64,000 nt of DNA from Zhongshania aquatica (GTDB taxonomy: Bacteria; Pseudomonadota; Gammaproteobacteria; Pseudomonadales; Spongiibacteraceae). Position numbers and translations under genes: made by a program. Numbering within the stretch: the stretch's first letter is position 1; the number at the start of each line of letters is the position of its first letter. Below are positions 1 through 64,000 of this stretch, piece by piece. The DNA lies in the NCBI RefSeq assembly GCF_027257955.1, contig NZ_JANZNQ010000003.1:62001-126000 (forward strand), in the 5' to 3' direction. Below the pieces are notes generated by a model, which was not told where the DNA came from, did no database searches, and saw only the letters and a program-made list of their open reading frames with translations.

Positions 1-1
1 C

Positions 2-2077
2 CTTTACAGAAATATTGGTATTTTCGCCCACGTCGATGCCGGTAAAACCACTACTACCGAGCGTATCCTTAAGCTGACCGGTAAAATTCATAAAATCGGT
101 GAGGTTCATGAAGGGGAATCAACAACCGACTTCATGGAACAAGAAGCTGAGCGCGGTATAACCATTCAGTCTGCTGCGGTAAGCTGTTTTTGGAAAGGAT
201 ATCGTTTCAACGTTATCGACACACCGGGCCACGTTGACTTCACCGTAGAAGTATATCGCTCGCTGAAAGTACTCGATGGCGGTATCGGCGTATTCTGTGG
301 TTCTGGCGGCGTTGAGCCTCAGTCAGAAACCAACTGGCGCTACGCGAACGATTCAAAAGTATCGCGTCTTATCTTCGTAAACAAACTTGACCGTATCGGC
401 GCCGACTTCATCCGTGTTACAGATCAAGTAACCAAAGTACTTGGTGCCAAGCCATTAATCATGACTCTGCCTATCGGTCGTGAAGACACGTTCAAAGGTG
501 TTGTCGATCTGTTAAGCCGTAAAGCTTACATTTGGGACGAAACTGGGCAGCCAGAGAACTACTCTATCGAAGACGTACCAGCCGACATGGTTGATGACGT
601 TGAAATGTACCGTGAGCAACTGATCGAAAATGCAGTTGAAATGGACGACGACGTGATGATGGCGTACATGGAAGGTGAGCAACCTTCTGATGAAGACATC
701 AAGCGCTGTATCCGTAAAGGTACTTTGGAACTCGCGTTCTTCCCAACATACTGTGGTTCGGCCTTTAAAAACAAAGGCATGCAGCTGTTACTTGACGCTG
801 TTGTTGACTACTTGCCAACACCAACTGAAGTTAACCCACAACCGTTAACCGACGAAGAAGGTAATCCAAACGGCAATTACGCAATCGTATCTGCTGACGA
901 GCCTTTCCGCGCGTTAGCGTTCAAAATCATGGATGACCGTTTCGGCGCACTCACCTTCGTACGTATTTACTCCGGTAAATTGAACAAAGGTGACACCATT
1001 CTGAACTCGTTCACGGGTAAATCTGAGCGCGTTGGCCGTATGGTTGAAATGCAAGCTGACGAGCGTAACGAATTAAGCTTTGCACAAGCCGGTGACATCA
1101 TCGCGATCGTGGGCATGAAGAATGTGCAAACTGGTCACACCCTGTGTGATCCAAAGCACCCATGTACTCTTGAAGCGATGGTATTCCCAGAGCCTGTTAT
1201 CTCGATCTCTGTTACACCAAAAGACAAAGGCTCTACCGAGAAAATGGGTATCGCCATTGGTAAGATGGTTGCTGAAGATCCAACTTTCCGCGTTGAAACC
1301 GACGTTGACTCAGGCGAAACCATCCTTAAAGGGATGGGTGAACTTCACCTAGATATTAAAGTAGATATTCTGAAGCGTACCTACGGCGTTGATTTGACTG
1401 TAGGCCAACCGCAGGTTGCTTACCGCGAAACCATCTCTATGCCTATCGAAGACAGCTACACGCACAAGAAGCAGTCTGGTGGTTCTGGTCAATACGGTAA
1501 AATCGACTACAAAATCAAGCCAGGTGAGCCAAACACAGGCTTCACCTTCAAGTCTTCTGTTGTCGGCGGTAACGTTCCTAAGGAATTCTTCCCTGCAATC
1601 GAGAAAGGCTTTAAGTCTATGATGGGCATTGGTCCATTAGCGGGCTTCCCAGTACTAGACGTAGAAGTTGAACTGGTAGACGGTGGATACCACGCGGTTG
1701 ACTCCTCGGCTATCGCTTTCGAAATCGCTGCAAAAGGCGCATTCCGTCAGTCTATGCCCAAAGCCGGCCCGCAGCTTCTTGAGCCGATCATGAAAGTGGA
1801 TGTGTACAGCCCAGAAGATCACGTTGGTGATGTTATTGGTGACTTGAACCGTCGTCGCGGCATGATTTCTGGTCAAGAACCAAACACTACTGGCGTTCGT
1901 ATTAAGTCAGATGTACCACTTTCAGAAATGTTTGGTTACATCAGCACGCTGCGTACGATGACTTCTGGTCGTGGTCAGTTCTCAATGGAGTTCTCCCACT
2001 ATGCAGCATGCCCAGCAAACGTAGCTGAAGCAGTCATTGCCAAAGAGAAAGAAAAGAAAGCAGCTGCCGCTAAGTAA
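2..2077 (+). CDS. fusA: Elongation factor G, second (type II-like) form; 5' end cut by window
   Basis: GTP-dependent translocase of the ribosome, cytoplasmic. The reading frame is open from base 2, so the true start lies just upstream of the window; about 691 codons are visible. G-domain motifs are intact: G1 AHVDAGKT near the start, the switch segment ending RGITI, G3 DTPGHVD and G4 NKLD. Domains II to V follow without interruption and the protein ends in a lysine/alanine-rich tail. The wording around the G domain ([16 protein letters not shown]) and the absence of visible rpsL/rpsG/tuf neighbours fit the second EF-G paralogue of gammaproteobacteria rather than the str-operon copy, but upstream genes are not visible. 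A strong terminator follows the stop at once, so it ends its transcript. Confidence 0.95.
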
Positions 2078-2092
2078 TTAGCTCAGCCAAAC

Positions 2093-2131
2093 AAAAAGCC
2101 CTGTCAGCTCTCACTGACAGGGCTTTTTTTA
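2093..2131. terminator. Bidirectional rho-independent terminator
   Basis: Perfect stem GCCCTGTCAG/CTGACAGGGC with a 6-base loop, preceded by AAAAA and followed by a run of T, so a U-tract exists on both strands. It lies between the convergent EF-G and Rieske genes and can end both transcripts. Confidence 0.93.
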
Positions 2132-2160
2132 TGCTAACAAATTTTGGTAAGCCAATTTAG

Positions 2161-2478
2161 TTAGCCGTCCAGCATCACGCCAACTTCATTGTCTCGATCA
2201 ATGACCTCATAGCAACGCAAGTTTCGGCACGGTTCCTCGCTAAAATGTGTTAATTCGCCATTTCGAATATCGAAACGGTATGCGTGTTGGGGGCAAACCA
2301 GTTCCATACCAGACACGTCGGAGCTACTTAGCGGATACTCCCGATGGGGGCAGTTGCTCTCTATCAAATAACGAGCGCCATCTAGCTGCAACAGCATCAA
2401 ATTGTGACTATCGATCTTGAATACCTTTCTATAGCCATCAAACAAGTTAATGTACTTTTCTAAACTGTAATAACGCAT
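2161..2478 (-). CDS. Rieske-type [2Fe-2S] ferredoxin-like protein
   Basis: Small soluble electron-transfer protein of about 105 residues. The two Rieske half-motifs are complete: C-P-H at residues 43-45 and C-P-Q-H at 62-65, separated by 16 residues, which supply the two Cys and two His ligands of a [2Fe-2S] cluster. No signal peptide or membrane helix is seen, so it is probably cytoplasmic, like the ferredoxin components of ring-hydroxylating dioxygenases. No oxygenase or reductase lies beside it, so its partner is unknown. The frame can be extended to a TTG at 2505; I chose the first ATG. It ends facing EF-G at the shared terminator. Confidence 0.85.
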   Translation of the reverse strand: MRYYSLEKYINLFDGYRKVFKIDSHNLMLLQLDGARYLIESNCPHREYPLSSSDVSGMELVCPQHAYRFDIRNGELTHFSEEPCRNLRCYEVIDRDNEVGVMLDG

Positions 2479-2737
2479 AGGCACAATGAGCAGGGAATTT
2501 CCCAAAGCTTACCGCAAACCATGTGGCGACAGTAATTATTTCAATCTAAGACTCTGTTTATGCTTACTGAAAGTGGAATCCCAAGAGCACGACGTTACGT
2601 GCAACTACCCATTTACTTTGCTATTCACAGGGCTAAACTGAGAGGCAGAGTTAAAATCATACAATAACTGCACTCGATACTATTGGTCTGATGTAGTAAT
2701 AATCGTTCGATAGCGGACTCAGGAAGAGAGAATCCCA

Positions 2738-4762
2738 ATGGACACTTACAAGCGCGCCAACTGGCACTCCAACATACTCACCATCACTCTTCTCAGCACT
2801 TTACTGGCAGCCTGTGGCGGTGGATCCGGCAGCAGTTCTACTACCACGAGTACGGATACATCAAACAGCTTATTACGATCAGTGAGCAGCGACGAAGAAT
2901 TCGTGGCGCGTTTTAAATCTGCGTATACACAACCCAATGGCAATAACAGGGATCAACTTACACCACAGGCCGCAGAGGGTACTGCAACAGACAATAGCGG
3001 ATCAGCTGAGGGATACTCTAGTACCTATACTCTGGAAAATAACGTCGATGAATTTGATGTACTCAAATACGATGGTGATTACCTTTATATCGTACCAACC
3101 ATCCAGCAAACCTGTTGTTTTGTCAGCCAAGGCAACGCCGCTTTCGCGAGTGATGCCCTAGTCGCGCCGCAAAATCCTCAAAATCCAGGTAGCATCCGAA
3201 TTTTAAGCACCAACCCTGACGACGCCAGTGCGCAAGAAGTGACCACAATTCCGTTGGCAGACGGTGAATATGTGCAGGGATTGTACGTGCAAAATAATCG
3301 CCTCATCAGTATTGGCACGAGTCAGTTTTATGGCAGCTACGGTGATGCGTGGCAACAAATAGCGCCGTGGGGACAACAGTCAGTCGCGGTAAAAATTTAC
3401 GATACTAGCAACATCAACAATATCTCACGGCCTTGGAATATTAGTATCGAAGGTGGTTTTGTAGACAGTCGTCGCATTGGCGACACCCTCTATCTCATCA
3501 GTCGCCACACGCCTTACTGGGATAATATTTACTACTACCCTTCTAGCCAGCAAGAAGCGAATGCCAATAAGCAAATTTTAGCGAACACAACATCGGCAGA
3601 TATCATTCCTAACATCACGATCAATGAACAAACTAAATCTTTATTCACAGCGCAAGACTGCTTGATCACCCGGAACGATCAAACGAATGAATACGCTTAT
3701 CCGGTTATTACCAGCATTACGGCAATTCCACTCAACGATCCGAACAATACCCAAACCACCTGCTATGACGAAGATGCCAACGGCATTTATATGTCGCCTA
3801 ACGCCCTGTACTTAAGCCAAGCGCGCTATGGCAGTAGCGAAGGTCAAACTCGGGTACATAAATTTGCACTTGGTGCAGGTAAACCTAGCTACCGTGGCTC
3901 GGCTGACTTACCGGGATATTTATGGAATCGCGGTCAAGTCGATTTCAGAATGTCAGAAAAAGGCGATCAACTTCGCGTCGTCACCACCCTTTACACAGGC
4001 GATAGCGCAGACATTCGTGATCATCAATTAACTATTTTGCAAGAGGCCGCTGACGACTTACGCTTAGACCAAGTGTCTACCCTACCGAATAGCAGCAGAC
4101 CCGCCGAACTCGGTAAGCCAAATGAATCACTCTACGGCGTACGCTTTTTAGATGACCGTTTATACCTCGTTAGTTTCGAACAGATTGACCCTTTGTACGT
4201 TCTGGATCTTAGCAACCCAACAGATCCCTATATTGCGGGTGAGTTAGAGATACCTGGTTTCTCTGACTTTTTGCATCCAGTGAATGACAATTTGCTACTT
4301 GGCTTGGGCCAAACAGCACAAAATCAGGGCTTGGTAAAACTTAGCTTATTTAATGTCTCCGACATCTCAAACCCAATCGAATTAACTACCGTCCTCCTCG
4401 GCAAAGACGGCGGCTGGAATTATTCAGAAGCCCAATACAATCGCCACGCCTTTACTTACTTGCAACTGACGGATGGTAGCGATCGATTAACAGTGCCCGT
4501 ACAGAGTTCTTACAATAGCGATCAAGGCGCGTATATCAGCGAAAACCGTGTATACCTGATGGAGATAAACGACAAATCGAATCCTGCCGCCGCTAGCTTA
4601 GATTTAATCGGCAATATCATTGCCAGCCCCAGTCCTAAAGAAAATTGGTACGGCGGCCAGAATCGCTCAGTCATTCATGATGATGCCGTGTATTTTCTGT
4701 CTGGCGACCATATTTGGTCGGCATTATGGACCGATCCTAGCCTGCAAACTGGGCCTCAATAA
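2738..4762 (+). CDS. Secreted beta-propeller lipoprotein (Beta_propel family)
   Basis: 674 residues. The N-terminus is a lipoprotein signal: hydrophobic stretch followed by lipobox LLAAC at about residue 26, then a Gly/Ser/Thr linker, so it should be lipidated and face the periplasm or outer surface. Around residue 105 the segment NVDEFDVLKYDGDYLYIV matches the typical opening of the bacterial C-terminal beta-propeller family (VDEADIVKTDG-like). Repeated blade-like motifs with GLYVQNNRL, ALYLSQ, DRLYLVSF and NRVYLMEI follow. No catalytic residues are recognised. SD-like GGAAGAGAG lies just before the ATG. It stands alone and is followed by a terminator. Function unknown. Confidence 0.85.
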   Translation: MDTYKRANWHSNILTITLLSTLLAACGGGSGSSSTTTSTDTSNSLLRSVSSDEEFVARFKSAYTQPNGNNRDQLTPQAAEGTATDNSGSAEGYSSTYTLENNVDEFDVLKYDGDYLYIVPTIQQTCCFVSQGNAAFASDALVAPQNPQNPGSIRILSTNPDDASAQEVTTIPLADGEYVQGLYVQNNRLISIGTSQFYGSYGDAWQQIAPWGQQSVAVKIYDTSNINNISRPWNISIEGGFVDSRRIGDTLYLISRHTPYWDNIYYYPSSQQEANANKQILANTTSADIIPNITINEQTKSLFTAQDCLITRNDQTNEYAYPVITSITAIPLNDPNNTQTTCYDEDANGIYMSPNALYLSQARYGSSEGQTRVHKFALGAGKPSYRGSADLPGYLWNRGQVDFRMSEKGDQLRVVTTLYTGDSADIRDHQLTILQEAADDLRLDQVSTLPNSSRPAELGKPNESLYGVRFLDDRLYLVSFEQIDPLYVLDLSNPTDPYIAGELEIPGFSDFLHPVNDNLLLGLGQTAQNQGLVKLSLFNVSDISNPIELTTVLLGKDGGWNYSEAQYNRHAFTYLQLTDGSDRLTVPVQSSYNSDQGAYISENRVYLMEINDKSNPAAASLDLIGNIIASPSPKENWYGGQNRSVIHDDAVYFLSGDHIWSALWTDPSLQTGPQ

Positions 4763-4780
4763 CATATCGTAAAAACCCGC

Positions 4781-4818
4781 AAGGGCGTTTAGGAGGTGTT
4801 TTCTAAGCGCCCTTTTCT
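4781..4818 (+). terminator. Rho-independent terminator of the beta-propeller gene
   Basis: Twelve-base stem AAGGGCGTTTAG/CTAAGCGCCCTT with one G-T pair, a 10-base loop and a trailing TTCTCTT, 19 bases after the stop. Confidence 0.8.
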
Positions 4819-4880
4819 CTTCCCAAAACCCTGCTAATTGCTATACTGCGCGACCTTAAAAATTCACTGCGCGCCAGCAC

Positions 4881-5630
4881 ATGTCCGATACCATTCTCTA
4901 TACCGATTTGTCTGGCTTTTACGATCTCATGTGCGCAGATATTGACTACCAAGCCCAAAGTGACACGGTACGTAGACTCAATCAGATATTTGGAAACCAA
5001 GGTAAAAATCACCTCGATTTAGGCTGCGGAACAGGCCCCCATATCAGACACTTCATTGACCACGGCTACAACAGTAGTGGATTAGACTTAAATCAGCCCA
5101 TGTTAGACATCGCTAAGTTACGCTGCCCCGAAGCACTGTTTAGCCAGCAAGACATGTGCAATTTTAAGCTAGAAAACGCCGTTGACCTTATTAGCTGCTT
5201 TCTCTATTCAATTCACTATAGCGGCAGCATCAATAGGCTGAGTGACTGTATTCAGCAAGTCAATAACGCCCTAACACCGGGAGGCGTATTTTGTTTTAAT
5301 GCAGTCGATAAAAACAAAATCGATAACAGCTCATTTACTAGCCACACCGCAGTACATAAAGACAGTCACTTTGTTTTCAGCTCAAAATGGCACTACCTTG
5401 GTAAGGGAGAAAGGCAGTCACTCAAACTCAGCATTCAAAAAACCTCAAACAATAAAACCCAAACTTGGGAGGACGAACACTCAATGGTGGCAGTGAGCTT
5501 CGAGGAATTAACGGCGCTACTCAGCCCCTATTTTGAGGTTCATGTTTTTGAACACGACTATGAAAAACTTATACCTTTTGAAGGGGCTAACGGTAACGCT
5601 CTTTTTGTTTGCGTCAAAATAAACACATAA
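4881..5630 (+). CDS. Class I SAM-dependent methyltransferase
   Basis: 249 residues, cytoplasmic. Motif I of the Rossmann methyltransferase fold is clear at residues 42-50 (HLDLGCGTG), followed by the acidic end of strand 2 (GLDLNQPML) that binds the ribose of SAM, and a motif IV-like stretch (NAVDLISC). The rest fits a small-molecule methyltransferase of the Methyltransf_25 type; the substrate cannot be told from sequence. It sits alone between a terminator and a convergent lipoprotein gene. A TATACT box at 4842-4847 could be its -10 element. Confidence 0.85.
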   Translation: MSDTILYTDLSGFYDLMCADIDYQAQSDTVRRLNQIFGNQGKNHLDLGCGTGPHIRHFIDHGYNSSGLDLNQPMLDIAKLRCPEALFSQQDMCNFKLENAVDLISCFLYSIHYSGSINRLSDCIQQVNNALTPGGVFCFNAVDKNKIDNSSFTSHTAVHKDSHFVFSSKWHYLGKGERQSLKLSIQKTSNNKTQTWEDEHSMVAVSFEELTALLSPYFEVHVFEHDYEKLIPFEGANGNALFVCVKINT

Positions 5631-5712
5631 GTGCCACACAGAGTGCTCTGCACAAAGAGATAAATAGCAGCGAGGATTTACACAGCTAAACACTGAAGGT
5701 GGCTAGCAAGGG

Positions 5713-7275
5713 TCAGTTACCCGTGATTGCTTCATCGGCAATCGTCGCTTCTAAGAGCAGCTCCTCAGTTTGTCCAACTAACTGCCGAAGCAAAAGTCCA
5801 CTCCCACTCGAAATCCAAATATCACTACCTTTTTCGCCACCGGCTATCTCAATAATAGCACCGTCAGATACTGACTCCTTGCGCGGGCCGTTATACAAAG
5901 AGAACTTACAAGCCTCAAATGCACCCGCAGGAACAATAATTGTCTCGCGGCCCTCATATAGAATCTCATATTCGACTTCAGTCGAGGCGTCTTGAACAGG
6001 AACACCATTCGCCTCTACCTTCCGACGCTGCTGAAAAGTTTGACTATAGCTATCACCTCGGCTCAGATCAAAACGACTTAATGCACCAGGTGTATTGGAT
6101 TCAATGGTTTCTATATTGAAACCATCTTGCATTGTAGTTTCAACAAAACCATGAGTCAGCAATCTGGCATTTATTTCTGCCGCGCTAAAATAGCGTTGAT
6201 CGACGCTTTCAAACACTTGATCAGGCGCAATACTAGAAACTACTTCGACCACCGAACGGGCCTCAAATGTTTGCTCACCGTTAAACTCAACACCACTTTT
6301 TGTCGTTGTGTCGGACGACGTAGTTGTTTTGATACCATTGTCCAAGTTAGTGACTTCATAAACCATTTGATAAGCCAAACCATCGACAAGCTGCCAAGTT
6401 TGACTGCAATCCTCTGCAGTACTAGTTCCAGTTTCTGGCTCCCTCAATACCAAAATCATGTCCGAAACATTACTTTTATTTGTATCACCCTGGTATGCAT
6501 ACGTAGCGGCCGCATCTTTCAGCGCCATATTAAAATCAGACATAAATGAGTTATAAGGCAAATTGGTGATTGCCTCATCATTTTTACGTCCATCAACACG
6601 ACCATCGACAATATCCTGCGCTAGCGCTTTTAATGTTGCGATTGCCGGTTGACCAGAGGTATCGTCATCACCAAGTAATGCTAGAGCAGCTAGCACAAGT
6701 GCATAATTACCGGCGTCATCATCAGCCAAACTATTTACCGCTGTATCGCCAAGTAAAACCGGCGCAGATAAAATACTGGCAAGATTGGGAGCGAAAACTG
6801 ACTTTATTGCATCATTCAACATAAGTGCTGAAGCTGTGCTTAGAGGAAATGAATCAAGAACCAAAGCATACTGGTAGGCTAGCTCTGTTAGGGGTGTAAT
6901 CGCTATATCATTAACACTACTGCTGAGCGCATGCAGAATTAGACCCTCAGGCAAATCAATAGTCGTTGCCAACGCCTCATCGAAATACTTAGCATTTTCT
7001 AACGCAGTCAATTTTGCCAGTATTGGACCTTCATAGCCCTCGATACTAATTTCAGCGTTTCCCTCCCCACCAATTATTGAACTAGCCAAAAGGGACTCAC
7101 CATCGGCTTGGTAAACTTCAATTTTCACTTGGCTAACCTTGCCTAGCGAAGGCGTTGCCATAATACTCTGGGTACTAATACTAGAAACGCCTGCCCCACT
7201 ATTGCTCCCGCCGCCACAGGCAAGTAGAACAGACGATAACAAAATAAGTGAGTTATTTCTGAGAGAAATGACCAT
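5713..7275 (-). CDS. Uncharacterised lipoprotein
   Basis: About 520 residues. A signal with lipobox VLLAC precedes a Gly/Ser-rich linker, so it should be a lipid-anchored envelope protein. The start at 7275 is preferred over the ATG at 7287 because GGAG lies six bases before it. The middle part has Ala/Leu-rich helical stretches and the C-terminal third is rich in beta-type sequence with several Thr/Glu/Val repeats. No family is recognised. It lies tail-to-tail with the methyltransferase and upstream of the TetR gene on the same strand, about 210 bp away, so probably separately transcribed. Confidence 0.75.
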   Translation of the reverse strand: MVISLRNNSLILLSSVLLACGGGSNSGAGVSSISTQSIMATPSLGKVSQVKIEVYQADGESLLASSIIGGEGNAEISIEGYEGPILAKLTALENAKYFDEALATTIDLPEGLILHALSSSVNDIAITPLTELAYQYALVLDSFPLSTASALMLNDAIKSVFAPNLASILSAPVLLGDTAVNSLADDDAGNYALVLAALALLGDDDTSGQPAIATLKALAQDIVDGRVDGRKNDEAITNLPYNSFMSDFNMALKDAAATYAYQGDTNKSNVSDMILVLREPETGTSTAEDCSQTWQLVDGLAYQMVYEVTNLDNGIKTTTSSDTTTKSGVEFNGEQTFEARSVVEVVSSIAPDQVFESVDQRYFSAAEINARLLTHGFVETTMQDGFNIETIESNTPGALSRFDLSRGDSYSQTFQQRRKVEANGVPVQDASTEVEYEILYEGRETIIVPAGAFEACKFSLYNGPRKESVSDGAIIEIAGGEKGSDIWISSGSGLLLRQLVGQTEELLLEATIADEAITGN

Positions 7276-7482
7276 CGCAAACTCCATGTAATTTGAAATT
7301 AAAAATCCGTTTTAAATGCGCCAGAAATTGGCTGAGAGACGTTGCAACTATGCTTTAGAGCGTAAAAATTCACGAGCCATTTCGGAAACCAGAATCCATT
7401 ATTTTTTTAAGTTTCCGAACGATCACCTAAGACCAATTACCTTAAGTACTTCTCAGCAAAATATAGAAAAAAGTAGCATTCA

Positions 7483-8085
7483 CTACGACAATATAAACTG
7501 CACTTGATACTCAAACTGCGACAAAAGAGCATCACCTTCAGCCGATGATTCCCGCGACAAGTCCAGTAAATCAGGAATCAAGCCCAAACCCAAAGAGACA
7601 ATCGCCGCTACTGCAGCTTGCTTCTCTGGCAAACTGAACCGTTCAAACAACCCCCGCGCATGAAAGTCACTTGCCATCTCATCTACTATCTGACGAACTT
7701 CATTCCGAATTGCGCTACGAATCAAGGCCGAACTTCCTGCCCTCTCCCGTGCTATAAGAATAAAAAGAGACTCATTGCCACGAATATAACCAAATGCGGC
7801 GTTAACAGACGCGGCAATGACTGATGCCTCGGTATCAGCATCTCTAACCCCTTTCAATAGCGCTCTAAGCGTACTTCCTACATCGCTAACGAGTGCTAAG
7901 CCTAGCTCTTCCATAGATGCGAAGTGGCTATAAAACGCCGGAGGACTTAAATCGCAGGCCTTAGTAATCCTCCGCAAGCTTAAACCGGACAAGCCGCTTT
8001 GATCCTCTAAAAGTAACTCTAGAGCCGCGCCCATTAACTTCTCTCGATTTCCCTTTCGGCTCTGTTTGGGCTTGCTAGAACTCAT
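7483..8085 (-). CDS. TetR-family repressor, FabR-like
   Basis: 200 residues. The N-terminal 65 residues hold the TetR DNA-binding domain with a helix-turn-helix (LSLRRITKACDLSPPAFYSHF). The following wording (MEELGLALVSDVG, LLIARERAGSS-like, AIRNEVRQ) resembles FabR, the E. coli regulator of unsaturated fatty acid genes that senses acyl-thioesters. It is divergent from alkB, and two operator-like sites lie between them, so I infer that it represses the alkB operon and perhaps itself, responding to an acyl or alkane-derived ligand. This is an inference; binding is not shown. FabR itself is a family relation, not an identity claim. Confidence 0.85.
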   Translation of the reverse strand: MSSSKPKQSRKGNREKLMGAALELLLEDQSGLSGLSLRRITKACDLSPPAFYSHFASMEELGLALVSDVGSTLRALLKGVRDADTEASVIAASVNAAFGYIRGNESLFILIARERAGSSALIRSAIRNEVRQIVDEMASDFHARGLFERFSLPEKQAAVAAIVSLGLGLIPDLLDLSRESSAEGDALLSQFEYQVQFILS

Positions 8086-8194
8086 ATTTTCCTCGATTTA
8101 AAAACATACAACTCCGCTAAATAGTATGGCTAGAGAGCCGTACTACGGCAAACAAATACTTTTGACGCGCTGAATAAGAAATACCTCAATGCTC

Positions 8195-8249
8195 AACTTG
8201 ACACATGTAAAGTTATAACCTAAATTATCAACTTAACACTTGTAAATAT
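8195..8249 (+). promoter_or_regulatory. alkB promoter with two operator-like repeats
   Basis: Site 1 (8195-8214) is an imperfect palindrome, AACTTgACA..TGTaAAGTT, with 16 of 20 positions symmetric. Site 2 (8230-8249) repeats the left half, AACTTAACA, and most of the right, 35 bp downstream. Inside site 1 is a consensus -35 box TTGACA (8198-8203), followed after 17 bp by a -10-like TAAATT (8221-8226). Site 1 overlaps the -35 box and site 2 follows the -10 box, the expected arrangement for repression by the divergent TetR protein. Confidence 0.65.
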
Positions 8250-8267
8250 AATAAAGGGTGATGGTAA

Positions 8268-9434
8268 ATGAATACAAGCACTGAAACACATTGGCGCGAT
8301 CCTAAACGTTACCTATGGTCATTGGGACTTCTCGTTCCTCTATTTCCAATTTTCGGTGCAATCGTTTACATGCAAACCGGACATATATGGGGTTGGTGGC
8401 TTACTCCGGCCATCGTCTATTTCATTATTCCAGTGCTCGATTTTTTGATCGGAACAGATCGTTCAAACCCTCCCGAGTCTGCGGTTAAACAACTCGAAGC
8501 CGATAATTACTACCGCTATATCGTTTACGCCTACATTCCACTCCAATACGCAGGCACCATAATCACCGTCTGGTTTGCCTGCACTGAACTTGGCCCCTTA
8601 GGTATTATCGCCGGCTTATTCAGCTGCGCTTATGTAAATGGAATCGGTATTAATACAGGACATGAATTAGGTCATAAGCGTGACGCGCTTAGCCAATTCC
8701 TCGCCAAGCTTGCACTCGCCCCTGTTGCCTATGGTCACTTTTATGTTGAGCATAATTTTGGTCACCACCGCAGGGTAGCAACACCGGAGGATCCAGCAAG
8801 TTCAAAAATGGGTGAGAGCTTTTGGCGGTTTTTACCGCGAACGGTCATCGGTAGTTTGCGCTCTGCTTGCGAGATTGAGCGTCTACGCTTACACCGTAAA
8901 GGTATGGGATTTTGGCATTGGCGTAACGATGTGCTGCAAGCCTGGGCAATGACAATTGTTCTTTTCGGTATCTGTACGGCACTCTTAGGGTGGCCTGCCC
9001 TCGCTTTTCTGGTTACACAGGCAATTCTCGGTGCGTCTCTACTAGAAGTGATTAATTATGTTGAGCACTACGGCCTTCTTCGTCAGCAAGGTGCCAATGG
9101 ACAATACGAGCGGTGCCTACCCAAGCACTCTTGGAACAGCAATCATATAGTCACAAACCTTGTACTCTATCAATTGCAACGTCATTCAGATCATCACGCA
9201 CATCCGAATCGCGCCTTTCAAGCCCTGCGCCATTTCGAGGACAGCCCACAGCTGCCCTCCGGTTACGCGTCAATGATGATGCTCGCCTATTTCCCACCCC
9301 TTTGGTTCAGGGTTATGAATCCTCGTGTTGTGGCGCACCATCAAGGTGATTTCAGCAAAGCAAATGTACACCCGAATAAGTCCGAAAAGCTGAAAGTGTA
9401 TTTCAGCTCGTTTAATCAAGGCGTGAACGCGTAA
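8268..9434 (+). CDS. alkB: Alkane 1-monooxygenase (integral-membrane di-iron hydroxylase)
   Basis: Hydroxylates the terminal carbon of medium-chain n-alkanes using O2 and electrons from rubredoxin; inner membrane. 388 residues, normal for the family. The His clusters that bind the two irons are all present: HELGH at 132-136, HNFGHH at 162-167, NYVEHYG at 263-269 and LQRHSDHH at 303-310. Hydrophobic segments at about 16-60, 84-125 and 225-260 form the membrane part. AAAGGG lies nine bases before the ATG. It is followed after 62 bp by a TonB-dependent receptor, likely in one operon. No rubredoxin gene is in the window. Confidence 0.96.
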   Translation: MNTSTETHWRDPKRYLWSLGLLVPLFPIFGAIVYMQTGHIWGWWLTPAIVYFIIPVLDFLIGTDRSNPPESAVKQLEADNYYRYIVYAYIPLQYAGTIITVWFACTELGPLGIIAGLFSCAYVNGIGINTGHELGHKRDALSQFLAKLALAPVAYGHFYVEHNFGHHRRVATPEDPASSKMGESFWRFLPRTVIGSLRSACEIERLRLHRKGMGFWHWRNDVLQAWAMTIVLFGICTALLGWPALAFLVTQAILGASLLEVINYVEHYGLLRQQGANGQYERCLPKHSWNSNHIVTNLVLYQLQRHSDHHAHPNRAFQALRHFEDSPQLPSGYASMMMLAYFPPLWFRVMNPRVVAHHQGDFSKANVHPNKSEKLKVYFSSFNQGVNA

Positions 9435-9496
9435 TAGCGAAACAACAATAATTAGCTTGGTGCAGTGCCAACAGGCGCTAGCATGGGAGTAGCAAT

Positions 9497-12046
9497 ATGA
9501 TTAAAAGAATCTCAGTTATCGGCGCGATATCTGCCTGCGCAATGCAAAGTCCACATCTTTCAGCTGCGCAGCTCGAAGAGGTGATTGTTACTGCACAGAT
9601 AAGAGAACAAAGTCTTCAAGATGTTCCAGTGTCAGTCAGCGCTATCAGCGGCAGTAAAATGATGGAGGCAGGTCTTTCTAAAATCGAAGATCTGCAAGCC
9701 TACGTTCCTAACTTTACAATGACCGAATCCAGTATCGGCACAGATATCTATATTCGCGGCATCGGCTCAGGTGAAAACCAAGGCTTTGAGCAATCAGTGG
9801 GCATGTATGTAGACGGTGTATATTACGGACGCGCACAGCTTGCCCGCGCGCCCTTCCTCGATTTAGAACGTGTCGAGGTATTACGTGGCCCACAGAACAT
9901 TCTTTTAGGCAAAAACAGTATCGCAGGTGCGATCAATATTAGTAGCGCATCACCAAGCAACGAACCAGAGTTTCTTGTTTCGGGCACTTACGAGCCGGAT
10001 CTAAACGAACAAGTAATCGATTTTGTTGCCTCCGGCCCAATAAACGACGACCTCAGCGCACGATTTGCCATGCGCCAACGCCACACAGACGGATTTGTTA
10101 AAAACCAAGTATTAAATCGCGACGAAGCTGAGCGTGATGAAGCTACCTACCGGATCAAATTTGCATGGGACGCAGGCAAGGACTTCGACGCCAAACTCAA
10201 GCTAGAAATGGGCAGCTTTGATGTAGTCGGAAGGCAATCTGAAATTCTTACTGACAACCCGTCGGACTCAGATATCTTTCTGTTCACGGGACGTACCTAC
10301 GGCGAAATACTCAACGATACCGTATTTCCTGACTTTGGTGCAGCAGGTGCTTTGCTTGGTTCATTACCTGCAGGCATACGCAACCTGATACAACTGCAGC
10401 CCAATGGCTCTATTCTGAATATGCAAGCTGATGACTCGGTGTTAGATTCCACCGCGGACCGAAAACGCTCTTCAAATGGCGATTTCAGTAATAACGACAC
10501 CCAAAATATCACCTTGAATATGAACTGGTATTCCAACGGCAATACCTTCACATCCATTAGCGCTTACATGGCCTATCAGTACGATGAAGAATGTGACTGC
10601 GACTTTACCGGCGCACCGCTATTTCAGGTTGTATTTGAAGAAGAATACGAACAGTTCAGCCAAGAGTTTCGCTGGGTGTCGGCACCAGGTGAAAACTTCG
10701 ACCTGATCGCCGGTGCATATTTTCAATATAACGAACTCTACTTCTTTGACTCCATCGTTCTGCCATCCACTCTTATTCCTCAGTTAATTAATGCTGCAGA
10801 TATCTTAGAAGGTGGCGCCCGCGGTGACATTGATCCCGGCGCGAACGGCAACACAGGCTTTGAACTACTGGGTATCGGCGACGCAGGTAACTCGCTCATA
10901 GATATTCGATCACCGCGTGATTTTAAAAGTGACTCCATCATTGCATCTACTTTTATGCAAGGTACGTGGATAATAACCGACACCTTGCGCCTTACTTTAG
11001 GCGGGCGTTATACCTACGAAAAGAAAAGTGGTAGTAGGAAACTAGAGTTTGGTCTACCAGATGGCACCATTTTGCCAATCGGTGAAACCGACACTGCCGC
11101 AGCAGTCACCTTTGCCGCAGAACGTCATGATTTGGCCGGCAAGCGAACAGAATCACAGTTCGCGCCGCTGTTAAATATCCAATGGGACGTGAGCGATGAG
11201 GCGATGGCCTACTTTTCAGCCCGACGTGGTTTTAAATCCGGCGGTTACGATGCTAGATCAAACGCATCGCCGAGCGCTGAGCCAACGCCCACCAATCCAA
11301 CGGCAACCTCTGCTAATCCCCGCGTATTAATCGGTAGTTTTGAATTTGAGGAAGAGCGTGCAACCTCCTATGAATTTGGCTTGAAGACTTCGCTGTTCGA
11401 CGGTGTCGCTGAACTGAACTCCGCCCTTTTCTACACCCAGTTCGATAACCTACAGGTCAGTGTTTTCGATGGCACACTAGGCTTTAACGTGGGCAATGCC
11501 GCAGGTGCTGTGACCCAAGGTGTGGAATTCGACGGTCGTATCGCATTAAGTGAGCATATTATTCTTGGTGCGGGGCTGGCATTTTTGGACTTCGAATTCC
11601 AAGACCATAAATTTGGCACCTGTATTCAGGATCAAGTACCGGACAACCCAAACGGCATAAACTGTGATTACACGGGTAAAACCAACCAGTACGCTGCAGA
11701 CTATTCTGGCAACATACTACTGGGCTACGAGCGAGAAATTAGTGATTCACTCATCCTAAGAGCTAACCTTGACGCTATATTCAGTGACGAGTACCACCCC
11801 TCACCCAACCTTGATGACCGTGTAAAACAGGATGCGTTTATTCAATACAATGGCCGGATTTCACTATCGTCGAATGACGGTGAATGGGAATTGGCACTGG
11901 TTGGGAAAAACTTAACAGACGAACTGATCATTCTGTACGCGATTGACACACCGGTCGCTAAAAAAGTTATCGCGGGTACCACTACTCATCACGGTTTTAC
12001 CAACCCACCTAGAACCTTTGCACTTCAAGCGACGTATCGCTGGTAG
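9497..12046 (+). CDS. TonB-dependent outer-membrane receptor, alkB-linked
   Basis: 849 residues. A short signal peptide is followed by a TonB-box/plug start (LEEVIVTAQIREQSLQDVPV), a plug domain to about residue 150 (IYIRGIG, VEVLRGPQ, GKNSIAGAIN), then a 22-strand-type barrel ending in the C-terminal Tyr-Arg-Trp expected of outer-membrane proteins. The SD GGGAG is seven bases before the ATG. Because it follows alkB and precedes the terminator, I infer it imports the alkane or a related hydrophobic substrate rather than a siderophore. The sequence alone does not give the ligand; an iron or vitamin ligand remains possible. Confidence 0.9.
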   Translation: MIKRISVIGAISACAMQSPHLSAAQLEEVIVTAQIREQSLQDVPVSVSAISGSKMMEAGLSKIEDLQAYVPNFTMTESSIGTDIYIRGIGSGENQGFEQSVGMYVDGVYYGRAQLARAPFLDLERVEVLRGPQNILLGKNSIAGAINISSASPSNEPEFLVSGTYEPDLNEQVIDFVASGPINDDLSARFAMRQRHTDGFVKNQVLNRDEAERDEATYRIKFAWDAGKDFDAKLKLEMGSFDVVGRQSEILTDNPSDSDIFLFTGRTYGEILNDTVFPDFGAAGALLGSLPAGIRNLIQLQPNGSILNMQADDSVLDSTADRKRSSNGDFSNNDTQNITLNMNWYSNGNTFTSISAYMAYQYDEECDCDFTGAPLFQVVFEEEYEQFSQEFRWVSAPGENFDLIAGAYFQYNELYFFDSIVLPSTLIPQLINAADILEGGARGDIDPGANGNTGFELLGIGDAGNSLIDIRSPRDFKSDSIIASTFMQGTWIITDTLRLTLGGRYTYEKKSGSRKLEFGLPDGTILPIGETDTAAAVTFAAERHDLAGKRTESQFAPLLNIQWDVSDEAMAYFSARRGFKSGGYDARSNASPSAEPTPTNPTATSANPRVLIGSFEFEEERATSYEFGLKTSLFDGVAELNSALFYTQFDNLQVSVFDGTLGFNVGNAAGAVTQGVEFDGRIALSEHIILGAGLAFLDFEFQDHKFGTCIQDQVPDNPNGINCDYTGKTNQYAADYSGNILLGYEREISDSLILRANLDAIFSDEYHPSPNLDDRVKQDAFIQYNGRISLSSNDGEWELALVGKNLTDELIILYAIDTPVAKKVIAGTTTHHGFTNPPRTFALQATYRW

Positions 12047-12065
12047 GCGACCGAGTAACCTGCTT

Positions 12066-12104
12066 GCCGATTTTGAGTTTGGACGCTCAAAGTCGGCTTT
12101 TTTT
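12066..12104 (+). terminator. Rho-independent terminator of the alkB operon
   Basis: Twelve-base stem GCCGATTTTGAG/CTCAAAGTCGGC with one G-T pair, 8-base loop and seven T, starting 20 bases after the receptor stop. Confidence 0.92.
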
Positions 12105-12570
12105 AACTCTCCTCTAATACATAGCAAAGCCCACAGCTCCCACCTATAAACAATCTCATAAGCTCGTATTTAGCGATTCTTCAACAACGATAGCGATTGC
12201 ATAATTGCTACATAGGGCTATAAGGTCTTAACCATTCGTTTTGCAAGGATGCTTGGATTCTTGAACTTGGTTGTAACGACGAGCCAAAAAGGTCACTACA
12301 CGCTATCTGATAGTAAGCTCAAAATACTGCTATTGTTATTGCTGCTACTAAGATGGCACAAGGGCATGTTCTATGGCTGGTTTGGGCACACTAAAAAGTG
12401 TTAATTCTTTAGTCATATGCTTTATTTGATCAATGAGTGTATATCCTATACCGCTCAGCTGTAAGATTAACCATGTTAAATGGACAATCACTACTCAACC
12501 ACCAAATCTAATGTCGATGCCGGACAACGGCAGTTTACTCAGTAATATAATATTTAAATGGCTGCATGTT
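12105..12570. other. Intergenic region without a supported gene
   Basis: About 466 bp between the alkB-operon terminator and the L,D-transpeptidase. It is AT-rich. The only coding-like element is a 51-codon ORF on the plus strand (12249-12404) with a run of leucines, no clear ribosome binding site and no recognised family. The downstream frame stays open back to 12433, but the signal peptide beginning at 12571 marks the real start of the next gene. Its promoter must lie here; I cannot place it with confidence. Confidence 0.5.
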
Positions 12571-14193
12571 ATGAAAAAATTCACCTTCCATATTCTGCTA
12601 CTGACTAGCCTGTTTTTTAATCATGGTGCGCTAGCCGGTGCGCAGCTTCAACAGACTATCGAAAGCTGGCTTGGCGGCTACCCCGCTATTTTGAAAGAAG
12701 AAACAGTATTAAATAAAGATATACTGAATAAGTTTTATATAGAGCGGAATTTTGAAGCAGCGTGGCTTGATTCTAAGGGATTAACAAAACAGGGTCGTGA
12801 ACTACTTGGGGCTATTGCAAGTATCAATGAAGAGGGGCTGCTTCCTGCCGACTATCACGGAGCCCGTGTTTTAGCGATATTGACGGCAAGTATTAGCCCT
12901 CAGGATACCGCCACTTACGATTTACTTCTAAGTGATGCCTTTCTTACATTGGCCAGTCATTTAATTTCGGGCAAAGTTGACCCAAAGGATTTAAACGCAG
13001 AGTGGGAAGCTAATCGACGACACAGTGATTTGCAGTTACTACTCGAAAACGCGCTTAAACAGGGTGATATATCTGCAGCACTCGACGGATTACGCACTAA
13101 ACAGACCCGCTATTTCCGATTAAAAAAAGCACTCGCAACCATGCGGTTACTGCCAAATACCGCATGGAAACAGAAACTCGCAGAGTCACCAGCAATAAAA
13201 CCTAGCGCTAGCGATAATCGCATACCCGTAATTGCCAAACGCCTACAGGTATGGGGAGATTTATCACTTCAACAGCCTAGTAATGAAACCGCTCAGACTT
13301 ATAGCGCCGTATTGGTAGAGAGTATTAAGGCGTTTCAAGGCCGACACGGCTTGGATGCCGATGGCGTCATCGGTAGAGAAACCATTAAAGCCTTAAATAT
13401 ATCTCCACGGGAACGGGCAAAACAGATCGTTGTCAATATGGAACGCTGGCGTTGGCTGGCGGAAAACTTAGGCGATAAGTACTTGCTTGTGAATATTGCC
13501 GCGTTTGAACTTAAAATAATCGACAACAATCAAACCGTGTTTGTTAAACCGGTTGTTGTGGGTCGCAATTATCGAAAAACACCTGTTTTCAGCAATAAGA
13601 TTCGTTACATAGTATTAAACCCAACGTGGACCGTGCCCTATAAATTGGCGGTAGAAGATAAACTTAGTGAAATACAAAAAGATCCGGCTTATTTAAACCG
13701 CTTGGGTATTCGTGTTTTTAAAGGCGACTCCCCAGTGCCAATTGATCCGTTTTCAATTTCATGGAATGAGATTAATAAACGCAACTTCCCGTTCCGTTTA
13801 GTACAAAGTCCGGGGCCACAAAATGCATTGGGGCAAGTAAAGTTTATGTTTCCTAATCCGCATGATGTCTATCTTCACGACACTCCCTCTCGGGAGTTAT
13901 TTAAAAAGGCGGAGCGCGCGTTCAGCTCAGGCTGCATAAGAGTGTCTGATCCACTCGAACTCGCTGAATTTTTATTGCGTAGTCAGGGCTGGGATAAAAC
14001 AAGAATCGCGGCTGTAATTGAAAATGGTGAAACGGAAACTGTGACATTAAAAACACCGGTGCCAATTCATATTGAATACTGGACCACTTGGGTCGATCGC
14101 GAAGGTGTCAATCATTTTAGGAATGACATATACGACCGTGATCAGCCGCTATGGCAAGCATTAAGCAAGCCCTTGAATCATGTAGAGCACTAA
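12571..14193 (+). CDS. Murein L,D-transpeptidase, YcbB/LdtD type
   Basis: Forms 3-3 cross-links between meso-diaminopimelate residues in peptidoglycan; acts in the periplasm. 540 residues from the ATG at 12571, chosen because a clean signal peptide (MKKFTFHILLLTSLFF...ALA) begins there. Order: signal peptide, N-terminal scaffold domain, a PG_binding_1 domain with SIKAFQGRHGLDADGVIG, then a YkuD catalytic domain with His about 436 (HDTPSRELF) and nucleophile Cys about 455 in RAFSSGCIRV. Length and order match E. coli YcbB. The stop abuts the ATG of the next gene, so the two are translated together. Confidence 0.93.
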   Translation: MKKFTFHILLLTSLFFNHGALAGAQLQQTIESWLGGYPAILKEETVLNKDILNKFYIERNFEAAWLDSKGLTKQGRELLGAIASINEEGLLPADYHGARVLAILTASISPQDTATYDLLLSDAFLTLASHLISGKVDPKDLNAEWEANRRHSDLQLLLENALKQGDISAALDGLRTKQTRYFRLKKALATMRLLPNTAWKQKLAESPAIKPSASDNRIPVIAKRLQVWGDLSLQQPSNETAQTYSAVLVESIKAFQGRHGLDADGVIGRETIKALNISPRERAKQIVVNMERWRWLAENLGDKYLLVNIAAFELKIIDNNQTVFVKPVVVGRNYRKTPVFSNKIRYIVLNPTWTVPYKLAVEDKLSEIQKDPAYLNRLGIRVFKGDSPVPIDPFSISWNEINKRNFPFRLVQSPGPQNALGQVKFMFPNPHDVYLHDTPSRELFKKAERAFSSGCIRVSDPLELAEFLLRSQGWDKTRIAAVIENGETETVTLKTPVPIHIEYWTTWVDREGVNHFRNDIYDRDQPLWQALSKPLNHVEH

Positions 14194-15180
14194 ATGAGAA
14201 AAAACTCAGTTTTCTTTAACGATCCAAATTTACTAGTAGCGTGCTGTTTCTTAGCCAGTTTTATTGGTAGTTTTGCTAACGCGGGTGAGATTCAGGATTT
14301 TGATCCTGGTCTCGCGCCTTTCAATGTTGTCATTGAAAAGCACTCGCTACGCCTAGCCGTAAATATGAAAACTGTGTTGCCCGGTAAAACACTCTCTATC
14401 GCCGTAAAGCAGAAAAATGCCGGGGAATTTTCACTCTATCAAGGTCCTAATAAACTGACGCTGAATGCGACAGGTAGCCACAGATGGATTGCGCCTAAGA
14501 AGCCCGGCTATTACCCACTTACCGTTATCCGCAATCGAGACGAGGCGCAACTTACACTCAATATTTTTGTTTTACACCCAGCCAGTCAACTTATAAATGG
14601 AAAGTTGAATACATATAGAATTGGTCAGTATCCCAGCGCCTTAAACGGACTTGAAGCTTACAAAGCGCCAAAAGGCTATATTGAAGTGACTCGCGATGAG
14701 GAAAATATACTGGTTTCACCACATTTCAAGCTAGGTCAATTTTTATGCAAACAAGATGGAGGCTATCCAAAGTATCTAGTATTGCAGCCAGAGCTACTCG
14801 ACAAACTGGAGTTGTTACTAGAGCACGTAAACACCAAGGGCATACGTACTGACGGCTTCACAGTAATGAGCGGCTATCGAACGCCTTTTTACAACAAAGC
14901 CATAGGAAACGTGCCGAATAGCAGTCATATTTACGGCCGGGCAGCCGATATCTTTGTGGACGTTAAACCAGCCGATGACTATTTAGATGATATAAATGGT
15001 GATGGCGTAGCAAATATCAAAGACGCCGAAGCGCTTTATGATATGGCCGATCAATTAGTGAATCACAATAGGCACCCGCAATTAATGGGTGGCGTCGGCC
15101 TTTACGATAAAACGCCCGCCCACGGCCCCTTTATACATGTTGACGTGCGCGGTATGCCAGCACGCTGGGGGCACAAGTAA
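14194..15180 (+). CDS. Secreted DUF882/M15-type Zn peptidase with an EF-hand-like insert
   Basis: 328 residues with a signal peptide ending near residue 30. The C-terminal part is the peptidase M15-like fold of the YcbK/DUF882 family: VMSGYRTPFYN, then zinc ligands His245 and Asp252 in SSHIYGRAADIF, and His315 in FIHVDVRG. Between the two ligand blocks is a 12-residue loop at 266-277, D-x-N-x-D-G-x5-D, a textbook calcium-binding (EF-hand/dockerin-like) loop. The ATG directly follows the L,D-transpeptidase stop (TAA-ATG). In E. coli ycbB and ycbK are also neighbours, so a shared job in cell-wall remodelling is likely. Confidence 0.88.
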   Translation: MRKNSVFFNDPNLLVACCFLASFIGSFANAGEIQDFDPGLAPFNVVIEKHSLRLAVNMKTVLPGKTLSIAVKQKNAGEFSLYQGPNKLTLNATGSHRWIAPKKPGYYPLTVIRNRDEAQLTLNIFVLHPASQLINGKLNTYRIGQYPSALNGLEAYKAPKGYIEVTRDEENILVSPHFKLGQFLCKQDGGYPKYLVLQPELLDKLELLLEHVNTKGIRTDGFTVMSGYRTPFYNKAIGNVPNSSHIYGRAADIFVDVKPADDYLDDINGDGVANIKDAEALYDMADQLVNHNRHPQLMGGVGLYDKTPAHGPFIHVDVRGMPARWGHK

Positions 15181-15580
15181 GTCAAACGCCCTTTTAATAG
15201 CGTAGGAGCCGATGCAATCCACCAAGAGGGGCACGTCCCTCCCCTCTAACCCCGCGCTTTATATCGCCACCTGCGTCCTAGATAGAAAAATCTAAATCAC
15301 TCCGTCGACTTGTCCTCGAAACTGAATAATTTATCTTCGTGATAGAACGGATAAGGAGGCCCACCAAAGCCATACCAAGCAAATAACAAAAATGACCATC
15401 TGAATCGATACTTTCTTTGAAACCTGCCATAGTCCCCTAAGAAACAACAAGACGTATTACTTTCTAGAATTGAAAACATATTGCGGTTGTCACACGTTGT
15501 TCATACTGGCAGCCTACCCTCGACCCGATTGATTTGAATCATCGACCGATCTTGACCGGCTATCACCGTGGTAGAAAACT
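15181..15580. other. Intergenic region without a supported gene
   Basis: 400 bp. On the minus strand 15297-15479 has a 60-codon ORF, and other frames of the same strand give a short membrane-like stretch (VIFVICLVWLWWASL). None has a clear ribosome binding site, and no family is recognised. No terminator hairpin with a U-tract was found after the peptidase gene. Confidence 0.45.
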
Positions 15581-16432
15581 ATGTCTCACAAAGTAATACT
15601 GATCGTGCTCGATGGCCTTGCCTATAACACTGCCGAACAGTGCATGGGTTTCCTACAAGGTTTAAATGAACAGAAAACAAGCACACTGTACAAGCTACAG
15701 TGCGAGCTACCGTCAAAGTCTCGCCCTCTTTACGAAACTATTCTCACTGGCGTTCCGCCGGTGCTAAGTGGCATTGTGCATAACGACGTGGCGCGCAACT
15801 CTAATCAGCAAAGTGTCTTCAGCTTGGCGCGCCAACAAGGTTTGACCACCGCCGCCGCTGCGTTTCATTGGTTTAGTGAATTGTATAACCGTAGCCCCTA
15901 TGACACTGTCCGGGATCGCCATACAAACGATCCTGCGCAACTGATTCAGCATGGCTGTTTCTATCATGGCGACCACTACCCAGATAACTATGTGTATCTA
16001 GATGCGGAATCCTTAAGACGTCGGCACAACCCTGATTTTTTGTTGATACACCCCATGAATATAGACAATGCCGGACACCACGAGGGCGTAGATAGCTCAC
16101 ACTACCGGAATACTGTTCGCAACTCAGACGGCGAATTATCAAAATATCTACCGACGTGGATCGAGGAAGGATATCAAGTTTTGATCACCTCTGATCACGG
16201 TATGAATTCAGATAAAAGTCACGGCGGCACTCTCCCAGAAGAACGGGACATCCCCTTATTCGTCATCGGCGAGCGTTTCACCCATCTCACTGATTGCGAG
16301 CCCAAACAAACCGAAATCTGTGGTTCCGTTTGTGATCTGCTTGGTCTTACTAACCACAATAAACCAAGCACAGAAAAACTGCTTTTTAAGCAAAATACGA
16401 ACAATCAATACATGGTCGCGCTCGCCAACTAG
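15581..16432 (+). CDS. Alkaline-phosphatase-fold phosphodiesterase/nucleotide pyrophosphatase-like protein
   Basis: 283 residues, no signal peptide, so cytoplasmic as read. Metal-binding motifs of the alkaline phosphatase superfamily are present: Asp11 in VLIVLDG-like VILIVLDG, a nucleophile region ETILTGVPPVLSGI around residue 55, NIDNAGHHEGVDSSHY with Asp and His, and TSDHGMNSDKSHGG with the Asp-His pair. This matches type I phosphodiesterase/NPP-like enzymes that act on phosphodiesters; the substrate is unknown. It stands alone and converges on the next gene, only 38 bp away. Confidence 0.8.
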   Translation: MSHKVILIVLDGLAYNTAEQCMGFLQGLNEQKTSTLYKLQCELPSKSRPLYETILTGVPPVLSGIVHNDVARNSNQQSVFSLARQQGLTTAAAAFHWFSELYNRSPYDTVRDRHTNDPAQLIQHGCFYHGDHYPDNYVYLDAESLRRRHNPDFLLIHPMNIDNAGHHEGVDSSHYRNTVRNSDGELSKYLPTWIEEGYQVLITSDHGMNSDKSHGGTLPEERDIPLFVIGERFTHLTDCEPKQTEICGSVCDLLGLTNHNKPSTEKLLFKQNTNNQYMVALAN

Positions 16433-16470
16433 GCATGTACTTTTCAGCAGCGCGCGAATGGTTTTAATAT

Positions 16471-17229
16471 TCAATGCTGATTTTTTGCTGGGTTCTGCTT
16501 AAAGAAAAAGATAAAAAACAGGATAAATACCATTAGAGCAGCGGTCGCTGAATAACGGCTCAATTCAAGACCGCCCGCACTCACGGGCTTGTCGAGCAAA
16601 TCACCAACGACCGCGCCGAGGGGTCTTGTCAGAATGAATGCGGTCCAAAACAAGATTGTCCGCGAGATATTGGTTCTGAAATAGGCCAGTGCAGTTAGCG
16701 ACAACAGTCCGCCAAATATCAATGCGCTCGCGGCGTACCCCAAGCCTTCGGAATCTGCGACCCAGTCGCCTAGAGCCGTACCGAGTGTTTGTGAGAACAT
16801 AATCGTTAGCCAATAGAATGCTTCAGATTTTGGCGAACTTACCGTTTCTACGGCAACTGAACCCATAATCCGCTGCCATGCAAACAGAGACCCCAGCAAC
16901 AGAACTAACAATATGCTTGAGCCGCCCGCATAGCCAATACCTATAGAACGATCTGCAAAATCTGCCAGTGTTGTACCTAAGGTAGTTGTCGCTATTATCG
17001 TCGCCCAATAAGTAGCAGGATGGAATTTCTTCGAGTACATTTGTATCGCTACTGCGACGATAAATACCAAAGAAAATATTCCTGTACCGACCAGATAACC
17101 TAAGTCCATTGACATCGAAACGACATCACCGCCAGTCTCACCTAAAGTGGTTGCCAATATCTTTATAACCCAGAAAATTAGAGTTACTTCTGGAACTTTG
17201 CTGAGCATAACTTTATCTGCTGCATTCAT
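16471..17229 (-). CDS. Four-repeat integral membrane protein (COG4705-like)
   Basis: 252 residues, almost entirely membrane helices (about eight). A motif recurs four times: TLGETGGD, TLGTTLAD, TLGTALGD and PLGAVVGD, at intervals of roughly 60 residues, each at the same place in a two-helix unit. This matches the uncharacterised membrane-anchored family COG4705. The regular acidic motif inside helices suggests an ion or small-solute path, but no function is established. It follows the barrel gene of the cytochrome operon on the same strand after 141 bp without a clear terminator, so read-through from that operon is possible. Confidence 0.75.
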   Translation of the reverse strand: MNAADKVMLSKVPEVTLIFWVIKILATTLGETGGDVVSMSMDLGYLVGTGIFSLVFIVAVAIQMYSKKFHPATYWATIIATTTLGTTLADFADRSIGIGYAGGSSILLVLLLGSLFAWQRIMGSVAVETVSSPKSEAFYWLTIMFSQTLGTALGDWVADSEGLGYAASALIFGGLLSLTALAYFRTNISRTILFWTAFILTRPLGAVVGDLLDKPVSAGGLELSRYSATAALMVFILFFIFFFKQNPAKNQH

Positions 17230-17370
17230 TTCATGAACTCAATACTGACTAATGACTGTATTTTCAGAAACACACTTTTACTATCTCACTGAAAGCCTAC
17301 GACAAATATTTTGGCATAAAGATTCACTGTCTTTTGTAACTCAATCATCGCATCAACATTAAACTCACTA

Positions 17371-19458
17371 CTAAAACTGCCAATCTGCCCGCAAATACAT
17401 AAAATAGTCATTGCGATCAAACTGAAATCCACCGCGGTCGGAACTCAGCTGTTCTGCGCTGAATTCAAACTCGAAAGTCCAATTCTCAGTTGGTTCGTAT
17501 TGCAATCTCATACCCGGCTGTAACGAAGTTTGACTCCCCGCCAAATCACTGTAGTCGCGCTGATAAAACTGTAACTTTGGCCGCAGGCGCCAGTGCTGGC
17601 CTATTGGTAGACGGGTTTCCAAGCCTAGAGAATATAGCTTACTTCTGGTCAATTCCGAGTAACGCAGTGTAATCCAGCTTATTGTGCGCTCCTTCCAAAT
17701 ATCGTTTGCGATAAGTTGTGCACTGAAATTACCTTCCACATCGGTTCCGTCAAAGCCGGGCACCCCAAATGATTCTGGCGTACCTGTAAGCTGCCAGAAG
17801 CTTGTATCAAGAGACCAGCGCCAATGTGTTGAAAACCGACGCGATGCACCGAGCGCCAAAGATTTACTAATCGCAGTACGGTCAAGTGCGATGGTCTCAA
17901 AATCATTTTGACTGATCCCACTTGCCTCGAGCTGATTCAAATCGGTGACGGCCTGCCCAATAAGCGCATTGGACACACTCAGCATTGGCGAACGCCGATA
18001 ATCTGCCGAAAAATAATAATGAGATTCGTCATCACCAAACCAGTTTGCACTAAGCAACGCGGTATTGAGTTCTGCGAAACCGGTGTCGTAATCCAAATAG
18101 GAAAACCAAGAGTAGCGCTGGGACTGGTAACTGACCTCCGCTCCCAGTGCTTCACGCTCAATAATATTGCCGCGTTCCTGCTTAGTAACAAACACATTGC
18201 TGCGCCACGGCGATTGACGGGCTGCGAGATCCAGACTAAGGCCATAGACCTGTGCATCGGAGTTCACCGACACATCACGACTAGACAGCACTGGATAGCC
18301 CCAAACCAAATTGACGCCAAAACTGTCGCCAACGTCGGAGTGGTACCGAACGCCATCGAAACGCCCCAAGATGCCTTCCCCACTCACATTTTGCCTGCCG
18401 ATGCGTATTTGCTGTCCCGCAGGTTTATACAATGTGTCGATATAGGCTTTGCTCAAACGTTTCGGGTTGAACGTATCAAACTCAAAATCCTTCCAGTAAC
18501 CACCAGAAACGACCAAGCGGGTGTCGTATGTATCGCTTCGATAACGGCCATTCAGGTTTAAATCAGTTATCCACGCCGATTGAAGCACCTCGCTTCCGCT
18601 TCCACCATTGTCTGTACTGTAGTATTGATAGGCGTTGCTGAGCACACCGAACCAGCGTAGTGAAGAGGCTTTTTCTGCGCTTTTCTTGTCCGGTGCCGCC
18701 GCCACTTCGTCTACGTCCATTAGTGAAATACCCGCCAGACGTTGACGTACACGATTGACCCCGTTTGATTGAGGATAGCGCTCCAGAAAAAGACGGTAGC
18801 TCGTTGCTGCCTCATCGAACTTGCTTAGCCGTTCTTGGGCCACACCAAGATATTCCAGTGCTTTTTCCTGCAAGGAATTTGGTGGGCCACGAAGGACTTC
18901 ACGATATAAAACTTCCGCAGCGGCTGCATCACCTTTGGCAAGTGCTGCGCGTGCGGCGGCGAATTTATCTTCAATTCCTTCGGGTAGTTGTTGGGTCGGT
19001 GAATCCACAGCAGTCCATAGACTTTGCTGATCGGCACTGATCTGAAAGCGGCAATTCACATTGCGGTTAAAATCGAAGCGTAACCATAGTTGGCCGGCAA
19101 TCCATTCTGAATTCACCCGATTAAGGGGCAATGATTCACTCGCCTGCCAAGGCAAAAATTCATTACCACTATAATCAGTGGCGGCATTTTGCCCGGTAAA
19201 TGCGGGCTGCAATCTCACCACACAAGAATTACCTGTTTCCGACTCCACGGCGGCAAGCTGAAATCTATTTGCCAGATCAAGTTGGAAGGCCGCGCTGCCC
19301 TGCTTTTCAAAAAGTACATTGATCGACTCAACCCACGCAGGTTCTGCGACTAAAGAAGGGGCGAACACAGCCAAGACTAGAAGTATCATCAAGTAAATAC
19401 AGCCTTGCCGTATGCAATCAGATCTGCGCGAATACGTTCTATGCATCGTGATATTCAT
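17371..19458 (-). CDS. Large outer-membrane beta-barrel with N-terminal TPR domain (candidate porin of a porin-cytochrome conduit)
   Basis: 695 residues. I chose ATG 19458 because GGGGA, inside the end of the preceding cytochrome gene, lies nine bases before it; a TTG at 19467 overlaps that gene's stop. Order: signal peptide ending near residue 38, a beta-type periplasmic segment to about 150, tetratricopeptide repeats at about 160-250 (AARAALAKGDAAAAEVLY, EYLGVAQERLSKFDEA), then from about 265 a long run of alternating amphipathic strands rich in Tyr/Trp with a terminal Phe (YLRADWQF), as in outer-membrane barrels. No haem motif. It is last in the operon after two multihaem cytochromes, the position a porin sheath would take. 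A carbohydrate or generic porin role cannot be excluded. Confidence 0.8.
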   Translation of the reverse strand: MNITMHRTYSRRSDCIRQGCIYLMILLVLAVFAPSLVAEPAWVESINVLFEKQGSAAFQLDLANRFQLAAVESETGNSCVVRLQPAFTGQNAATDYSGNEFLPWQASESLPLNRVNSEWIAGQLWLRFDFNRNVNCRFQISADQQSLWTAVDSPTQQLPEGIEDKFAAARAALAKGDAAAAEVLYREVLRGPPNSLQEKALEYLGVAQERLSKFDEAATSYRLFLERYPQSNGVNRVRQRLAGISLMDVDEVAAAPDKKSAEKASSLRWFGVLSNAYQYYSTDNGGSGSEVLQSAWITDLNLNGRYRSDTYDTRLVVSGGYWKDFEFDTFNPKRLSKAYIDTLYKPAGQQIRIGRQNVSGEGILGRFDGVRYHSDVGDSFGVNLVWGYPVLSSRDVSVNSDAQVYGLSLDLAARQSPWRSNVFVTKQERGNIIEREALGAEVSYQSQRYSWFSYLDYDTGFAELNTALLSANWFGDDESHYYFSADYRRSPMLSVSNALIGQAVTDLNQLEASGISQNDFETIALDRTAISKSLALGASRRFSTHWRWSLDTSFWQLTGTPESFGVPGFDGTDVEGNFSAQLIANDIWKERTISWITLRYSELTRSKLYSLGLETRLPIGQHWRLRPKLQFYQRDYSDLAGSQTSLQPGMRLQYEPTENWTFEFEFSAEQLSSDRGGFQFDRNDYFMYLRADWQF

Positions 19459-19463
19459 AATGA

Positions 19464-21056
19464 TCAATCCCCAAAATCAGGATCAGTTACCCGATGTTGC
19501 CCGGAACGTGTGCGCTGAATCCGCGAGAAAGTGCTGTCGGTATAGGTATGACAGGCCCCGGTACAATCACGTAGTTCACTAACGGTATAATTTATCCTCG
19601 GAGAGCTCACCTTGGTGTGCTCCCCTGCCCGGTATTGATTGGCGTGACAGCCAGCACAGTCAGGTTGATAAGCCGGCGTGCTCCAATTAACCGTTTCAGA
19701 ATTACCTCTGTGGCAATCAACACACTGCAGGTTTTGCCGATGATCACCTGGGTAGCCAGGGCTTTGATGACGGAATGTTGTCGGAACCCAGCGCGTGGTG
19801 CTGTGGCAATAATCGCATTGAAGATTGCTTACAAAGTGACCGGTATTTTTGCCGGTGGCGCTACTGCCATTGTGGCAGGAGTCACAACTAGCACTGACAT
19901 TATTATGATCAAAGTTGGCGGGCACCCACGCATTACTGGTATGGCAAACATCACATTCAGCATTTGTATTAATGTGCGTACTCGATTTTCCTGTGGCCTG
20001 ACTGCCGTTATGACAGCTTGAACAAGGCTGCGTAATACCGCTGTGATCAAACTCGGCTGGGATCCATCCGGTAACCCGATGGCAGTCATCACATTCCAGA
20101 TTAGTGCTAACGTGATTCATCGTTTTACCTGTGGCCTGAGTGCCGTTATGGCAGCTTGAACAAGACTGCGTAATTCCACTGTGGTCAAATCCGGCGGGGA
20201 TCCAGCCCGTAACCCGATGGCAGTCATCACATTCCAGATTAGTAGGAACGTGATTCATGGTTTTTCCGGTTGCCTGACTGCCGTTATGACAGCTTGAACA
20301 AGGCTGCGTAATACCACTGTGGTCAAACATAGTCGGCAGCCACGCTTGGGTGCCATGGCAAGCTTCGCACTGCTGGTTAGTAGGAATGTGATTTGGTGTT
20401 TTACCCGCAGCCTGGCTGCCGTTGTGGCAACTAGAACAAGCTTGAGTAATATCACTGTGATCGAATCCAGCCGGGAGCCAAGCCACCGTCCGATGACAGT
20501 CGTTACACTCCAAGATCGTGGCAACGTGATTCATCGGCTTACCTGTGGACTGAACGCCGTTGTGGCAGCTAGAACAGGCGGCAGTAATACCTGAATGATC
20601 GAATACTGCGCGCTGCCAGTTAAACGTATTGTGACAACTATCGCATTGATTACTGGACTGCGGATGATGGATTGGTTTGCCCGGCTGAGTCTGGCCGTTG
20701 TGGCATTGACTGCACTCCCCCCTTACCTGGCTGTGGTCAAACCGAGTAGTGACTTGCCAATCCACCGAGCGATGGCATTCAGAGCATTCATCTGTTGTCG
20801 GCATGTGACGAAAGGTTTTTCCGCCCGCAGGTATTACCGAGCCGCCATTGTGGCAAGAAACACAGCGCGTTGGTGTACCCTTGAACTGCCCGTTGACGTG
20901 GCATTCCTGGCATTCGACATAACGATGAAATCCCTGAAGAGGAAAACGACTGGCGTCGTGGTCAAATTCAACCGCCCATCCTGATGACATCCCGCATAAG
21001 AACATCGTCAACGCAAAAACAATATGGCAGTACTTTTTATTAGAATACATCGCCAT
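19464..21056 (-). CDS. Exported multihaem c-type cytochrome with 20 haem sites in 46-residue repeats
   Basis: 530 residues with a signal peptide ending near residue 28. I count 19 CXXCH motifs plus one CX3CH (residues 498-503, CTGACH), so up to 20 covalent haems. Residues 106-428 are seven tandem units of exactly 46 residues, each starting FDH, with one CXXCH about 10 residues in, an NH pair about 26 in and a second CXXCH about 32 in. The FDH and NH histidines are natural distal ligands, giving bis-His haems. GAGGTG within the end of the preceding gene serves as its SD; the gap is three bases. It should act as a long electron wire in the periplasm, within the barrel or outside. Confidence 0.93.
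   Translation of the reverse strand: MAMYSNKKYCHIVFALTMFLCGMSSGWAVEFDHDASRFPLQGFHRYVECQECHVNGQFKGTPTRCVSCHNGGSVIPAGGKTFRHMPTTDECSECHRSVDWQVTTRFDHSQVRGECSQCHNGQTQPGKPIHHPQSSNQCDSCHNTFNWQRAVFDHSGITAACSSCHNGVQSTGKPMNHVATILECNDCHRTVAWLPAGFDHSDITQACSSCHNGSQAAGKTPNHIPTNQQCEACHGTQAWLPTMFDHSGITQPCSSCHNGSQATGKTMNHVPTNLECDDCHRVTGWIPAGFDHSGITQSCSSCHNGTQATGKTMNHVSTNLECDDCHRVTGWIPAEFDHSGITQPCSSCHNGSQATGKSSTHINTNAECDVCHTSNAWVPANFDHNNVSASCDSCHNGSSATGKNTGHFVSNLQCDYCHSTTRWVPTTFRHQSPGYPGDHRQNLQCVDCHRGNSETVNWSTPAYQPDCAGCHANQYRAGEHTKVSSPRINYTVSELRDCTGACHTYTDSTFSRIQRTRSGQHRVTDPDFGD
19776..20741 (-). repeat. Seven tandem 138-bp coding repeats
   Basis: The 46-residue haem units of the 20-haem cytochrome are also repeats at DNA level with a period of exactly 138 bp. 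The units starting at residues 244, 290 and 336 are nearly identical in protein (GITQPCSSCHNG, ATGKTMNH, NLECDDCHRVTGWIPA), which points to recent unit duplication or gene conversion. Confidence 0.9.
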
Positions 21057-21059
21057 GTT

Positions 21060-22667
21060 TCACCTCATTTCAACTTCGGTAAACGTACTTGTGTTGTGAC
21101 AGCGGTCGCAGCGCTCGCCATAGGCGCCTCGGTGTTCGTCATCGGCTTTATGACAGCTACCACACAGTGGCGCAGTGCCTTTAAGGGTGTCTAATTTCTG
21201 GCTGTGACAGCTCCCACAGGAGACATTTTTGTGGGCACCATGGAGCGGAAATTCACTTTGGGTGTCGTGATCAAAACGCCAGCTGCGCCATGACACCGGA
21301 TGATGACAATTAGCACACTCTTGACCGAGATTGCCTTTGTGTGGATCGTTTGCGCCGTGACAGTCCGCGCACTTTTTTCCGATACCAGCGAATACAAAAT
21401 CAATATGGCATGATTCACAGGCTTGAACCGCATGCATTCCCAACAGTGGAAAGTCAGTTAGATCGTGCACAAAGCGAATATCGCCATTCCAACTCCCCTC
21501 GCTGTGACACTGCTGACAGTCGGTGCCAAGGGATTTTTTGTGCACATCGTTCGACTGATGGCAGTCGTAACAGGTCTTATCAGCAATGGGTGCATTTACA
21601 TCACCTTTATGGCATTGCCCGCAGGCAACTTGTTTATGCGCACCACGCAATGGGAAATCAAAATCAGCATGGTTGAAAACTGTTTTACCCCAGCGATTAT
21701 TGTCATGACACTGATCACAGCGATCGCCGTTCTTCCCGAAATGAGGGTCATCATTTTTATGGCACGCTGAACAAGTCGTCGGTGCATGTTTCGCCGCGAC
21801 ACCAGGCGTGTGACAACTCTCACAACTCAGTGTCTTGCGGGCGCCCTGCAGCTCGAACTTGGTATCTCGCTTATGGTTGAATTTATGCTCGGTCCATTTT
21901 TGCGTGGCGTGACAACTTTCGCACTTCTCTCCAAAGCCATTGCTATGAACATCGTCGATGCGATGACAGGACGCACAATCGGTCTGAGCTTGTGTGAAGT
22001 CGGCGCTGTGATGACACTGCCCACAACTTGCTTTTTCGTGCATGCCAAGCAGTGGGAATTTGGTTTTCTGGTGATCAAACACCACCTCACGCCATGCCAT
22101 TGCTGAATGGCAATCGCCACAGGAGTCTCCCTGCCCGCCTTTGTGAATATCGTCGCTTTTATGGCAATCGACGCATTGTCCTGGCGCTTCGCTAAATTTC
22201 TTTTCTTTGTCGTGGCATTGATTACAGGGGACACCCTGATGATGCCCAAGCAACTGAAAGTCGGTGCTTCCATGATCAAAAACAGCACTATTAAGCTGTA
22301 CGATATCTGCATTCCTACCGCGATGTTCTGAGTGGCACAAGCGGCATTCACTTGTCGCGATGCCGGGCTTTTTGGCATGAAATCCCAGATTATTTTTAAG
22401 ATCAGCCGCAACTTCCTTGTGGCAATCTAGGCACAGCGGGTTTTGATTCTGATCTTTAAAGCTGGAATGGCAGGCTTTACAGTCGCCATCAAATTTCTTG
22501 TGTGCCTCACTAAGCTCGCCAGGGCTTAGCATTCGCTCCAAACCAAAATCAATAGCTAGCGCTGAGCCTGACACACTCATCAAAAGCAACAGCGTCAAGC
22601 CGAGCGGCGCGCAAGCTTGGCGCGTCCAGTTGCAAAAAATCTGACAGATTTTCCGCATAATATTCAT
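21060..22667 (-). CDS. Exported multihaem c-type cytochrome with 21 haem sites
   Basis: 535 residues; signal peptide with cleavage expected after ALA at about 38. I count 21 CXXCH motifs and no other Cys pairs. Three lie in an N-terminal part (to residue 111); the other 18 fall in six units of 66-68 residues beginning FDH/FNH/FVH at residues 130, 197, 263, 331, 399 and 465. Each unit has three CXXCH and conserved His in F-x-H, G-x-H and DD-x-H, enough for bis-His ligation. It resembles doubled-CXXCH/cytochrome c7-like proteins. It starts 15 bases after the cytochrome b gene, so it is the likely first periplasmic acceptor from the inner membrane. Confidence 0.93.
   Translation of the reverse strand: MNIMRKICQIFCNWTRQACAPLGLTLLLLMSVSGSALAIDFGLERMLSPGELSEAHKKFDGDCKACHSSFKDQNQNPLCLDCHKEVAADLKNNLGFHAKKPGIATSECRLCHSEHRGRNADIVQLNSAVFDHGSTDFQLLGHHQGVPCNQCHDKEKKFSEAPGQCVDCHKSDDIHKGGQGDSCGDCHSAMAWREVVFDHQKTKFPLLGMHEKASCGQCHHSADFTQAQTDCASCHRIDDVHSNGFGEKCESCHATQKWTEHKFNHKRDTKFELQGARKTLSCESCHTPGVAAKHAPTTCSACHKNDDPHFGKNGDRCDQCHDNNRWGKTVFNHADFDFPLRGAHKQVACGQCHKGDVNAPIADKTCYDCHQSNDVHKKSLGTDCQQCHSEGSWNGDIRFVHDLTDFPLLGMHAVQACESCHIDFVFAGIGKKCADCHGANDPHKGNLGQECANCHHPVSWRSWRFDHDTQSEFPLHGAHKNVSCGSCHSQKLDTLKGTAPLCGSCHKADDEHRGAYGERCDRCHNTSTFTEVEMR
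21099..22280 (-). repeat. Six tri-haem coding repeats of about 200 bp
   Basis: Six protein units of 66-68 residues (starts at residues 130, 197, 263, 331, 399, 465) share the pattern F-x-H, F-x-L-x-G-x-H, C-x2-CH, C-x2-CH, DD-x-H-x-G, C-x2-CH, W. Unlike the neighbouring 46-residue array, length varies slightly and sequence is more diverged, so this array is older. Confidence 0.85.
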
Positions 22668-22682
22668 CAGATATTTTTAACC

Positions 22683-23537
22683 TCAGTAATAATGCACCGC
22701 CCAGACGTGCAGAGTCGCCGTCAGTAACATCATCACAAAAAATGGCAAATGCAGTACATGCCACCAAGAGAACAATCGTTCAAAAAACCGCAGTTGCGCG
22801 AGCCTACCTAAGGTCTCTGTATACGCCTTAAGAGTTGTTTTTGAATCACGCCAAAGTGCAAACGCGGCTGGATCATTCTGACGCTTTGCAGCGCGTCGCA
22901 AAAACCGCTGCAAACGTCGTCGCCGAGACCCTGCAAGAACCGCATCCACAGTGGTGAGCTTCTCCAATTCGCTGGGTAGTAGGCTGTTATAGAGCCTATT
23001 TACAATATCGATCAATTCTGGAAACGGCTCAAACTGGCTTAGTAGTTGTTGACGTTCGCGATTTGCTTGCACTGCTAACATTTGACCGTTGGCGCGCTGT
23101 CCGTACAAGCCAATATGAATCTTGGTGTAAATGTACCGACCCACAAAACCACTGATAACAACGAGTATCATGCAGCTTAATGCCACCCTGCTATTAAGTG
23201 AGCCAAATCGAAAATTTGAATGGAAGGCGATGGCTAACGGGCCCAAAACACCCAGCATCATGTGAATTCGAAACCAATGCCGAATAGGCATTAATTTTTG
23301 AAGTTTCGCCGATCGTTTTGCAAGTGGGTAGCTAAGCAGCAAAAGCATGCCACTGACGCCAATTATCCCTAGCGCGTAGCCAAATCCGCTCTCTGCGCTG
23401 AGAATTTGATCCTGTCTCTGAATCCAACCCCAAACAAGGATAATGAACGTGGTGGTGAAAAAAAGCACAGAGCTAAGTCTGCCACTCTTAGATGGACGCA
23501 AGGTCTTAGGTAAATTCGTCGTTGCATCTGCCGTCAC
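22683..23537 (-). CDS. Transmembrane di-haem cytochrome b-like protein
   Basis: 284 residues with five membrane helices at about 22-40, 53-71, 90-108, 117-137 and 257-280. Helix 3 carries His92 and His106, helix 5 carries His263 and His277: both pairs are 14 residues apart, the spacing that holds two stacked b-haems in ferric reductase, b561 and bc1-type proteins. Basic loops after helices 2 and 4 put the N-terminus and the long loop 138-255 (with RRRR at 205-208) in the cytoplasm. It is first in the operon with both multihaem cytochromes and the barrel. I infer that it moves electrons across the inner membrane; no named family is claimed. Confidence 0.78.
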   Translation of the reverse strand: MTADATTNLPKTLRPSKSGRLSSVLFFTTTFIILVWGWIQRQDQILSAESGFGYALGIIGVSGMLLLLSYPLAKRSAKLQKLMPIRHWFRIHMMLGVLGPLAIAFHSNFRFGSLNSRVALSCMILVVISGFVGRYIYTKIHIGLYGQRANGQMLAVQANRERQQLLSQFEPFPELIDIVNRLYNSLLPSELEKLTTVDAVLAGSRRRRLQRFLRRAAKRQNDPAAFALWRDSKTTLKAYTETLGRLAQLRFFERLFSWWHVLHLPFFVMMLLTATLHVWAVHYY

Positions 23538-23577
23538 TTAATTCTTCCTTAATGTAACAAATATATCATTCACATTA

Positions 23578-23605
23578 GAGAGTGTGTTTGGCAGAACACG
23601 TTCTC
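23578..23605. promoter_or_regulatory. Imperfect palindrome in the divergent cytochrome/reductase intergenic region
   Basis: Arms GAGAGTGTGTT and AACACGTTCTC match at 9 of 11 positions around a 6-base spacer. It lies 40 bp before the cytochrome b start and 106 bp before the reductase start, so one regulator bound here could control both operons. The regulator is unknown. Confidence 0.5.
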
Positions 23606-23711
23606 AGATACTGATACTAAAGCTAGCAGAAGAGGCAAATATTAGCCACACATTTTGTAAGGTTTTTATGTTATAACACGGGCTCTCTCATGCGCATTTT
23701 GGAAGCAACCG

Positions 23712-25025
23712 ATGCCACCTAACATCTCGGCTATGCTGATATACCTACTTCCGCTAATGGCCATCATGGGCTTATACATTTTTTCTCAGCAACGTCGTCA
23801 CAAACGGAGTCTTGAGTTGCTTCGCGAGGCTACTGAGACAGGATTACTTGAACCTGCGTCGCTACATCCATTAATAAATGAAAGTCTTTGTATCGGCTGC
23901 AAGTCATGTATAAATGCCTGCCCCGAACACGATGTTCTCGGCCTAATAAATAATATTGCAACCTTAGTGGGGCCTAGCAATTGCATTGGTCACGGTGCTT
24001 GCCGAGAAGCCTGCCCAGTCAACGCAATTGATTTGGTGTTCGGCACAGCGACGCGAGGCGTTGATATCCCGCTGTTGCAGGCCGATTTTCAAACATCAGT
24101 GCCAGGCATTTATATTGCTGGCGAATTGGGAGGAATGGGACTGGTTAGAAACGCCATAACTCAGGGAGTTCAAGCGGTGGACTGCGCTGCAAAAAATTTG
24201 CGCAAATGTCCAAACGACCCGCTAGATCTTGTTATTGTGGGCGCGGGGCCCGCCGGACTCGCCGCTTCACTTGCGGCAAAGGAGTTGGGCCTCAGCTATG
24301 TCACACTGGATCACGAATCCGGACTCGGTGGCACCATCGCGCATTTCCCACGGGGCAAACTGGTTATGACACGCCCCGCTACCTTGCCACTGGTTGGCAA
24401 GTTTCAGTTTGTAGAAACGAGTAAGGAGCATTTGTTGGCGTTTTGGCAGGACGTTGTCGACAAACATCCGCTAAATCTTCGTTTCTCCGAAGGCGTTACG
24501 GCAATCGATGGCGATATCACGAACGACTTCACTACAACGACAACATTAGGTCAGTTCCGCAGCCAGCGCGTATTGCTTTGTATCGGCCGACGAGGCACAC
24601 CGAGGAAATTGAACATTCCGGGAGAAGACCTAAATAAAGTCGCTTATCGCCTCCAAGACGCTACTCAGTACGCTGGTATGAATGTGATGATCATGGGTGG
24701 CGGAGACAGTGCCCTAGAGGCTGCAATTAGTCTCGCTGAACAAGAGAATACTCAGGTTAGTTTGTGCTATCGCGGCAAAGCCTTTAACCGCGCAAAATTC
24801 AAAAACAGAGAGCGAATACAAATACTGAGCCAAGAAGACAAGCTGACTCTCCATATGGAGTCTGAGCCAACTGCTATTGAGCGGGAGACCGTAACATTGA
24901 CTACTCCAGACGGCACCAAAGTACTACCTAATCAGGCCGTCATCATTTGCGCTGGAGGAGTACTGCCGACAGCATTTCTCCAAAATATCGGCATTCAGGT
25001 GGATACTAAATATGGCAGTCGCTAG
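23712..25025 (+). CDS. Membrane-anchored ferredoxin/FAD-NAD(P) oxidoreductase fusion
   Basis: 437 residues. Helix 7-24 followed by QQRRHKR anchors it with the enzyme in the cytoplasm. Residues 58-110 are a two-cluster ferredoxin: C60, C63, C66, C70, then C91, H94, C97, C101, where His takes the place of one usual Cys. Residues 113-162 (SVPGIYIAGELGGMGLVRNA) resemble the closing piece of thioredoxin-reductase-like flavoproteins, placed here before the FAD domain. The FAD motif GAGPAG is at 177-182 and an NAD(P) motif MGGGDSALEAA follows near 320. The CxxC disulfide of thioredoxin reductase is absent. I infer NAD(P)H oxidation feeding the divergent cytochrome operon. Confidence 0.85.
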   Translation: MPPNISAMLIYLLPLMAIMGLYIFSQQRRHKRSLELLREATETGLLEPASLHPLINESLCIGCKSCINACPEHDVLGLINNIATLVGPSNCIGHGACREACPVNAIDLVFGTATRGVDIPLLQADFQTSVPGIYIAGELGGMGLVRNAITQGVQAVDCAAKNLRKCPNDPLDLVIVGAGPAGLAASLAAKELGLSYVTLDHESGLGGTIAHFPRGKLVMTRPATLPLVGKFQFVETSKEHLLAFWQDVVDKHPLNLRFSEGVTAIDGDITNDFTTTTTLGQFRSQRVLLCIGRRGTPRKLNIPGEDLNKVAYRLQDATQYAGMNVMIMGGGDSALEAAISLAEQENTQVSLCYRGKAFNRAKFKNRERIQILSQEDKLTLHMESEPTAIERETVTLTTPDGTKVLPNQAVIICAGGVLPTAFLQNIGIQVDTKYGSR

Positions 25026-27018
25026 ACTTATATTTGGCGCCACAACGTCGCTAAAACAACTACAGCTAGTATTCATTATTGTCTTGAGCATTGGCGTCTC
25101 TGCTGCAAATGCAGAGATAGATGTCTGGCAAGAATACGCGCAGCTAATACGTGTCCGCCATTATGGTGAGGCCGCTGTTCTAATCACTGCTCAGGCTGAA
25201 AAAGGTGATTCTCGAGCGTGCTACGAACTTGCACAGCTTTATCGGAACGGAAGAGGTGTCGAAAAAAACGAGTCTAAAGCCCGCACGCTATTATTGCGGG
25301 CAGCCAAACAAGATCATATACCCAGCCAGTATTTACTTGGACTGTTCTATAGCAAGGGAACCGGTGGGCCAGAGAGCCGGACAGAGGCGAGGCGATGGCT
25401 GGAAAGTGCCGCACAGCAAAACTATGGCCCGGCCAAGTCAGCGCTAAATTCGCTTAACACTGAACGGGAAAACTCAGAACTCAGTAAGGCGGAGATTCTT
25501 TCCGCTGCTAGAAATTCTGATGCAAATAATACAAAAATACAAAACACCATCCAGCGTGCAATTCATGAGAATAAACATCTCAGCACCTTGGACAGCGATG
25601 GCAATACCCTACTCAGCATTGCTGCTATTTGGGGTGCGCAGCCCACAGCTGAACTATTGCTCAACGCTGGCGTGGATATCAATCAACAAAACCGCTTTGG
25701 AGAAACCGCGCTCCACTTGGCGGTTCAAGAACAACAGTTGAGCGCACTAAATTGGCTGCTCAGCCATAAAGCGAGCTTAGACCTGCAAAGTGTCGCCGGT
25801 AAAACCGCCCTTCACATTGCCTTGGAACGTAATCTCACCGACTATGCCACGCGCCTGCTAGCAGAAAAAGCAAATCCGCTTATCACCGACAAGGACGGAA
25901 AGACCGCGCTGAATATTGCGGTACAACGCCAAAACAAGCCAATACTTGCGCTACTCGCTCGCGATGGATTTCGGCCGGAAGCCACTAATGACATAGAACG
26001 GCGGCTAAAAATAGCACAGCAAGATTCCGGCGACGGTATCTACCCGATTCAGCTGGCCGTTGAACGAGATGATTTACCTCTTATTAAAAAACTAATTTCA
26101 GGTAGCACGACTCCTTGGCAAGCCAATGCACAGGGGCAAACCTTAATAACCTTAGCTGCACAGCACGCGTCTGCGGAAACATTGCGTTATTTATTAAAAC
26201 TAGCACCGAATCCATCAGAGCGTGGTCCGCAAAAGCGCAATGCTTTGTTTTTTGCGCTGGATGCGGATAACAACGAAAACCTACAAGTATTGCTGGACAA
26301 CGGAATTTCCCCCACTGATGAGGATGAGACCGGCCTCAGTGCAATTGAATACGCATTTAGCGTGCGCCCTGAATCCGCGTCACGATTAATCAGACAACTT
26401 CCCTCTTCCCAGTGGCAGGCATTGTGGCTACCTATGGCGGCGGCACATGATCAAAACGAAACTTGTCTGCTATTTATAGATCAGGGTGTCGACGTCGATA
26501 CTGTTGACGAGACGGGCAAAACAGCGCTGTGGTATGCGAGCAAAAGGGAAAACGGCGAGCTGGTGGAAATTCTACTAGGAGCTGATGCAAACGTTCTGAT
26601 CAGCGACACCAACGGCGATACCCCAGTACATATCGCTGCTGGATACTCACCAACATCCCTAGAGATATTGCTTAGAAATAGCGATGCAGTGAGCCTTCTA
26701 AATACAGCAAATCATACTGGAAATATGCCCCTCCACCTTGCTGCAAGTCATTCTCAGGCAAAAAATATTACGCTGTTAGCAAAGCTAGGCGCCGATATAA
26801 ACAGTCGGGACAACAGCGGAAATACGCCGCTTATGCTGGCGGTTTTAGCGAACTCTATCGACACTATCGAAGCCGCCTTGGTCTCTGGCGCTGCACGTAA
26901 TAAGCGGAACAAACAGGACCAAGACGCGCTGACAATGGCCCAACAACTTGGTTATAAAAAAGCGGTCGACGCGCTAAAAAAACCTCAGAAAAACGGTTTT
27001 ATTGACCTGTTTAAATAG
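25012..27018 (+). CDS. Exported Sel1-repeat and ankyrin-repeat protein
   Basis: 668 residues. It overlaps the reductase gene by 14 bp; AGGTGG nine bases before the ATG supports this start. Signal peptide to about residue 34 (ANA-E). Residues 50-150 hold Sel1-like repeats (ACYELAQLYRNGRGVEKN, SQYLLGLFYSKGTGG), and from about 195 to the end run about a dozen ankyrin repeats (GNTLLSIAAIWG, GETALHLAVQEQ, GKTALHIALERN, GNTPLMLAVLAN). No catalytic motif. A periplasmic scaffold is likely; because it is coupled to the reductase and divergent from the cytochromes, it may assemble or hold that system. That role is inference. Confidence 0.85.
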   Translation: MAVARLIFGATTSLKQLQLVFIIVLSIGVSAANAEIDVWQEYAQLIRVRHYGEAAVLITAQAEKGDSRACYELAQLYRNGRGVEKNESKARTLLLRAAKQDHIPSQYLLGLFYSKGTGGPESRTEARRWLESAAQQNYGPAKSALNSLNTERENSELSKAEILSAARNSDANNTKIQNTIQRAIHENKHLSTLDSDGNTLLSIAAIWGAQPTAELLLNAGVDINQQNRFGETALHLAVQEQQLSALNWLLSHKASLDLQSVAGKTALHIALERNLTDYATRLLAEKANPLITDKDGKTALNIAVQRQNKPILALLARDGFRPEATNDIERRLKIAQQDSGDGIYPIQLAVERDDLPLIKKLISGSTTPWQANAQGQTLITLAAQHASAETLRYLLKLAPNPSERGPQKRNALFFALDADNNENLQVLLDNGISPTDEDETGLSAIEYAFSVRPESASRLIRQLPSSQWQALWLPMAAAHDQNETCLLFIDQGVDVDTVDETGKTALWYASKRENGELVEILLGADANVLISDTNGDTPVHIAAGYSPTSLEILLRNSDAVSLLNTANHTGNMPLHLAASHSQAKNITLLAKLGADINSRDNSGNTPLMLAVLANSIDTIEAALVSGAARNKRNKQDQDALTMAQQLGYKKAVDALKKPQKNGFIDLFK

Positions 27019-27211
27019 TTTATCTACGCGGACATTTACACAGCACTTAGCAGAACTGAGCCAGTTATATCACCGTCCCATAGTGATGCAGTAATCCCCA
27101 ATGTGCTTTAACACCCGCTGGTGAAAATAAGATATGCGGATGTAGTATGATTTAGTGATATTTATTCGGTCACCCAGTTAGGCACTACATTTTAACTACA
27201 GGAAATTTTTA

Positions 27212-28117
27212 ATGGCGGCAGGTTCACTTTTAGCTCTGTTCGATGATATCGCGACTCTCCTAGATGATATTTCAGTACTGTCTAAAGTTGCGGTTAAAAA
27301 AACTGCGGGGGTATTAGGTGATGATTTAGCCGTCAATGCCGAGCAGGTTGGTAATGTGCGAGCCGAGCGTGAGCTACCCGTGGTATGGGCCGTGGCTAAA
27401 GGATCACTACTGAATAAAGTGATTATCGTTCCGGTGGTGTTAATAGCCAGTTTGTTTATGCCATGGCTAATAACCCCAGTGCTAATGCTTGGAGGCATGT
27501 ATTTGTGTTACGAAGGTGCTGAAAAAGTCTGGCATACCATTGCCCATCGGAATAAAAAAGATCATACCCAAGCAAGAGCCCTACTTGCGAACAGCGAGTC
27601 AGACTTGCTCGCACTCGAGAAAGTACGAGTTAAAGGAGCTATACGCACTGACTTCATACTGAGCTTAGAAATTATTGTTATCGCACTTAGTACCGTGCAA
27701 GAGGCGCCCTTCGCCAAACAGATTTTGGTGCTATCGATAGTCGCGGTGGGAATTACCTTGGCTGTTTACGGCTTGGTCGCCTTAATAGTAAAGATAGACG
27801 ACTTGGGACTGTATATATTGAAGTCTACTAGCTTGGCGGCGCAGTTTGTCGGTAACTTTTTACTTTGGCTGGCACCTGCGTTAATGAAAACACTCACCGT
27901 CGTTGGTACTTTGGCCATGTTTTTGGTAGGTGGTGGCATATTAAGCCATGGCGTCGATCACTACGTGGAACTTAACTTTGCACTTTCACACATTCATATT
28001 TTCAACAACGCCTTTGCCAATGGTCTTAGCCAAAATTTGTTCAACGGCGTTATCGGTCTATTCGCCGGCGCTGTCATCGTTGCTGTTATATCCGTGCTTC
28101 ATCGACAGCAGCATTAA
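27212..28117 (+). CDS. DUF808 (YedI-like) inner-membrane protein
   Basis: 301 residues. The opening AAGSLLALFDDIATLLDDIS and the following AGVLGDDLAVNAEQV are typical of the DUF808/YedI family. About six hydrophobic helices occupy residues 70-100, 145-190 and 205-295. The family has no established function. It is monocistronic, with an SD-like AGGAAA before the ATG, and converges on cbpM. Confidence 0.9.
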   Translation: MAAGSLLALFDDIATLLDDISVLSKVAVKKTAGVLGDDLAVNAEQVGNVRAERELPVVWAVAKGSLLNKVIIVPVVLIASLFMPWLITPVLMLGGMYLCYEGAEKVWHTIAHRNKKDHTQARALLANSESDLLALEKVRVKGAIRTDFILSLEIIVIALSTVQEAPFAKQILVLSIVAVGITLAVYGLVALIVKIDDLGLYILKSTSLAAQFVGNFLLWLAPALMKTLTVVGTLAMFLVGGGILSHGVDHYVELNFALSHIHIFNNAFANGLSQNLFNGVIGLFAGAVIVAVISVLHRQQH

Positions 28118-28154
28118 TAAGTCGACACGCTTTATTAATTTAATATACAGCGGC

Positions 28155-28463
28155 TCAATACGCAGTGAAGCGATTTAGTCGCTGTTTCAATTGGTGATTT
28201 TCTGCGCGAAGTTGCTCTAGGTCATCGAGTAAGCTTATTGCCAAAGCGATACCCGGCCAGTCTATATCCAGATCTCGGTGCAATCGCACGGCCTTTTTGG
28301 TGATGGATACCATATGGGTGGTGAATACCCATTGGTCGGGAGAATCACCTTCGGGTTCAATAATACCCTGCTCCACAATTTCCAACACGAAATGCTCAGG
28401 CAGATCTGCAACGCGACATAGCTCATCAAACTTCATTATATACAGTTGGGTGTTATTCATCAT
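28155..28463 (-). CDS. cbpM: CbpA modulator CbpM
   Basis: 102 residues, MerR-like helical protein that binds the J domain of CbpA and inhibits its co-chaperone and DNA-binding activity. The C-terminal segment ([21 protein letters not shown]) is a coiled coil, as in known CbpM proteins. Its start overlaps the cbpA stop by four bases (ATGA), giving coupled synthesis of modulator and target. Confidence 0.9.
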
Positions 28464-29413
28464 TTATCACTCCACTCAGAACGTGGATCAAAGGCAGCCT
28501 GATCAGCCAGTTCTTGCCATTTTTTCTTAATGTCATCGTTTGTCGTTTTGGGCATGACTACTTTTAATACCGCAAATAAATCACCGCGCTCACCAACCGG
28601 GAGTTTTTTCACCAGTCCTTTACCGCGAATACGCAGTCTCTGACCGGTTTGGCTGTTTGGTGGTATCGACATCGTGATTTTGCCATCGAGGGTGGGCATT
28701 GCGAGCTTGCTACCTAACGCCGCTTCCCATGGCGCTAGCGGTACAGTAATGATCAAATTGTGCCCTTCGACATCGAATAGAGGATGGGGGACCAGCCTGA
28801 TACGCAGATATAAATCGCCGTCGATGCCATTTGGTCCACCTGGCTCGCCCTGCCCCTTGAGACGGATACGCTCCCCAGCTTCTACACCAGCCGGAATCTT
28901 GACGCTTAGGCTCTTGGTAATTTCAGTAACACGACCATCAGCGGTGTATTGTGGGATTGTGTATGAAATTGTCTTAGATTCAACGGACAGAGTATCTTCG
29001 AGAAAAATGGGGAGATCGGTCTCAATATCCCGTCCTTTCGACGCTTGCCGGCGGCGGCTACCAAAGTCTGATTGCTGGCCAGCCTGACCAAACATTGACG
29101 AAAAGAAGTCAGAGAAATCGCTACCTGCCGAGAAATCTTCCTGGCGGTCTGCACCCGGCCGCCAGCCTGGAGGTGGTCTAAAACCGCCATCATTACTGCA
29201 GTATTGCCGAACTTCGTCGTATTCTGCCCGTTTTTTTTCGTCGTATAAAACTTCGTAGGCTTCGGTTACTTCCTTAAACTTTTCTTCGGCATCTTTGTGC
29301 TCACTGACATCCGGGTGATATTTTCTGGCAAGTTTACGGTAGGCGACTTTTATTGCCTTTTTATCCGCGTTGGCCTCAACACCCAGAATTTTGTAGTAGT
29401 CTTTAAATTCCAT
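28460..29413 (-). CDS. cbpA: Curved-DNA-binding DnaJ-type co-chaperone
   Basis: 317 residues, cytoplasm/nucleoid. N-terminal J domain (residues 1-70) with the HPD motif in KYHPDVSEH, then a Gly/Phe-rich linker, then two DnaJ C-terminal beta domains ([40 protein letters not shown]). The zinc-finger domain of DnaJ is absent, as expected for CbpA. It stimulates DnaK and binds curved DNA in stationary phase. It is co-transcribed with cbpM. Confidence 0.95.
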
Positions 29414-29480
29414 TATTTGCGATTTCCACGCTGTGCATTGCTATTAGTCAAATTCAATTGCTGGTTCCATTTAATGCCAG

Positions 29481-29924
29481 TTAAAACTGCTCACTAACAC
29501 TTTGTACCCATCGAATAATGGAAGCGGTATCCATGGCACCATTTTGGCGAGCAAGCTCTTTACCCCGGAAAAAATACACCAAGGTTGGAATACTCTGAAT
29601 TTTAAAACGGTTAGCGATGGTCTGTTCAGTATCAATATTAACTTTTGCCATACGAATTTTAGGCTCTAACACCTTCGCCGCCTGTTCAAAGGCGGGAGCC
29701 ATTGACTTACAAGGTCCGCACCAGGGTGCCCAAAAATCGACAACCATCGGTATTTCGTTACGTTCGATCATGGCAGCAAAGCTAACGCCAGAGAGGGTTG
29801 CTACCTGTCCGCTAAATAACGACTTTTTACACTTTCCGCAGTTGGGTGAACTTATCAGCCGCTCACGCGGAAGCCGGTTACTTGCCAAGCAATGTGGGCA
29901 AACAATATGGACAATATCACTCAT
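29481..29924 (-). CDS. trxC: Thioredoxin 2
   Basis: 147 residues from ATG 29924; an upstream in-frame start at 29948 would add eight residues before the conserved opening. The N-terminal zinc finger has two Cys pairs, CPHC and CGKC, and the thioredoxin fold carries the active site WCGPC and cis-Pro loop SIPTL. Cytoplasmic disulfide reductase linked to oxidative stress. It lies upstream of cbpA on the same strand, 67 bp away. Confidence 0.95.
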   Translation of the reverse strand: MSDIVHIVCPHCLASNRLPRERLISSPNCGKCKKSLFSGQVATLSGVSFAAMIERNEIPMVVDFWAPWCGPCKSMAPAFEQAAKVLEPKIRMAKVNIDTEQTIANRFKIQSIPTLVYFFRGKELARQNGAMDTASIIRWVQSVSEQF

Positions 29925-30053
29925 CACATCTTCTCTGATTGTCACCAATAGTTAAACTGTACCCCTTTTATATTGGGTCTCAATGACGCAGATCAAGCGA
30001 ATGCGAAAAACCCACTCACGTTCCTTTGCCCCACTAGGAAATACAAAGCAACA

Positions 30054-30434
30054 TTAAGATTGTAACCACGAGATCGCATCATCGTGATGATCAAAAAATT
30101 TCACATCTCCAGAGACAAACCATTTGCCAACCTTCGCCGCCATTTCTTGCCATCGTTTGTTTCCATAGATGGCAATTTTATCAAACTCACTGCCGTGCTT
30201 TAAGCCGAGTTTGAAATCATGCCATGCAGCCCTCAGCTCCCAGCCCTCTAGCTCTGTGCCGTCAAACAGCATTTTCACACTAGGCTGCTTAACTTCTGCT
30301 AAGGCCGCATCAATCATCGGTGTAATGGTTTTATAGTCATCATGAGTGAGTTTGCCCTGCGCTTTTAACGACAAGAACACATCACTTCCAACGCGCTCTA
30401 TACCAATTGATAAGCCATGCTTTTGTATTTTCAT
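30054..30434 (-). CDS. SpoIIAA-like (STAS/anti-sigma-antagonist fold) protein
   Basis: 126 residues. Sequence such as GKLTHDDYKTITPMIDAAL, VKMLFDGTELEGWELRAAW and FDKIAIYGNKRWQEM is typical of the SpoIIAA-like/DUF3478 family, which has a CRAL-TRIO/STAS-like lipid-binding fold. No membrane helix. Function of the family is not established. It stands alone. Confidence 0.85.
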   Translation of the reverse strand: MKIQKHGLSIGIERVGSDVFLSLKAQGKLTHDDYKTITPMIDAALAEVKQPSVKMLFDGTELEGWELRAAWHDFKLGLKHGSEFDKIAIYGNKRWQEMAAKVGKWFVSGDVKFFDHHDDAISWLQS

Positions 30435-30826
30435 TTATGCGTCCTCTCACAGAATTTCCAGAGCAACAATGGCCCCGAAGTCAAACTAGTCTATGAATAT
30501 CTTTTATTAGCGTAGGCAAATTTCAGGGACTGACCAATATGCCCTGACTAGCATCAGTTAATAATCGCCATGTGGATAAAAATACAATGTCATTGTCATA
30601 ATCCCAACTCTGAATTTATCAATGAGCCAAATTTTCACCAAAATAACTCAGTGCAAAGACACTGCGATGCGTAAAATACCGACAAGGTTGTCAAATCGTC
30701 GGTAAATGTGTTTTCCCACAGGATTAGATTCCCTAATTGCACGCAGTATCCACTGTGATTTAGGCCTGCAGTCCCCTTTTTAATCACCAAATAAAATCGC
30801 TTAACTCGGGAATCGACGGAGAAATT
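30435..30826. other. Intergenic region without a supported gene
   Basis: 392 bp between the divergent SpoIIAA-like gene and lpxD; both promoters should lie here. A minus-strand ORF of 68 codons (30635-30841) has no recognisable features and overlaps the lpxD start. An interrupted inverted repeat ACCGAC/GTCGGT occurs near 30678-30703 but is too short to interpret. Confidence 0.4.
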
Positions 30827-31876
30827 ATGGGTAACACACAAAAAAGCTTGTCAGAACTCGCCTTATATCTTGATGCGGAGTTAATAGGCAATGCAGACCA
30901 CATGATCTCTGGTATCGCAGACTTACAGTGCGCATCTTCATCTGAGTTATCCTTTATTAACCAAGAATCCTACGCACAGCATTTGGCAACCTCTGCTACC
31001 GGTGCTGTAATTCTTAACGCCGAATTCGCCGACAAATACGACGGCAATAAACTGATTGTTAGCAACACCTATCTTGCCTACGCAAAAATATCTGCCTTGT
31101 TCGAATCACTTTCCTTACTTGCAGTTGGTATTCACCCGACAGCTGTTGTTGCAGCCAGCGCTAACGTCGATCCGAGCGCCTCGATAGGAGCCAACTGTGT
31201 GATCGGCGAGAACGCCAGCATTGCCCCAAACGTTAGACTCTATTCTGGCGTTTCAATCGGCGATAGAGCCAGTATTGGTGAAAACACCCTCATTCATCCC
31301 AATGTTGTTGTTTACCATGCTGTAAACATCGGCAAAAACTGCGTTGTGCATAGCGGAACTGTGATTGGCTCAGATGGTTTTGGTTTTGCGCCAAGCCGCG
31401 AAGGCTGGCATAAAATTCACCAACTAGGCGCGGTTATTATCGGTGACAACGTCGAGATTGGATCCAATTGTTCAATAGATCGTGGTGCTTTAGGGAATAC
31501 CGTGATCAATGACGGCGTGATTATCGACAACCTCGTCCACATTGCCCATAACGTCAAAATAGGCAAACGCTCCGCGATTGCAGGCTGTGTGGGCATTGCT
31601 GGCAGCGCAAACATTGGTGAAAATTGCACTGTTGCCGGTGCGGTTGCCATCAATGGACACATCGACATTGCCGACAATAGTCATTTTCATGGCGGCACCA
31701 TTGTTACCAAGGGCAATACCGAAGCAGGTGTTTTTGCTAGCGCGACACCTATGCAAGAGGTTAAAAAATGGCGTCGCAACTCGGTGCGCTACACTCAATT
31801 AGACGACATGGCCAATCGAATTAAGCAATTAGAAAAGCAATTGAAAGCCTTGTTGCCGTCAGAGTCAGACGCATAG
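30827..31876 (+). CDS. lpxD: UDP-3-O-acylglucosamine N-acyltransferase
   Basis: 349 residues. Third step of lipid A synthesis: N-acylation of UDP-3-O-acylglucosamine with 3-hydroxyacyl-ACP, in the cytoplasm. The N-terminal uridine-binding domain (ISGIADLQCASSSELSFIN) is followed by a left-handed beta-helix of hexapeptide repeats and the conserved SDGFGFAP and catalytic-His region around HNVKIG. The gene normally sits with bamA, skp, fabZ and lpxA; here it is alone with its own terminator, so this may be a second copy. That cannot be decided from this window. Confidence 0.93.
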   Translation: MGNTQKSLSELALYLDAELIGNADHMISGIADLQCASSSELSFINQESYAQHLATSATGAVILNAEFADKYDGNKLIVSNTYLAYAKISALFESLSLLAVGIHPTAVVAASANVDPSASIGANCVIGENASIAPNVRLYSGVSIGDRASIGENTLIHPNVVVYHAVNIGKNCVVHSGTVIGSDGFGFAPSREGWHKIHQLGAVIIGDNVEIGSNCSIDRGALGNTVINDGVIIDNLVHIAHNVKIGKRSAIAGCVGIAGSANIGENCTVAGAVAINGHIDIADNSHFHGGTIVTKGNTEAGVFASATPMQEVKKWRRNSVRYTQLDDMANRIKQLEKQLKALLPSESDA

Positions 31877-31893
31877 TCAGGCTTATAAAGTAG

Positions 31894-31918
31894 AAAGGCC
31901 GCATACGCGGCCTTTTTT
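31894..31918. terminator. Rho-independent terminator between lpxD and ppsA
   Basis: Stem AAGGCCGC/GCGGCCTT with a 4-base loop ATAC and six T after it. It follows the lpxD stop and lies downstream of the convergent ppsA; on the minus strand the U-tract is weaker (TTTCTA). Confidence 0.9.
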
Positions 31919-31963
31919 ATGTTCCCACACTCCGCGGGACCGGAATGTAACAACTAGTTCAAC

Positions 31964-34336
31964 TTAAGCTTTTAGCTTCTCTGCTAGGAACAGCCATGTT
32001 TCCAATACAGAGTCGGGGTTGAGCGACACACTATCAATCCCCTGCTCCATCAACCATTGTGCAAAGTCTGGGTGATCTGAAGGACCTTGACCGCATATAC
32101 CGATGTACTTGCCATGCTTTTTACAGGCATCAATCGCCATTTTTAGCAGTGCTTTTACTGCATCGTTACGCTCGTCGAAGAGATGCGCAATCAAGCCTGA
32201 GTCGCGATCTAAACCCAAGGTAAGCTGGGTCAAATCGTTGGAGCCAATTGAGAAACCATCGAAGTATTGCAGGAATTGCTCAGCCAGTAATGCATTTGCT
32301 GGCAGTTCGCACATCATCACAACACGTAGACCGTTTTCGCCGCGCTTCAAACCATTTGCTTCTAAGAGTTCGACAACTTGCTTGGCTTCGCCTACAGTGC
32401 GTACAAAAGGCACCATGATCTCAACGTTAGTGAGATCCATATCGTTGCGAACTTTCTTAAGCGCGCGGCATTCCAGTTCGAAACACTCGCGGAAAGAATC
32501 AGAGATATAGCGCGATGCACCACGGAAGCCCAACATAGGGTTTTCTTCAGACGGTTCGTACAAACTTCCGCCAATCAAATGAGCATATTCATTTGATTTA
32601 AAGTCTGACATCCGCACGATGACACGTTTCGGATAGAACGCACTGGCGATGGTAGAAATACCCTCCACCAGTTTTTCTACATAGAACTCGACTGGGCTAG
32701 CGTAGCCTGCAATACGGCGCTTAACGGCAGCTTGTACGTCGCGGGGAATATCGTCGTAATTCATCAGTGCTTTTGGATGAACCCCAATCATGCGGTTGAT
32801 GATGAACTCCAAACGCGCCAAACCAACACCCGCGTTGGGGTAGCCCTGGAAGTCAAATGCGCGATCAGGGTTACCGACGTTCATCATGACTTTGAATGGC
32901 AGATCTGGCATGGCATCTAGCTTGTTGCGGTTGATGTCGAAATCTAGAATGCCTTCGTAAACCATACCGGTGTCACCTTCGGCGCACGACACAGTAACGG
33001 GAGTTCCCTCTTGTAATAACTCAGTGGCATCGCCACAACCGACAACAGCAGGAATGCCAAGCTCACGAGCAATAATCGCGGCGTGACAAGTACGGCCGCC
33101 GCGATTAGTCACAATCGCTGATGCACGTTTCATGACCGGTTCCCAATCTGGGTCAGTCATATCAGTAACCAGCACGTCGCCCTGCTGAACCTGATCCATT
33201 TCGCTGATATCAGCAATAACACGAACCGGACCCGCGCCAATGCGCTGACCAATAGAGCGGCCTTCGCATAATACAGCGCCCTTTTCCTTCAGCAGGTAAC
33301 GCTCCATCAAGGTAGTGGATTCGCGGCTTTTCACGGTCTCTGGACGCGCCTGAACGATATACAGTTTGCCGTCATCGCCATCTTTAGCCCATTCGATATC
33401 CATCGGACGGCCATAGTGCTTTTCAATAGTCATGGCTTGTTTGGCGAGGCCAAGCACTTCGTCGTCGTTCAGGCAGAACGTGCTGCGATCATCTTCGCTC
33501 ACATCCACAGTTTCAACCGACTTACCGGCACTGGCGTCACTGCCGTAGACCATTTTGATCATTTTGCTACCGAGGTTACGGCGCAATACTGCAGGACGAT
33601 CCTTGGCAAGAGTCGCCTTATGAACATAAAACTCGTCTGGGTTAACTGCGCCCTGTACAACGGTTTCACCCAAGCCGTAAGACGCGGTGATAAATACCAC
33701 GCCATCGAAACCAGACTCGGTATCCATCGAAAACATAACACCCGCAGCGCCGGTATCTGAACGCACCATGCGCTGTATACCTGCTGACAACGCGACGTCC
33801 GCGTGCTCAAAACCTTGGTGGACACGGTAGGCAATGGCGCGATCATTGTATAAAGACGCAAACACTTCCTTGATCGCAATCATAATATTGTCGAGACCGC
33901 GAATGTTTAGAAAGGTCTCTTGCTGACCAGCAAAGGATGCATCGGGTAAATCTTCGGCGGTTGCCGATGAGCGCACCGCGAATGACATAGCATCATTGCC
34001 ATCTACCAATTTGGTGTAGGCTGAAACTACCGCAGTGTTCAGCGCCTCAGGGAAGGGTGTTTCTACAATCCACTGGCGAATTTTCTTGCCAACAACGGCT
34101 AGATTTTTCACGTCCTCAATATCAAAGCCATCCAGCTCTGCAATAATTCTATCGTTTAGGCCACTTTGTTGCAGGAAGTCTCGGAAGGCATCGGCGGTGG
34201 TTGCAAAACCGCCAGGAACAGAAACACCAACCTGCGACAACTGGCTAATCATCTCCCCCAAGGACGCGTTTTTGCCGCCTACGCGGTCGACATCATTCAT
34301 TCCAAGGTCGTTAAACCAGATTACGTATTCAGACAC
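31964..34336 (-). CDS. ppsA: Phosphoenolpyruvate synthase
   Basis: 790 residues. Converts pyruvate, ATP and water to phosphoenolpyruvate, AMP and phosphate for gluconeogenesis on C2-C3 and fatty substrates; cytoplasm. N-terminal ATP-grasp domain ([30 protein letters not shown]), phospho-His swivelling domain with catalytic His418 in [17 protein letters not shown], and a C-terminal PEP-binding barrel ending near [13 protein letters not shown]. The regulatory partner ppsR is divergent, 130 bp away. Confidence 0.97.
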
Positions 34337-34466
34337 GTGTATCTCCCATTTTACAAAGCGACCGCATAACGGTTATAAGGGTGCAAAACATTAACACGGG
34401 CTATACTAAAGTAAGTAATTTGGAAATTCCCGTCGAAAAACACCGTGCTTTAGGTAAAAAAACTAC

Positions 34467-35285
34467 ATGACTCGTCCGGCCTTTTTTATATCAGACAGTA
34501 CAGGCATCACCGCAGAAACCCTTGGTAGCAGCGTATTAGCCCAATTTGAGAACCAAAAATTCGACCATATCATCGTTCCCTATGTCGATAATGCGCAAAA
34601 AGCGCAGTCGGCGGTAGAGAAAATAAATCGAGCCGCCGATGACAGCGGCAAGCAACCTATCGTATTCGATACCCTCGTCAACGAAGATCTACGCGCAATC
34701 ATCGCCACCAGCCGAGGTTTTATTGTAGACGTGCTGGGGACCTTTGTTAGCCAATTAGAAACTGCGCTAGGAGAGAAGCCCTCGCGCACGGTTGGCCGCG
34801 TACAAAATGCCGACAAGGATATGCTCTATAAACAACGCATCGACGCCGTGAACTACGCCTTAGACAACGACGATGGCGCCAGATTAAACCGCTATGACCA
34901 AGCTGAAGTTATTTTAATTGGGGTGTCTCGCAGCGGAAAAACGCCAACCTGTCTTTACTTAGCCATGCAGTCCGGGATATTCGTTGCTAACTACCCAATC
35001 ACTGATGAAGACATGGAAAGCGATCGCCTACCCAAGGCTTTGCTAGATCATCGTAGCCGATTATTCGGACTAACCATTGACGCTGACCGTCTCTCGGCAA
35101 TTCGTAGCGAACGCAGACCTGATACCCGTTACGCGTCACTCCGTCAGTGCGAAGACGAGCTGCGCCAAGCCGAGGCCATGTTCAAACGATTCGGTATCCC
35201 CTACCTCGATATCACCCACGCGTCAGTGGAAGAAATCGCAACACGGGTATTGTTGGACACGGGTTTACGCGGGCATAAACGCTAG
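34467..35285 (+). CDS. ppsR: PEP synthase regulatory kinase/pyrophosphorylase
   Basis: 272 residues, DUF299 family. It inactivates PEP synthase by ADP-dependent phosphorylation of a threonine beside the catalytic His and reactivates it with phosphate. The P-loop GVSRSGKTPTC is at about 152-162, and the N-terminal FFISDSTGITAETLG is typical. It is divergent from its target ppsA. Its stop shares one base with the GTG start of the next gene, suggesting translational coupling. Confidence 0.96.
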   Translation: MTRPAFFISDSTGITAETLGSSVLAQFENQKFDHIIVPYVDNAQKAQSAVEKINRAADDSGKQPIVFDTLVNEDLRAIIATSRGFIVDVLGTFVSQLETALGEKPSRTVGRVQNADKDMLYKQRIDAVNYALDNDDGARLNRYDQAEVILIGVSRSGKTPTCLYLAMQSGIFVANYPITDEDMESDRLPKALLDHRSRLFGLTIDADRLSAIRSERRPDTRYASLRQCEDELRQAEAMFKRFGIPYLDITHASVEEIATRVLLDTGLRGHKR

Positions 35286-36487
35286 TGAGTGCGATGAACA
35301 ATAACCACACAGTAAACGAAGATGGAATACCGCCCGAACGCAATTACCGTTCAAACACCGCCATGGTGTTACCCGGCGGTGGCGCCCGTGCAGCCTATCA
35401 AGTAGGCGTGCTCAAAGCACTTTCAGAAATTCATGGCAAACGCCCTGGCAATCCCTTTCCGATACTTGCAGGCACCTCTGCTGGCGGTATAAATGCAGTT
35501 TCTATGGCTGCCGGTGCGCATCATTTCTCCGGCACGGTGGAGAAGTTGGAAATGCTCTGGCGAGACTTGAGCACCGAAAAAATTTACCGTGCAGATTTCT
35601 TCGGCGTACTGCGCAACGCGATGCGCCTCGCCTTTTCACTGTTCAATTCCGGCTCCTCCCACACTAAGCCCGTCGCACTCTTAGACAATAGCCCCTTGCG
35701 GGAAATTCTGAGTCAACATGTGAGCTTCGAGAATATAGGCCGAAATATTTTAAATGGCGATTTGGACGCGCTCTGTCTAACCGCCATGAATTACACCCAA
35801 GGGGTATCCGAGACCTTTTTTCAGGGCGGCCCCCAATACGCGGGCTGGCAACGTTGGCGCAGGCAGGGCTTGGCCACGCCGATTCAATTGCAACACCTCA
35901 TGGCATCAACGGCAATTCCTACCATTTTTCCGCCAGCAAAATTAGGCCGCGATTACTACGGCGATGGCGCACTGCGTCAATTGACACCGATCAGCCCTGT
36001 CATTCATCTTGGCGCCAATCGGGTGCTGGTTATCCCCGCTAACGGCCACAAGCGTCAGTACCCAAAATTACCTCAAGAGATTACGTCACCGGGGTTTGGC
36101 CAAATTATTGGCCACCTTTTGAATAGCGCGTTTATTGATAGCATCGAAACCGATATCGAGCGTTTGGAAAGAATCAATGAGCTAGTTCGCATCATACCCG
36201 ACGAGGACCGCGGCATGATGGGCAAAGAGTTATTACCTATCGACTGCCTTGTTGTCAGCCCCAGCGAAGATATCGACCGTATTGCCGATAAGCACGTCAA
36301 CGAATTGCCCCGTTCTCTGCGCATATTTTTGCGCCGTACCGGCAGCACTGGTAGCAGCGGTGGCGGCGTGAGTATCGCCAGCTACTTACTATTCACCCCA
36401 GAATATTGCGGAAAATTGATTGATCTCGGCTACCGTGACGGCATGGCTCAGCGCGAAGAGCTAGAGGCGTTTCTCTATAAAAAGTGA
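35285..36487 (+). CDS. Patatin-like phospholipase
   Basis: Up to 400 residues; start is GTG 35285 (overlapping the ppsR stop) or ATG 35294. The patatin catalytic dyad is clear: oxyanion loop GGGARAAYQ at 31-39, nucleophile Ser65 in GTSAG, and Asp227 in YGDGALRQL. A DUF3336-like or membrane segment is not seen and there is no signal peptide, so it probably acts on lipids from the cytoplasmic side. The C-terminal part is family-typical of bacterial patatins (IDSIETDIERLERINEL). Substrate not known. Confidence 0.92.
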   Translation: MSAMNNNHTVNEDGIPPERNYRSNTAMVLPGGGARAAYQVGVLKALSEIHGKRPGNPFPILAGTSAGGINAVSMAAGAHHFSGTVEKLEMLWRDLSTEKIYRADFFGVLRNAMRLAFSLFNSGSSHTKPVALLDNSPLREILSQHVSFENIGRNILNGDLDALCLTAMNYTQGVSETFFQGGPQYAGWQRWRRQGLATPIQLQHLMASTAIPTIFPPAKLGRDYYGDGALRQLTPISPVIHLGANRVLVIPANGHKRQYPKLPQEITSPGFGQIIGHLLNSAFIDSIETDIERLERINELVRIIPDEDRGMMGKELLPIDCLVVSPSEDIDRIADKHVNELPRSLRIFLRRTGSTGSSGGGVSIASYLLFTPEYCGKLIDLGYRDGMAQREELEAFLYKK

Positions 36488-36568
36488 CCATCACTGGAAC
36501 TGATCGCGCGCCGATAAAATCTGTCACTGCCCCCTCCCCGTAGAAGCTTCACAACAACGGAGCTTTTC

Positions 36569-38368
36569 ATGTTTCACTTTCGCACGTTTTCCTACCTTGT
36601 CTTACTTTTATTCTTGAGTGTGATTCGGCCGATATCCGCATCAGAAAATTCAGCCATTGAGTGGCGGGATTGGAGCCCCGAGGTATTTAGCGAAGCCAAG
36701 AAATCCGGCAAACATATTATTCTTAATGTTGAAGCTGTGTGGTGCCATTGGTGCCATGTTATGGATCAACAAACCTATAGCGATCCGAACGTAGCCAAAG
36801 CCTTAGCCGAAAACTTTATCGCCATAAAAGTCGATCATGATGCGCGACCAGATATCGCCGCCCGCTACCGGGCCTGGGGATGGCCAGCGACTATCTTTTT
36901 CAATAGTAATGGCAAGGAAATTGTTAAACGCGCGGGCTATATACCCGCCGAGGGTTTGGTTAAGTTGTTAGCGGCCATTGTCCGAGATCCGTCGCCAGAA
37001 AGCACAGCGAAGGAAATCAGCCTTGCGTCAGACAACCATGTGTTAAGCACTGCCAATAAAGCTAAATTGCTGAAAATGCATCAACAAAGCTACGATCCAG
37101 ACAATGGCAGTCTTAACATTGCGATGAAGTTCATCGACCCAGATTCGGTTGAATATGCATTATTAACCGGCATGAATGGCGATACGAAAGAGTTAGCACG
37201 TGCCAACAAAACCTTAAGTAAAGCGCTAAAATTAGAAGATCCTGAATGGTTTGGTTTTTACCAATACTCAACCCATGGCGACTGGGAACATCTGCACTTT
37301 GAGAAAATAATGCGCACCCAAACTCGCCATATCAAGCTTTACGCCCAAGCCTACGCTGCGACTCAAAACTCTGCCTATATAACTGCAGCTGAAAACACTG
37401 TCACCTATTTAAACCGGTTTATGAAATCGCCAGACGGTGGATATTATACCAGTCAAGACGCCGACTTAATTCAAGGACAAAAGAGCGCCAGTTATTTTGC
37501 GTTAAAAGATAAGCAACGCCTTGCCTTAGGCATTCCTCGCATCGATACGCATCGATATACCAAGGAAAACGCCACACTTATTTCCGCCCTTGCGCGACTG
37601 TATAGTACGACCGGCACCGCTAAGGTAAGAAATGAGGCTGTCGCCATAGGCCGATGGTTATTAGAGCACCGCCTGCGCGCAAATGGCGGTTTCAACCATG
37701 GTGATAGCGACGATAATAGCCGCAACGACAGCAAATTATTCCTGGCTGACAATATCAGCGCACTCGCGGCATTTACCGACTTATATGAAATCACTGCAGA
37801 TCGACAATGGCTTAAAGAGGCGATTAACTGCGCAGACATTATTCGAGCAAATATTAGCAGTCCGGACATTGTTGGCTTACCCGCTGCGAGTATTGACGCT
37901 AGTGATCCTCTCGCCCCCTATATCGATTTAGAAGAAAACATTCAGGCCAGCCGTGCTGTGAACCGCCTATTCCACTTCAGCGGTCGAGATAGTGACAAAA
38001 CGCTGGCAGACAAGGCAATGGCTTACATCAGCAACAGCGAGGTGATTGCCACCCGCTACACCGAACCCGGTATATTGCTCGCTGACGCCGAATTAAACCG
38101 AGATCCCTTACACCTAGTCGTCGTCGGCTCGAAAACTGACGCCAAGGCAGCCGCGCTGTTCCGCGCGGCTTTAGAAAGCTATCAAAGCTATCGACGCATT
38201 GAATGGTGGGATCGGAGCGAGGGAGAACTAATGAACCACGATGTTGAATACCCTTCCCTAACTATGGCCGCGGCATTTGTATGTAACGACAAACGCTGTT
38301 CAACACCAATTTACAAAGCAGACGAAATTCAGGAAGTCATCACATTAATAGAAGGCACGACGAAGTAA
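36569..38368 (+). CDS. Exported thioredoxin-fold protein, DUF255/YyaL (SSP411-like)
   Basis: 599 residues with a signal peptide ending near residue 25 (ISA-SE). An N-terminal thioredoxin-like domain (WRDWSPEVFSEAKKSGKHII) has the CxxC-type site WCHWCHVMD, then a long alpha-helical part with YTSQDADLIQ and IEENIQASRA-like sequence as in the spermatogenesis-associated 20 / YyaL family, whose C-terminal half resembles an (alpha/alpha)6 barrel of sugar-processing enzymes. Family members are usually cytoplasmic and about 650-700 residues; this one is shorter and exported. Function unknown. Confidence 0.85.
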   Translation: MFHFRTFSYLVLLLFLSVIRPISASENSAIEWRDWSPEVFSEAKKSGKHIILNVEAVWCHWCHVMDQQTYSDPNVAKALAENFIAIKVDHDARPDIAARYRAWGWPATIFFNSNGKEIVKRAGYIPAEGLVKLLAAIVRDPSPESTAKEISLASDNHVLSTANKAKLLKMHQQSYDPDNGSLNIAMKFIDPDSVEYALLTGMNGDTKELARANKTLSKALKLEDPEWFGFYQYSTHGDWEHLHFEKIMRTQTRHIKLYAQAYAATQNSAYITAAENTVTYLNRFMKSPDGGYYTSQDADLIQGQKSASYFALKDKQRLALGIPRIDTHRYTKENATLISALARLYSTTGTAKVRNEAVAIGRWLLEHRLRANGGFNHGDSDDNSRNDSKLFLADNISALAAFTDLYEITADRQWLKEAINCADIIRANISSPDIVGLPAASIDASDPLAPYIDLEENIQASRAVNRLFHFSGRDSDKTLADKAMAYISNSEVIATRYTEPGILLADAELNRDPLHLVVVGSKTDAKAAALFRAALESYQSYRRIEWWDRSEGELMNHDVEYPSLTMAAAFVCNDKRCSTPIYKADEIQEVITLIEGTTK

Positions 38369-38378
38369 TTTTTAACGG

Positions 38379-38825
38379 CTATTTAACGCCAATAATTGCG
38401 TAGAGTCCTTTAAAGCGAACGGCCACTTCGCCGTTGACGATAATCTCAGAACTCAGATTAATCTTGGCTTTACCGCGCTCTTCGAAGCGATCAAAAAAGT
38501 GTTGCCAATTTTTCTCTTCAACCGCCACTGAGCTCGCAACTATATCGCCGGTAACGGGCCTGAGGTATTCGATTGAGGCTTCTGCCACCACAATGTCGGG
38601 ATCTAGGCCGTAATCTACGCAGCGCATATATACCATACCCCAGCAGGCCATTACCGCGACAACGTATATACTGCCGCCAAAAGCCGTCAGTTTGTCGTTA
38701 ATACTGGGCGCTAAGGGGGCGTGTAATCGCAAGCTACTGCCGTCGTAGTCCTCAACACTGATTTGCATGTGCTGCGCCGTCGGCAAGTATTTAGCAATAA
38801 AGTTATCGAGTGCCTCGCCGTTCAT
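38379..38825 (-). CDS. Hot-dog thioesterase-like protein (YiiD C-terminal/DUF4442 type)
   Basis: 148 residues. The central NDKLTAFGGSIYVVAVMACW helix and the strands EASIEYLRPVTGDIVAS are typical of the hot-dog thioesterase fold (YiiD_C family). It starts four bases after the meaB stop, so it is co-transcribed with it. A role in acyl-CoA hydrolysis linked to the propionate/methylmalonate route is possible but not shown. Confidence 0.82.
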   Translation of the reverse strand: MNGEALDNFIAKYLPTAQHMQISVEDYDGSSLRLHAPLAPSINDKLTAFGGSIYVVAVMACWGMVYMRCVDYGLDPDIVVAEASIEYLRPVTGDIVASSVAVEEKNWQHFFDRFEERGKAKINLSSEIIVNGEVAVRFKGLYAIIGVK

Positions 38826-38829
38826 ATAC

Positions 38830-39801
38830 TTAGGCTTCCGGTTTAAACAAAAGGTTAATCAAGCGCGTAGCCGCCAAATAGGGGGTAGTTTCACCCTCGG
38901 TTACCTTATGATTAAGCTCAGGTAATAGCACTTTTACTTCGGGGTTTTGTTTGAGCTTCATGTCGAGCATTTCATGCAGTAGTTTAGTCATCCATTCGCG
39001 GGCTTGACGCGAACGTTTTTCCTGCATCGAACCGTTCTTTGTGGCGTCAATTTTAAAGCCACTAATCATGCCCCAAATCGCTTCGATATTTTCATTCTTT
39101 AGCGCGGAGCAGCTCATTACTTGCGGCGTCCAGAAACTGTTCTGACGAAGCAAATGTAGGGCATTTTCATAATGGCGGCGGGTTTGCTGGGCGAGGTTAA
39201 TACTTTCACCATCGGCCTTATTGATCACTAAAGCATCGGCTAATTCGATGATGCCCTTTTTAATACCCTGTAGCTCATCACCCGCATTGGGCAGCATAAG
39301 CACCATAAAGAAATCGACCATGCTGGCGACCTCGTATTCTGACTGCCCTACACCCACGGTTTCCACCAGAATAACGTCGTAGCCCGCCGCTTCGCAGAGC
39401 AACATGGTTTCGCGGGTTTTTTGGGCTACGCCACCCAAAGACCCTTCGGAGGGCGATGGACGAATAAACGCGTCTTTACTGCGCGACAGCAATTCCATAC
39501 GGGTTTTATCACCCAAAATAGAACCACCTGCAATCGGCGAACTAGGGTCAACTGCCAATACTGCAACACGTTTGCCTTGGCTTAATAAATACAGGCCAAA
39601 GGCTTCGATAAATGTGGACTTACCCACGCCCGGAATACCCGTAATACCAATGCGGATACTATTGCCTGTATACGGCAGAAGTTGCTCCAACATTAATTGG
39701 GCTTCGGTACGGTGCTCTACGCGCTTACTCTCTACCAAGGTAATAGCCTTAGCCAGGGCGCGGGAATTGCCGCTTTTTAATGCTTCGATATCTATTGCCA
39801 T
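38830..39801 (-). CDS. meaB: Methylmalonyl-CoA mutase-associated G-protein chaperone
   Basis: 323 residues, cytoplasm. GTPase that protects and reactivates the B12 enzyme methylmalonyl-CoA mutase (also annotated ArgK). Walker A GIPGVGKST at about 56-64, a DPSSP signature, ETVGVGQSE switch and NKADG base-specificity motif are intact. It lies downstream of the mutase gene on the same strand, separated by a terminator-like hairpin. Confidence 0.95.
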   Translation of the reverse strand: MAIDIEALKSGNSRALAKAITLVESKRVEHRTEAQLMLEQLLPYTGNSIRIGITGIPGVGKSTFIEAFGLYLLSQGKRVAVLAVDPSSPIAGGSILGDKTRMELLSRSKDAFIRPSPSEGSLGGVAQKTRETMLLCEAAGYDVILVETVGVGQSEYEVASMVDFFMVLMLPNAGDELQGIKKGIIELADALVINKADGESINLAQQTRRHYENALHLLRQNSFWTPQVMSCSALKNENIEAIWGMISGFKIDATKNGSMQEKRSRQAREWMTKLLHEMLDMKLKQNPEVKVLLPELNHKVTEGETTPYLAATRLINLLFKPEA

Positions 39802-39820
39802 AATAATTTCAAGCTAAACG

Positions 39821-39862
39821 AAAAACGGGAGACGCAGAACGCATCGGCGCTGAGTCTCCCGT
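39821..39862 (-). terminator. Rho-independent terminator after the mutase gene
   Basis: On the minus strand ACGGGAGAC and GTCTCCCGT form a 9-base stem around a 20-base loop, followed by TTTTTC. It lies between the mutase stop and the meaB start, so meaB is expressed by read-through or from its own promoter. Confidence 0.8.
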
Positions 39863-39878
39863 CAAACGTCTGCTTTAC

Positions 39879-42038
39879 TTATGCCTTATATGCTTCGTTA
39901 ACAGCGTCTAGTACACCGCGTGCGGCCAAAGGAATTTTAGTGCCCGGACCAAAAATACCTTTTACGCCTGCGTCATAAAGGAAGTCGTAATCTTGGCGGG
40001 GAATAACACCACCGGCGATCACGATGATGTCATCGGCACCAACTTTCTTCAGTTCTGCGATCAATTCTGGAATCAGGGTTTTGTGACCCGCCGCTTGAGA
40101 TGACACACCAACCACATGCACGTCGTTTTCCACCGCCTGCTTCGCCACTTCCTCTGGCGTAGAGAACATCGGCGACAAGTCGATATCAAAACCGACGTCG
40201 GCAAAAGCCGTGGCGATAACCTTCGCTCCGCGGTCATGACCGTCTTGCCCCATTTTACACACTAGCATCCGTGGGCGACGGCCGTGCTTATCAGAGAAAT
40301 CTTCGATATCTTTGGTTATGCCCTGCCAGTTTTCGTCATCTTGGTAAGCGCTGCCGTAAACACCAGACACAGTTTGTGCCTGTGCATTAAAGCGGCCGAA
40401 CTCACGCTCCATCGCAAAGGAAATTTCACCAACCGTGGCGCGTAAACGGGTTGCTTTAACTGCGAGGTCTAGCAAATTGCCTTCACCGCCACAGGCGCAT
40501 TGGTAAATCGCCTCAAGCGCATCCTCAACCGCAGCTTCATCGCGAGAAGCGCGAATTTTTGCCAGTGCCGCCACCTGAGATTCACGTACCGCATTATTGT
40601 CGATATCGAGAACATCAACATCGTCTTCTTCAGACAAGGTGTATTTGTTGACGCCGACAATAACGTCTTCACCACGGTCAATACGAGACTGCTTACGCGC
40701 TGCCGATTCTTCGATACGCAGTTTTGGCAGACCTGTTTCAATGGCTTTAGCCATACCGCCCTTTTCTTCCACTTCTTGAATTAATTCCCAAGCGCGGTCG
40801 GCGATGTCTTTGGTCAAGGATTCCATCATGTAAGAACCACCCCAAGGATCAACGACCTTGGTAATGCCGGTTTCTTCTTGAATAATTAACTGAGTATTAC
40901 GTGCGATACGCGAAGAGAACTGGGTTGGCAGTGCAATCGCTTCGTCCAATGCATTGGTGTGCAGTGACTGGGTACCACCGAAAACAGCTGCCATCGCTTC
41001 GATAGCGGTGCGGACGATATTGTTGTAGGGATCTTGCTCAGTCAGCGACCAGCCAGAAGTTTGGCTGTGGGTACGCAGCATTTTTGAGCGCGAATTCTTT
41101 GGTTCAAACTCGCTAACAATTTTTGACCACAGCAAACGTGCAGCGCGCATTTTGGCAATTTCCATATAGAAATTCATACCAACGCCCCAGAAGAAGGACA
41201 GACGGCCAGCAAACTTATCGATATCCAAGCCCGCAGCGATCGCGGTGCGGATGTATTCCTTACCATCAGCTAGCGTATACGCCAGCTCTAGCGCGGCGTC
41301 AGCACCGGCTTCTTGAATGTGGTAACCGGAAATTGAAATGGTGTTGAATTTCGGCATATTGTCGGAGGCGTAAGCAATGATGTCGCCGATAATTTTCATT
41401 GAGGGTAGCGGTGGGTAAATGTAGGTATTCCGCACCATGAATTCTTTAAGAATATCGTTCTGAATAGTACCGGATAGTTGATCTTGACCCACGCCCTGCT
41501 CTTCTGCAGCGACAATGTAACCAGCCAGAACCGGCAATACCGCGCCGTTCATGGTCATGGATACCGACACTTTATCTAATGGGATCTCGTTGAATAGGAC
41601 TTTCATGTCTTCAACAGAGTCAATCGCCACTCCAGCTTTACCCACATCGCCAGTTACACGGGGATGATCCGAGTCGTAACCGCGGTGAGTAGCAAGGTCG
41701 AAGGCGACAGATACACCCTGTCCGCCCGCGGCCAAGGCTTTGCGATAGAAGGCGTTAGATTCTTCAGCAGTTGAGAAACCCGCGTACTGTCGAATCGTCC
41801 AGGGACGACCGGCATACATTGTTGGCTGCGGGCCACGAATAAAAGGTTCTACACCCGGTAAGGTGTTTGTGTACGGCAGATCCTGAGTATCTTCTTTGGT
41901 ATATAAAGGCTTAACGTCGATACCTTCTGGGGTATGCCAAACTAAATCATCTAGCGTCTGGTTGCCTTTGGCGAGGGTTTTATTCGCCATTGCTTTCCAC
42001 TCTTCTACGGAAGTCTCGGGAGCTTTGTAGTCAGCCAT
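39879..42038 (-). CDS. scpA: Methylmalonyl-CoA mutase
   Basis: 719 residues, cytoplasm. Adenosylcobalamin enzyme that interconverts (R)-methylmalonyl-CoA and succinyl-CoA. The substrate-binding barrel ([31 protein letters not shown]) comes first; the C-terminal B12-binding domain has the ligand motif DGHDRG with the cobalt-coordinating His, then [17 protein letters not shown]. Length fits the single-polypeptide catalytic form (ScpA/MutB). Neighbours mce, meaB and the carboxylase genes complete the propionyl-CoA route. Confidence 0.97.
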
Positions 42039-42231
42039 ACTAATACCTGTCTGTTTTCAATGAGGGTCAGTGTTTGGTGGCTCTGAATACGTATTCATTT
42101 TAGCGCTGGCGACATCAACGAGATGCGAACCCTGCCAGAACAAAAATTTACGATAATTCAGAGCGTCCTTAGTAAAACGCGATCGTGCCGCTTATGTGCA
42201 TCACCACCTGTTGCGCGGCATCTATCGAAAA

Positions 42232-42645
42232 TCAGTGGTGATCATCTCCTGGCTGACTTAACTCGATGAGTACGCCGTCGCAAGATTTAGGATGAATAAA
42301 TATAACTTGGCAATTATGCGCACCCAGTGACGGTGCGTCGCTGAGAAATTGGTAACCTAGACCCTTCAACCGCGCGACGTCGGCCACGATATCGTCGGTG
42401 CTAAAGCACAAATGGTGAAGACCACCAGGCTTTTTCTCCAGATATTTAGCAATGGGACCTTCGCCACGCAGCGGGCTGACAAGTTCAATGCTAGTTGATT
42501 TAAGGGGGAAAAATGCAGTTGAGGTCTTCGCTGTTTCTACCTCTTCAGTCCCTTCGTAAGTGAGGCCAAAGTCTTCTAAAAAGCGTTTTATTGCTTTTTC
42601 TAAGTCGGGTACTGCAACTGCAATGTGATCAAGTCCGGTAATCAT
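42232..42645 (-). CDS. mce: Methylmalonyl-CoA epimerase
   Basis: 137 residues, vicinal-oxygen-chelate fold. Converts (S)- to (R)-methylmalonyl-CoA. Two beta-alpha-beta3 modules; metal ligands are suggested by His in GLDHIAVAVPDLE, His in GLHHLCFSTDD and Glu in VLIELSQP. It lies between the carboxylase and mutase genes in reaction order. Confidence 0.94.
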   Translation of the reverse strand: MITGLDHIAVAVPDLEKAIKRFLEDFGLTYEGTEEVETAKTSTAFFPLKSTSIELVSPLRGEGPIAKYLEKKPGGLHHLCFSTDDIVADVARLKGLGYQFLSDAPSLGAHNCQVIFIHPKSCDGVLIELSQPGDDHH

Positions 42646-42663
42646 CTGAATACTCCTAATGTT

Positions 42664-42692
42664 TCAAAAAGGCCGGCAGCGCACCACCGGCC
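42664..42692 (-). terminator. Rho-independent terminator after the biotin carboxylase subunit gene
   Basis: Minus-strand stem GGCCGG/CCGGCC with a 10-base loop and TTTTT directly after. It lies in the 54-bp gap between the carboxylase stop and the mce start, so the propionate genes form at least two transcripts or an attenuated one. Confidence 0.85.
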
Positions 42693-42699
42693 AATGCCA

Positions 42700-45543
42700 T
42701 TACTTCAGGGTCGCTAAAAACTCGATGGTTTTAGCGCGACGTGCCTCGGCAATTTCCTCAGGGGTTTCCATGACGATTTTTTCGTCTGGGATGATTTTGA
42801 ACAATGGCTGACCTTTCTTAATGATCACCCCATCGCCTTCCACCAACACTTTATCGATGGTACCGGCAAATGGCGCAATAACTTTGTTGAACATTTTCAT
42901 TACTTCAACAATGTACAGGGTATCGCCAGCTTCGAAATGATCGCCAACATTAACGAACACGTCCATGCCCGGCGCTTCGCGTGGATAGTACATACCGCCG
43001 CTAGCAGCCAATACTTCATCTGACTTCGCCGCTGGTGGTGGAACAAGTACCTTCGCCATACGTTTTTGCAGAGTTTCGTCGGTCAATCGATCTGGAATCG
43101 TAATACTCAAATCCGCATTGACACTCAGTTCGAAGAAACCCGTTTTATCTGCAATATAAGCCAATACAGACAGTACTTCTGTACCCGACATGTAACCAAC
43201 GTGCGCGCTGCGCACCGCCGCCCACTCGTCAGCGTCAATCCCTTTTGGCGCCTTATCTGAGGCAAGTAGCGCTTCAAGCGCAGGGAAGTCCGCCGCGTCT
43301 ACTTTCTCGTTCAAGGTTTTGTAGAAGCTGACCGCAGCACTCAGGATCTCGTGGTCGTGATCCCAGATCATGTAACGGGCGGGTTTGCCAGTTTCAAAAT
43401 CCATATTTAGGAAGTGGTACAGCTTCTCTAATAGCTCAATGGGGTTAACCGCCCATTTAATCTTACCTTTTTCAATGCTCAAGCTGTCTTTGTTCATGCT
43501 CAGCCAACCCGCCATATAGTGCGGTTCGGCAAATAGGCGCTCCAACGGACGAATCATCAGCAATTTCTTGGCATCTAAGGCCGCAGCCCATGCGCCAGCA
43601 TTGGCGCCAGCTTCACTAACATAGCGCTGGCGAATTTCATCGTAGGCCACATCCAAATCAATTTGGTTTGCCTGTTCTTTAAGCAAACCAACCGCCGTCA
43701 GATAAGGAACAATAAAGCGTGTCGAAGGACGCGCATTGATCCCATTGCCGATAAACCAGTGAACAAGACCATAGTGGAATTCAAGGTTTGTCGACAAATC
43801 CTTACCACGCAGTTCAGTGCGGCGCAGAATTTCCGCTAAGCGCTGGTAGCTGCTTAGGCGGGTATCACCGGTAGTGAGCAGCAAAGCGATGTTTGAGTCA
43901 TACGCACCAGCAAGGTGGTATTTCATGAATACATCGGTATCCGGGTTGTGGGTAGAAATGCCTTGATCGTCACGGATTTCACCGGGAATCGCGTTGGACC
44001 AGTTTTCGATAACGCCGCCAGCATGAGGTTGCAATGCTTGGTTGGTGGCGTTCATACGCGCTTCAACAGAGGTTTTCTCACGCAGAATACGAGTTGGTTT
44101 AGGTAGATTTTTGCCATGACGTGCCAGCAGTACCATAACCTCAACTAAACTCTCGGCAATAAAATAATCGCCAGAGTCGTCAGGGTTGGTGAACTTGAGC
44201 TTGTAGCAAAGTTCTGTCACGCGATGCTCGACCTGAATACGGGTATTCATTTCCATGAAGTAATGCGATTCGCCATCGACAATACATTCAAACGTGCCCA
44301 CAGAATCCAGTTTTACCGCTTCACCAAAGACAGCGCCTTCTTCTTCCATACGCTGCAAAATAACCAAGTCTTTCTTTAGTTGCTCGGCCTCGGCTTTGCT
44401 ACCAGCAGCTTCGGCTACTTTAATTGCCGCTTCCAGCTCTTCTTCAGTGACTGACACTTCGAGAAGCTTCTGCTCATGCATCTGCAAAGAACAGTCGCGA
44501 CCGCCCATGGTCATACACCATTCGCCATTACCCACTACCTGAATTTCCTGGTGGCGAGTTGTGTCGATGTTCATTTCGATAAGGACGTTTTTATTGTCGC
44601 CCACACCGTTGGTTTTCAACTCGATCAGACACTCTTGTACCAATGACGGTACTTTAGCGACGGCCTTTTCAAGCTTCTCTTCAATCGTCGCACCCTCATA
44701 GGAGTTTGCAGATTGCAAAATACGCTGACCTTTACCACCGCCACCAGCAATCGCTTTTAAGCGGAAGCGGTTGTTCGGCTTTTCTGCCAACATGCGCTTG
44801 GCTTCAACTTGCAGCGCAAGTCCGATATCAGCGGCAGTTATAATATCGATACCCGCCGCATATGACGCAGCTAACAAGGCTAGCGCTTGCTCTTCAACGT
44901 CTTTGCAGGCCGCGAAATCCACGCTCAGTTTGTTGTCTTTAGCGCATTTCTCAAGACCATCGGTGCCGTACTTGGCAAAGAGAGCCAAACTTGTCGCATT
45001 GTTCACACCAGGAGTAACCGATACGCCGGTTTCCAGGGCGGTACGCTTTGCTTGGTCTTTCATACCGGCAGACTTTTGGGTGTAAGAGCACGGTCCGATA
45101 AAGTTCAGCCCGGCCTTTTCCATAGACTCCACCATTTCGGCGTCTTCGGACATAAACCCATAACCAGCGAAGATTGCGTTGTAGCCGTTGTCGTAAGCAA
45201 TGCGGATGATTTGCTGAATACGGCGAACGCGCTCTTCTTTGGTGGCACCGGTGTAGTCCGGTACACGGTGAACCCGATCTGGATCGGTCAGCGTGCGCAG
45301 CTCAGGTGCCAATGCGTTGGTGTAAGTGATTGAGTCTTTTTCAGAAAGCAAAATACCGTAGTGGTGAATGCCCATTTCATCGAAGACATCCATGGCTTCC
45401 TTACGGATTGGGCCACGGCAAATTATTAATGGTTTCAAATCATTACATGCGAAACTTCTAGTCCATGCTGTGTTTGATTTGGCCAGTTGACGGTCCTTAT
45501 GCACCATCGGATTGTTTAGGTAGTAATTGTTACTTGCTTGCAC
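42700..45543 (-). CDS. Large biotin carboxylase/biotin-carrier subunit of an acyl-CoA (propionyl-CoA) carboxylase
   Basis: About 947 residues from GTG 45543, chosen because GAGG lies nine bases before it; TTG 45579 and ATG 45507 are other options. Order: N-terminal biotin carboxylase domain (LIICRGPIRKEAMDVFDEMG), ATP-grasp region with IAGGGGKGQRI and the EMNTRIQVEHRVTE active site, a long middle part (about 500-840) that I do not recognise, and a C-terminal biotinyl domain with EVMKMF, the Lys that carries biotin about 65 residues from the end. Classical PccA is near 660 residues, so this is an enlarged form. It follows the beta subunit, which sets its likely substrate. Confidence 0.88.
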   Translation of the reverse strand: MQASNNYYLNNPMVHKDRQLAKSNTAWTRSFACNDLKPLIICRGPIRKEAMDVFDEMGIHHYGILLSEKDSITYTNALAPELRTLTDPDRVHRVPDYTGATKEERVRRIQQIIRIAYDNGYNAIFAGYGFMSEDAEMVESMEKAGLNFIGPCSYTQKSAGMKDQAKRTALETGVSVTPGVNNATSLALFAKYGTDGLEKCAKDNKLSVDFAACKDVEEQALALLAASYAAGIDIITAADIGLALQVEAKRMLAEKPNNRFRLKAIAGGGGKGQRILQSANSYEGATIEEKLEKAVAKVPSLVQECLIELKTNGVGDNKNVLIEMNIDTTRHQEIQVVGNGEWCMTMGGRDCSLQMHEQKLLEVSVTEEELEAAIKVAEAAGSKAEAEQLKKDLVILQRMEEEGAVFGEAVKLDSVGTFECIVDGESHYFMEMNTRIQVEHRVTELCYKLKFTNPDDSGDYFIAESLVEVMVLLARHGKNLPKPTRILREKTSVEARMNATNQALQPHAGGVIENWSNAIPGEIRDDQGISTHNPDTDVFMKYHLAGAYDSNIALLLTTGDTRLSSYQRLAEILRRTELRGKDLSTNLEFHYGLVHWFIGNGINARPSTRFIVPYLTAVGLLKEQANQIDLDVAYDEIRQRYVSEAGANAGAWAAALDAKKLLMIRPLERLFAEPHYMAGWLSMNKDSLSIEKGKIKWAVNPIELLEKLYHFLNMDFETGKPARYMIWDHDHEILSAAVSFYKTLNEKVDAADFPALEALLASDKAPKGIDADEWAAVRSAHVGYMSGTEVLSVLAYIADKTGFFELSVNADLSITIPDRLTDETLQKRMAKVLVPPPAAKSDEVLAASGGMYYPREAPGMDVFVNVGDHFEAGDTLYIVEVMKMFNKVIAPFAGTIDKVLVEGDGVIIKKGQPLFKIIPDEKIVMETPEEIAEARRAKTIEFLATLK

Positions 45544-45609
45544 GTCGAATAACCTCGTTAGCGAATCGTCTAGAGTCAATGAATTACGGAACAGCTCTAC
45601 ACTTGGAAA

Positions 45610-47343
45610 TTAATGGAATTCCCGCTGTGTACCGCTCATGGGCTCAGGCTTGTAAGCCTTGAGATGCAGTTCCAGTTGTTCACCTAAGACCTTGCGAAGG
45701 TCAGAAGGCATGACGATCTGGGATATCGATCCCAGGCTTAGTGCTTCATTCGGATTCATCAGTTCGCGTTCATAACGCTGGGTCAATAACAGCTCTTCCT
45801 GTTTTTGCCATGCTGCTACTGCGTCTTTTGCGGTGCTCGCCGCTTCAGCATCAGACATACCTGCCTTAACATTTTGTGCAGTCAGTTCAGCAATTTTAGG
45901 TTTCACCGCCGTACGAATTTTACGAACTTCATCTTTATAAACATATTCAACCCCAGCTGGGCCCATTACCGCCAACCGTGTGGTCGGTAGTGCGCAAACA
46001 AAATCTGCCCCAGTGGGGTAGTTATTGAATGCCGCATAGGCGCCACCAAAGGCGTTGCGAACAATCATCAGGAAGCGCGGAGTGCGCAGATCAATAATCG
46101 CATCTAACATCGCGCGACCAGCTTGCACAATACCGCCCGCCTCTTGCTCTTTGCCTGGCAGGAAGCCTGTGGTGTCTTCCATGAAGATCACGGGAATGTT
46201 GTACACATTACAGAAGCGGATGAAACGGGCATTCTTATAGGCCGCATCAATGTCAATTTGACCAGAGGCAACCGCCGAGTTGTTTGCCACAAAGCCAACG
46301 ACGTTACCACCCATACGGCCAAGCGCACACACGGTATTACGCGCGCGCTCAGGCTGAATTTCAAAGAAATCGCCGTGGTCGCACATTTGCTGAATGATGA
46401 TGCTGATATCAAACGGCGTATTAAAACCGGTGGGGCTGTTAAACGCTTTCTTCAACAGCAAATCGATGTCCCAAGTTCTGCGGCTAATCGGGTCTGAAGT
46501 CGGCTGAAACGCTGGCGCTTCTGCGCTGTTATTCGGCAGATAGTTCAACAGCTCTTTTACTTTACGTAGCGCCGCGACTTCGTCTGGCACGACAAAATCG
46601 GTGACACCAGATTTAGAGTGAACACTGGGGCCACCGAGCTCGTCTGCGGTGACGTCTTCACCGAGTACCGACTTAACAACGCCGGGGCCGGTTAAACCAA
46701 AGAAGGTGTCATTAGGCTGTATTACAAAAGAGCCCTGACGTGGCAAATAAGAGCCACCACCTGCGTTATAACCGAACATACACATGATCGAAGGCACTAC
46801 ACCATTTATATGGCGAAGTGCGGTAAACGCTTCGGCGTAGCCATCTAGACCACCTACACCGGCGGGAATATACGCACCGGCAGAGTCATTCATGCCGACT
46901 AGCGGAATACCCAATTTACCAGCTAGCTTAAATAAATTAGCGAGCTTGCTGCCGTTGGTGGCGTCCATAGAACCGGCACGAACGGTAAAGTCGTGGCCGT
47001 ACATGGCAACATCACGTCCGTTAACTTTGACGACGGCGGTTACTAGCGACGCACCATCTAAATTTTTACCCCAGTTTTGGTAAAGGATTTTAGGTTCAGT
47101 GCCGGCATCTGCCAGTACGTCGATCCTTTCCCAAATAGTCATCCGTTTCTTTTCATGCTGTTTTTGAATGCCTTTAACACCGGCCATTTTCCGTGGTCGT
47201 TGTTGCAAGTCATGTCCAGCTTGAAGAGCGGCTTCGTATAAGCCAGGATCGTAGTCAATTTGACCAGGGACAGTAAATTCGAGCTCTGCTTTCTTCTCGA
47301 AGGGATTTTCCAGTGAGGGTATCTGTGAAGCTATTTTTGTCAT
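45610..47343 (-). CDS. pccB: Acyl-CoA (propionyl-CoA) carboxylase beta subunit
   Basis: About 577 residues from ATG 47343, which has GGAA nine bases upstream; in-frame ATG 47364 and TTG 47397 are alternatives. Carboxyltransferase of the crotonase-like fold: N-terminal half with [19 protein letters not shown] and [17 protein letters not shown]-terminal half with [18 protein letters not shown] and [10 protein letters not shown]. It transfers CO2 from biotin to propionyl-CoA (or another acyl-CoA). It is first in the module, 66 bp before the biotin subunit. Substrate specificity is inferred from the linked mce and mutase. Confidence 0.92.
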
Positions 47344-47712
47344 GCCTGTCAGTTCCAGCTGCATTTCATTTATGGGTAACCCGCGCTCATGCCGCAAGCG
47401 ATTGTCTCTTTGTTGTGTTTTACCAGTACGAGATTCTAACGATCCCTAACACGGTGATAAAACCAAAGGGGCATTACGCCAGCAAACATATTGAACTGCG
47501 GATGAATGAGAATAACCGTTCTGTGTGTTGCAATGACGGCTTGGTGTTTCTCAAAGCGGCGGCTAACATTACTGGGAAAGGCCTTCTCTGTCAATCTAAG
47601 CGGCCCTTTTCGAGGCATATGTCAATTTGACAAAACACTAGATTTTCAGGCTCATAGCACGTAAAATCGACCCCTACTCGCTGCTTTTGAACGACACTCT
47701 GAGCAACATCTA
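47344..47712. other. Divergent intergenic region between pccB and pabB
   Basis: About 370 bp with no supported gene. It should hold both promoters. The clearest element is a perfect 13-bp palindrome TGTCAATTTGACA at 47620-47632 that places a TTGACA hexamer on each strand; no convincing -10 boxes sit at standard distance, so I do not assign promoters. Confidence 0.4.
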
Positions 47713-49074
47713 ATGGCTAGCCTTCGTCGCATTCCTCTACCCTACCACTGCGACAGTTGCGGTTTTTTCTCCAAACTAAAACACCTGGCCTATCCGGTAT
47801 TTTTAGACAGCGCCGCGCCCTTCAGCGACTTTGGTAGATTTGACATCATCTGCGCCCAACCCAAAGAAATTATTTCATTAAAAACAAATTCATACGATAA
47901 CAATCGCACATTTTTGATTAACACCGAGAATCGGATAAAAACCCTGTGCAACGAGTTTGTTAGCACAGACGATTTACCTTTCTGCGGCGGCGCCATCGGC
48001 TACATGAGCTACGAATTTGGCAGACCCTCCGCTAAAATTGACTGCGATATCGAGCAAAAACCACCGATAGCCTCACCGCCAACCCCAGACTTCCACGTTG
48101 GCGTTTATGAATGGGCAATTGTGGTTGACCACCTGAACAAGCAGTGCGAATTAGTTGCACAAGCTGGTGTAGACGATCAAACGCTGGCGCAAATAGAGCA
48201 ATGTGTTCTCTCAGCCAAACCGAACTCGCCCATTACTCCATTTAAACTAAGCGGCGACTTCGTCTCCTCTTTAGATCAGCGGCAATACCGGCAGGCATTT
48301 AATCGGGTGCAGGACTATATCCGGGCCGGTGATTGCTACCAAATCAATCTTACGCGGGCCTTTAATGCGAATTATCGGGGCGATCCATGGCAAGCATACC
48401 AGCGCCTTCGCGAAACCGCTGCCGCGCCCTTTTCTGTGTTTATGGACCTAGGCAACAGCCAAATTCTTAGTTTTTCACCAGAGCGTTTACTTTCTGCACG
48501 TAAAGGTCATCTGCAAACTCAGCCTATCAAAGGCACGGCAGCCCGTGATCCAGACCCAATTAAGGATCAAGCCCTTGCCGCCGAACTACGGGGCAGCGAA
48601 AAGAACCGCGCCGAAAACGTAATGATTGTAGATTTACTTCGCAATGACTTCAGTAAGAGCTGTCTAGCCTCCACTGTGAAGACAGAGAAGCTATGTGAAT
48701 TACAAAGTTTCCGCACGGTTCATCATTTGGTGAGCACGGTGTCTGGAGAGCTACGCCCAGATTGCACGCCATTCAACGCCCTACAGAACTGCTTCCCCGG
48801 TGGATCGATCACTGGCGCGCCAAAGCGTCGAGCGATGGAAATTATCGACGAGATTGAACCTCACCGCAGAAGTGTCTATTGCGGCAGTATTTTCTATTTA
48901 GGCGCTGATGGGAAAATGGACAGTAATATCGCCATACGCAGCTTTGTCTGTGCCGACAATGAGATTACTGGCTGGGCCGGTGGCGGGATAGTAGCTGATT
49001 CAGATGCAGACGAAGAGTTTATCGAAACGGAAACAAAGATCGGCAAGCTATTAGCGGCGCTTGCCGATCTTTAA
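47713..49074 (+). CDS. pabB: Aminodeoxychorismate synthase component I
   Basis: 453 residues, cytoplasm. Makes 4-amino-4-deoxychorismate from chorismate and ammonia for folate. The chorismate-binding C-terminal domain is complete; the PIKGT motif with its active-site Lys distinguishes PabB from anthranilate synthase TrpE (PIAGT). Also seen: ELRGSEKNRAENVMIVDLLRND and PGGSITGAPKRRAMEIIDE. Its last codons form part of a terminator hairpin (see 49035-49072). Confidence 0.95.
   Translation: MASLRRIPLPYHCDSCGFFSKLKHLAYPVFLDSAAPFSDFGRFDIICAQPKEIISLKTNSYDNNRTFLINTENRIKTLCNEFVSTDDLPFCGGAIGYMSYEFGRPSAKIDCDIEQKPPIASPPTPDFHVGVYEWAIVVDHLNKQCELVAQAGVDDQTLAQIEQCVLSAKPNSPITPFKLSGDFVSSLDQRQYRQAFNRVQDYIRAGDCYQINLTRAFNANYRGDPWQAYQRLRETAAAPFSVFMDLGNSQILSFSPERLLSARKGHLQTQPIKGTAARDPDPIKDQALAAELRGSEKNRAENVMIVDLLRNDFSKSCLASTVKTEKLCELQSFRTVHHLVSTVSGELRPDCTPFNALQNCFPGGSITGAPKRRAMEIIDEIEPHRRSVYCGSIFYLGADGKMDSNIAIRSFVCADNEITGWAGGGIVADSDADEEFIETETKIGKLLAALADL
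49035..49072. terminator. Bidirectional hairpin terminator embedded in the end of pabB
   Basis: A perfect 14-base inverted repeat AAAGATCGGCAAGC/GCTTGCCGATCTTT with a 10-base loop. The right arm encodes the last pabB residues and enters the stop codon. Only a short T run follows on either strand, but the stem is strong. It lies between convergent pabB and thrH and could end both. Confidence 0.75.
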
Positions 49075-49082
49075 AAGATATC

Positions 49083-49700
49083 TTATAAACTGAGATTACG
49101 ATTTGAGGCTTTAATAAATTCTAGTTTAAGCGCTTCGTAATCATGCACTGCCGGAAATTGCGGGAACTCACGGATAACGTTGTCAGGGGCTTTAAATAAA
49201 ATACCCGCATCCGCTTCGGCCAGCATGGTGGTGTCGTTGTAGGAATCACCCGCTGCAATAATCCGATAATACAAGGTTTTTAACGCCAATACCGACTGAC
49301 GCTTTGGATTCACTTGGCGAATACGGTAATCCACTACCTTGCCCAAGCTGTCTGTTTCCAACTTATGACATAACAGCGTTGGCCAACCCAGTTGCTTCAT
49401 TAAGGGCGCGGCAAATTCATAAAAGGTATCGGAAAGAATAATCACCTGAAAACGCTCGCGCAGCCAATCCAAAAATTCGCGCGCACCTTCCATCGGCGAC
49501 ATATCGGCAATCACTTCTTGGATATCAGGCAGACCAAGACCATTTTCACTTAGCAAACGCAGACGCTGCTGCATTAACACATCGTAGTCTGGAATGTCGC
49601 GGGTGGTTGCCTTTAAGGCCTCAATACCGGTACGTTCCGCAAAATCGATCCAGATTTCTGGGATAAGCACCCCTTCAAGGTCAAGACAGGCGATTTCCAC
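49083..49700 (-). CDS. thrH: Phosphoserine phosphatase/homoserine phosphotransferase
   Basis: 205 residues, HAD fold. The first motif DLEGVLIPEIW with Glu instead of the second Asp is the mark of ThrH, which dephosphorylates phosphoserine and can pass the phosphate to homoserine. Motif II Ser/Thr (ILSDTFYEF) and motif IV (AAGDSYNDTTML) are intact. Start is GTG, supported by AGGAG seven bases before it. Confidence 0.94.
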   Translation of the reverse strand: MEIACLDLEGVLIPEIWIDFAERTGIEALKATTRDIPDYDVLMQQRLRLLSENGLGLPDIQEVIADMSPMEGAREFLDWLRERFQVIILSDTFYEFAAPLMKQLGWPTLLCHKLETDSLGKVVDYRIRQVNPKRQSVLALKTLYYRIIAAGDSYNDTTMLAEADAGILFKAPDNVIREFPQFPAVHDYEALKLEFIKASNRNLSL

Positions 49701-49807
49701 AACACTACTCCTAAAATTGATTAAATTACGCTTCTGCGCCGAAAAACCGCGTCAATCTAACGGCTTGAGGCCGATAAAGCAATCTTGACTAACACGCCAA
49801 TATCAGC

Positions 49808-50851
<1,044 letters not shown>

Positions 50852-50879
50852 TTAGCCAAATCTTCCTATCGCCTTTAGA

Positions 50880-51797
50880 TCAATCATCCAATTTGTTCGC
50901 AATGCCATGGGGTACATGACCAGTAGAAACATGTTCACTCGCCGACTCGCAATGGCCGGGCTGATCATCAAAAAACACATCGGCACCATAGGCTGCTAAG
51001 AACTCGCCTTTCTCCAAACCGCCAAGAAACAGTGATTCGTCGATCCGAATATTCCAATTTCGCAATGTCTGAATAACACGCTTATGTGTGGGCGCCGAGC
51101 GTGCGGTAACTAAGGCAATGCGAATTGGCGGATCATCGTCAGACAATTCGCATTGCAGCGCATTCAACGCCGCCAAGAAATTCTTAAATGGTCCACCGCT
51201 CAGGGGGGTGTCTGCCGCCGCTACCTCACTAGCCGTGAAGGCCTCCAAGCCATCGCGTTTGAAGACTTGCTCAGCTTCATCAGAAAAAATCACCGCATCA
51301 CCGTCAAAGGCAAAACGTAGTTCTCGCTTACTGAGGGGCTGGGATTTTTTAGATCGGGGTAATAGTGTCGCGGCAGCCACGCCGTTATCTAGTGCGCGTC
51401 GCACGTCTTCAGCGTTGGTCGAGAGAAACAGATGGCAGCCAAAGGCAGACACATAGCGATAGGGACTTTCACCACCGCTAAATGCTGCGCGGCTAATATT
51501 GAGTTTGTAATGCTCTATGGAGTTAAACACCCGCAATCCGGTATCAGCGGAATTGCGCGACAGCAAAATGACTTCGACCCGCGCGTCATCTAGGTAATCG
51601 TTCAGCTGTAATAAGCGCTCAACAATGCCAAAGGCTTCGCCCGGTTCGAGAATTTCGTCTTCATGATCGATTTGGTATTTCTGATAGGCGCTGAGGCCTT
51701 CCGACTCGTAGACCCTGTGACTCTCATCCAAATTAAAGAGCGCTCTGGATGAGATCGCGACGACTAATTTATTCTCAAATCCTTTCGGCATAATCAC
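50880..51797 (-). CDS. 5'-nucleotidase (cytosolic 5'-NT type I-like family)
   Basis: 305 residues, cytoplasm. Sequence such as LVVAISSRALFNLDES, VILLSRNSADTGLRVFNSI, FLSTNAEDVRRAL and FAFDGDAVIFSDEAE is characteristic of the PF06189 5'-nucleotidase family, HAD fold, which hydrolyses nucleoside 5'-monophosphates. The DGD and FFDDQ acidic motifs would bind magnesium. It is upstream of cysB on the same strand. Confidence 0.88.
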   Translation of the reverse strand: MIMPKGFENKLVVAISSRALFNLDESHRVYESEGLSAYQKYQIDHEDEILEPGEAFGIVERLLQLNDYLDDARVEVILLSRNSADTGLRVFNSIEHYKLNISRAAFSGGESPYRYVSAFGCHLFLSTNAEDVRRALDNGVAAATLLPRSKKSQPLSKRELRFAFDGDAVIFSDEAEQVFKRDGLEAFTASEVAAADTPLSGGPFKNFLAALNALQCELSDDDPPIRIALVTARSAPTHKRVIQTLRNWNIRIDESLFLGGLEKGEFLAAYGADVFFDDQPGHCESASEHVSTGHVPHGIANKLDD

Positions 51798-51861
51798 ACT
51801 TCATGGTGGAGTAAGCTCACTATACAATATGGCCAGACCAAGATAACAGCCCTACGCGCGT

Positions 51862-53370
51862 TTAGGGTTTTGCAGATGCTAATTTTGAAGGCTCTTGCCC
51901 TAGACCGATTGGCACCATAACAAATAGCTCGGACTTATCTTCTGCCAGTAAAGACTGAATTTCTTTGATCAAGATCGTATTTAAGGCCGCAAATACCGGC
52001 TGATCTATCTCGTCGTTATAGATTCGAGCCGATAATACACCCACAATTTGCCGCTCTCCATTATCCTCTTGGGTCAATACCGCCCCACTCTGCCCCGCGT
52101 AACTAAAGCAATCCAGAACATATAAATCACTGAGACTATCACTACCTTCTTGCCAAAAATTAGCGCGACAGCGAGACGCCCACAGAGTGTTTGGGCGTTT
52201 ATCATTCGGGTAGGCAATACTATCTACCCAGGGATCATCTGATGTCGGCGTCGACAAGGCCGGCGGTTTTGCTAATGTAATTGGCCTAGCCAATTTAAAT
52301 AAGGCGATATCCGAGCCGCTATAGCGACCAATTTCACCGTTGTATTGATCTTCTGGGCGATGCTGTCGATGACGCCAGACCTTATTTACAGGCGTTTTTA
52401 CAACATCGCTAGCCTGCCGATCGAGGGGGTCAGCAAGGTAATTAACCGACACTAATTTGCCACCGCCCTCAGGTGTAAATAAACAATGTGATGCCGACAG
52501 CAACCACAGCGATGTAAGTTGCGTGGCAGTACAACGAGACTCATAGGGGCTGCCGTCCTTACGCTCAAACAAACTGACCAACACGCCGCTATGAGGCATT
52601 GTTGCGGGAACTTGCCATAGCTGCTGGCGAACGTCATCGACACGGCCACCCTTGTTAATGGAATATTGCTGAAACACTGCCTGATTTACTGATGAAGACC
52701 GCGCTGCACGAGGACCACCAAGCCAATACAGTGACGGCGCCCCACTGCTGTCAGCCAATAAAACCGGTCGCTTATTCGCATTTTGAGGCAACTGCAGGGC
52801 AACACGCGCAGGCAGATTAACCGGTTTAGTAAGACTTGAGTTTACGTAGAGCGAAGCAGGCGAAGTGTGAATATGAGGTAAAAAACCACTCAGCTGATTT
52901 AGCATGGCAAGTGCTTTGTCTCGACGTATCTGATTACCACTGAGAATTTCTCGCCTAAAACGACGAACCGCCTCGTCAACACCAATTGCACTGTCTAAAC
53001 CTGCAATTACGAACGCAGCATGCAAAAGCGATAATTCAAAGGGCCACTTATTTTCCACTAACGCGAGCGATGCATAGTGATATGCCTTATTAAGGTCGGC
53101 GACCTTTTCTCCACCGCCCCAGAAATACCACTGGGCAAGATCACTGCTCGTGTCACTGCAGTGAGATGAGTTGACGCGCTCACGATCTTCAAACATCTGC
53201 GGACTGGGCAATAACCATTCCGACGATGCGACTGGAAATAGTGCCTGTTCACAATCCTCTGCGAACGCCGAGCAAGAAAACAACAAAGCGAACACAAACG
53301 CATTGCGCGCTGTTATCACTGCGTTAAGACCGCTAGAATTCAGCTTGGTTAAGAGTCGGTGATTATGCAT
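51862..53370 (-). CDS. Exported trypsin-like serine protease
   Basis: Up to 502 residues. A signal peptide ends near residue 38 (AFA-ED). An N-terminal helical, Sel1-like stretch (YFWGGGEKVADLNKAYHYA) precedes an S1 peptidase domain with the triad His in LLSASHCLF, Asp in GSDIALFKLA and Ser in SYAGQSGAVLT. Periplasmic or secreted. The only ATG, 53370, shares the hexamer ATGCAT with the divergent alr start and lacks a ribosome binding site; a GTG at 53319 would still give a good signal peptide. Substrate unknown. Confidence 0.82.
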   Translation of the reverse strand: MHNHRLLTKLNSSGLNAVITARNAFVFALLFSCSAFAEDCEQALFPVASSEWLLPSPQMFEDRERVNSSHCSDTSSDLAQWYFWGGGEKVADLNKAYHYASLALVENKWPFELSLLHAAFVIAGLDSAIGVDEAVRRFRREILSGNQIRRDKALAMLNQLSGFLPHIHTSPASLYVNSSLTKPVNLPARVALQLPQNANKRPVLLADSSGAPSLYWLGGPRAARSSSVNQAVFQQYSINKGGRVDDVRQQLWQVPATMPHSGVLVSLFERKDGSPYESRCTATQLTSLWLLSASHCLFTPEGGGKLVSVNYLADPLDRQASDVVKTPVNKVWRHRQHRPEDQYNGEIGRYSGSDIALFKLARPITLAKPPALSTPTSDDPWVDSIAYPNDKRPNTLWASRCRANFWQEGSDSLSDLYVLDCFSYAGQSGAVLTQEDNGERQIVGVLSARIYNDEIDQPVFAALNTILIKEIQSLLAEDKSELFVMVPIGLGQEPSKLASAKP

Positions 53371-54447
53371 AAAACAACTTGGGTTGAATTAAATAGTAAA
53401 GCGTTGCGCCACAATGCCGCCATTGTTCGTCGCCTCGCGCCAAATGCAGCCATCTTAGCGATGGTAAAGGCCAATGGCTATGGACACGGCGCAGAATGGG
53501 TTGCGGACCAACTACACGATTTAGTTAACGGCTTTGCTGTCGCGCGACTCAGCGAAGCGTTAAGTCTCCGGTTTGCCCAAGCCAATACACGTATTTTGCT
53601 ACTGGGCACCGAGCTTAACGCCGATGTCATGATCGAGTGCGCAGTAAATAAATTAGACTTAGTCATCCACGACATTAACACCGCAAAGTTACTCGCAACG
53701 ACCAAATTGCCGCAGCCAATAACCGTCTGGTTAAAAATGAATACCGGCATGAATCGCCTTGGCATGAGCGCGTCAGAATTTACCGAGGCCCATCGCTTAT
53801 TGATTGCCCATCACAATATCAACGCCATCCATCACATGAGCCATTTTAGTGATGCCGAGACCGAGGACTACACAAATACAAATCGCCAACACCAACAACT
53901 TACCTCCTTAAGTAAGTCGCTGGGTAGCGTTCCTATTAGCATGGCAAACTCCGCTGCGATTATTGTTCATCCCAAAACCCACCTAGACTGGGTACGCCCC
54001 GGCATTATGCTCTACGGCGACGACCCGAGCAGTACCCTAGCCGCAACAAATGCTCTACAAGCGGTAATGACCTTCAAGGCAAAAGTCCTGGCAGTGAGAG
54101 AGGTAAATCTTGGCGATGGCGTCGGCTATAATCGCCGCTGGCAAGCGAATGGCAAGGCAATAATCGCGACTATTGCCGCAGGCTATGCAGACGGCTATCC
54201 TCGCCAAGCGCCCGATGGCACTCCCCTTCTTATCAACGGTGAGCGCGCCGTGATAGCAGGCAGAGTCTCTATGGATTTACTAACCGCAGATGTAAGCCAT
54301 CTTCCTTCAGTAAAGCCGGGCGACATCGCCACGCTATGGGGCGAAAATCTCCCCGCTGTCGAAGTGGGCCAGCACTGCAATACAATTAGTTACGAGCTAT
54401 TTACACGAATTACTGCGCGGGTCCATCGAGAGTATTTAAAAGAATAA
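53365..54447 (+). CDS. alr: Alanine racemase
   Basis: 360 residues, cytoplasm. Interconverts L- and D-alanine for peptidoglycan using pyridoxal phosphate. PLP Lys35 in MVKANGYGHG and catalytic Tyr in GVGYNRRW are present, as are MNTGMNRLG and RVSMD motifs. ATG 53365 is chosen; AAGAG nine bases before it acts as SD. An in-frame GTG at 53359 is less likely. It starts back-to-back with the protease gene. Confidence 0.95.
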   Translation: MHKTTWVELNSKALRHNAAIVRRLAPNAAILAMVKANGYGHGAEWVADQLHDLVNGFAVARLSEALSLRFAQANTRILLLGTELNADVMIECAVNKLDLVIHDINTAKLLATTKLPQPITVWLKMNTGMNRLGMSASEFTEAHRLLIAHHNINAIHHMSHFSDAETEDYTNTNRQHQQLTSLSKSLGSVPISMANSAAIIVHPKTHLDWVRPGIMLYGDDPSSTLAATNALQAVMTFKAKVLAVREVNLGDGVGYNRRWQANGKAIIATIAAGYADGYPRQAPDGTPLLINGERAVIAGRVSMDLLTADVSHLPSVKPGDIATLWGENLPAVEVGQHCNTISYELFTRITARVHREYLKE

Positions 54448-54472
54448 ATTGAGCGGCTGGCACGCCAAGCCA

Positions 54473-55174
54473 TCAAACAATTTCAAGCAATAAATGCGCG
54501 AGCTCGTCTGGCTTATTACTCAAGATCATGTGATTCGTCTCGATCTCGTGGTATCCCCATGCCTCAGAATCACGAGCATGTGCAGCCGCATTGGTAAAAT
54601 GGTTGTTGCCGATTTCAGAAGAATCACTCTCAGTAGCTCGAATATAGCTGCGACGAAACCCAAACGACTCCAGCGGCTGGGCAAGCCTCACTGGCTCCAA
54701 AGCAGTAGCGACGGGATGGGGAACCCGGCGCTGATTATGGAATTCTTCTTGAATAGGGTCGTCAAATTTTCTAGGCGTTGGCGGAAGATAGTTTTGAACC
54801 CCTATTTGGATAGGCGGCCTGGGTAAACCGATTAATTCCAGTACACTCTCACCATCCGATGGAACAAACGCGTCTAGGTAAACCAGGTGCGAGACACGAT
54901 CAGCAATATGGTCCAAACATCCGGTGACTACAGCCCCGCCATAGGAATAACCCAAAAGAACGATATCGCTCAAATCTTCATAAAGAATTTGATTCACAAC
55001 GTCCTGGATGTGAGTGCTAAGTGTAATTTGGGGACTCGCCAAATGCGCCCGCTCACCAAGACCTGTAAGGGACGGTGTAAAAACCTCATGCCCCACTCCC
55101 TGAAGAATTGTCCGCACACGCCTGAAGCAAAATGAACCGGTCCAAGCTCCATGCACTAATACAAAAGTCGCCAT
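54473..55174 (-). CDS. Alpha/beta hydrolase (methylesterase/EstC-like)
   Basis: 233 residues, no signal peptide. Opening FVLVHGAWTGSFCFRR with the oxyanion-hole HG, nucleophile Ser77 in GYSYGG and a C-terminal His215 in ETNHMILSNKPDELAHLL give a full triad with an Asp after VYLDAFVP. This matches the hydroxynitrile-lyase/methylesterase-like group of alpha/beta hydrolases, active on small esters. Convergent with alr, 25 bp apart. Substrate unknown. Confidence 0.88.
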   Translation of the reverse strand: MATFVLVHGAWTGSFCFRRVRTILQGVGHEVFTPSLTGLGERAHLASPQITLSTHIQDVVNQILYEDLSDIVLLGYSYGGAVVTGCLDHIADRVSHLVYLDAFVPSDGESVLELIGLPRPPIQIGVQNYLPPTPRKFDDPIQEEFHNQRRVPHPVATALEPVRLAQPLESFGFRRSYIRATESDSSEIGNNHFTNAAAHARDSEAWGYHEIETNHMILSNKPDELAHLLLEIV

Positions 55175-55416
55175 TCACCACCCTATTTGCTTAAAACGTG
55201 AATACTGTGTTTAAAACCTTAAAACCCTGAATAAATACTCACATTAGATAATACACGGCTTATTTCACCACGGAATTTTCAATTAGTAAGTGCCCATAAC
55301 CCCACGTAAAGACGATGCTATTCCGCTAAAAATAATAAAATCGAATTTTTAGAAAGATAAATCGCTAGAAAAAAGTGCCGCCAAGCGATTATGCCGACGC
55401 CACATAAGAAAGCGCG

Positions 55417-56766
55417 TTAAGCGCTCGTCTTCGCCAAAGCCAGCTGGCTTTTGGTAAGTTTAAAAACAACGGGGCTCAACAGCAGCAATGCGATCAAATT
55501 TGGAATCGCCATCAGGGCGTTTAAGGTATCAGCCAGCAACCAGATAAAACCTAGATTCGCCATAGCGCCCACTGGAATCGCCAGCACCCAAGCAATGCGA
55601 AAAGGCATAACACCTCGCGGACCAAAAAAATACACCACGCAGCGCTCGCTGTAATACGACCAACCGAGCATGGTTGTAAAGGCGAAAATGGCTAAACCTA
55701 GAGCAACAATATAGTGGCCGCCTGCAATTTGAGACTCAAAGGCCATGGTCGATAAGGCCGCACCGCTCTCGCCACTTTGCCACGCACCGGATAACAGAAT
55801 AACGAAGCCTGTGACTGAGCACACTAATATCGTGTCTATAAACGTACCCAACATGGCGATCATGCCCTGCCGAACGGGATTGTTTGTCTTTGCTGCGGCG
55901 TGTGCTATCGGCGCGCTACCGAGACCAGCTTCATTAGAAAATACACCTCGGGCCACCCCAAAACGGATTGCCGCCGCAATGCCTGCGCCCGCAAAACCGC
56001 CGACCGCCGCGGTACCGTTAAAGGCTGAATCGATAACCAAACTAAATACACCGGGCAAGGCACTGAGATTCATTAACAAAACAATAATGCCAACGAGAAG
56101 ATAGCTAATCGCCATAAAGGGAACGAGAAATCCAGCAACACTGGCAACGCGCTTTACGCCACCTAGTATGACGGACGCAACACCAAGGAACATAACCAGC
56201 GCGCTTATCCAAACCGGAACGCCAAAAGCACCCTGCATAGCGTCGGCAACTGAGTTTGCCTGCACGGTATTCCCTATACCAAAACCGGCCATCGCACCAA
56301 ATAAAGCAAAGCACGCACCCAACCAGCGCCACTTAGGGCCGAGTCCGTTCTTAATGTAGTACATGGGGCCACCACTAAAATTACCCTCCGCGTCTTGTTC
56401 GCGGTAATGCACTGCGCACACGGCTTCACTGTATTTTGTCGCCATTCCAACCAGTGCGGTACACCACATCCAAAACAATGCGCCGGGGCCACCCAGCGCA
56501 ATAGCGGTAGCGACACCGGCGATATTACCTGTACCAATGGTAGCGCTTAAAGACGTCATTAAGGCTTGAAAGGGGCTAATTTCTCCATCATCACTGCCGG
56601 ATTTACGCCCCTTCATCAGTAAACGAAAGGCGGTGCCGATATTACGCAGCGGCATGAGCTGAAGCCCAATCATAAGGTATGCGCCGGTGCCAAGAATAAG
56701 CACCAACATCAACGGTCCCCAAACTATGCCGTTGACGGTATTCACAAATGCAGACACAGATTCCAT
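55417..56766 (-). CDS. Alanine/glycine:cation symporter (AGCS family)
   Basis: 449 residues, about eleven membrane helices. Family signatures include IGTGNIAGVATAIALGGPGALFWMW, here at about residues 76-100, plus GGPMYYIKNGLG and RGVFSNEAGLGSAPIAHAAA. Imports alanine or glycine with sodium across the inner membrane. It stands alone; proximity to alr is suggestive of alanine use but lies 970 bp away with another gene between. Confidence 0.93.
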   Translation of the reverse strand: MESVSAFVNTVNGIVWGPLMLVLILGTGAYLMIGLQLMPLRNIGTAFRLLMKGRKSGSDDGEISPFQALMTSLSATIGTGNIAGVATAIALGGPGALFWMWCTALVGMATKYSEAVCAVHYREQDAEGNFSGGPMYYIKNGLGPKWRWLGACFALFGAMAGFGIGNTVQANSVADAMQGAFGVPVWISALVMFLGVASVILGGVKRVASVAGFLVPFMAISYLLVGIIVLLMNLSALPGVFSLVIDSAFNGTAAVGGFAGAGIAAAIRFGVARGVFSNEAGLGSAPIAHAAAKTNNPVRQGMIAMLGTFIDTILVCSVTGFVILLSGAWQSGESGAALSTMAFESQIAGGHYIVALGLAIFAFTTMLGWSYYSERCVVYFFGPRGVMPFRIAWVLAIPVGAMANLGFIWLLADTLNALMAIPNLIALLLLSPVVFKLTKSQLALAKTSA

Positions 56767-56935
56767 GTAGAGTCCCTTACCGTGTTTTTTAGTATGCCGT
56801 CACAGAATAGAGGCCAGCTCTGTTGCGACCATTAAACGCCATCGAATCTTTGATTGATAGAATCAGTGGTGCCGGTTTAATCGATACATCTCAAACACAA
56901 AAATAACAAACATCAGAACTCAAAAAGGCTCTAAT

Positions 56936-57916
56936 TTAAAACGCGAACTGACTTCGCTGGGGAAACATGCCAAACACGCCACCAGTATGAATGAACACAA
57001 TATCGCCCGAGTCGCCAAAAAGACCATTTTCAATTTGATCTAACATTCCGTAAAACGCCTTACCTGTGTAGACCGGATCTAAGACTAAACCTTCTCCTTT
57101 GGCGACATCTGCTATACAGGTAAATATCTGCTGTCCCGCTTGAGCGTAGCCTGCACCGACATACCCATCGATAACCTTCACCGACAATGATTCAAGGTTT
57201 ATGCCAGTATGATAGCGTCGCTCCCAATCCACCAAATCGCTGTTAACTTTATTTAAGAACCACGCTTCATCATCGCAAACATTCACTCCCCACACCTGCG
57301 CGTCTATGCCGTAGCGATGAACACCTGCGGTTAAACCTGCTTGTGTGCCGCCTGAACCGGTAGCGCAGATAATGTGTTTTGGGGAAATATCGTGTTGAAT
57401 AAAATCTTGTTTGAGTTCGGCGCAGGCCTCGACGTAGCCCCAAACCCCAATTGCATCAGACGCGCCAGTGGGAATAATAAACGCCTTTCGATTTTGCTTT
57501 TTGTAGTCTGCGTGAACACGCATCAAAATATTGTCTAATTCGCGCTGATATTGGGCAGTTGAATAAAAACTAACTTCTGCCCCAGCGAGGAAATCTAATA
57601 ATAAATTACCATCGGGTACTTGGACTTCATTGCCGCGTAACACCAAATGACAGTGCAAGCCCAATTGCGCGCACAACAGCGCGGTCGCACGACAGTGATT
57701 CGATTGCACACCGCCACAGGTAATAATCGTGTCGCAGTCTTCGGCTAAGGCTTGCGCCAAACTAAACTCTAATTTGCGTACTTTGTTGCCCGACAACACA
57801 CTCCCCGTTAAATCATCGCGCTTAACCCATATTTTAGGGCCACCGAGTCTTTCGCTCAGACGTTGTAAGGGCTGCAAAGGAGTTGGAAGTTGCGCTAATT
57901 TTAGTCGTGGAGGCAT
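56936..57916 (-). CDS. D-cysteine desulfhydrase/ACC deaminase-like PLP enzyme
   Basis: 326 residues from ATG 57916, the start that matches family length; ATG 57970 and an upstream start at 58018 give longer forms and each has a GGTGG-like sequence close by. PLP Lys in SGNKVRKLEF, substrate-contact CGGVQSNHCRATAL and the phosphate-binding ATGSGGTQAGL are typical of the DcyD/AcdS group of fold-type II PLP enzymes, which break D-cysteine to pyruvate, H2S and ammonia. True substrate is uncertain. It lies directly downstream of yajC. Confidence 0.87.
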   Translation of the reverse strand: MPPRLKLAQLPTPLQPLQRLSERLGGPKIWVKRDDLTGSVLSGNKVRKLEFSLAQALAEDCDTIITCGGVQSNHCRATALLCAQLGLHCHLVLRGNEVQVPDGNLLLDFLAGAEVSFYSTAQYQRELDNILMRVHADYKKQNRKAFIIPTGASDAIGVWGYVEACAELKQDFIQHDISPKHIICATGSGGTQAGLTAGVHRYGIDAQVWGVNVCDDEAWFLNKVNSDLVDWERRYHTGINLESLSVKVIDGYVGAGYAQAGQQIFTCIADVAKGEGLVLDPVYTGKAFYGMLDQIENGLFGDSGDIVFIHTGGVFGMFPQRSQFAF

Positions 57917-58027
57917 TTGACCACCCACACGTTGTGCGGAGATATATTGCTTTTTAACAGAATTAGGCATGTACCACCTATTTGCGGAATGCGCCCCGCA
58001 GTATTGCGAAGCGCGCAACTCCTGTTA

Positions 58028-58363
58028 TTAGATTGCCTTCAAAGTGCCTTTTGGCAATACCGCGTGAATTGAAGCACGTTGAAACTTTAATTCCACGTTA
58101 TCGGTAACGCTTACCACGACATAGTCATCATCGAGTTTTGTCACCTTGCCGAGAATACCGCTGGTCGTTACAACCTCGTCGCCCTTTCCTAAAGCAGCCA
58201 CCATTGCCGCATGCTCTTTTTGGCGCTTGCGCTGGGGACGAATAGCAATAAAGTAAAACAAGGCAAACATAAGAACCAGAAAACCAATCTGGAACAATTC
58301 ACCACCAGGAGGTGCCCCTGCACCGGCTGTCTGTGCATGCGCCTCAGAAATGAAAAAACTCAT
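58028..58363 (-). CDS. yajC: Preprotein translocase accessory subunit YajC
   Basis: 111 residues. N-terminal single membrane helix (GFLVLMFALFYFIAIRPQRKRQKEH) followed by a small cytoplasmic beta domain (GDEVVTTSGILGKVTKLDDDYVVV), the YajC signature. Part of the SecDF-YajC complex that helps Sec export and YidC. The usual neighbours tgt, secD and secF are absent here; downstream is the desulfhydrase gene. Confidence 0.95.
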   Translation of the reverse strand: MSFFISEAHAQTAGAGAPPGGELFQIGFLVLMFALFYFIAIRPQRKRQKEHAAMVAALGKGDEVVTTSGILGKVTKLDDDYVVVSVTDNVELKFQRASIHAVLPKGTLKAI

Positions 58364-58454
58364 TACATGTCCTTACTCAAAGATCAAAAACAAACGCCGC
58401 GCATAGCCAGCCACAGCACTAAAATACGCTTGCAATAGTACACAAGCACTTAAC

Positions 58455-59225
58455 TCAAAGCGAGTAATCGTAGTCCATAGTAAAGGGCGCGTGATCAGAA
58501 AAGCGCTCTTCCTTATAGACACTGGCACTACGTATTCCCTCAACCAAGCCAGGAGTGATGACGTGATAGTCTAATCGCCACCCCACATTGTTTGCATAGG
58601 CTTGGCCACGATTCGACCACCAGGTATAAACCTCGTCCTGGTTTATCTGCCGAAACGCGTCAACAAAGCCCGCCTCACCATACAATTTATCTAGCCACGC
58701 TCTTTCATGAGGAAGAAAACCGGAGTTTTTCATATTCCCTTTCCAGTTTTTTAGATCAATCTCTTTATGGCAGATATTCCAGTCAGCGCAAATTACCAGC
58801 TCACGTCCAGTGTCCTTTAGCTCAAGAAAATGGGGGTAAATCTTTTCTAGGAAGGCGTCTTTTTTAGCCTGTGCCTCGTCACCACTGGAGCCCGACGGAA
58901 GATACATGGAGATGATGCTAATGTTGTCGTAATCTGCGCGAATGTAGCGCCCTTCACTATCAACGGGATCCCAACCTAATGACGTGGTAATGCTATTGGG
59001 CGGTTTCTTGCAGTACATTGCCGTACCGCTATAACCCTTCTTTACCGCATCACAGTAGACCGTTGTGTAACCCTCTGGATGATATAGAGCCTCGTCTAAC
59101 TGGTCGCGCTGAGCCTTAGTTTCCTGAATACACACTACGTCTGCATCCTGCTTTGCCAGCCATTCAAAAAACCCTTTACGACCCGCCGAGCGAATACCGT
59201 TGGTATTCGCAGTGATAATACGCAT
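58455..59225 (-). CDS. xthA: Exodeoxyribonuclease III
   Basis: 256 residues from ATG 59225; the frame continues upstream but the conserved opening MRIITANTNGIRSAGRKGF begins here. Base-excision repair AP endonuclease and 3'-5' exonuclease. Catalytic motifs seen: CIQETKAQ, GYSGTAMY, CADWNICHKEID, and the terminal WRLDYHVIT plus FSDHAP with Asp-His. Monocistronic. Confidence 0.95.
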   Translation of the reverse strand: MRIITANTNGIRSAGRKGFFEWLAKQDADVVCIQETKAQRDQLDEALYHPEGYTTVYCDAVKKGYSGTAMYCKKPPNSITTSLGWDPVDSEGRYIRADYDNISIISMYLPSGSSGDEAQAKKDAFLEKIYPHFLELKDTGRELVICADWNICHKEIDLKNWKGNMKNSGFLPHERAWLDKLYGEAGFVDAFRQINQDEVYTWWSNRGQAYANNVGWRLDYHVITPGLVEGIRSASVYKEERFSDHAPFTMDYDYSL

Positions 59226-59519
59226 CCAATTACTCCTGATATATAAAACCGCCACACAGCTTAACAAAATTCACCAAATTTAGCTGACTTGAGAACGCCA
59301 CGCCTTAGCCTTGCTTTCAACGGTGGACTAAAAATACAGACCTAGGTTTAACTATGTGTGCCACGGGTAAGCTTCCCCAGTCTTCATCTGTTCAGATCAT
59401 GTCGCGGGTCCATCAGTCACTCTAAAATAGCTTAACGTTAATTAATGACGTCACGAGACGGCAAAGCTCCCTCAGTAACGAATTAACATGCCCAATAGAA
59501 TAACAAAGGATTCAATATC

Positions 59520-59999
59520 ATGAGCCAAGCAGCAATCGACACCCTTCTTGCAATAGAGGCTATCAAAAAGCTGAAGTATACCTACCTTCGCGCCGTCGAC
59601 ACCCATGACTGGGACCTATTAGAGAGTACACTTAGCGCAGATTGCAGCGCCCGATACGACGGCGGAAAATACAGCTTTGACAATCGCGAGCAGCTAATTA
59701 GCGGTTTGAAAGGCCATATGGACTCCCCTCAGGTGCTCACAATGCATAACTGCCACCATCCCGAAATAGATATTCACGACACCAAGAGTGCCACGGGTAA
59801 ATGGTATTTACAGGATCTGGTCTTTAACAAAGAGCAAAACTGGATGCTCTTCGGCACGGCGATTTACACCGACCAATATCGTTTTAGCGATGGCGAATGG
59901 CGAATCTGCCACACAGAATATGAGCGCATCATGGAAACTATCAACGCGCCGATACCCGCGAGTCTAAGCTTCACCCATAATATGTTTGAAAAAAACTAA
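59520..59999 (+). CDS. NTF2-like (SnoaL-type) protein
   Basis: 159 residues with a cone-shaped NTF2 fold: helix opening IEAIKKLKYTYLRAVDTHDWDLLESTL, then HHPEIDI and TGKWYLQDL strands. Similar to SnoaL_4 proteins that act as isomerases or dehydratases in catabolism of steroids, terpenoids and aromatics. SD AAGGAT lies before the ATG. It is followed 16 bp later by an acyl-CoA synthetase, so the pair probably serves one catabolic route. Confidence 0.85.
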   Translation: MSQAAIDTLLAIEAIKKLKYTYLRAVDTHDWDLLESTLSADCSARYDGGKYSFDNREQLISGLKGHMDSPQVLTMHNCHHPEIDIHDTKSATGKWYLQDLVFNKEQNWMLFGTAIYTDQYRFSDGEWRICHTEYERIMETINAPIPASLSFTHNMFEKN

Positions 60000-60015
60000 G
60001 GTCGCCAAAGTTACT

Positions 60016-61704
60016 ATGAGCAATATTTCAACTCGGCTAAAAGATTGTACCGCACAGCTATGCCAGCCCGGCGCGCCATTCGAAATTATTGACGACAGCG
60101 CCAGCGGCTTTCGCCGCTATAAAAACGCACCGACTACGATGCGAGAGTTGGTCGATGCTGGCCGAGCACACGGCGATCAGGAATTTTTGGTATATCAGCA
60201 AGAGCGCCTCAGCTTTCGCGAATTCTTTGAAAAAGTAGACGCGCTGGGCAGCCATCTAATTGAGCAAGACGCCCTCGTAAAAGGCGACCGCATCGCCATT
60301 GCCATGCGAAATTACCCAGAATGGATGATCGCCTATATCGCTGCTGTTTCTGTCGGCGCCGTGGTCGTACCCTTAAACTCTTGGGGCACTGCCGATGAAC
60401 TTAGCTATGGCTTAGAGGATTCTGGCGCAAAATATGTGATCTGTGATTCGCAGCGTCTATCATTATTAAATCCACTTTTGCAGAAACAGAATTGCAAAGC
60501 GATTGTTGCTCGGGCCGATAGCGTCGACGACATGACCGTTCAGTATCTTGAGCAGATTATTGAAAACAACCTCGGTAAAACACTCCCGGTTGTACCATGT
60601 GATACCAATGATATTGCGCAAATTATGTATACCTCTGGCACCACTGGACGTCCAAAAGGCGCAGTATCCACACATAGAAACATTTGCCAAGCTATTTACA
60701 GCTTTGAGTTTCACGCTATTTGTTCTGCAATGGCAAACCCCAGCGCCATTGAGAAAATGTTTGCCGGTGGTTTCCCCCCCTGCACATTGCTTAGTGTGCC
60801 ACTGTTTCACGTATCAGGTTGTTACGCCGCGTTCCTGCTTAATCTACGCGGCGGGCGCAAAACAGTAATGATGTATAAATGGTCTCCGGAAGAGGCGCTA
60901 AAATTAATTAGCACCGAAAAAGTCACCATATTCAGCGCCGTCCCCTCGATGGTGATGGACTTACTCCGCCACCCCGATTTTTCGTCTACCGATACTCGCA
61001 GCTTGTTTTCCCTGGGCGGCGGTGGCGCAGCCTGCCCGCCCGCGTTTAAAGAGACTATCGAAAACACCTTTGATGATGCCTATATAGGCACCGGCTACGG
61101 CATGACAGAAAGCAATGCTATCTGCGCAAGCTGCACAGGCGAAGCCTATTCCTATAAGCCAAAAAGTGCGGGAACCCTATCTCCACTTGTGGAATGGCAG
61201 ACCCGAGATGAGAACGGCAGCGTGCTGGCCAGCGGTGCGACCGGTGAAGTCTGGTTAAAATCCGTTTGTAATATAGCGCAGTATTGGAACAAGCCAGAGG
61301 CGAATAAAAGCAATTTCGATGGCGAATGGATGGCAACAGGGGATATCGGCTATCTTGATGAAGAGAATTTCGTATTTTTGGTAGATCGCGCCAAAGACAT
61401 GATTATTCGCGGCGGCGAGAACATCTACCCAGCGGAGCTAGAGGCCTGTCTTAGCCTGCATCCTGCCATCGCCGAAGCGGCTATCATCGCCGTGCCAGAT
61501 GAACGCTTGGGAGAAACCCCAGGGGCTGTGATTCGAATGCGACGGAATGCGCAAATTACTGCTGATGAGGTGAATGACTATCTGCGTGACAAGCTGGCTG
61601 CCTTTAAGCTACCTAGCCACGTTTGGATTAGCGAACAAGAAATGCCCCGCAACGCGGCGGGTAAAATTCTTAAATCTGAGCTATTGCGCAAGTTCCTAGG
61701 CTAG
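60016..61704 (+). CDS. AMP-dependent acyl-CoA synthetase
   Basis: 562 residues from ATG 60016; an upstream TTG at 59986 would overlap the previous gene. Activates a carboxylic acid with ATP and CoA. Adenylation motif YTSGTTGRPKGAVSTH, GYGMTESNA, GDIGYLDEENFVFLVDRAKD and ENIYPAELE are intact, and the C-terminal catalytic Lys is in NAAGKILKSE. Family-level match to medium/long-chain acyl-CoA ligases; exact acid unknown. Linked to the NTF2-like gene. Confidence 0.93.
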   Translation: MSNISTRLKDCTAQLCQPGAPFEIIDDSASGFRRYKNAPTTMRELVDAGRAHGDQEFLVYQQERLSFREFFEKVDALGSHLIEQDALVKGDRIAIAMRNYPEWMIAYIAAVSVGAVVVPLNSWGTADELSYGLEDSGAKYVICDSQRLSLLNPLLQKQNCKAIVARADSVDDMTVQYLEQIIENNLGKTLPVVPCDTNDIAQIMYTSGTTGRPKGAVSTHRNICQAIYSFEFHAICSAMANPSAIEKMFAGGFPPCTLLSVPLFHVSGCYAAFLLNLRGGRKTVMMYKWSPEEALKLISTEKVTIFSAVPSMVMDLLRHPDFSSTDTRSLFSLGGGGAACPPAFKETIENTFDDAYIGTGYGMTESNAICASCTGEAYSYKPKSAGTLSPLVEWQTRDENGSVLASGATGEVWLKSVCNIAQYWNKPEANKSNFDGEWMATGDIGYLDEENFVFLVDRAKDMIIRGGENIYPAELEACLSLHPAIAEAAIIAVPDERLGETPGAVIRMRRNAQITADEVNDYLRDKLAAFKLPSHVWISEQEMPRNAAGKILKSELLRKFLG

Positions 61705-61728
61705 AACTAACCAATTCCTAGCGCATTT

Positions 61729-61754
61729 CCGGCTCTATCACCCTGATGAGCCGG
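61729..61754 (+). terminator. Possible terminator after the acyl-CoA synthetase gene
   Basis: Stem CCGGCTC/GAGCCGG extended by ATCA/TGAT around a 3-base loop. No run of T follows on the plus strand, so it may be a weak or factor-dependent terminator. Confidence 0.4.
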
Positions 61755-61817
61755 CATTTACCCTGTGTGGCTGAGCACGTAGAATCAATCTACCTTTGGT
61801 GATTCAGGCTCATATCC

Positions 61818-62234
61818 ATGCAAATTTTTTCTAAAAAACGCGCCCAAAAAGTACTCGACAATGGCGCCTCGGATGTTACTGAATCAGATATTGATGTCGC
61901 CCTCAGCAATCGCCAACGGATCATTAACAAAGTTTTGCAGAATGCTTCACTCGCGCCATATATTGGCCAAGTAAAAACCCTCTTCAGTTTGCTTCAAGAT
62001 TATGTGAAGGGAGACTATCGGGAAATACCCTGGTGGTCATTAGGGTCAGTGGTCACGGCGTTATTGTATATTTTACTTCCACTCGATGCGGTGCCAGACA
62101 TCATCCCCATTGCGGGTTTTTTAGATGACGCCGTAGTGCTTAAGCTTTGCTTAGACTTGGTCTCTAAAGACCTAGAGAATTACAAACTTAATAAAGTGGC
62201 ATCGACTCATGATGAGTCAGACGCCACCTCATAA
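61818..62234 (+). CDS. YkvA/DUF1232 membrane protein
   Basis: 138 residues. The C-terminal half has the DUF1232 signature PWWSLGSVVTALLYILLPLDAVPDIIPIAGFLDD, seen at residues 74-107, with a membrane segment ending in Asp-Ala-Val-Pro-Asp. The N-terminal part is charged and helical. Function of the family is unknown. It converges on bcp, 23 bp apart. Confidence 0.9.
   Translation: MQIFSKKRAQKVLDNGASDVTESDIDVALSNRQRIINKVLQNASLAPYIGQVKTLFSLLQDYVKGDYREIPWWSLGSVVTALLYILLPLDAVPDIIPIAGFLDDAVVLKLCLDLVSKDLENYKLNKVASTHDESDATS
62196..62227. terminator. Hairpin at the DUF1232/bcp junction
   Basis: Outer arms GTGGC/GCCAC and inner arms GACTCAT/ATGAGTC around one base, overlapping the last codons of the DUF1232 gene. 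On the minus strand the stem is followed by TTTATTAAG, so it more likely terminates bcp. Confidence 0.55.
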
Positions 62235-62257
62235 ACGCGATGATCTGCGGACGAAAC

Positions 62258-62755
62258 TTATTCCACCAAACCTAATTCGTGAATCAGTTTTAACACGTCA
62301 TCATGGTGCGTTTTCGTGTTGACCTTCGCCATGATGTGTTTGAGACGGCCGTCTTTACCAATGATAAACGTACTGCGCAAAATGCCGTCAAATTCCTTAC
62401 CCATAAATTTCTTCGGGCCCCATGCACCGTATTTATCGGCAGTGCTGTGATCCTCATCAGACAGCAGTGTGAAGTTTAAGGGTTCTTCTTCTTTCTTGGG
62501 GTTTTCTTCAAATTTCTTCAACTTAGCCACGGTATCTGGGCTGACACCAAGAACGACGGTATCTAATTTATCTAATTCTTTTTTGGTATCTCGAATACCA
62601 CAGGCTTGTACCGTACAGCCCGGTGTTTTTGCTCTGGGGTAAAAATACAACACGACATTTTTCTTGTCTTTATAGTCTTTCAGGCTAACTTTTTTTCCGT
62701 CTTGGTCCAGCAGCGCGAACGCTGGCGCAAGATTTCCAACTTTGGGTAAGGCCAT
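62258..62755 (-). CDS. bcp: Peroxiredoxin, bacterioferritin comigratory protein type
   Basis: 165 residues, cytoplasm. Thiol peroxidase of the PrxQ/BCP group; peroxidatic Cys and resolving Cys five residues later in TPGCTVQACGIRD. The thioredoxin-fold opening GNLAPAFALLDQDGKKVSL fits. It is slightly longer than E. coli Bcp because of a charged insert (FEENPKKEEEP). It follows rmuC on the same strand, 28 bp away, so likely co-transcribed. Confidence 0.94.
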   Translation of the reverse strand: MALPKVGNLAPAFALLDQDGKKVSLKDYKDKKNVVLYFYPRAKTPGCTVQACGIRDTKKELDKLDTVVLGVSPDTVAKLKKFEENPKKEEEPLNFTLLSDEDHSTADKYGAWGPKKFMGKEFDGILRSTFIIGKDGRLKHIMAKVNTKTHHDDVLKLIHELGLVE

Positions 62756-62783
62756 GTAAATTTCTCCTAATCTATTTGTTTAC

Positions 62784-64000
62784 TTATTCACTGTCAGTTA
62801 CGTCGTAATCCGTCTTGTCGATATCCGCCCTATCGGTGAGCCCCACCGGCAACGTCTTTTTCACTTTGGCACCCAAGGCTTCTAAGCGGCTTACCCTCGA
62901 CACCAAATTACCTTTACCTAGCGTCATTCTATTGAGGGTTTTCTCGTAGGCGTCGCGGCCTCGATCAAGGTGTTTACCGACGTCTTCTAAAGACTGCAAA
63001 ACCAGGGCAAATTGATCGTGCAATGCACCAGCCTGCTTCGCTATCTCATCTGCGTTTTGATTCTGCCGCTCATAACGCCAAATACTTTGCACTGTTCTTA
63101 GCGTAGCTAGTAGCGTCGTTGGCCCGACTACGATGATATTTTTCTCATACGCATTACGAAACAATTCTGGATCATGTTCAAACGCCGCCATAAAAGCCGC
63201 TTCAACGGGAATAAAAATAAAGACAAAATCGAGGGTTCGCAAACCTTCAATATGCTCATAACCCTTGGTACTTAAACCATTGATATGCGCTTTTACAGAC
63301 TGCGCATGTTCGCGCAGAAATGCCTGGCGTTCAGTTTCATCTTCGCTGCTGCAATAGCGTTCATAGGCAATTAACGACACTTTGGCATCGATCACGATAT
63401 CTTTATCATCGGGCAGATGGACGATAACGTCTGGCTGACGTCTTCGCCCGCTGTCGTCGGTAAAGCTAACTTGGGTTTCGTATTCGTGACCTTTGCGTAA
63501 ACCGGACTCTTCCAGTACACGCTCCAAAATAACCTCGCCCCAATTGCCCTGTGCTTTGTTGTCGCCCTTTAAGGCGCGGGTTAAGTTTTGCGCCTCTTTG
63601 CTGATACTGCGATTCATTTCCTGAAGATTTTTAAGCTGTTCTTTAAGCTCACCGCGCTCTCGATTCTCGTTGTCATAGATATGATCTACACGACCACGAA
63701 ATTCTTTTAGCTGTTCACGGAAAGGTTTTAACTGAACGTCAAGAGCATCTCTGCTATGCACCTGAAAGCGTTGACTTTTCTCATCAAAAATACGATTGGC
63801 CAGCTGTTCAAATTGCTCAGTGAGTTGCTTCTTGGCGTCACTAAGCAGCGCAATTTGCTCTGCAGTTGCAGTTTGCAAATGGGTGAACGCGCTCTCTTTA
63901 CGAGCTAAGGCATCGGCAAGTTCATGACTTTTTAGCTCTGCGCTGGCCAAATTTTGCTGCGCCGCCGCTAAGGATTCACCCTGAATGGTTAAACGCTCAC
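62784..64000 (-). CDS. rmuC: DNA recombination protein RmuC, N-terminus beyond window
   Basis: The frame stays open to the window edge, so the gene is cut; about 405 codons are visible. A long coiled coil (residues upstream of FEQLANRIFDEKSQRF) precedes the RmuC nuclease-like core: LKGDNKAQGNWGEVILERVLE, GRRRQPDVIVHLPDDK and VIDAKVSLIAYERY, with Asp-Glu-Lys-type residues of the PD-(D/E)XK fold. Limits certain recombination events. Usually membrane-anchored at its missing N-terminus. Confidence 0.95.
   Translation of the reverse strand, partial: ERLTIQGESLAAAQQNLASAELKSHELADALARKESAFTHLQTATAEQIALLSDAKKQLTEQFEQLANRIFDEKSQRFQVHSRDALDVQLKPFREQLKEFRGRVDHIYDNENRERGELKEQLKNLQEMNRSISKEAQNLTRALKGDNKAQGNWGEVILERVLEESGLRKGHEYETQVSFTDDSGRRRQPDVIVHLPDDKDIVIDAKVSLIAYERYCSSEDETERQAFLREHAQSVKAHINGLSTKGYEHIEGLRTLDFVFIFIPVEAAFMAAFEHDPELFRNAYEKNIIVVGPTTLLATLRTVQSIWRYERQNQNADEIAKQAGALHDQFALVLQSLEDVGKHLDRGRDAYEKTLNRMTLGKGNLVSRVSRLEALGAKVKKTLPVGLTDRADIDKTDYDVTDSE

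Follow-up and report, generated by a model that had tools for sequence, protein, structure and literature searches.

Six genes in the analysed window (64,000 nt of Zhongshania aquatica DNA) encode what we read, with a probability of about 60%, as a trans-envelope electron conduit of the PCC3 type, the inner end of which would be a two-subunit transmembrane NAD(P)H dehydrogenase and the net electron flow of which would be outward. This reading was built on the genes and their motifs, two predicted folds, synteny, and co-occurrence. Judged by motifs and gene order, the four minus-strand genes match PCC3, a porin-cytochrome cluster known since 2017 (He et al.; PMC5566968), and the conduit itself is not new. 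Beyond the published PCC3 passages, gene neighborhoods suggest that the two divergently oriented genes also belong to the system.

Gene content and likeness to PCC3

All six reading frames of the original prediction were found at their predicted coordinates, unbroken. The minus strand carries the genes for a di-haem inner-membrane protein (the PCC3 "IMP"; 22,683–23,537), a 21-haem cytochrome (21,060–22,667), a 20-haem cytochrome (19,464–21,056), and an outer-membrane barrel protein (the PCC3 porin; 17,371–19,458). The predicted gaps of 15, 3, and 5 bp between them were reproduced, the last given the ATG start of the barrel gene at 19,458; an alternative upstream TTG start at 19,467 would replace it with a 4-bp overlap. 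On the plus strand, the genes for a membrane-anchored Fe-S/flavin NAD(P)H oxidoreductase (23,712–25,025) and an exported Sel1/ankyrin repeat protein (25,012–27,018) have 14 bp in common. The 174-bp divergent intergenic region (23,538–23,711) is a probable shared promoter region. A consensus scan found no promoter-like site within it, and promoter and terminator scans of the locus gave no more matches than scans of shuffles.

The membrane protein (284 aa) contains two WX3HX13H motifs (residues 88–106 and 259–277) and one SGxxG motif (residues 129–133), described by He et al. (2017) as the motifs of the PCC3 membrane protein (PMC5566968). Among 114 distinct relatives, both WX3HX13H motifs were kept in 113 and SGxxG in 112. 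The likely b-haem ligands are His 92, 106, 263, and 277. Four helices were obtained by a hydropathy cut-off alone, the fifth being the stretch that bears the first His pair. According to the loop charges, with helix limits chosen by hand, the two His pairs would face opposite sides of the membrane and a long loop of basic character would be cytoplasmic. No match was found in Pfam or NCBIfam at E 0.1 and none better than E 0.44 in the PDB; of the earlier label "di-haem cytochrome b", the motifs on which it rests were confirmed, and a counterpart among the Pfam, NCBIfam, and PDB sequences was not found.

Recounting returned the predicted 21 and 20 haem motifs (the latter as 19 CxxCH and one CX3CH). 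A chance origin was rejected, shuffled proteins having on average 0.29 and at most three CxxCH (1000 shuffles). The 21-haem protein consists of three-haem modules with 21 CxxCH (25.5 aa per haem) and passed the NCBIfam three-haem domain model TIGR04257 (44.8 vs. a cut-off of 40). Its length moves by three haems, a rule that 94 of 95 complete copies fit, 73 of them with exactly 21. In the 20-haem protein the motif spacing is near-perfect at 23 aa, and the best decahaem model of NCBIfam reached 84.5 bits, below its cut-off of 192.2. The 21-haem protein is predicted to span the periplasm and the 20-haem protein to sit extracellularly, in the place of the PCC3 extracellular MHC.

The order membrane protein, periplasmic MHC, extracellular MHC, and porin is that of PCC3 (PMC5566968). 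He et al. describe a membrane protein of ~300 aa with five helices and the motifs named above, a periplasmic MHC of ~21 haems with a residue-to-haem ratio of 22–39, and an extracellular MHC that is rich in haems and contains sequence repeats, and the proteins found here agree with this description. One difference is the extracellular MHC, with 20 haems compared to the PCC3 median of 34; this number lies within the 10–35 listed for Gallionellaceae. Another is the barrel. The AlphaFold2 model of the exported protein comprises an N-terminal beta domain, TPR-like helices, and then 22 strands by our own count, and the last residue is F. The "large barrel" of the original prediction holds for the gene (698 aa), but the modeled strands are fewer than the up to 42 given for PCC3 porins, most of which have many; the method by which He et al. 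arrived at their number was a different one.

Loci for comparison were picked by likeness to this membrane protein (the best 80 of 484, plus stronger hits from the host's class), and distant PCC3 are under-represented for this reason. A barrel of the same family was present in 57 of the 64 loci with enough downstream DNA, so the check for an unrelated porin brought no refutation. Synteny thus supports both the inner-to-outer-membrane conduit and its predicted likeness to the large-porin, many-haem type of Fe(II) oxidizers, which is PCC3. Bradyrhizobium sp. STM 3843, named as a PCC3 carrier by He et al. (2017; PMC5566968), has a homologous membrane protein together with the oxidoreductase and ankyrin genes (locus L072). 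Paraglaciecola sp. MB-3u-78 (L064) is a further, cultured carrier. Gammaproteobacteria are already among the reported PCC3 hosts.

Within the genus the distribution is patchy, with a full-length match in one of 18 genomes, as might be expected of a decayed or unconnected collection whose barrel and cytochromes form no conduit. We regard this as highly improbable in view of six intact, tightly spaced genes whose order is largely kept across the host's class. Two flank proteins had matches in nine and six of the 18 genus members (the six including one weak match) and lay far apart in G009, the single genome compared for position, which left no definable empty site for a test of recent insertion. 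Ten stretches of viral contigs fitted a pattern, none of which coded for a relative of the membrane protein.

Relation to other electron-transfer systems

MtrCAB, MtoAB, and PioAB also combine a barrel with periplasmic and outer multihaem cytochromes and would work alike. They are described with decahaem proteins and the quinol-linked CymA (PMC13322032), whereas the cytochromes here have 21 and 20 haems and none is a decahaem protein of the MtrA type. At the sequence level, the barrel also differs from MtrB/PioB, with no match to the NCBIfam model TIGR03509 at E 0.1. Two structure searches with the barrel gave no Mtr-type barrel among the 50 matches listed for each, which is not evidence against kinship. 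A search of the host genome for the MtrB family found no match; the control search likewise matched nowhere, and absence is thus unproven. Assignment to the MtrAB family was rejected, as NCBIfam gives it no support. The Methylobacter bioanode cluster was also rejected as the same system, the corresponding paper describing a cluster of MtrAB type (PMC13322032).

NADPH oxidases and ferric reductases similarly hold two b haems in one membrane protein by two HX13H pairs, a parallel already drawn by He et al. (2017; PMC5566968). We propose the further likeness that a cytoplasmic NADPH flavoprotein would feed these haems. Here, however, the flavoprotein is separate, TrxR/YpdA-like, and equipped with Fe-S motifs, and the acceptor would be a multihaem wire; by sequence comparison, the membrane protein had no Pfam or PDB match to the ferric reductase/NOX domain. 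A five-helix di-haem membrane protein is also described for PCC4 and other MHC-IMP clusters; an Fe-S protein gene occurs in PCC4 subgroup II, and another redox protein in most of the other clusters (PMC5566968). Unlike PCC3, PCC4 lacks an extracellular MHC, and He et al. state that the membrane proteins of the two are not significantly homologous overall.

The divergent oxidoreductase and ankyrin genes

The oxidoreductase has a single N-terminal helix, two Fe-S motifs (CxxCxxCxxxCP and CxxHxxCxxxCP), and a thioredoxin-reductase/YpdA-like flavin part with a second FAD motif ahead of the core. By these motifs the flavoprotein is unusual, both in its permuted FAD motif order and in the conserved His of the second cluster motif. 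The flavin fold was modeled with a pLDDT of 90.8. YpdA/Bdr was its closest structure match (Z 23.6, rmsd 3.0 over 263 residues), followed by TrxR and TrxR-type ferredoxin-NADP reductases.

Closeness to the thiol-disulfide reductases YpdA and TrxR would also suit biogenesis or repair factors. The oxidoreductase and the ankyrin protein might then provide, for example, reduced haem or cysteines for wire maturation and carry no catalytic current. Ankyrin proteins are known to help haem enzymes such as the Campylobacter catalase. Such a role nevertheless appears quite improbable: the two Fe-S motifs and the predicted cytoplasmic side better suit electron delivery to the membrane, and the stretch that we take to correspond to the TrxR disulfide region is free of cysteine. 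Moreover, distant relatives of the membrane protein have other Fe-S flavoproteins nearby: they adjoin a flavin/cNMP/4Fe-4S protein in loci L030, L033, L034, and L036, lie ~6 kb away from such a protein in L193, and have an FAD_binding_6/NAD_binding_1/2Fe-2S protein as a neighbor in L029 and L031.

Synteny likewise supports the divergent pair as part of the system. The oxidoreductase was present in 75 of the 84 distinct loci with at least 5.5 kb of upstream DNA, and the ankyrin gene in 63 of these; the latter is less tightly tied to the system, since 21 of the 84 loci are without it. Nine loci lacked the oxidoreductase in the DNA covered, five of them with the whole gene or a fragment in the same genome, one being another system, and three remaining. 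The coupling had been predicted to be unusual, a view that these loci do not support: the b-type module is among the four PCC3-defining genes and the ferredoxin-flavoprotein recurs at the frequency given above. The text passages and sections of He et al. (2017) covered here make no mention of either gene. Literature searches narrowed by further terms found no paper joining multiheme cytochrome and ankyrin, and another found none joining FHA domain, decaheme cytochrome, and Gammaproteobacteria.

Among 369 genomes of the host's class, the membrane protein (E<1e-40) was found in 42 and the oxidoreductase (E<1e-100) in 43, with both in 41 of the 44 genomes that had either (Fisher p 7e-51, uncorrected for kinship). 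This co-occurrence may reflect assembly or regulation. The Mantel correlation of the two proteins was 0.71 (82 loci), and the values for all pairs of five genes were 0.77 to 0.90 (34 loci); as every pair scores high, the values do not point to contact in particular.

Putative electron path and direction

From these data we infer a path in individual transfer steps, together with its NADPH specificity, topology, and direction and the role of the ankyrin protein. Electrons from cytoplasmic NADPH would enter the FAD of the anchored oxidoreductase, and its two Fe-S clusters would relay them to the membrane protein, where H92/H263 would hold the b haem on the cytoplasmic side. From there they would move to the periplasmic-side b haem (H106/H277), along the 21-haem wire across the periplasm, and through the barrel to the 20-haem wire, by which they would exit. 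The exported ankyrin protein may serve as a periplasmic scaffold or assembly factor. An inner end resembling an NADPH oxidase would take the place of the assumed quinone link. An outward net flow, the direction known from NADPH oxidases and ferric reductases, is the most likely one and is favored by the NADPH-type partner; surplus reductant would thereby be passed to an acceptor outside the cell.

He et al. (2017) instead likened the membrane protein to the cytochrome b of bc1 and of hydrogenase and proposed an exchange of electrons between it and the quinone pool (PMC5566968). The conduit would then import electrons from Fe(II) or another donor, and the oxidoreductase would be a side branch or a maker of NADPH. 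This model still stands because the membrane protein may have a quinone site. PCC3 has been found in several Fe(II) oxidizers, and expression of the gene for the membrane protein of PCC3 copy 2 went up in CL21 cells able to oxidize iron (PMC12442390, where PCC3 is called functionally unverified). We consider quinone-coupled import rather unlikely, however, as it leaves the conserved flavoprotein without a central role. In addition, making NADPH with electrons from Fe(II) has to work against the membrane potential and is energetically very unfavorable. Expression in Sideroxydans ES-1, where both PCC3 clusters reportedly went down on Fe(II) and showed no induction on magnetite, also speaks against Fe(II) oxidation. 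The ES-1 data come from a distant relative.

NADPH-driven export by the locus in Z. aquatica may extend to PCC3 at large. PCC3 would then be a widespread electron exporter in which a split NADPH oxidase bypasses the quinone pool and a length-quantized, periplasm-spanning multihaem wire empties cytoplasmic reductant outside. We put this forward tentatively, at slightly less than even odds. With haem counts moving in threes, the inner wire is also a possible gauge of periplasm width.

For years PCC3 has figured as a putative iron oxidase, and the published model ties it to the quinone pool. The two divergent genes suggest what the conduit is wired to inside the cell, and the conserved NADPH-type partner shifts the hypothesis for PCC3 from a quinone link to NADPH. 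If this is true, many bacteria would own a reductant-export route around respiration.

Gene content and the PCC3 core

All six genes that the original prediction had placed at 17371-27018 were present, with unbroken reading frames. The minus strand encodes, in order of transcription, the membrane protein (284 aa), the first cytochrome (535 aa, 21 CxxCH), the second cytochrome (530 aa, 19 CxxCH and one CX3CH), and the outer-membrane barrel protein (698 aa; 695 aa if the ATG at 19458 is the start). On the plus strand, the gene of the Fe-S/flavin protein (437 aa, hereafter the oxidoreductase) overlaps that of an exported Sel1/ankyrin protein (668 aa) by 14 bp. The G+C content of the six genes ranged from 0.475 to 0.508, compared to 0.477 for the window, which lies on contig C41 of a 4.49 Mb assembly. 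The same genome also encodes a cytochrome c maturation protein of the CcmF/NrfE family. Elsewhere in the window (38830-47397), genes for MeaB, methylmalonyl-CoA mutase, and proteins with biotin-carboxylase and carboxyl-transferase domains resemble an ordinary propionyl-CoA pathway.

Relatives of the membrane protein were collected by a scan of 84,980 species genomes, from which the best 80 of 484 were kept (L037-L116), and by a class search, in which 66 of 369 genomes gave any match and regions were fetched for 46 matches at E < 1e-40 and one weaker match (47 loci, L147-L193). After removal of 12 loci with a duplicate membrane protein, the pooled 127 loci comprised 115 distinct ones. One of these, L193, is a different system rather than a PCC3 locus (first cytochrome with 10 CxxCH, cNMP-type flavoprotein). 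With the own genome included, the order search returned any match in 32 of 341 genomes (E < 1e-40 in eight) and the phylum search in 36 of 398 (E < 1e-70 in six). Within the genus (n = 18), only the own genome held a full-length match; two others gave weak partial matches.

The membrane protein carries the motif WX3HX13H at residues 88-106 and 259-277, and SGFVG at 129-133. Both WX3HX13H motifs were found in 113 and SGxxG in 112 of 114 distinct relatives, L193 being excluded. The four-gene order is common to the window locus and PCC3, the porin-cytochrome cluster type of He et al. (2017; PMC5566968), and a carrier named by these authors, Bradyrhizobium sp. STM 3843, was among the loci recovered (L072). 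Motifs, gene order, and named carrier together identify the conduit as a member of this published kind, which has already been reported in this bacterial class.

The barrel model (pLDDT 88.3, pTM 0.60) consists of a beta domain (46-155), TPR-like helices (165-250), and 22 strands (269-697, counted manually), fewer than the 42 given for some PCC3 porins. Its structural neighbours were SusC-like and TonB-dependent receptors, OprD-type porins, and pilus ushers, with 5t3r_D as the best (Z 19.6, rmsd 4.1, 378 residues). The top Foldseek match was a Campylobacter porin (E 1.1e-11, TM-scores 0.30 and 0.46).

The divergent oxidoreductase and ankyrin genes

The six-gene synteny recurred in other genomes: the full set was found in four of seven strong order-level relatives (L022, L024, L025, L027). 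Two more (L026, L028) keep the divergent pair in loci that run off the contig end, and the seventh (L023) is a fragment of 4.5 kb in which the gene order differs. For 84 distinct loci, the DNA upstream of the membrane-protein gene covered at least 5.5 kb; the oxidoreductase was found anywhere in the fetched piece in 75 of them and the ankyrin gene in 63. The oxidoreductase was found anywhere in 97 distinct loci, and in 90 of these it is divergently oriented no more than 7 kb upstream. Nine of the 84 loci gave no oxidoreductase match in the fetched piece (L056, L057, L060, L105, L166, L177, L180, L192, L193); according to the class survey, the gene lies outside that piece in the same genomes for L060, L166, L177, and L180, and a fragment of it lies beside L192. 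On the downstream side, where 64 loci offered 5.5 kb or more, at least two multihaem genes were found in 61 and a same-family barrel in 57.

In the 369 class genomes, the membrane protein (E < 1e-40) occurred in 42, the oxidoreductase (E < 1e-100) in 43, and both in 41, with cut-offs placed by hand at gaps in the score lists (Fisher p = 7e-51, kinship ignored). The single genome with the membrane protein and no full oxidoreductase (G535) holds a fragment of the latter; the oxidoreductase occurred without the membrane protein in G522 (72% complete) and G443. In L159 (10407-12032), from a genome listed as one contig, the oxidoreductase is encoded in two separate frames, with one TGA inside the match of the first piece; this is either a pseudogene or a sequencing error. 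On synteny and co-occurrence, the divergent pair belongs to the PCC3 system. No mention of an ankyrin was found in the main texts of the PCC3 papers searched for it, nor of a ferredoxin in PMC5566968, PMC12442390, and PMC13386937. He et al. noted another redox protein in most clusters outside PCC3 whose membrane protein looks related (PMC5566968).

The oxidoreductase has a single helix at its N-terminus (predicted for 87 of 94 relatives), followed by a ferredoxin-like part and a flavin part. The first cluster motif, CxxCxxCxxxCP, was found in 86 and the second, CxxHxxCxxxCP, in 92 of the 94; from the histidine in the latter, one cluster may have a His ligand. By sequence, the closest match of the flavin part is YpdA/Bdr bacillithiol disulfide reductase, followed by TrxR and TrxR-type ferredoxin-NADP reductases. 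The AlphaFold2 model (pLDDT 90.8), which was also searched with Foldseek, agrees with this ranking (Bdr 7a7b: Z 23.6, rmsd 3.0, 263 residues). The glycine-rich FAD motif is present in all 94 relatives and the nucleotide motif GGGDxA in 90, and arginines 354 and 360 did not vary across 62 aligned sequences. By their likeness to TrxR, we infer from these motifs and arginines a preference for NADPH.

The segment DFQTSVPGIYIAGELGGMG is similar to the C-terminal FAD motif of YpdA/TrxR-type enzymes, and its AGELGG core precedes the glycine-rich motif in 93 of 94 relatives. In each of the two best PDB alignments, the segment fell on the target's C-terminal end, as a separate second piece of very low score (0.6 and -0.7 bits). 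When it was moved to the end, the match to Pfam Pyr_redox_2 reached position 291 of 291 instead of 253 and rose from 74.0 to 84.4 bits, compared to position 274 and 78.2 bits for a shuffled control. Against PDB sequences, rearrangement moved the end of the best match from residue 267 to residue 291 of the target and left the second best nearly the same (275 versus 274). A circular permutation is likely, if modestly supported.

Other settings of the membrane-protein family

Eight regions were fetched from weaker order-search matches (L029-L036); contexts were counted without L032 and L035, the matches of which were removed by a reading-frame filter. In L030, L033, L034, and L036, the membrane-protein relative adjoins a protein that combines a pyridine-nucleotide flavin part with 4Fe-4S motifs and two cyclic-nucleotide-binding domains, and decahaem proteins follow. 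In L029 (8907-12333) and L031 (8787-12299), an FNR-type flavoprotein (FAD_binding_6/NAD_binding_1/2Fe-2S) precedes the di-haem membrane protein, which has one WX3HX13H plus more HX13H pairs and is itself followed by a seven-haem cytochrome. In L031, this row is followed about 3 kb on by a nickel-dependent hydrogenase gene. In L193, the cNMP-type flavoprotein lies about 6 kb from the membrane protein. The wider family thus occurs near an Fe-S flavoprotein in three settings with two different flavin folds, and it is mainly for this reason that the conduit may be read as NADPH-oxidase-like.

L033 (199-13034) is a second, distinct multihaem locus of the own genome (C18:9198-22033). It encodes a cNMP-binding Fe-S flavoprotein, a di-haem membrane protein, an FHA-like protein (one helix, 10 CxxCH), a protein with an HbpS domain and a lipoprotein-like start, a 636-aa protein resembling an outer-membrane barrel at its end, and an LVIVD-repeat protein with 10 CxxCH. 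Similar gene sets were found in L030, L034, and L036. The locus may be a second, cyclic-nucleotide-controlled conduit.

Predicted haem wires and direction of electron flow

The 96 complete first cytochromes contained 21 (73), 18 (13), 24 (6), 27, 33, 23, or 10 CxxCH (one each). With the 10-CxxCH protein of L193 removed, the count was a multiple of three in 94 of 95, although the loci are related and do not represent 94 independent events; in the exception (L110, with 23), one motif close to the end is missing. Repeating steps of about 17, 18, and 33 residues were seen in the window protein and in 20 others whose spacings were inspected, and the window protein scores above the threshold of the three-haem domain model TIGR04257. 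Of 65 complete second cytochromes, 57 had an odd CxxCH number and 56 additionally at least one CX3CH or CX4CH; counts ranged from 5 to 73 in complete genes, with 98 in a gene leaving the fetched piece. These distributions indicate an inner wire nearly fixed in length and an outer wire free in length. A periplasm-spanning role of the inner wire was proposed earlier (PMC5566968, PMC10734462), with haem counts of 21, 24, and 27 given by PMC10734462. No statement of a three-haem step was found in the PCC3 literature consulted for other points; the step is an observation of this analysis. The second cytochromes of L069, L077, and L092 (Bradyrhizobium) and L111 (a gammaproteobacterial MAG) have 73, 90, 98, and 89 CxxCH, all but that of L069 leaving the fetched piece; the largest count then known to He et al. 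was 85 (PMC5566968).

Export of electrons from NADPH is downhill and helped by the membrane potential, whereas uptake from Fe(II) to NADP+ is neither. In Sideroxydans ES-1, expression of the PCC3 clusters was lower on Fe(II), and the authors concluded that they play no part under the conditions used (PMC8788666). On magnetite, one of the clusters went largely undetected and the other was similar across samples (PMC12016527). Against outward flow, the membrane-protein gene of PCC3 copy 2 in strain CL21 was up with iron-oxidising ability (PMC12442390). On balance, outward electron flow through the predicted conduit is favoured.

The window locus is a genuine, well-conserved predicted electron-conduit locus of a known kind. 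The new elements are two conserved partners, a NADPH-type flavoprotein and an ankyrin protein, and the stepwise length of the wire.
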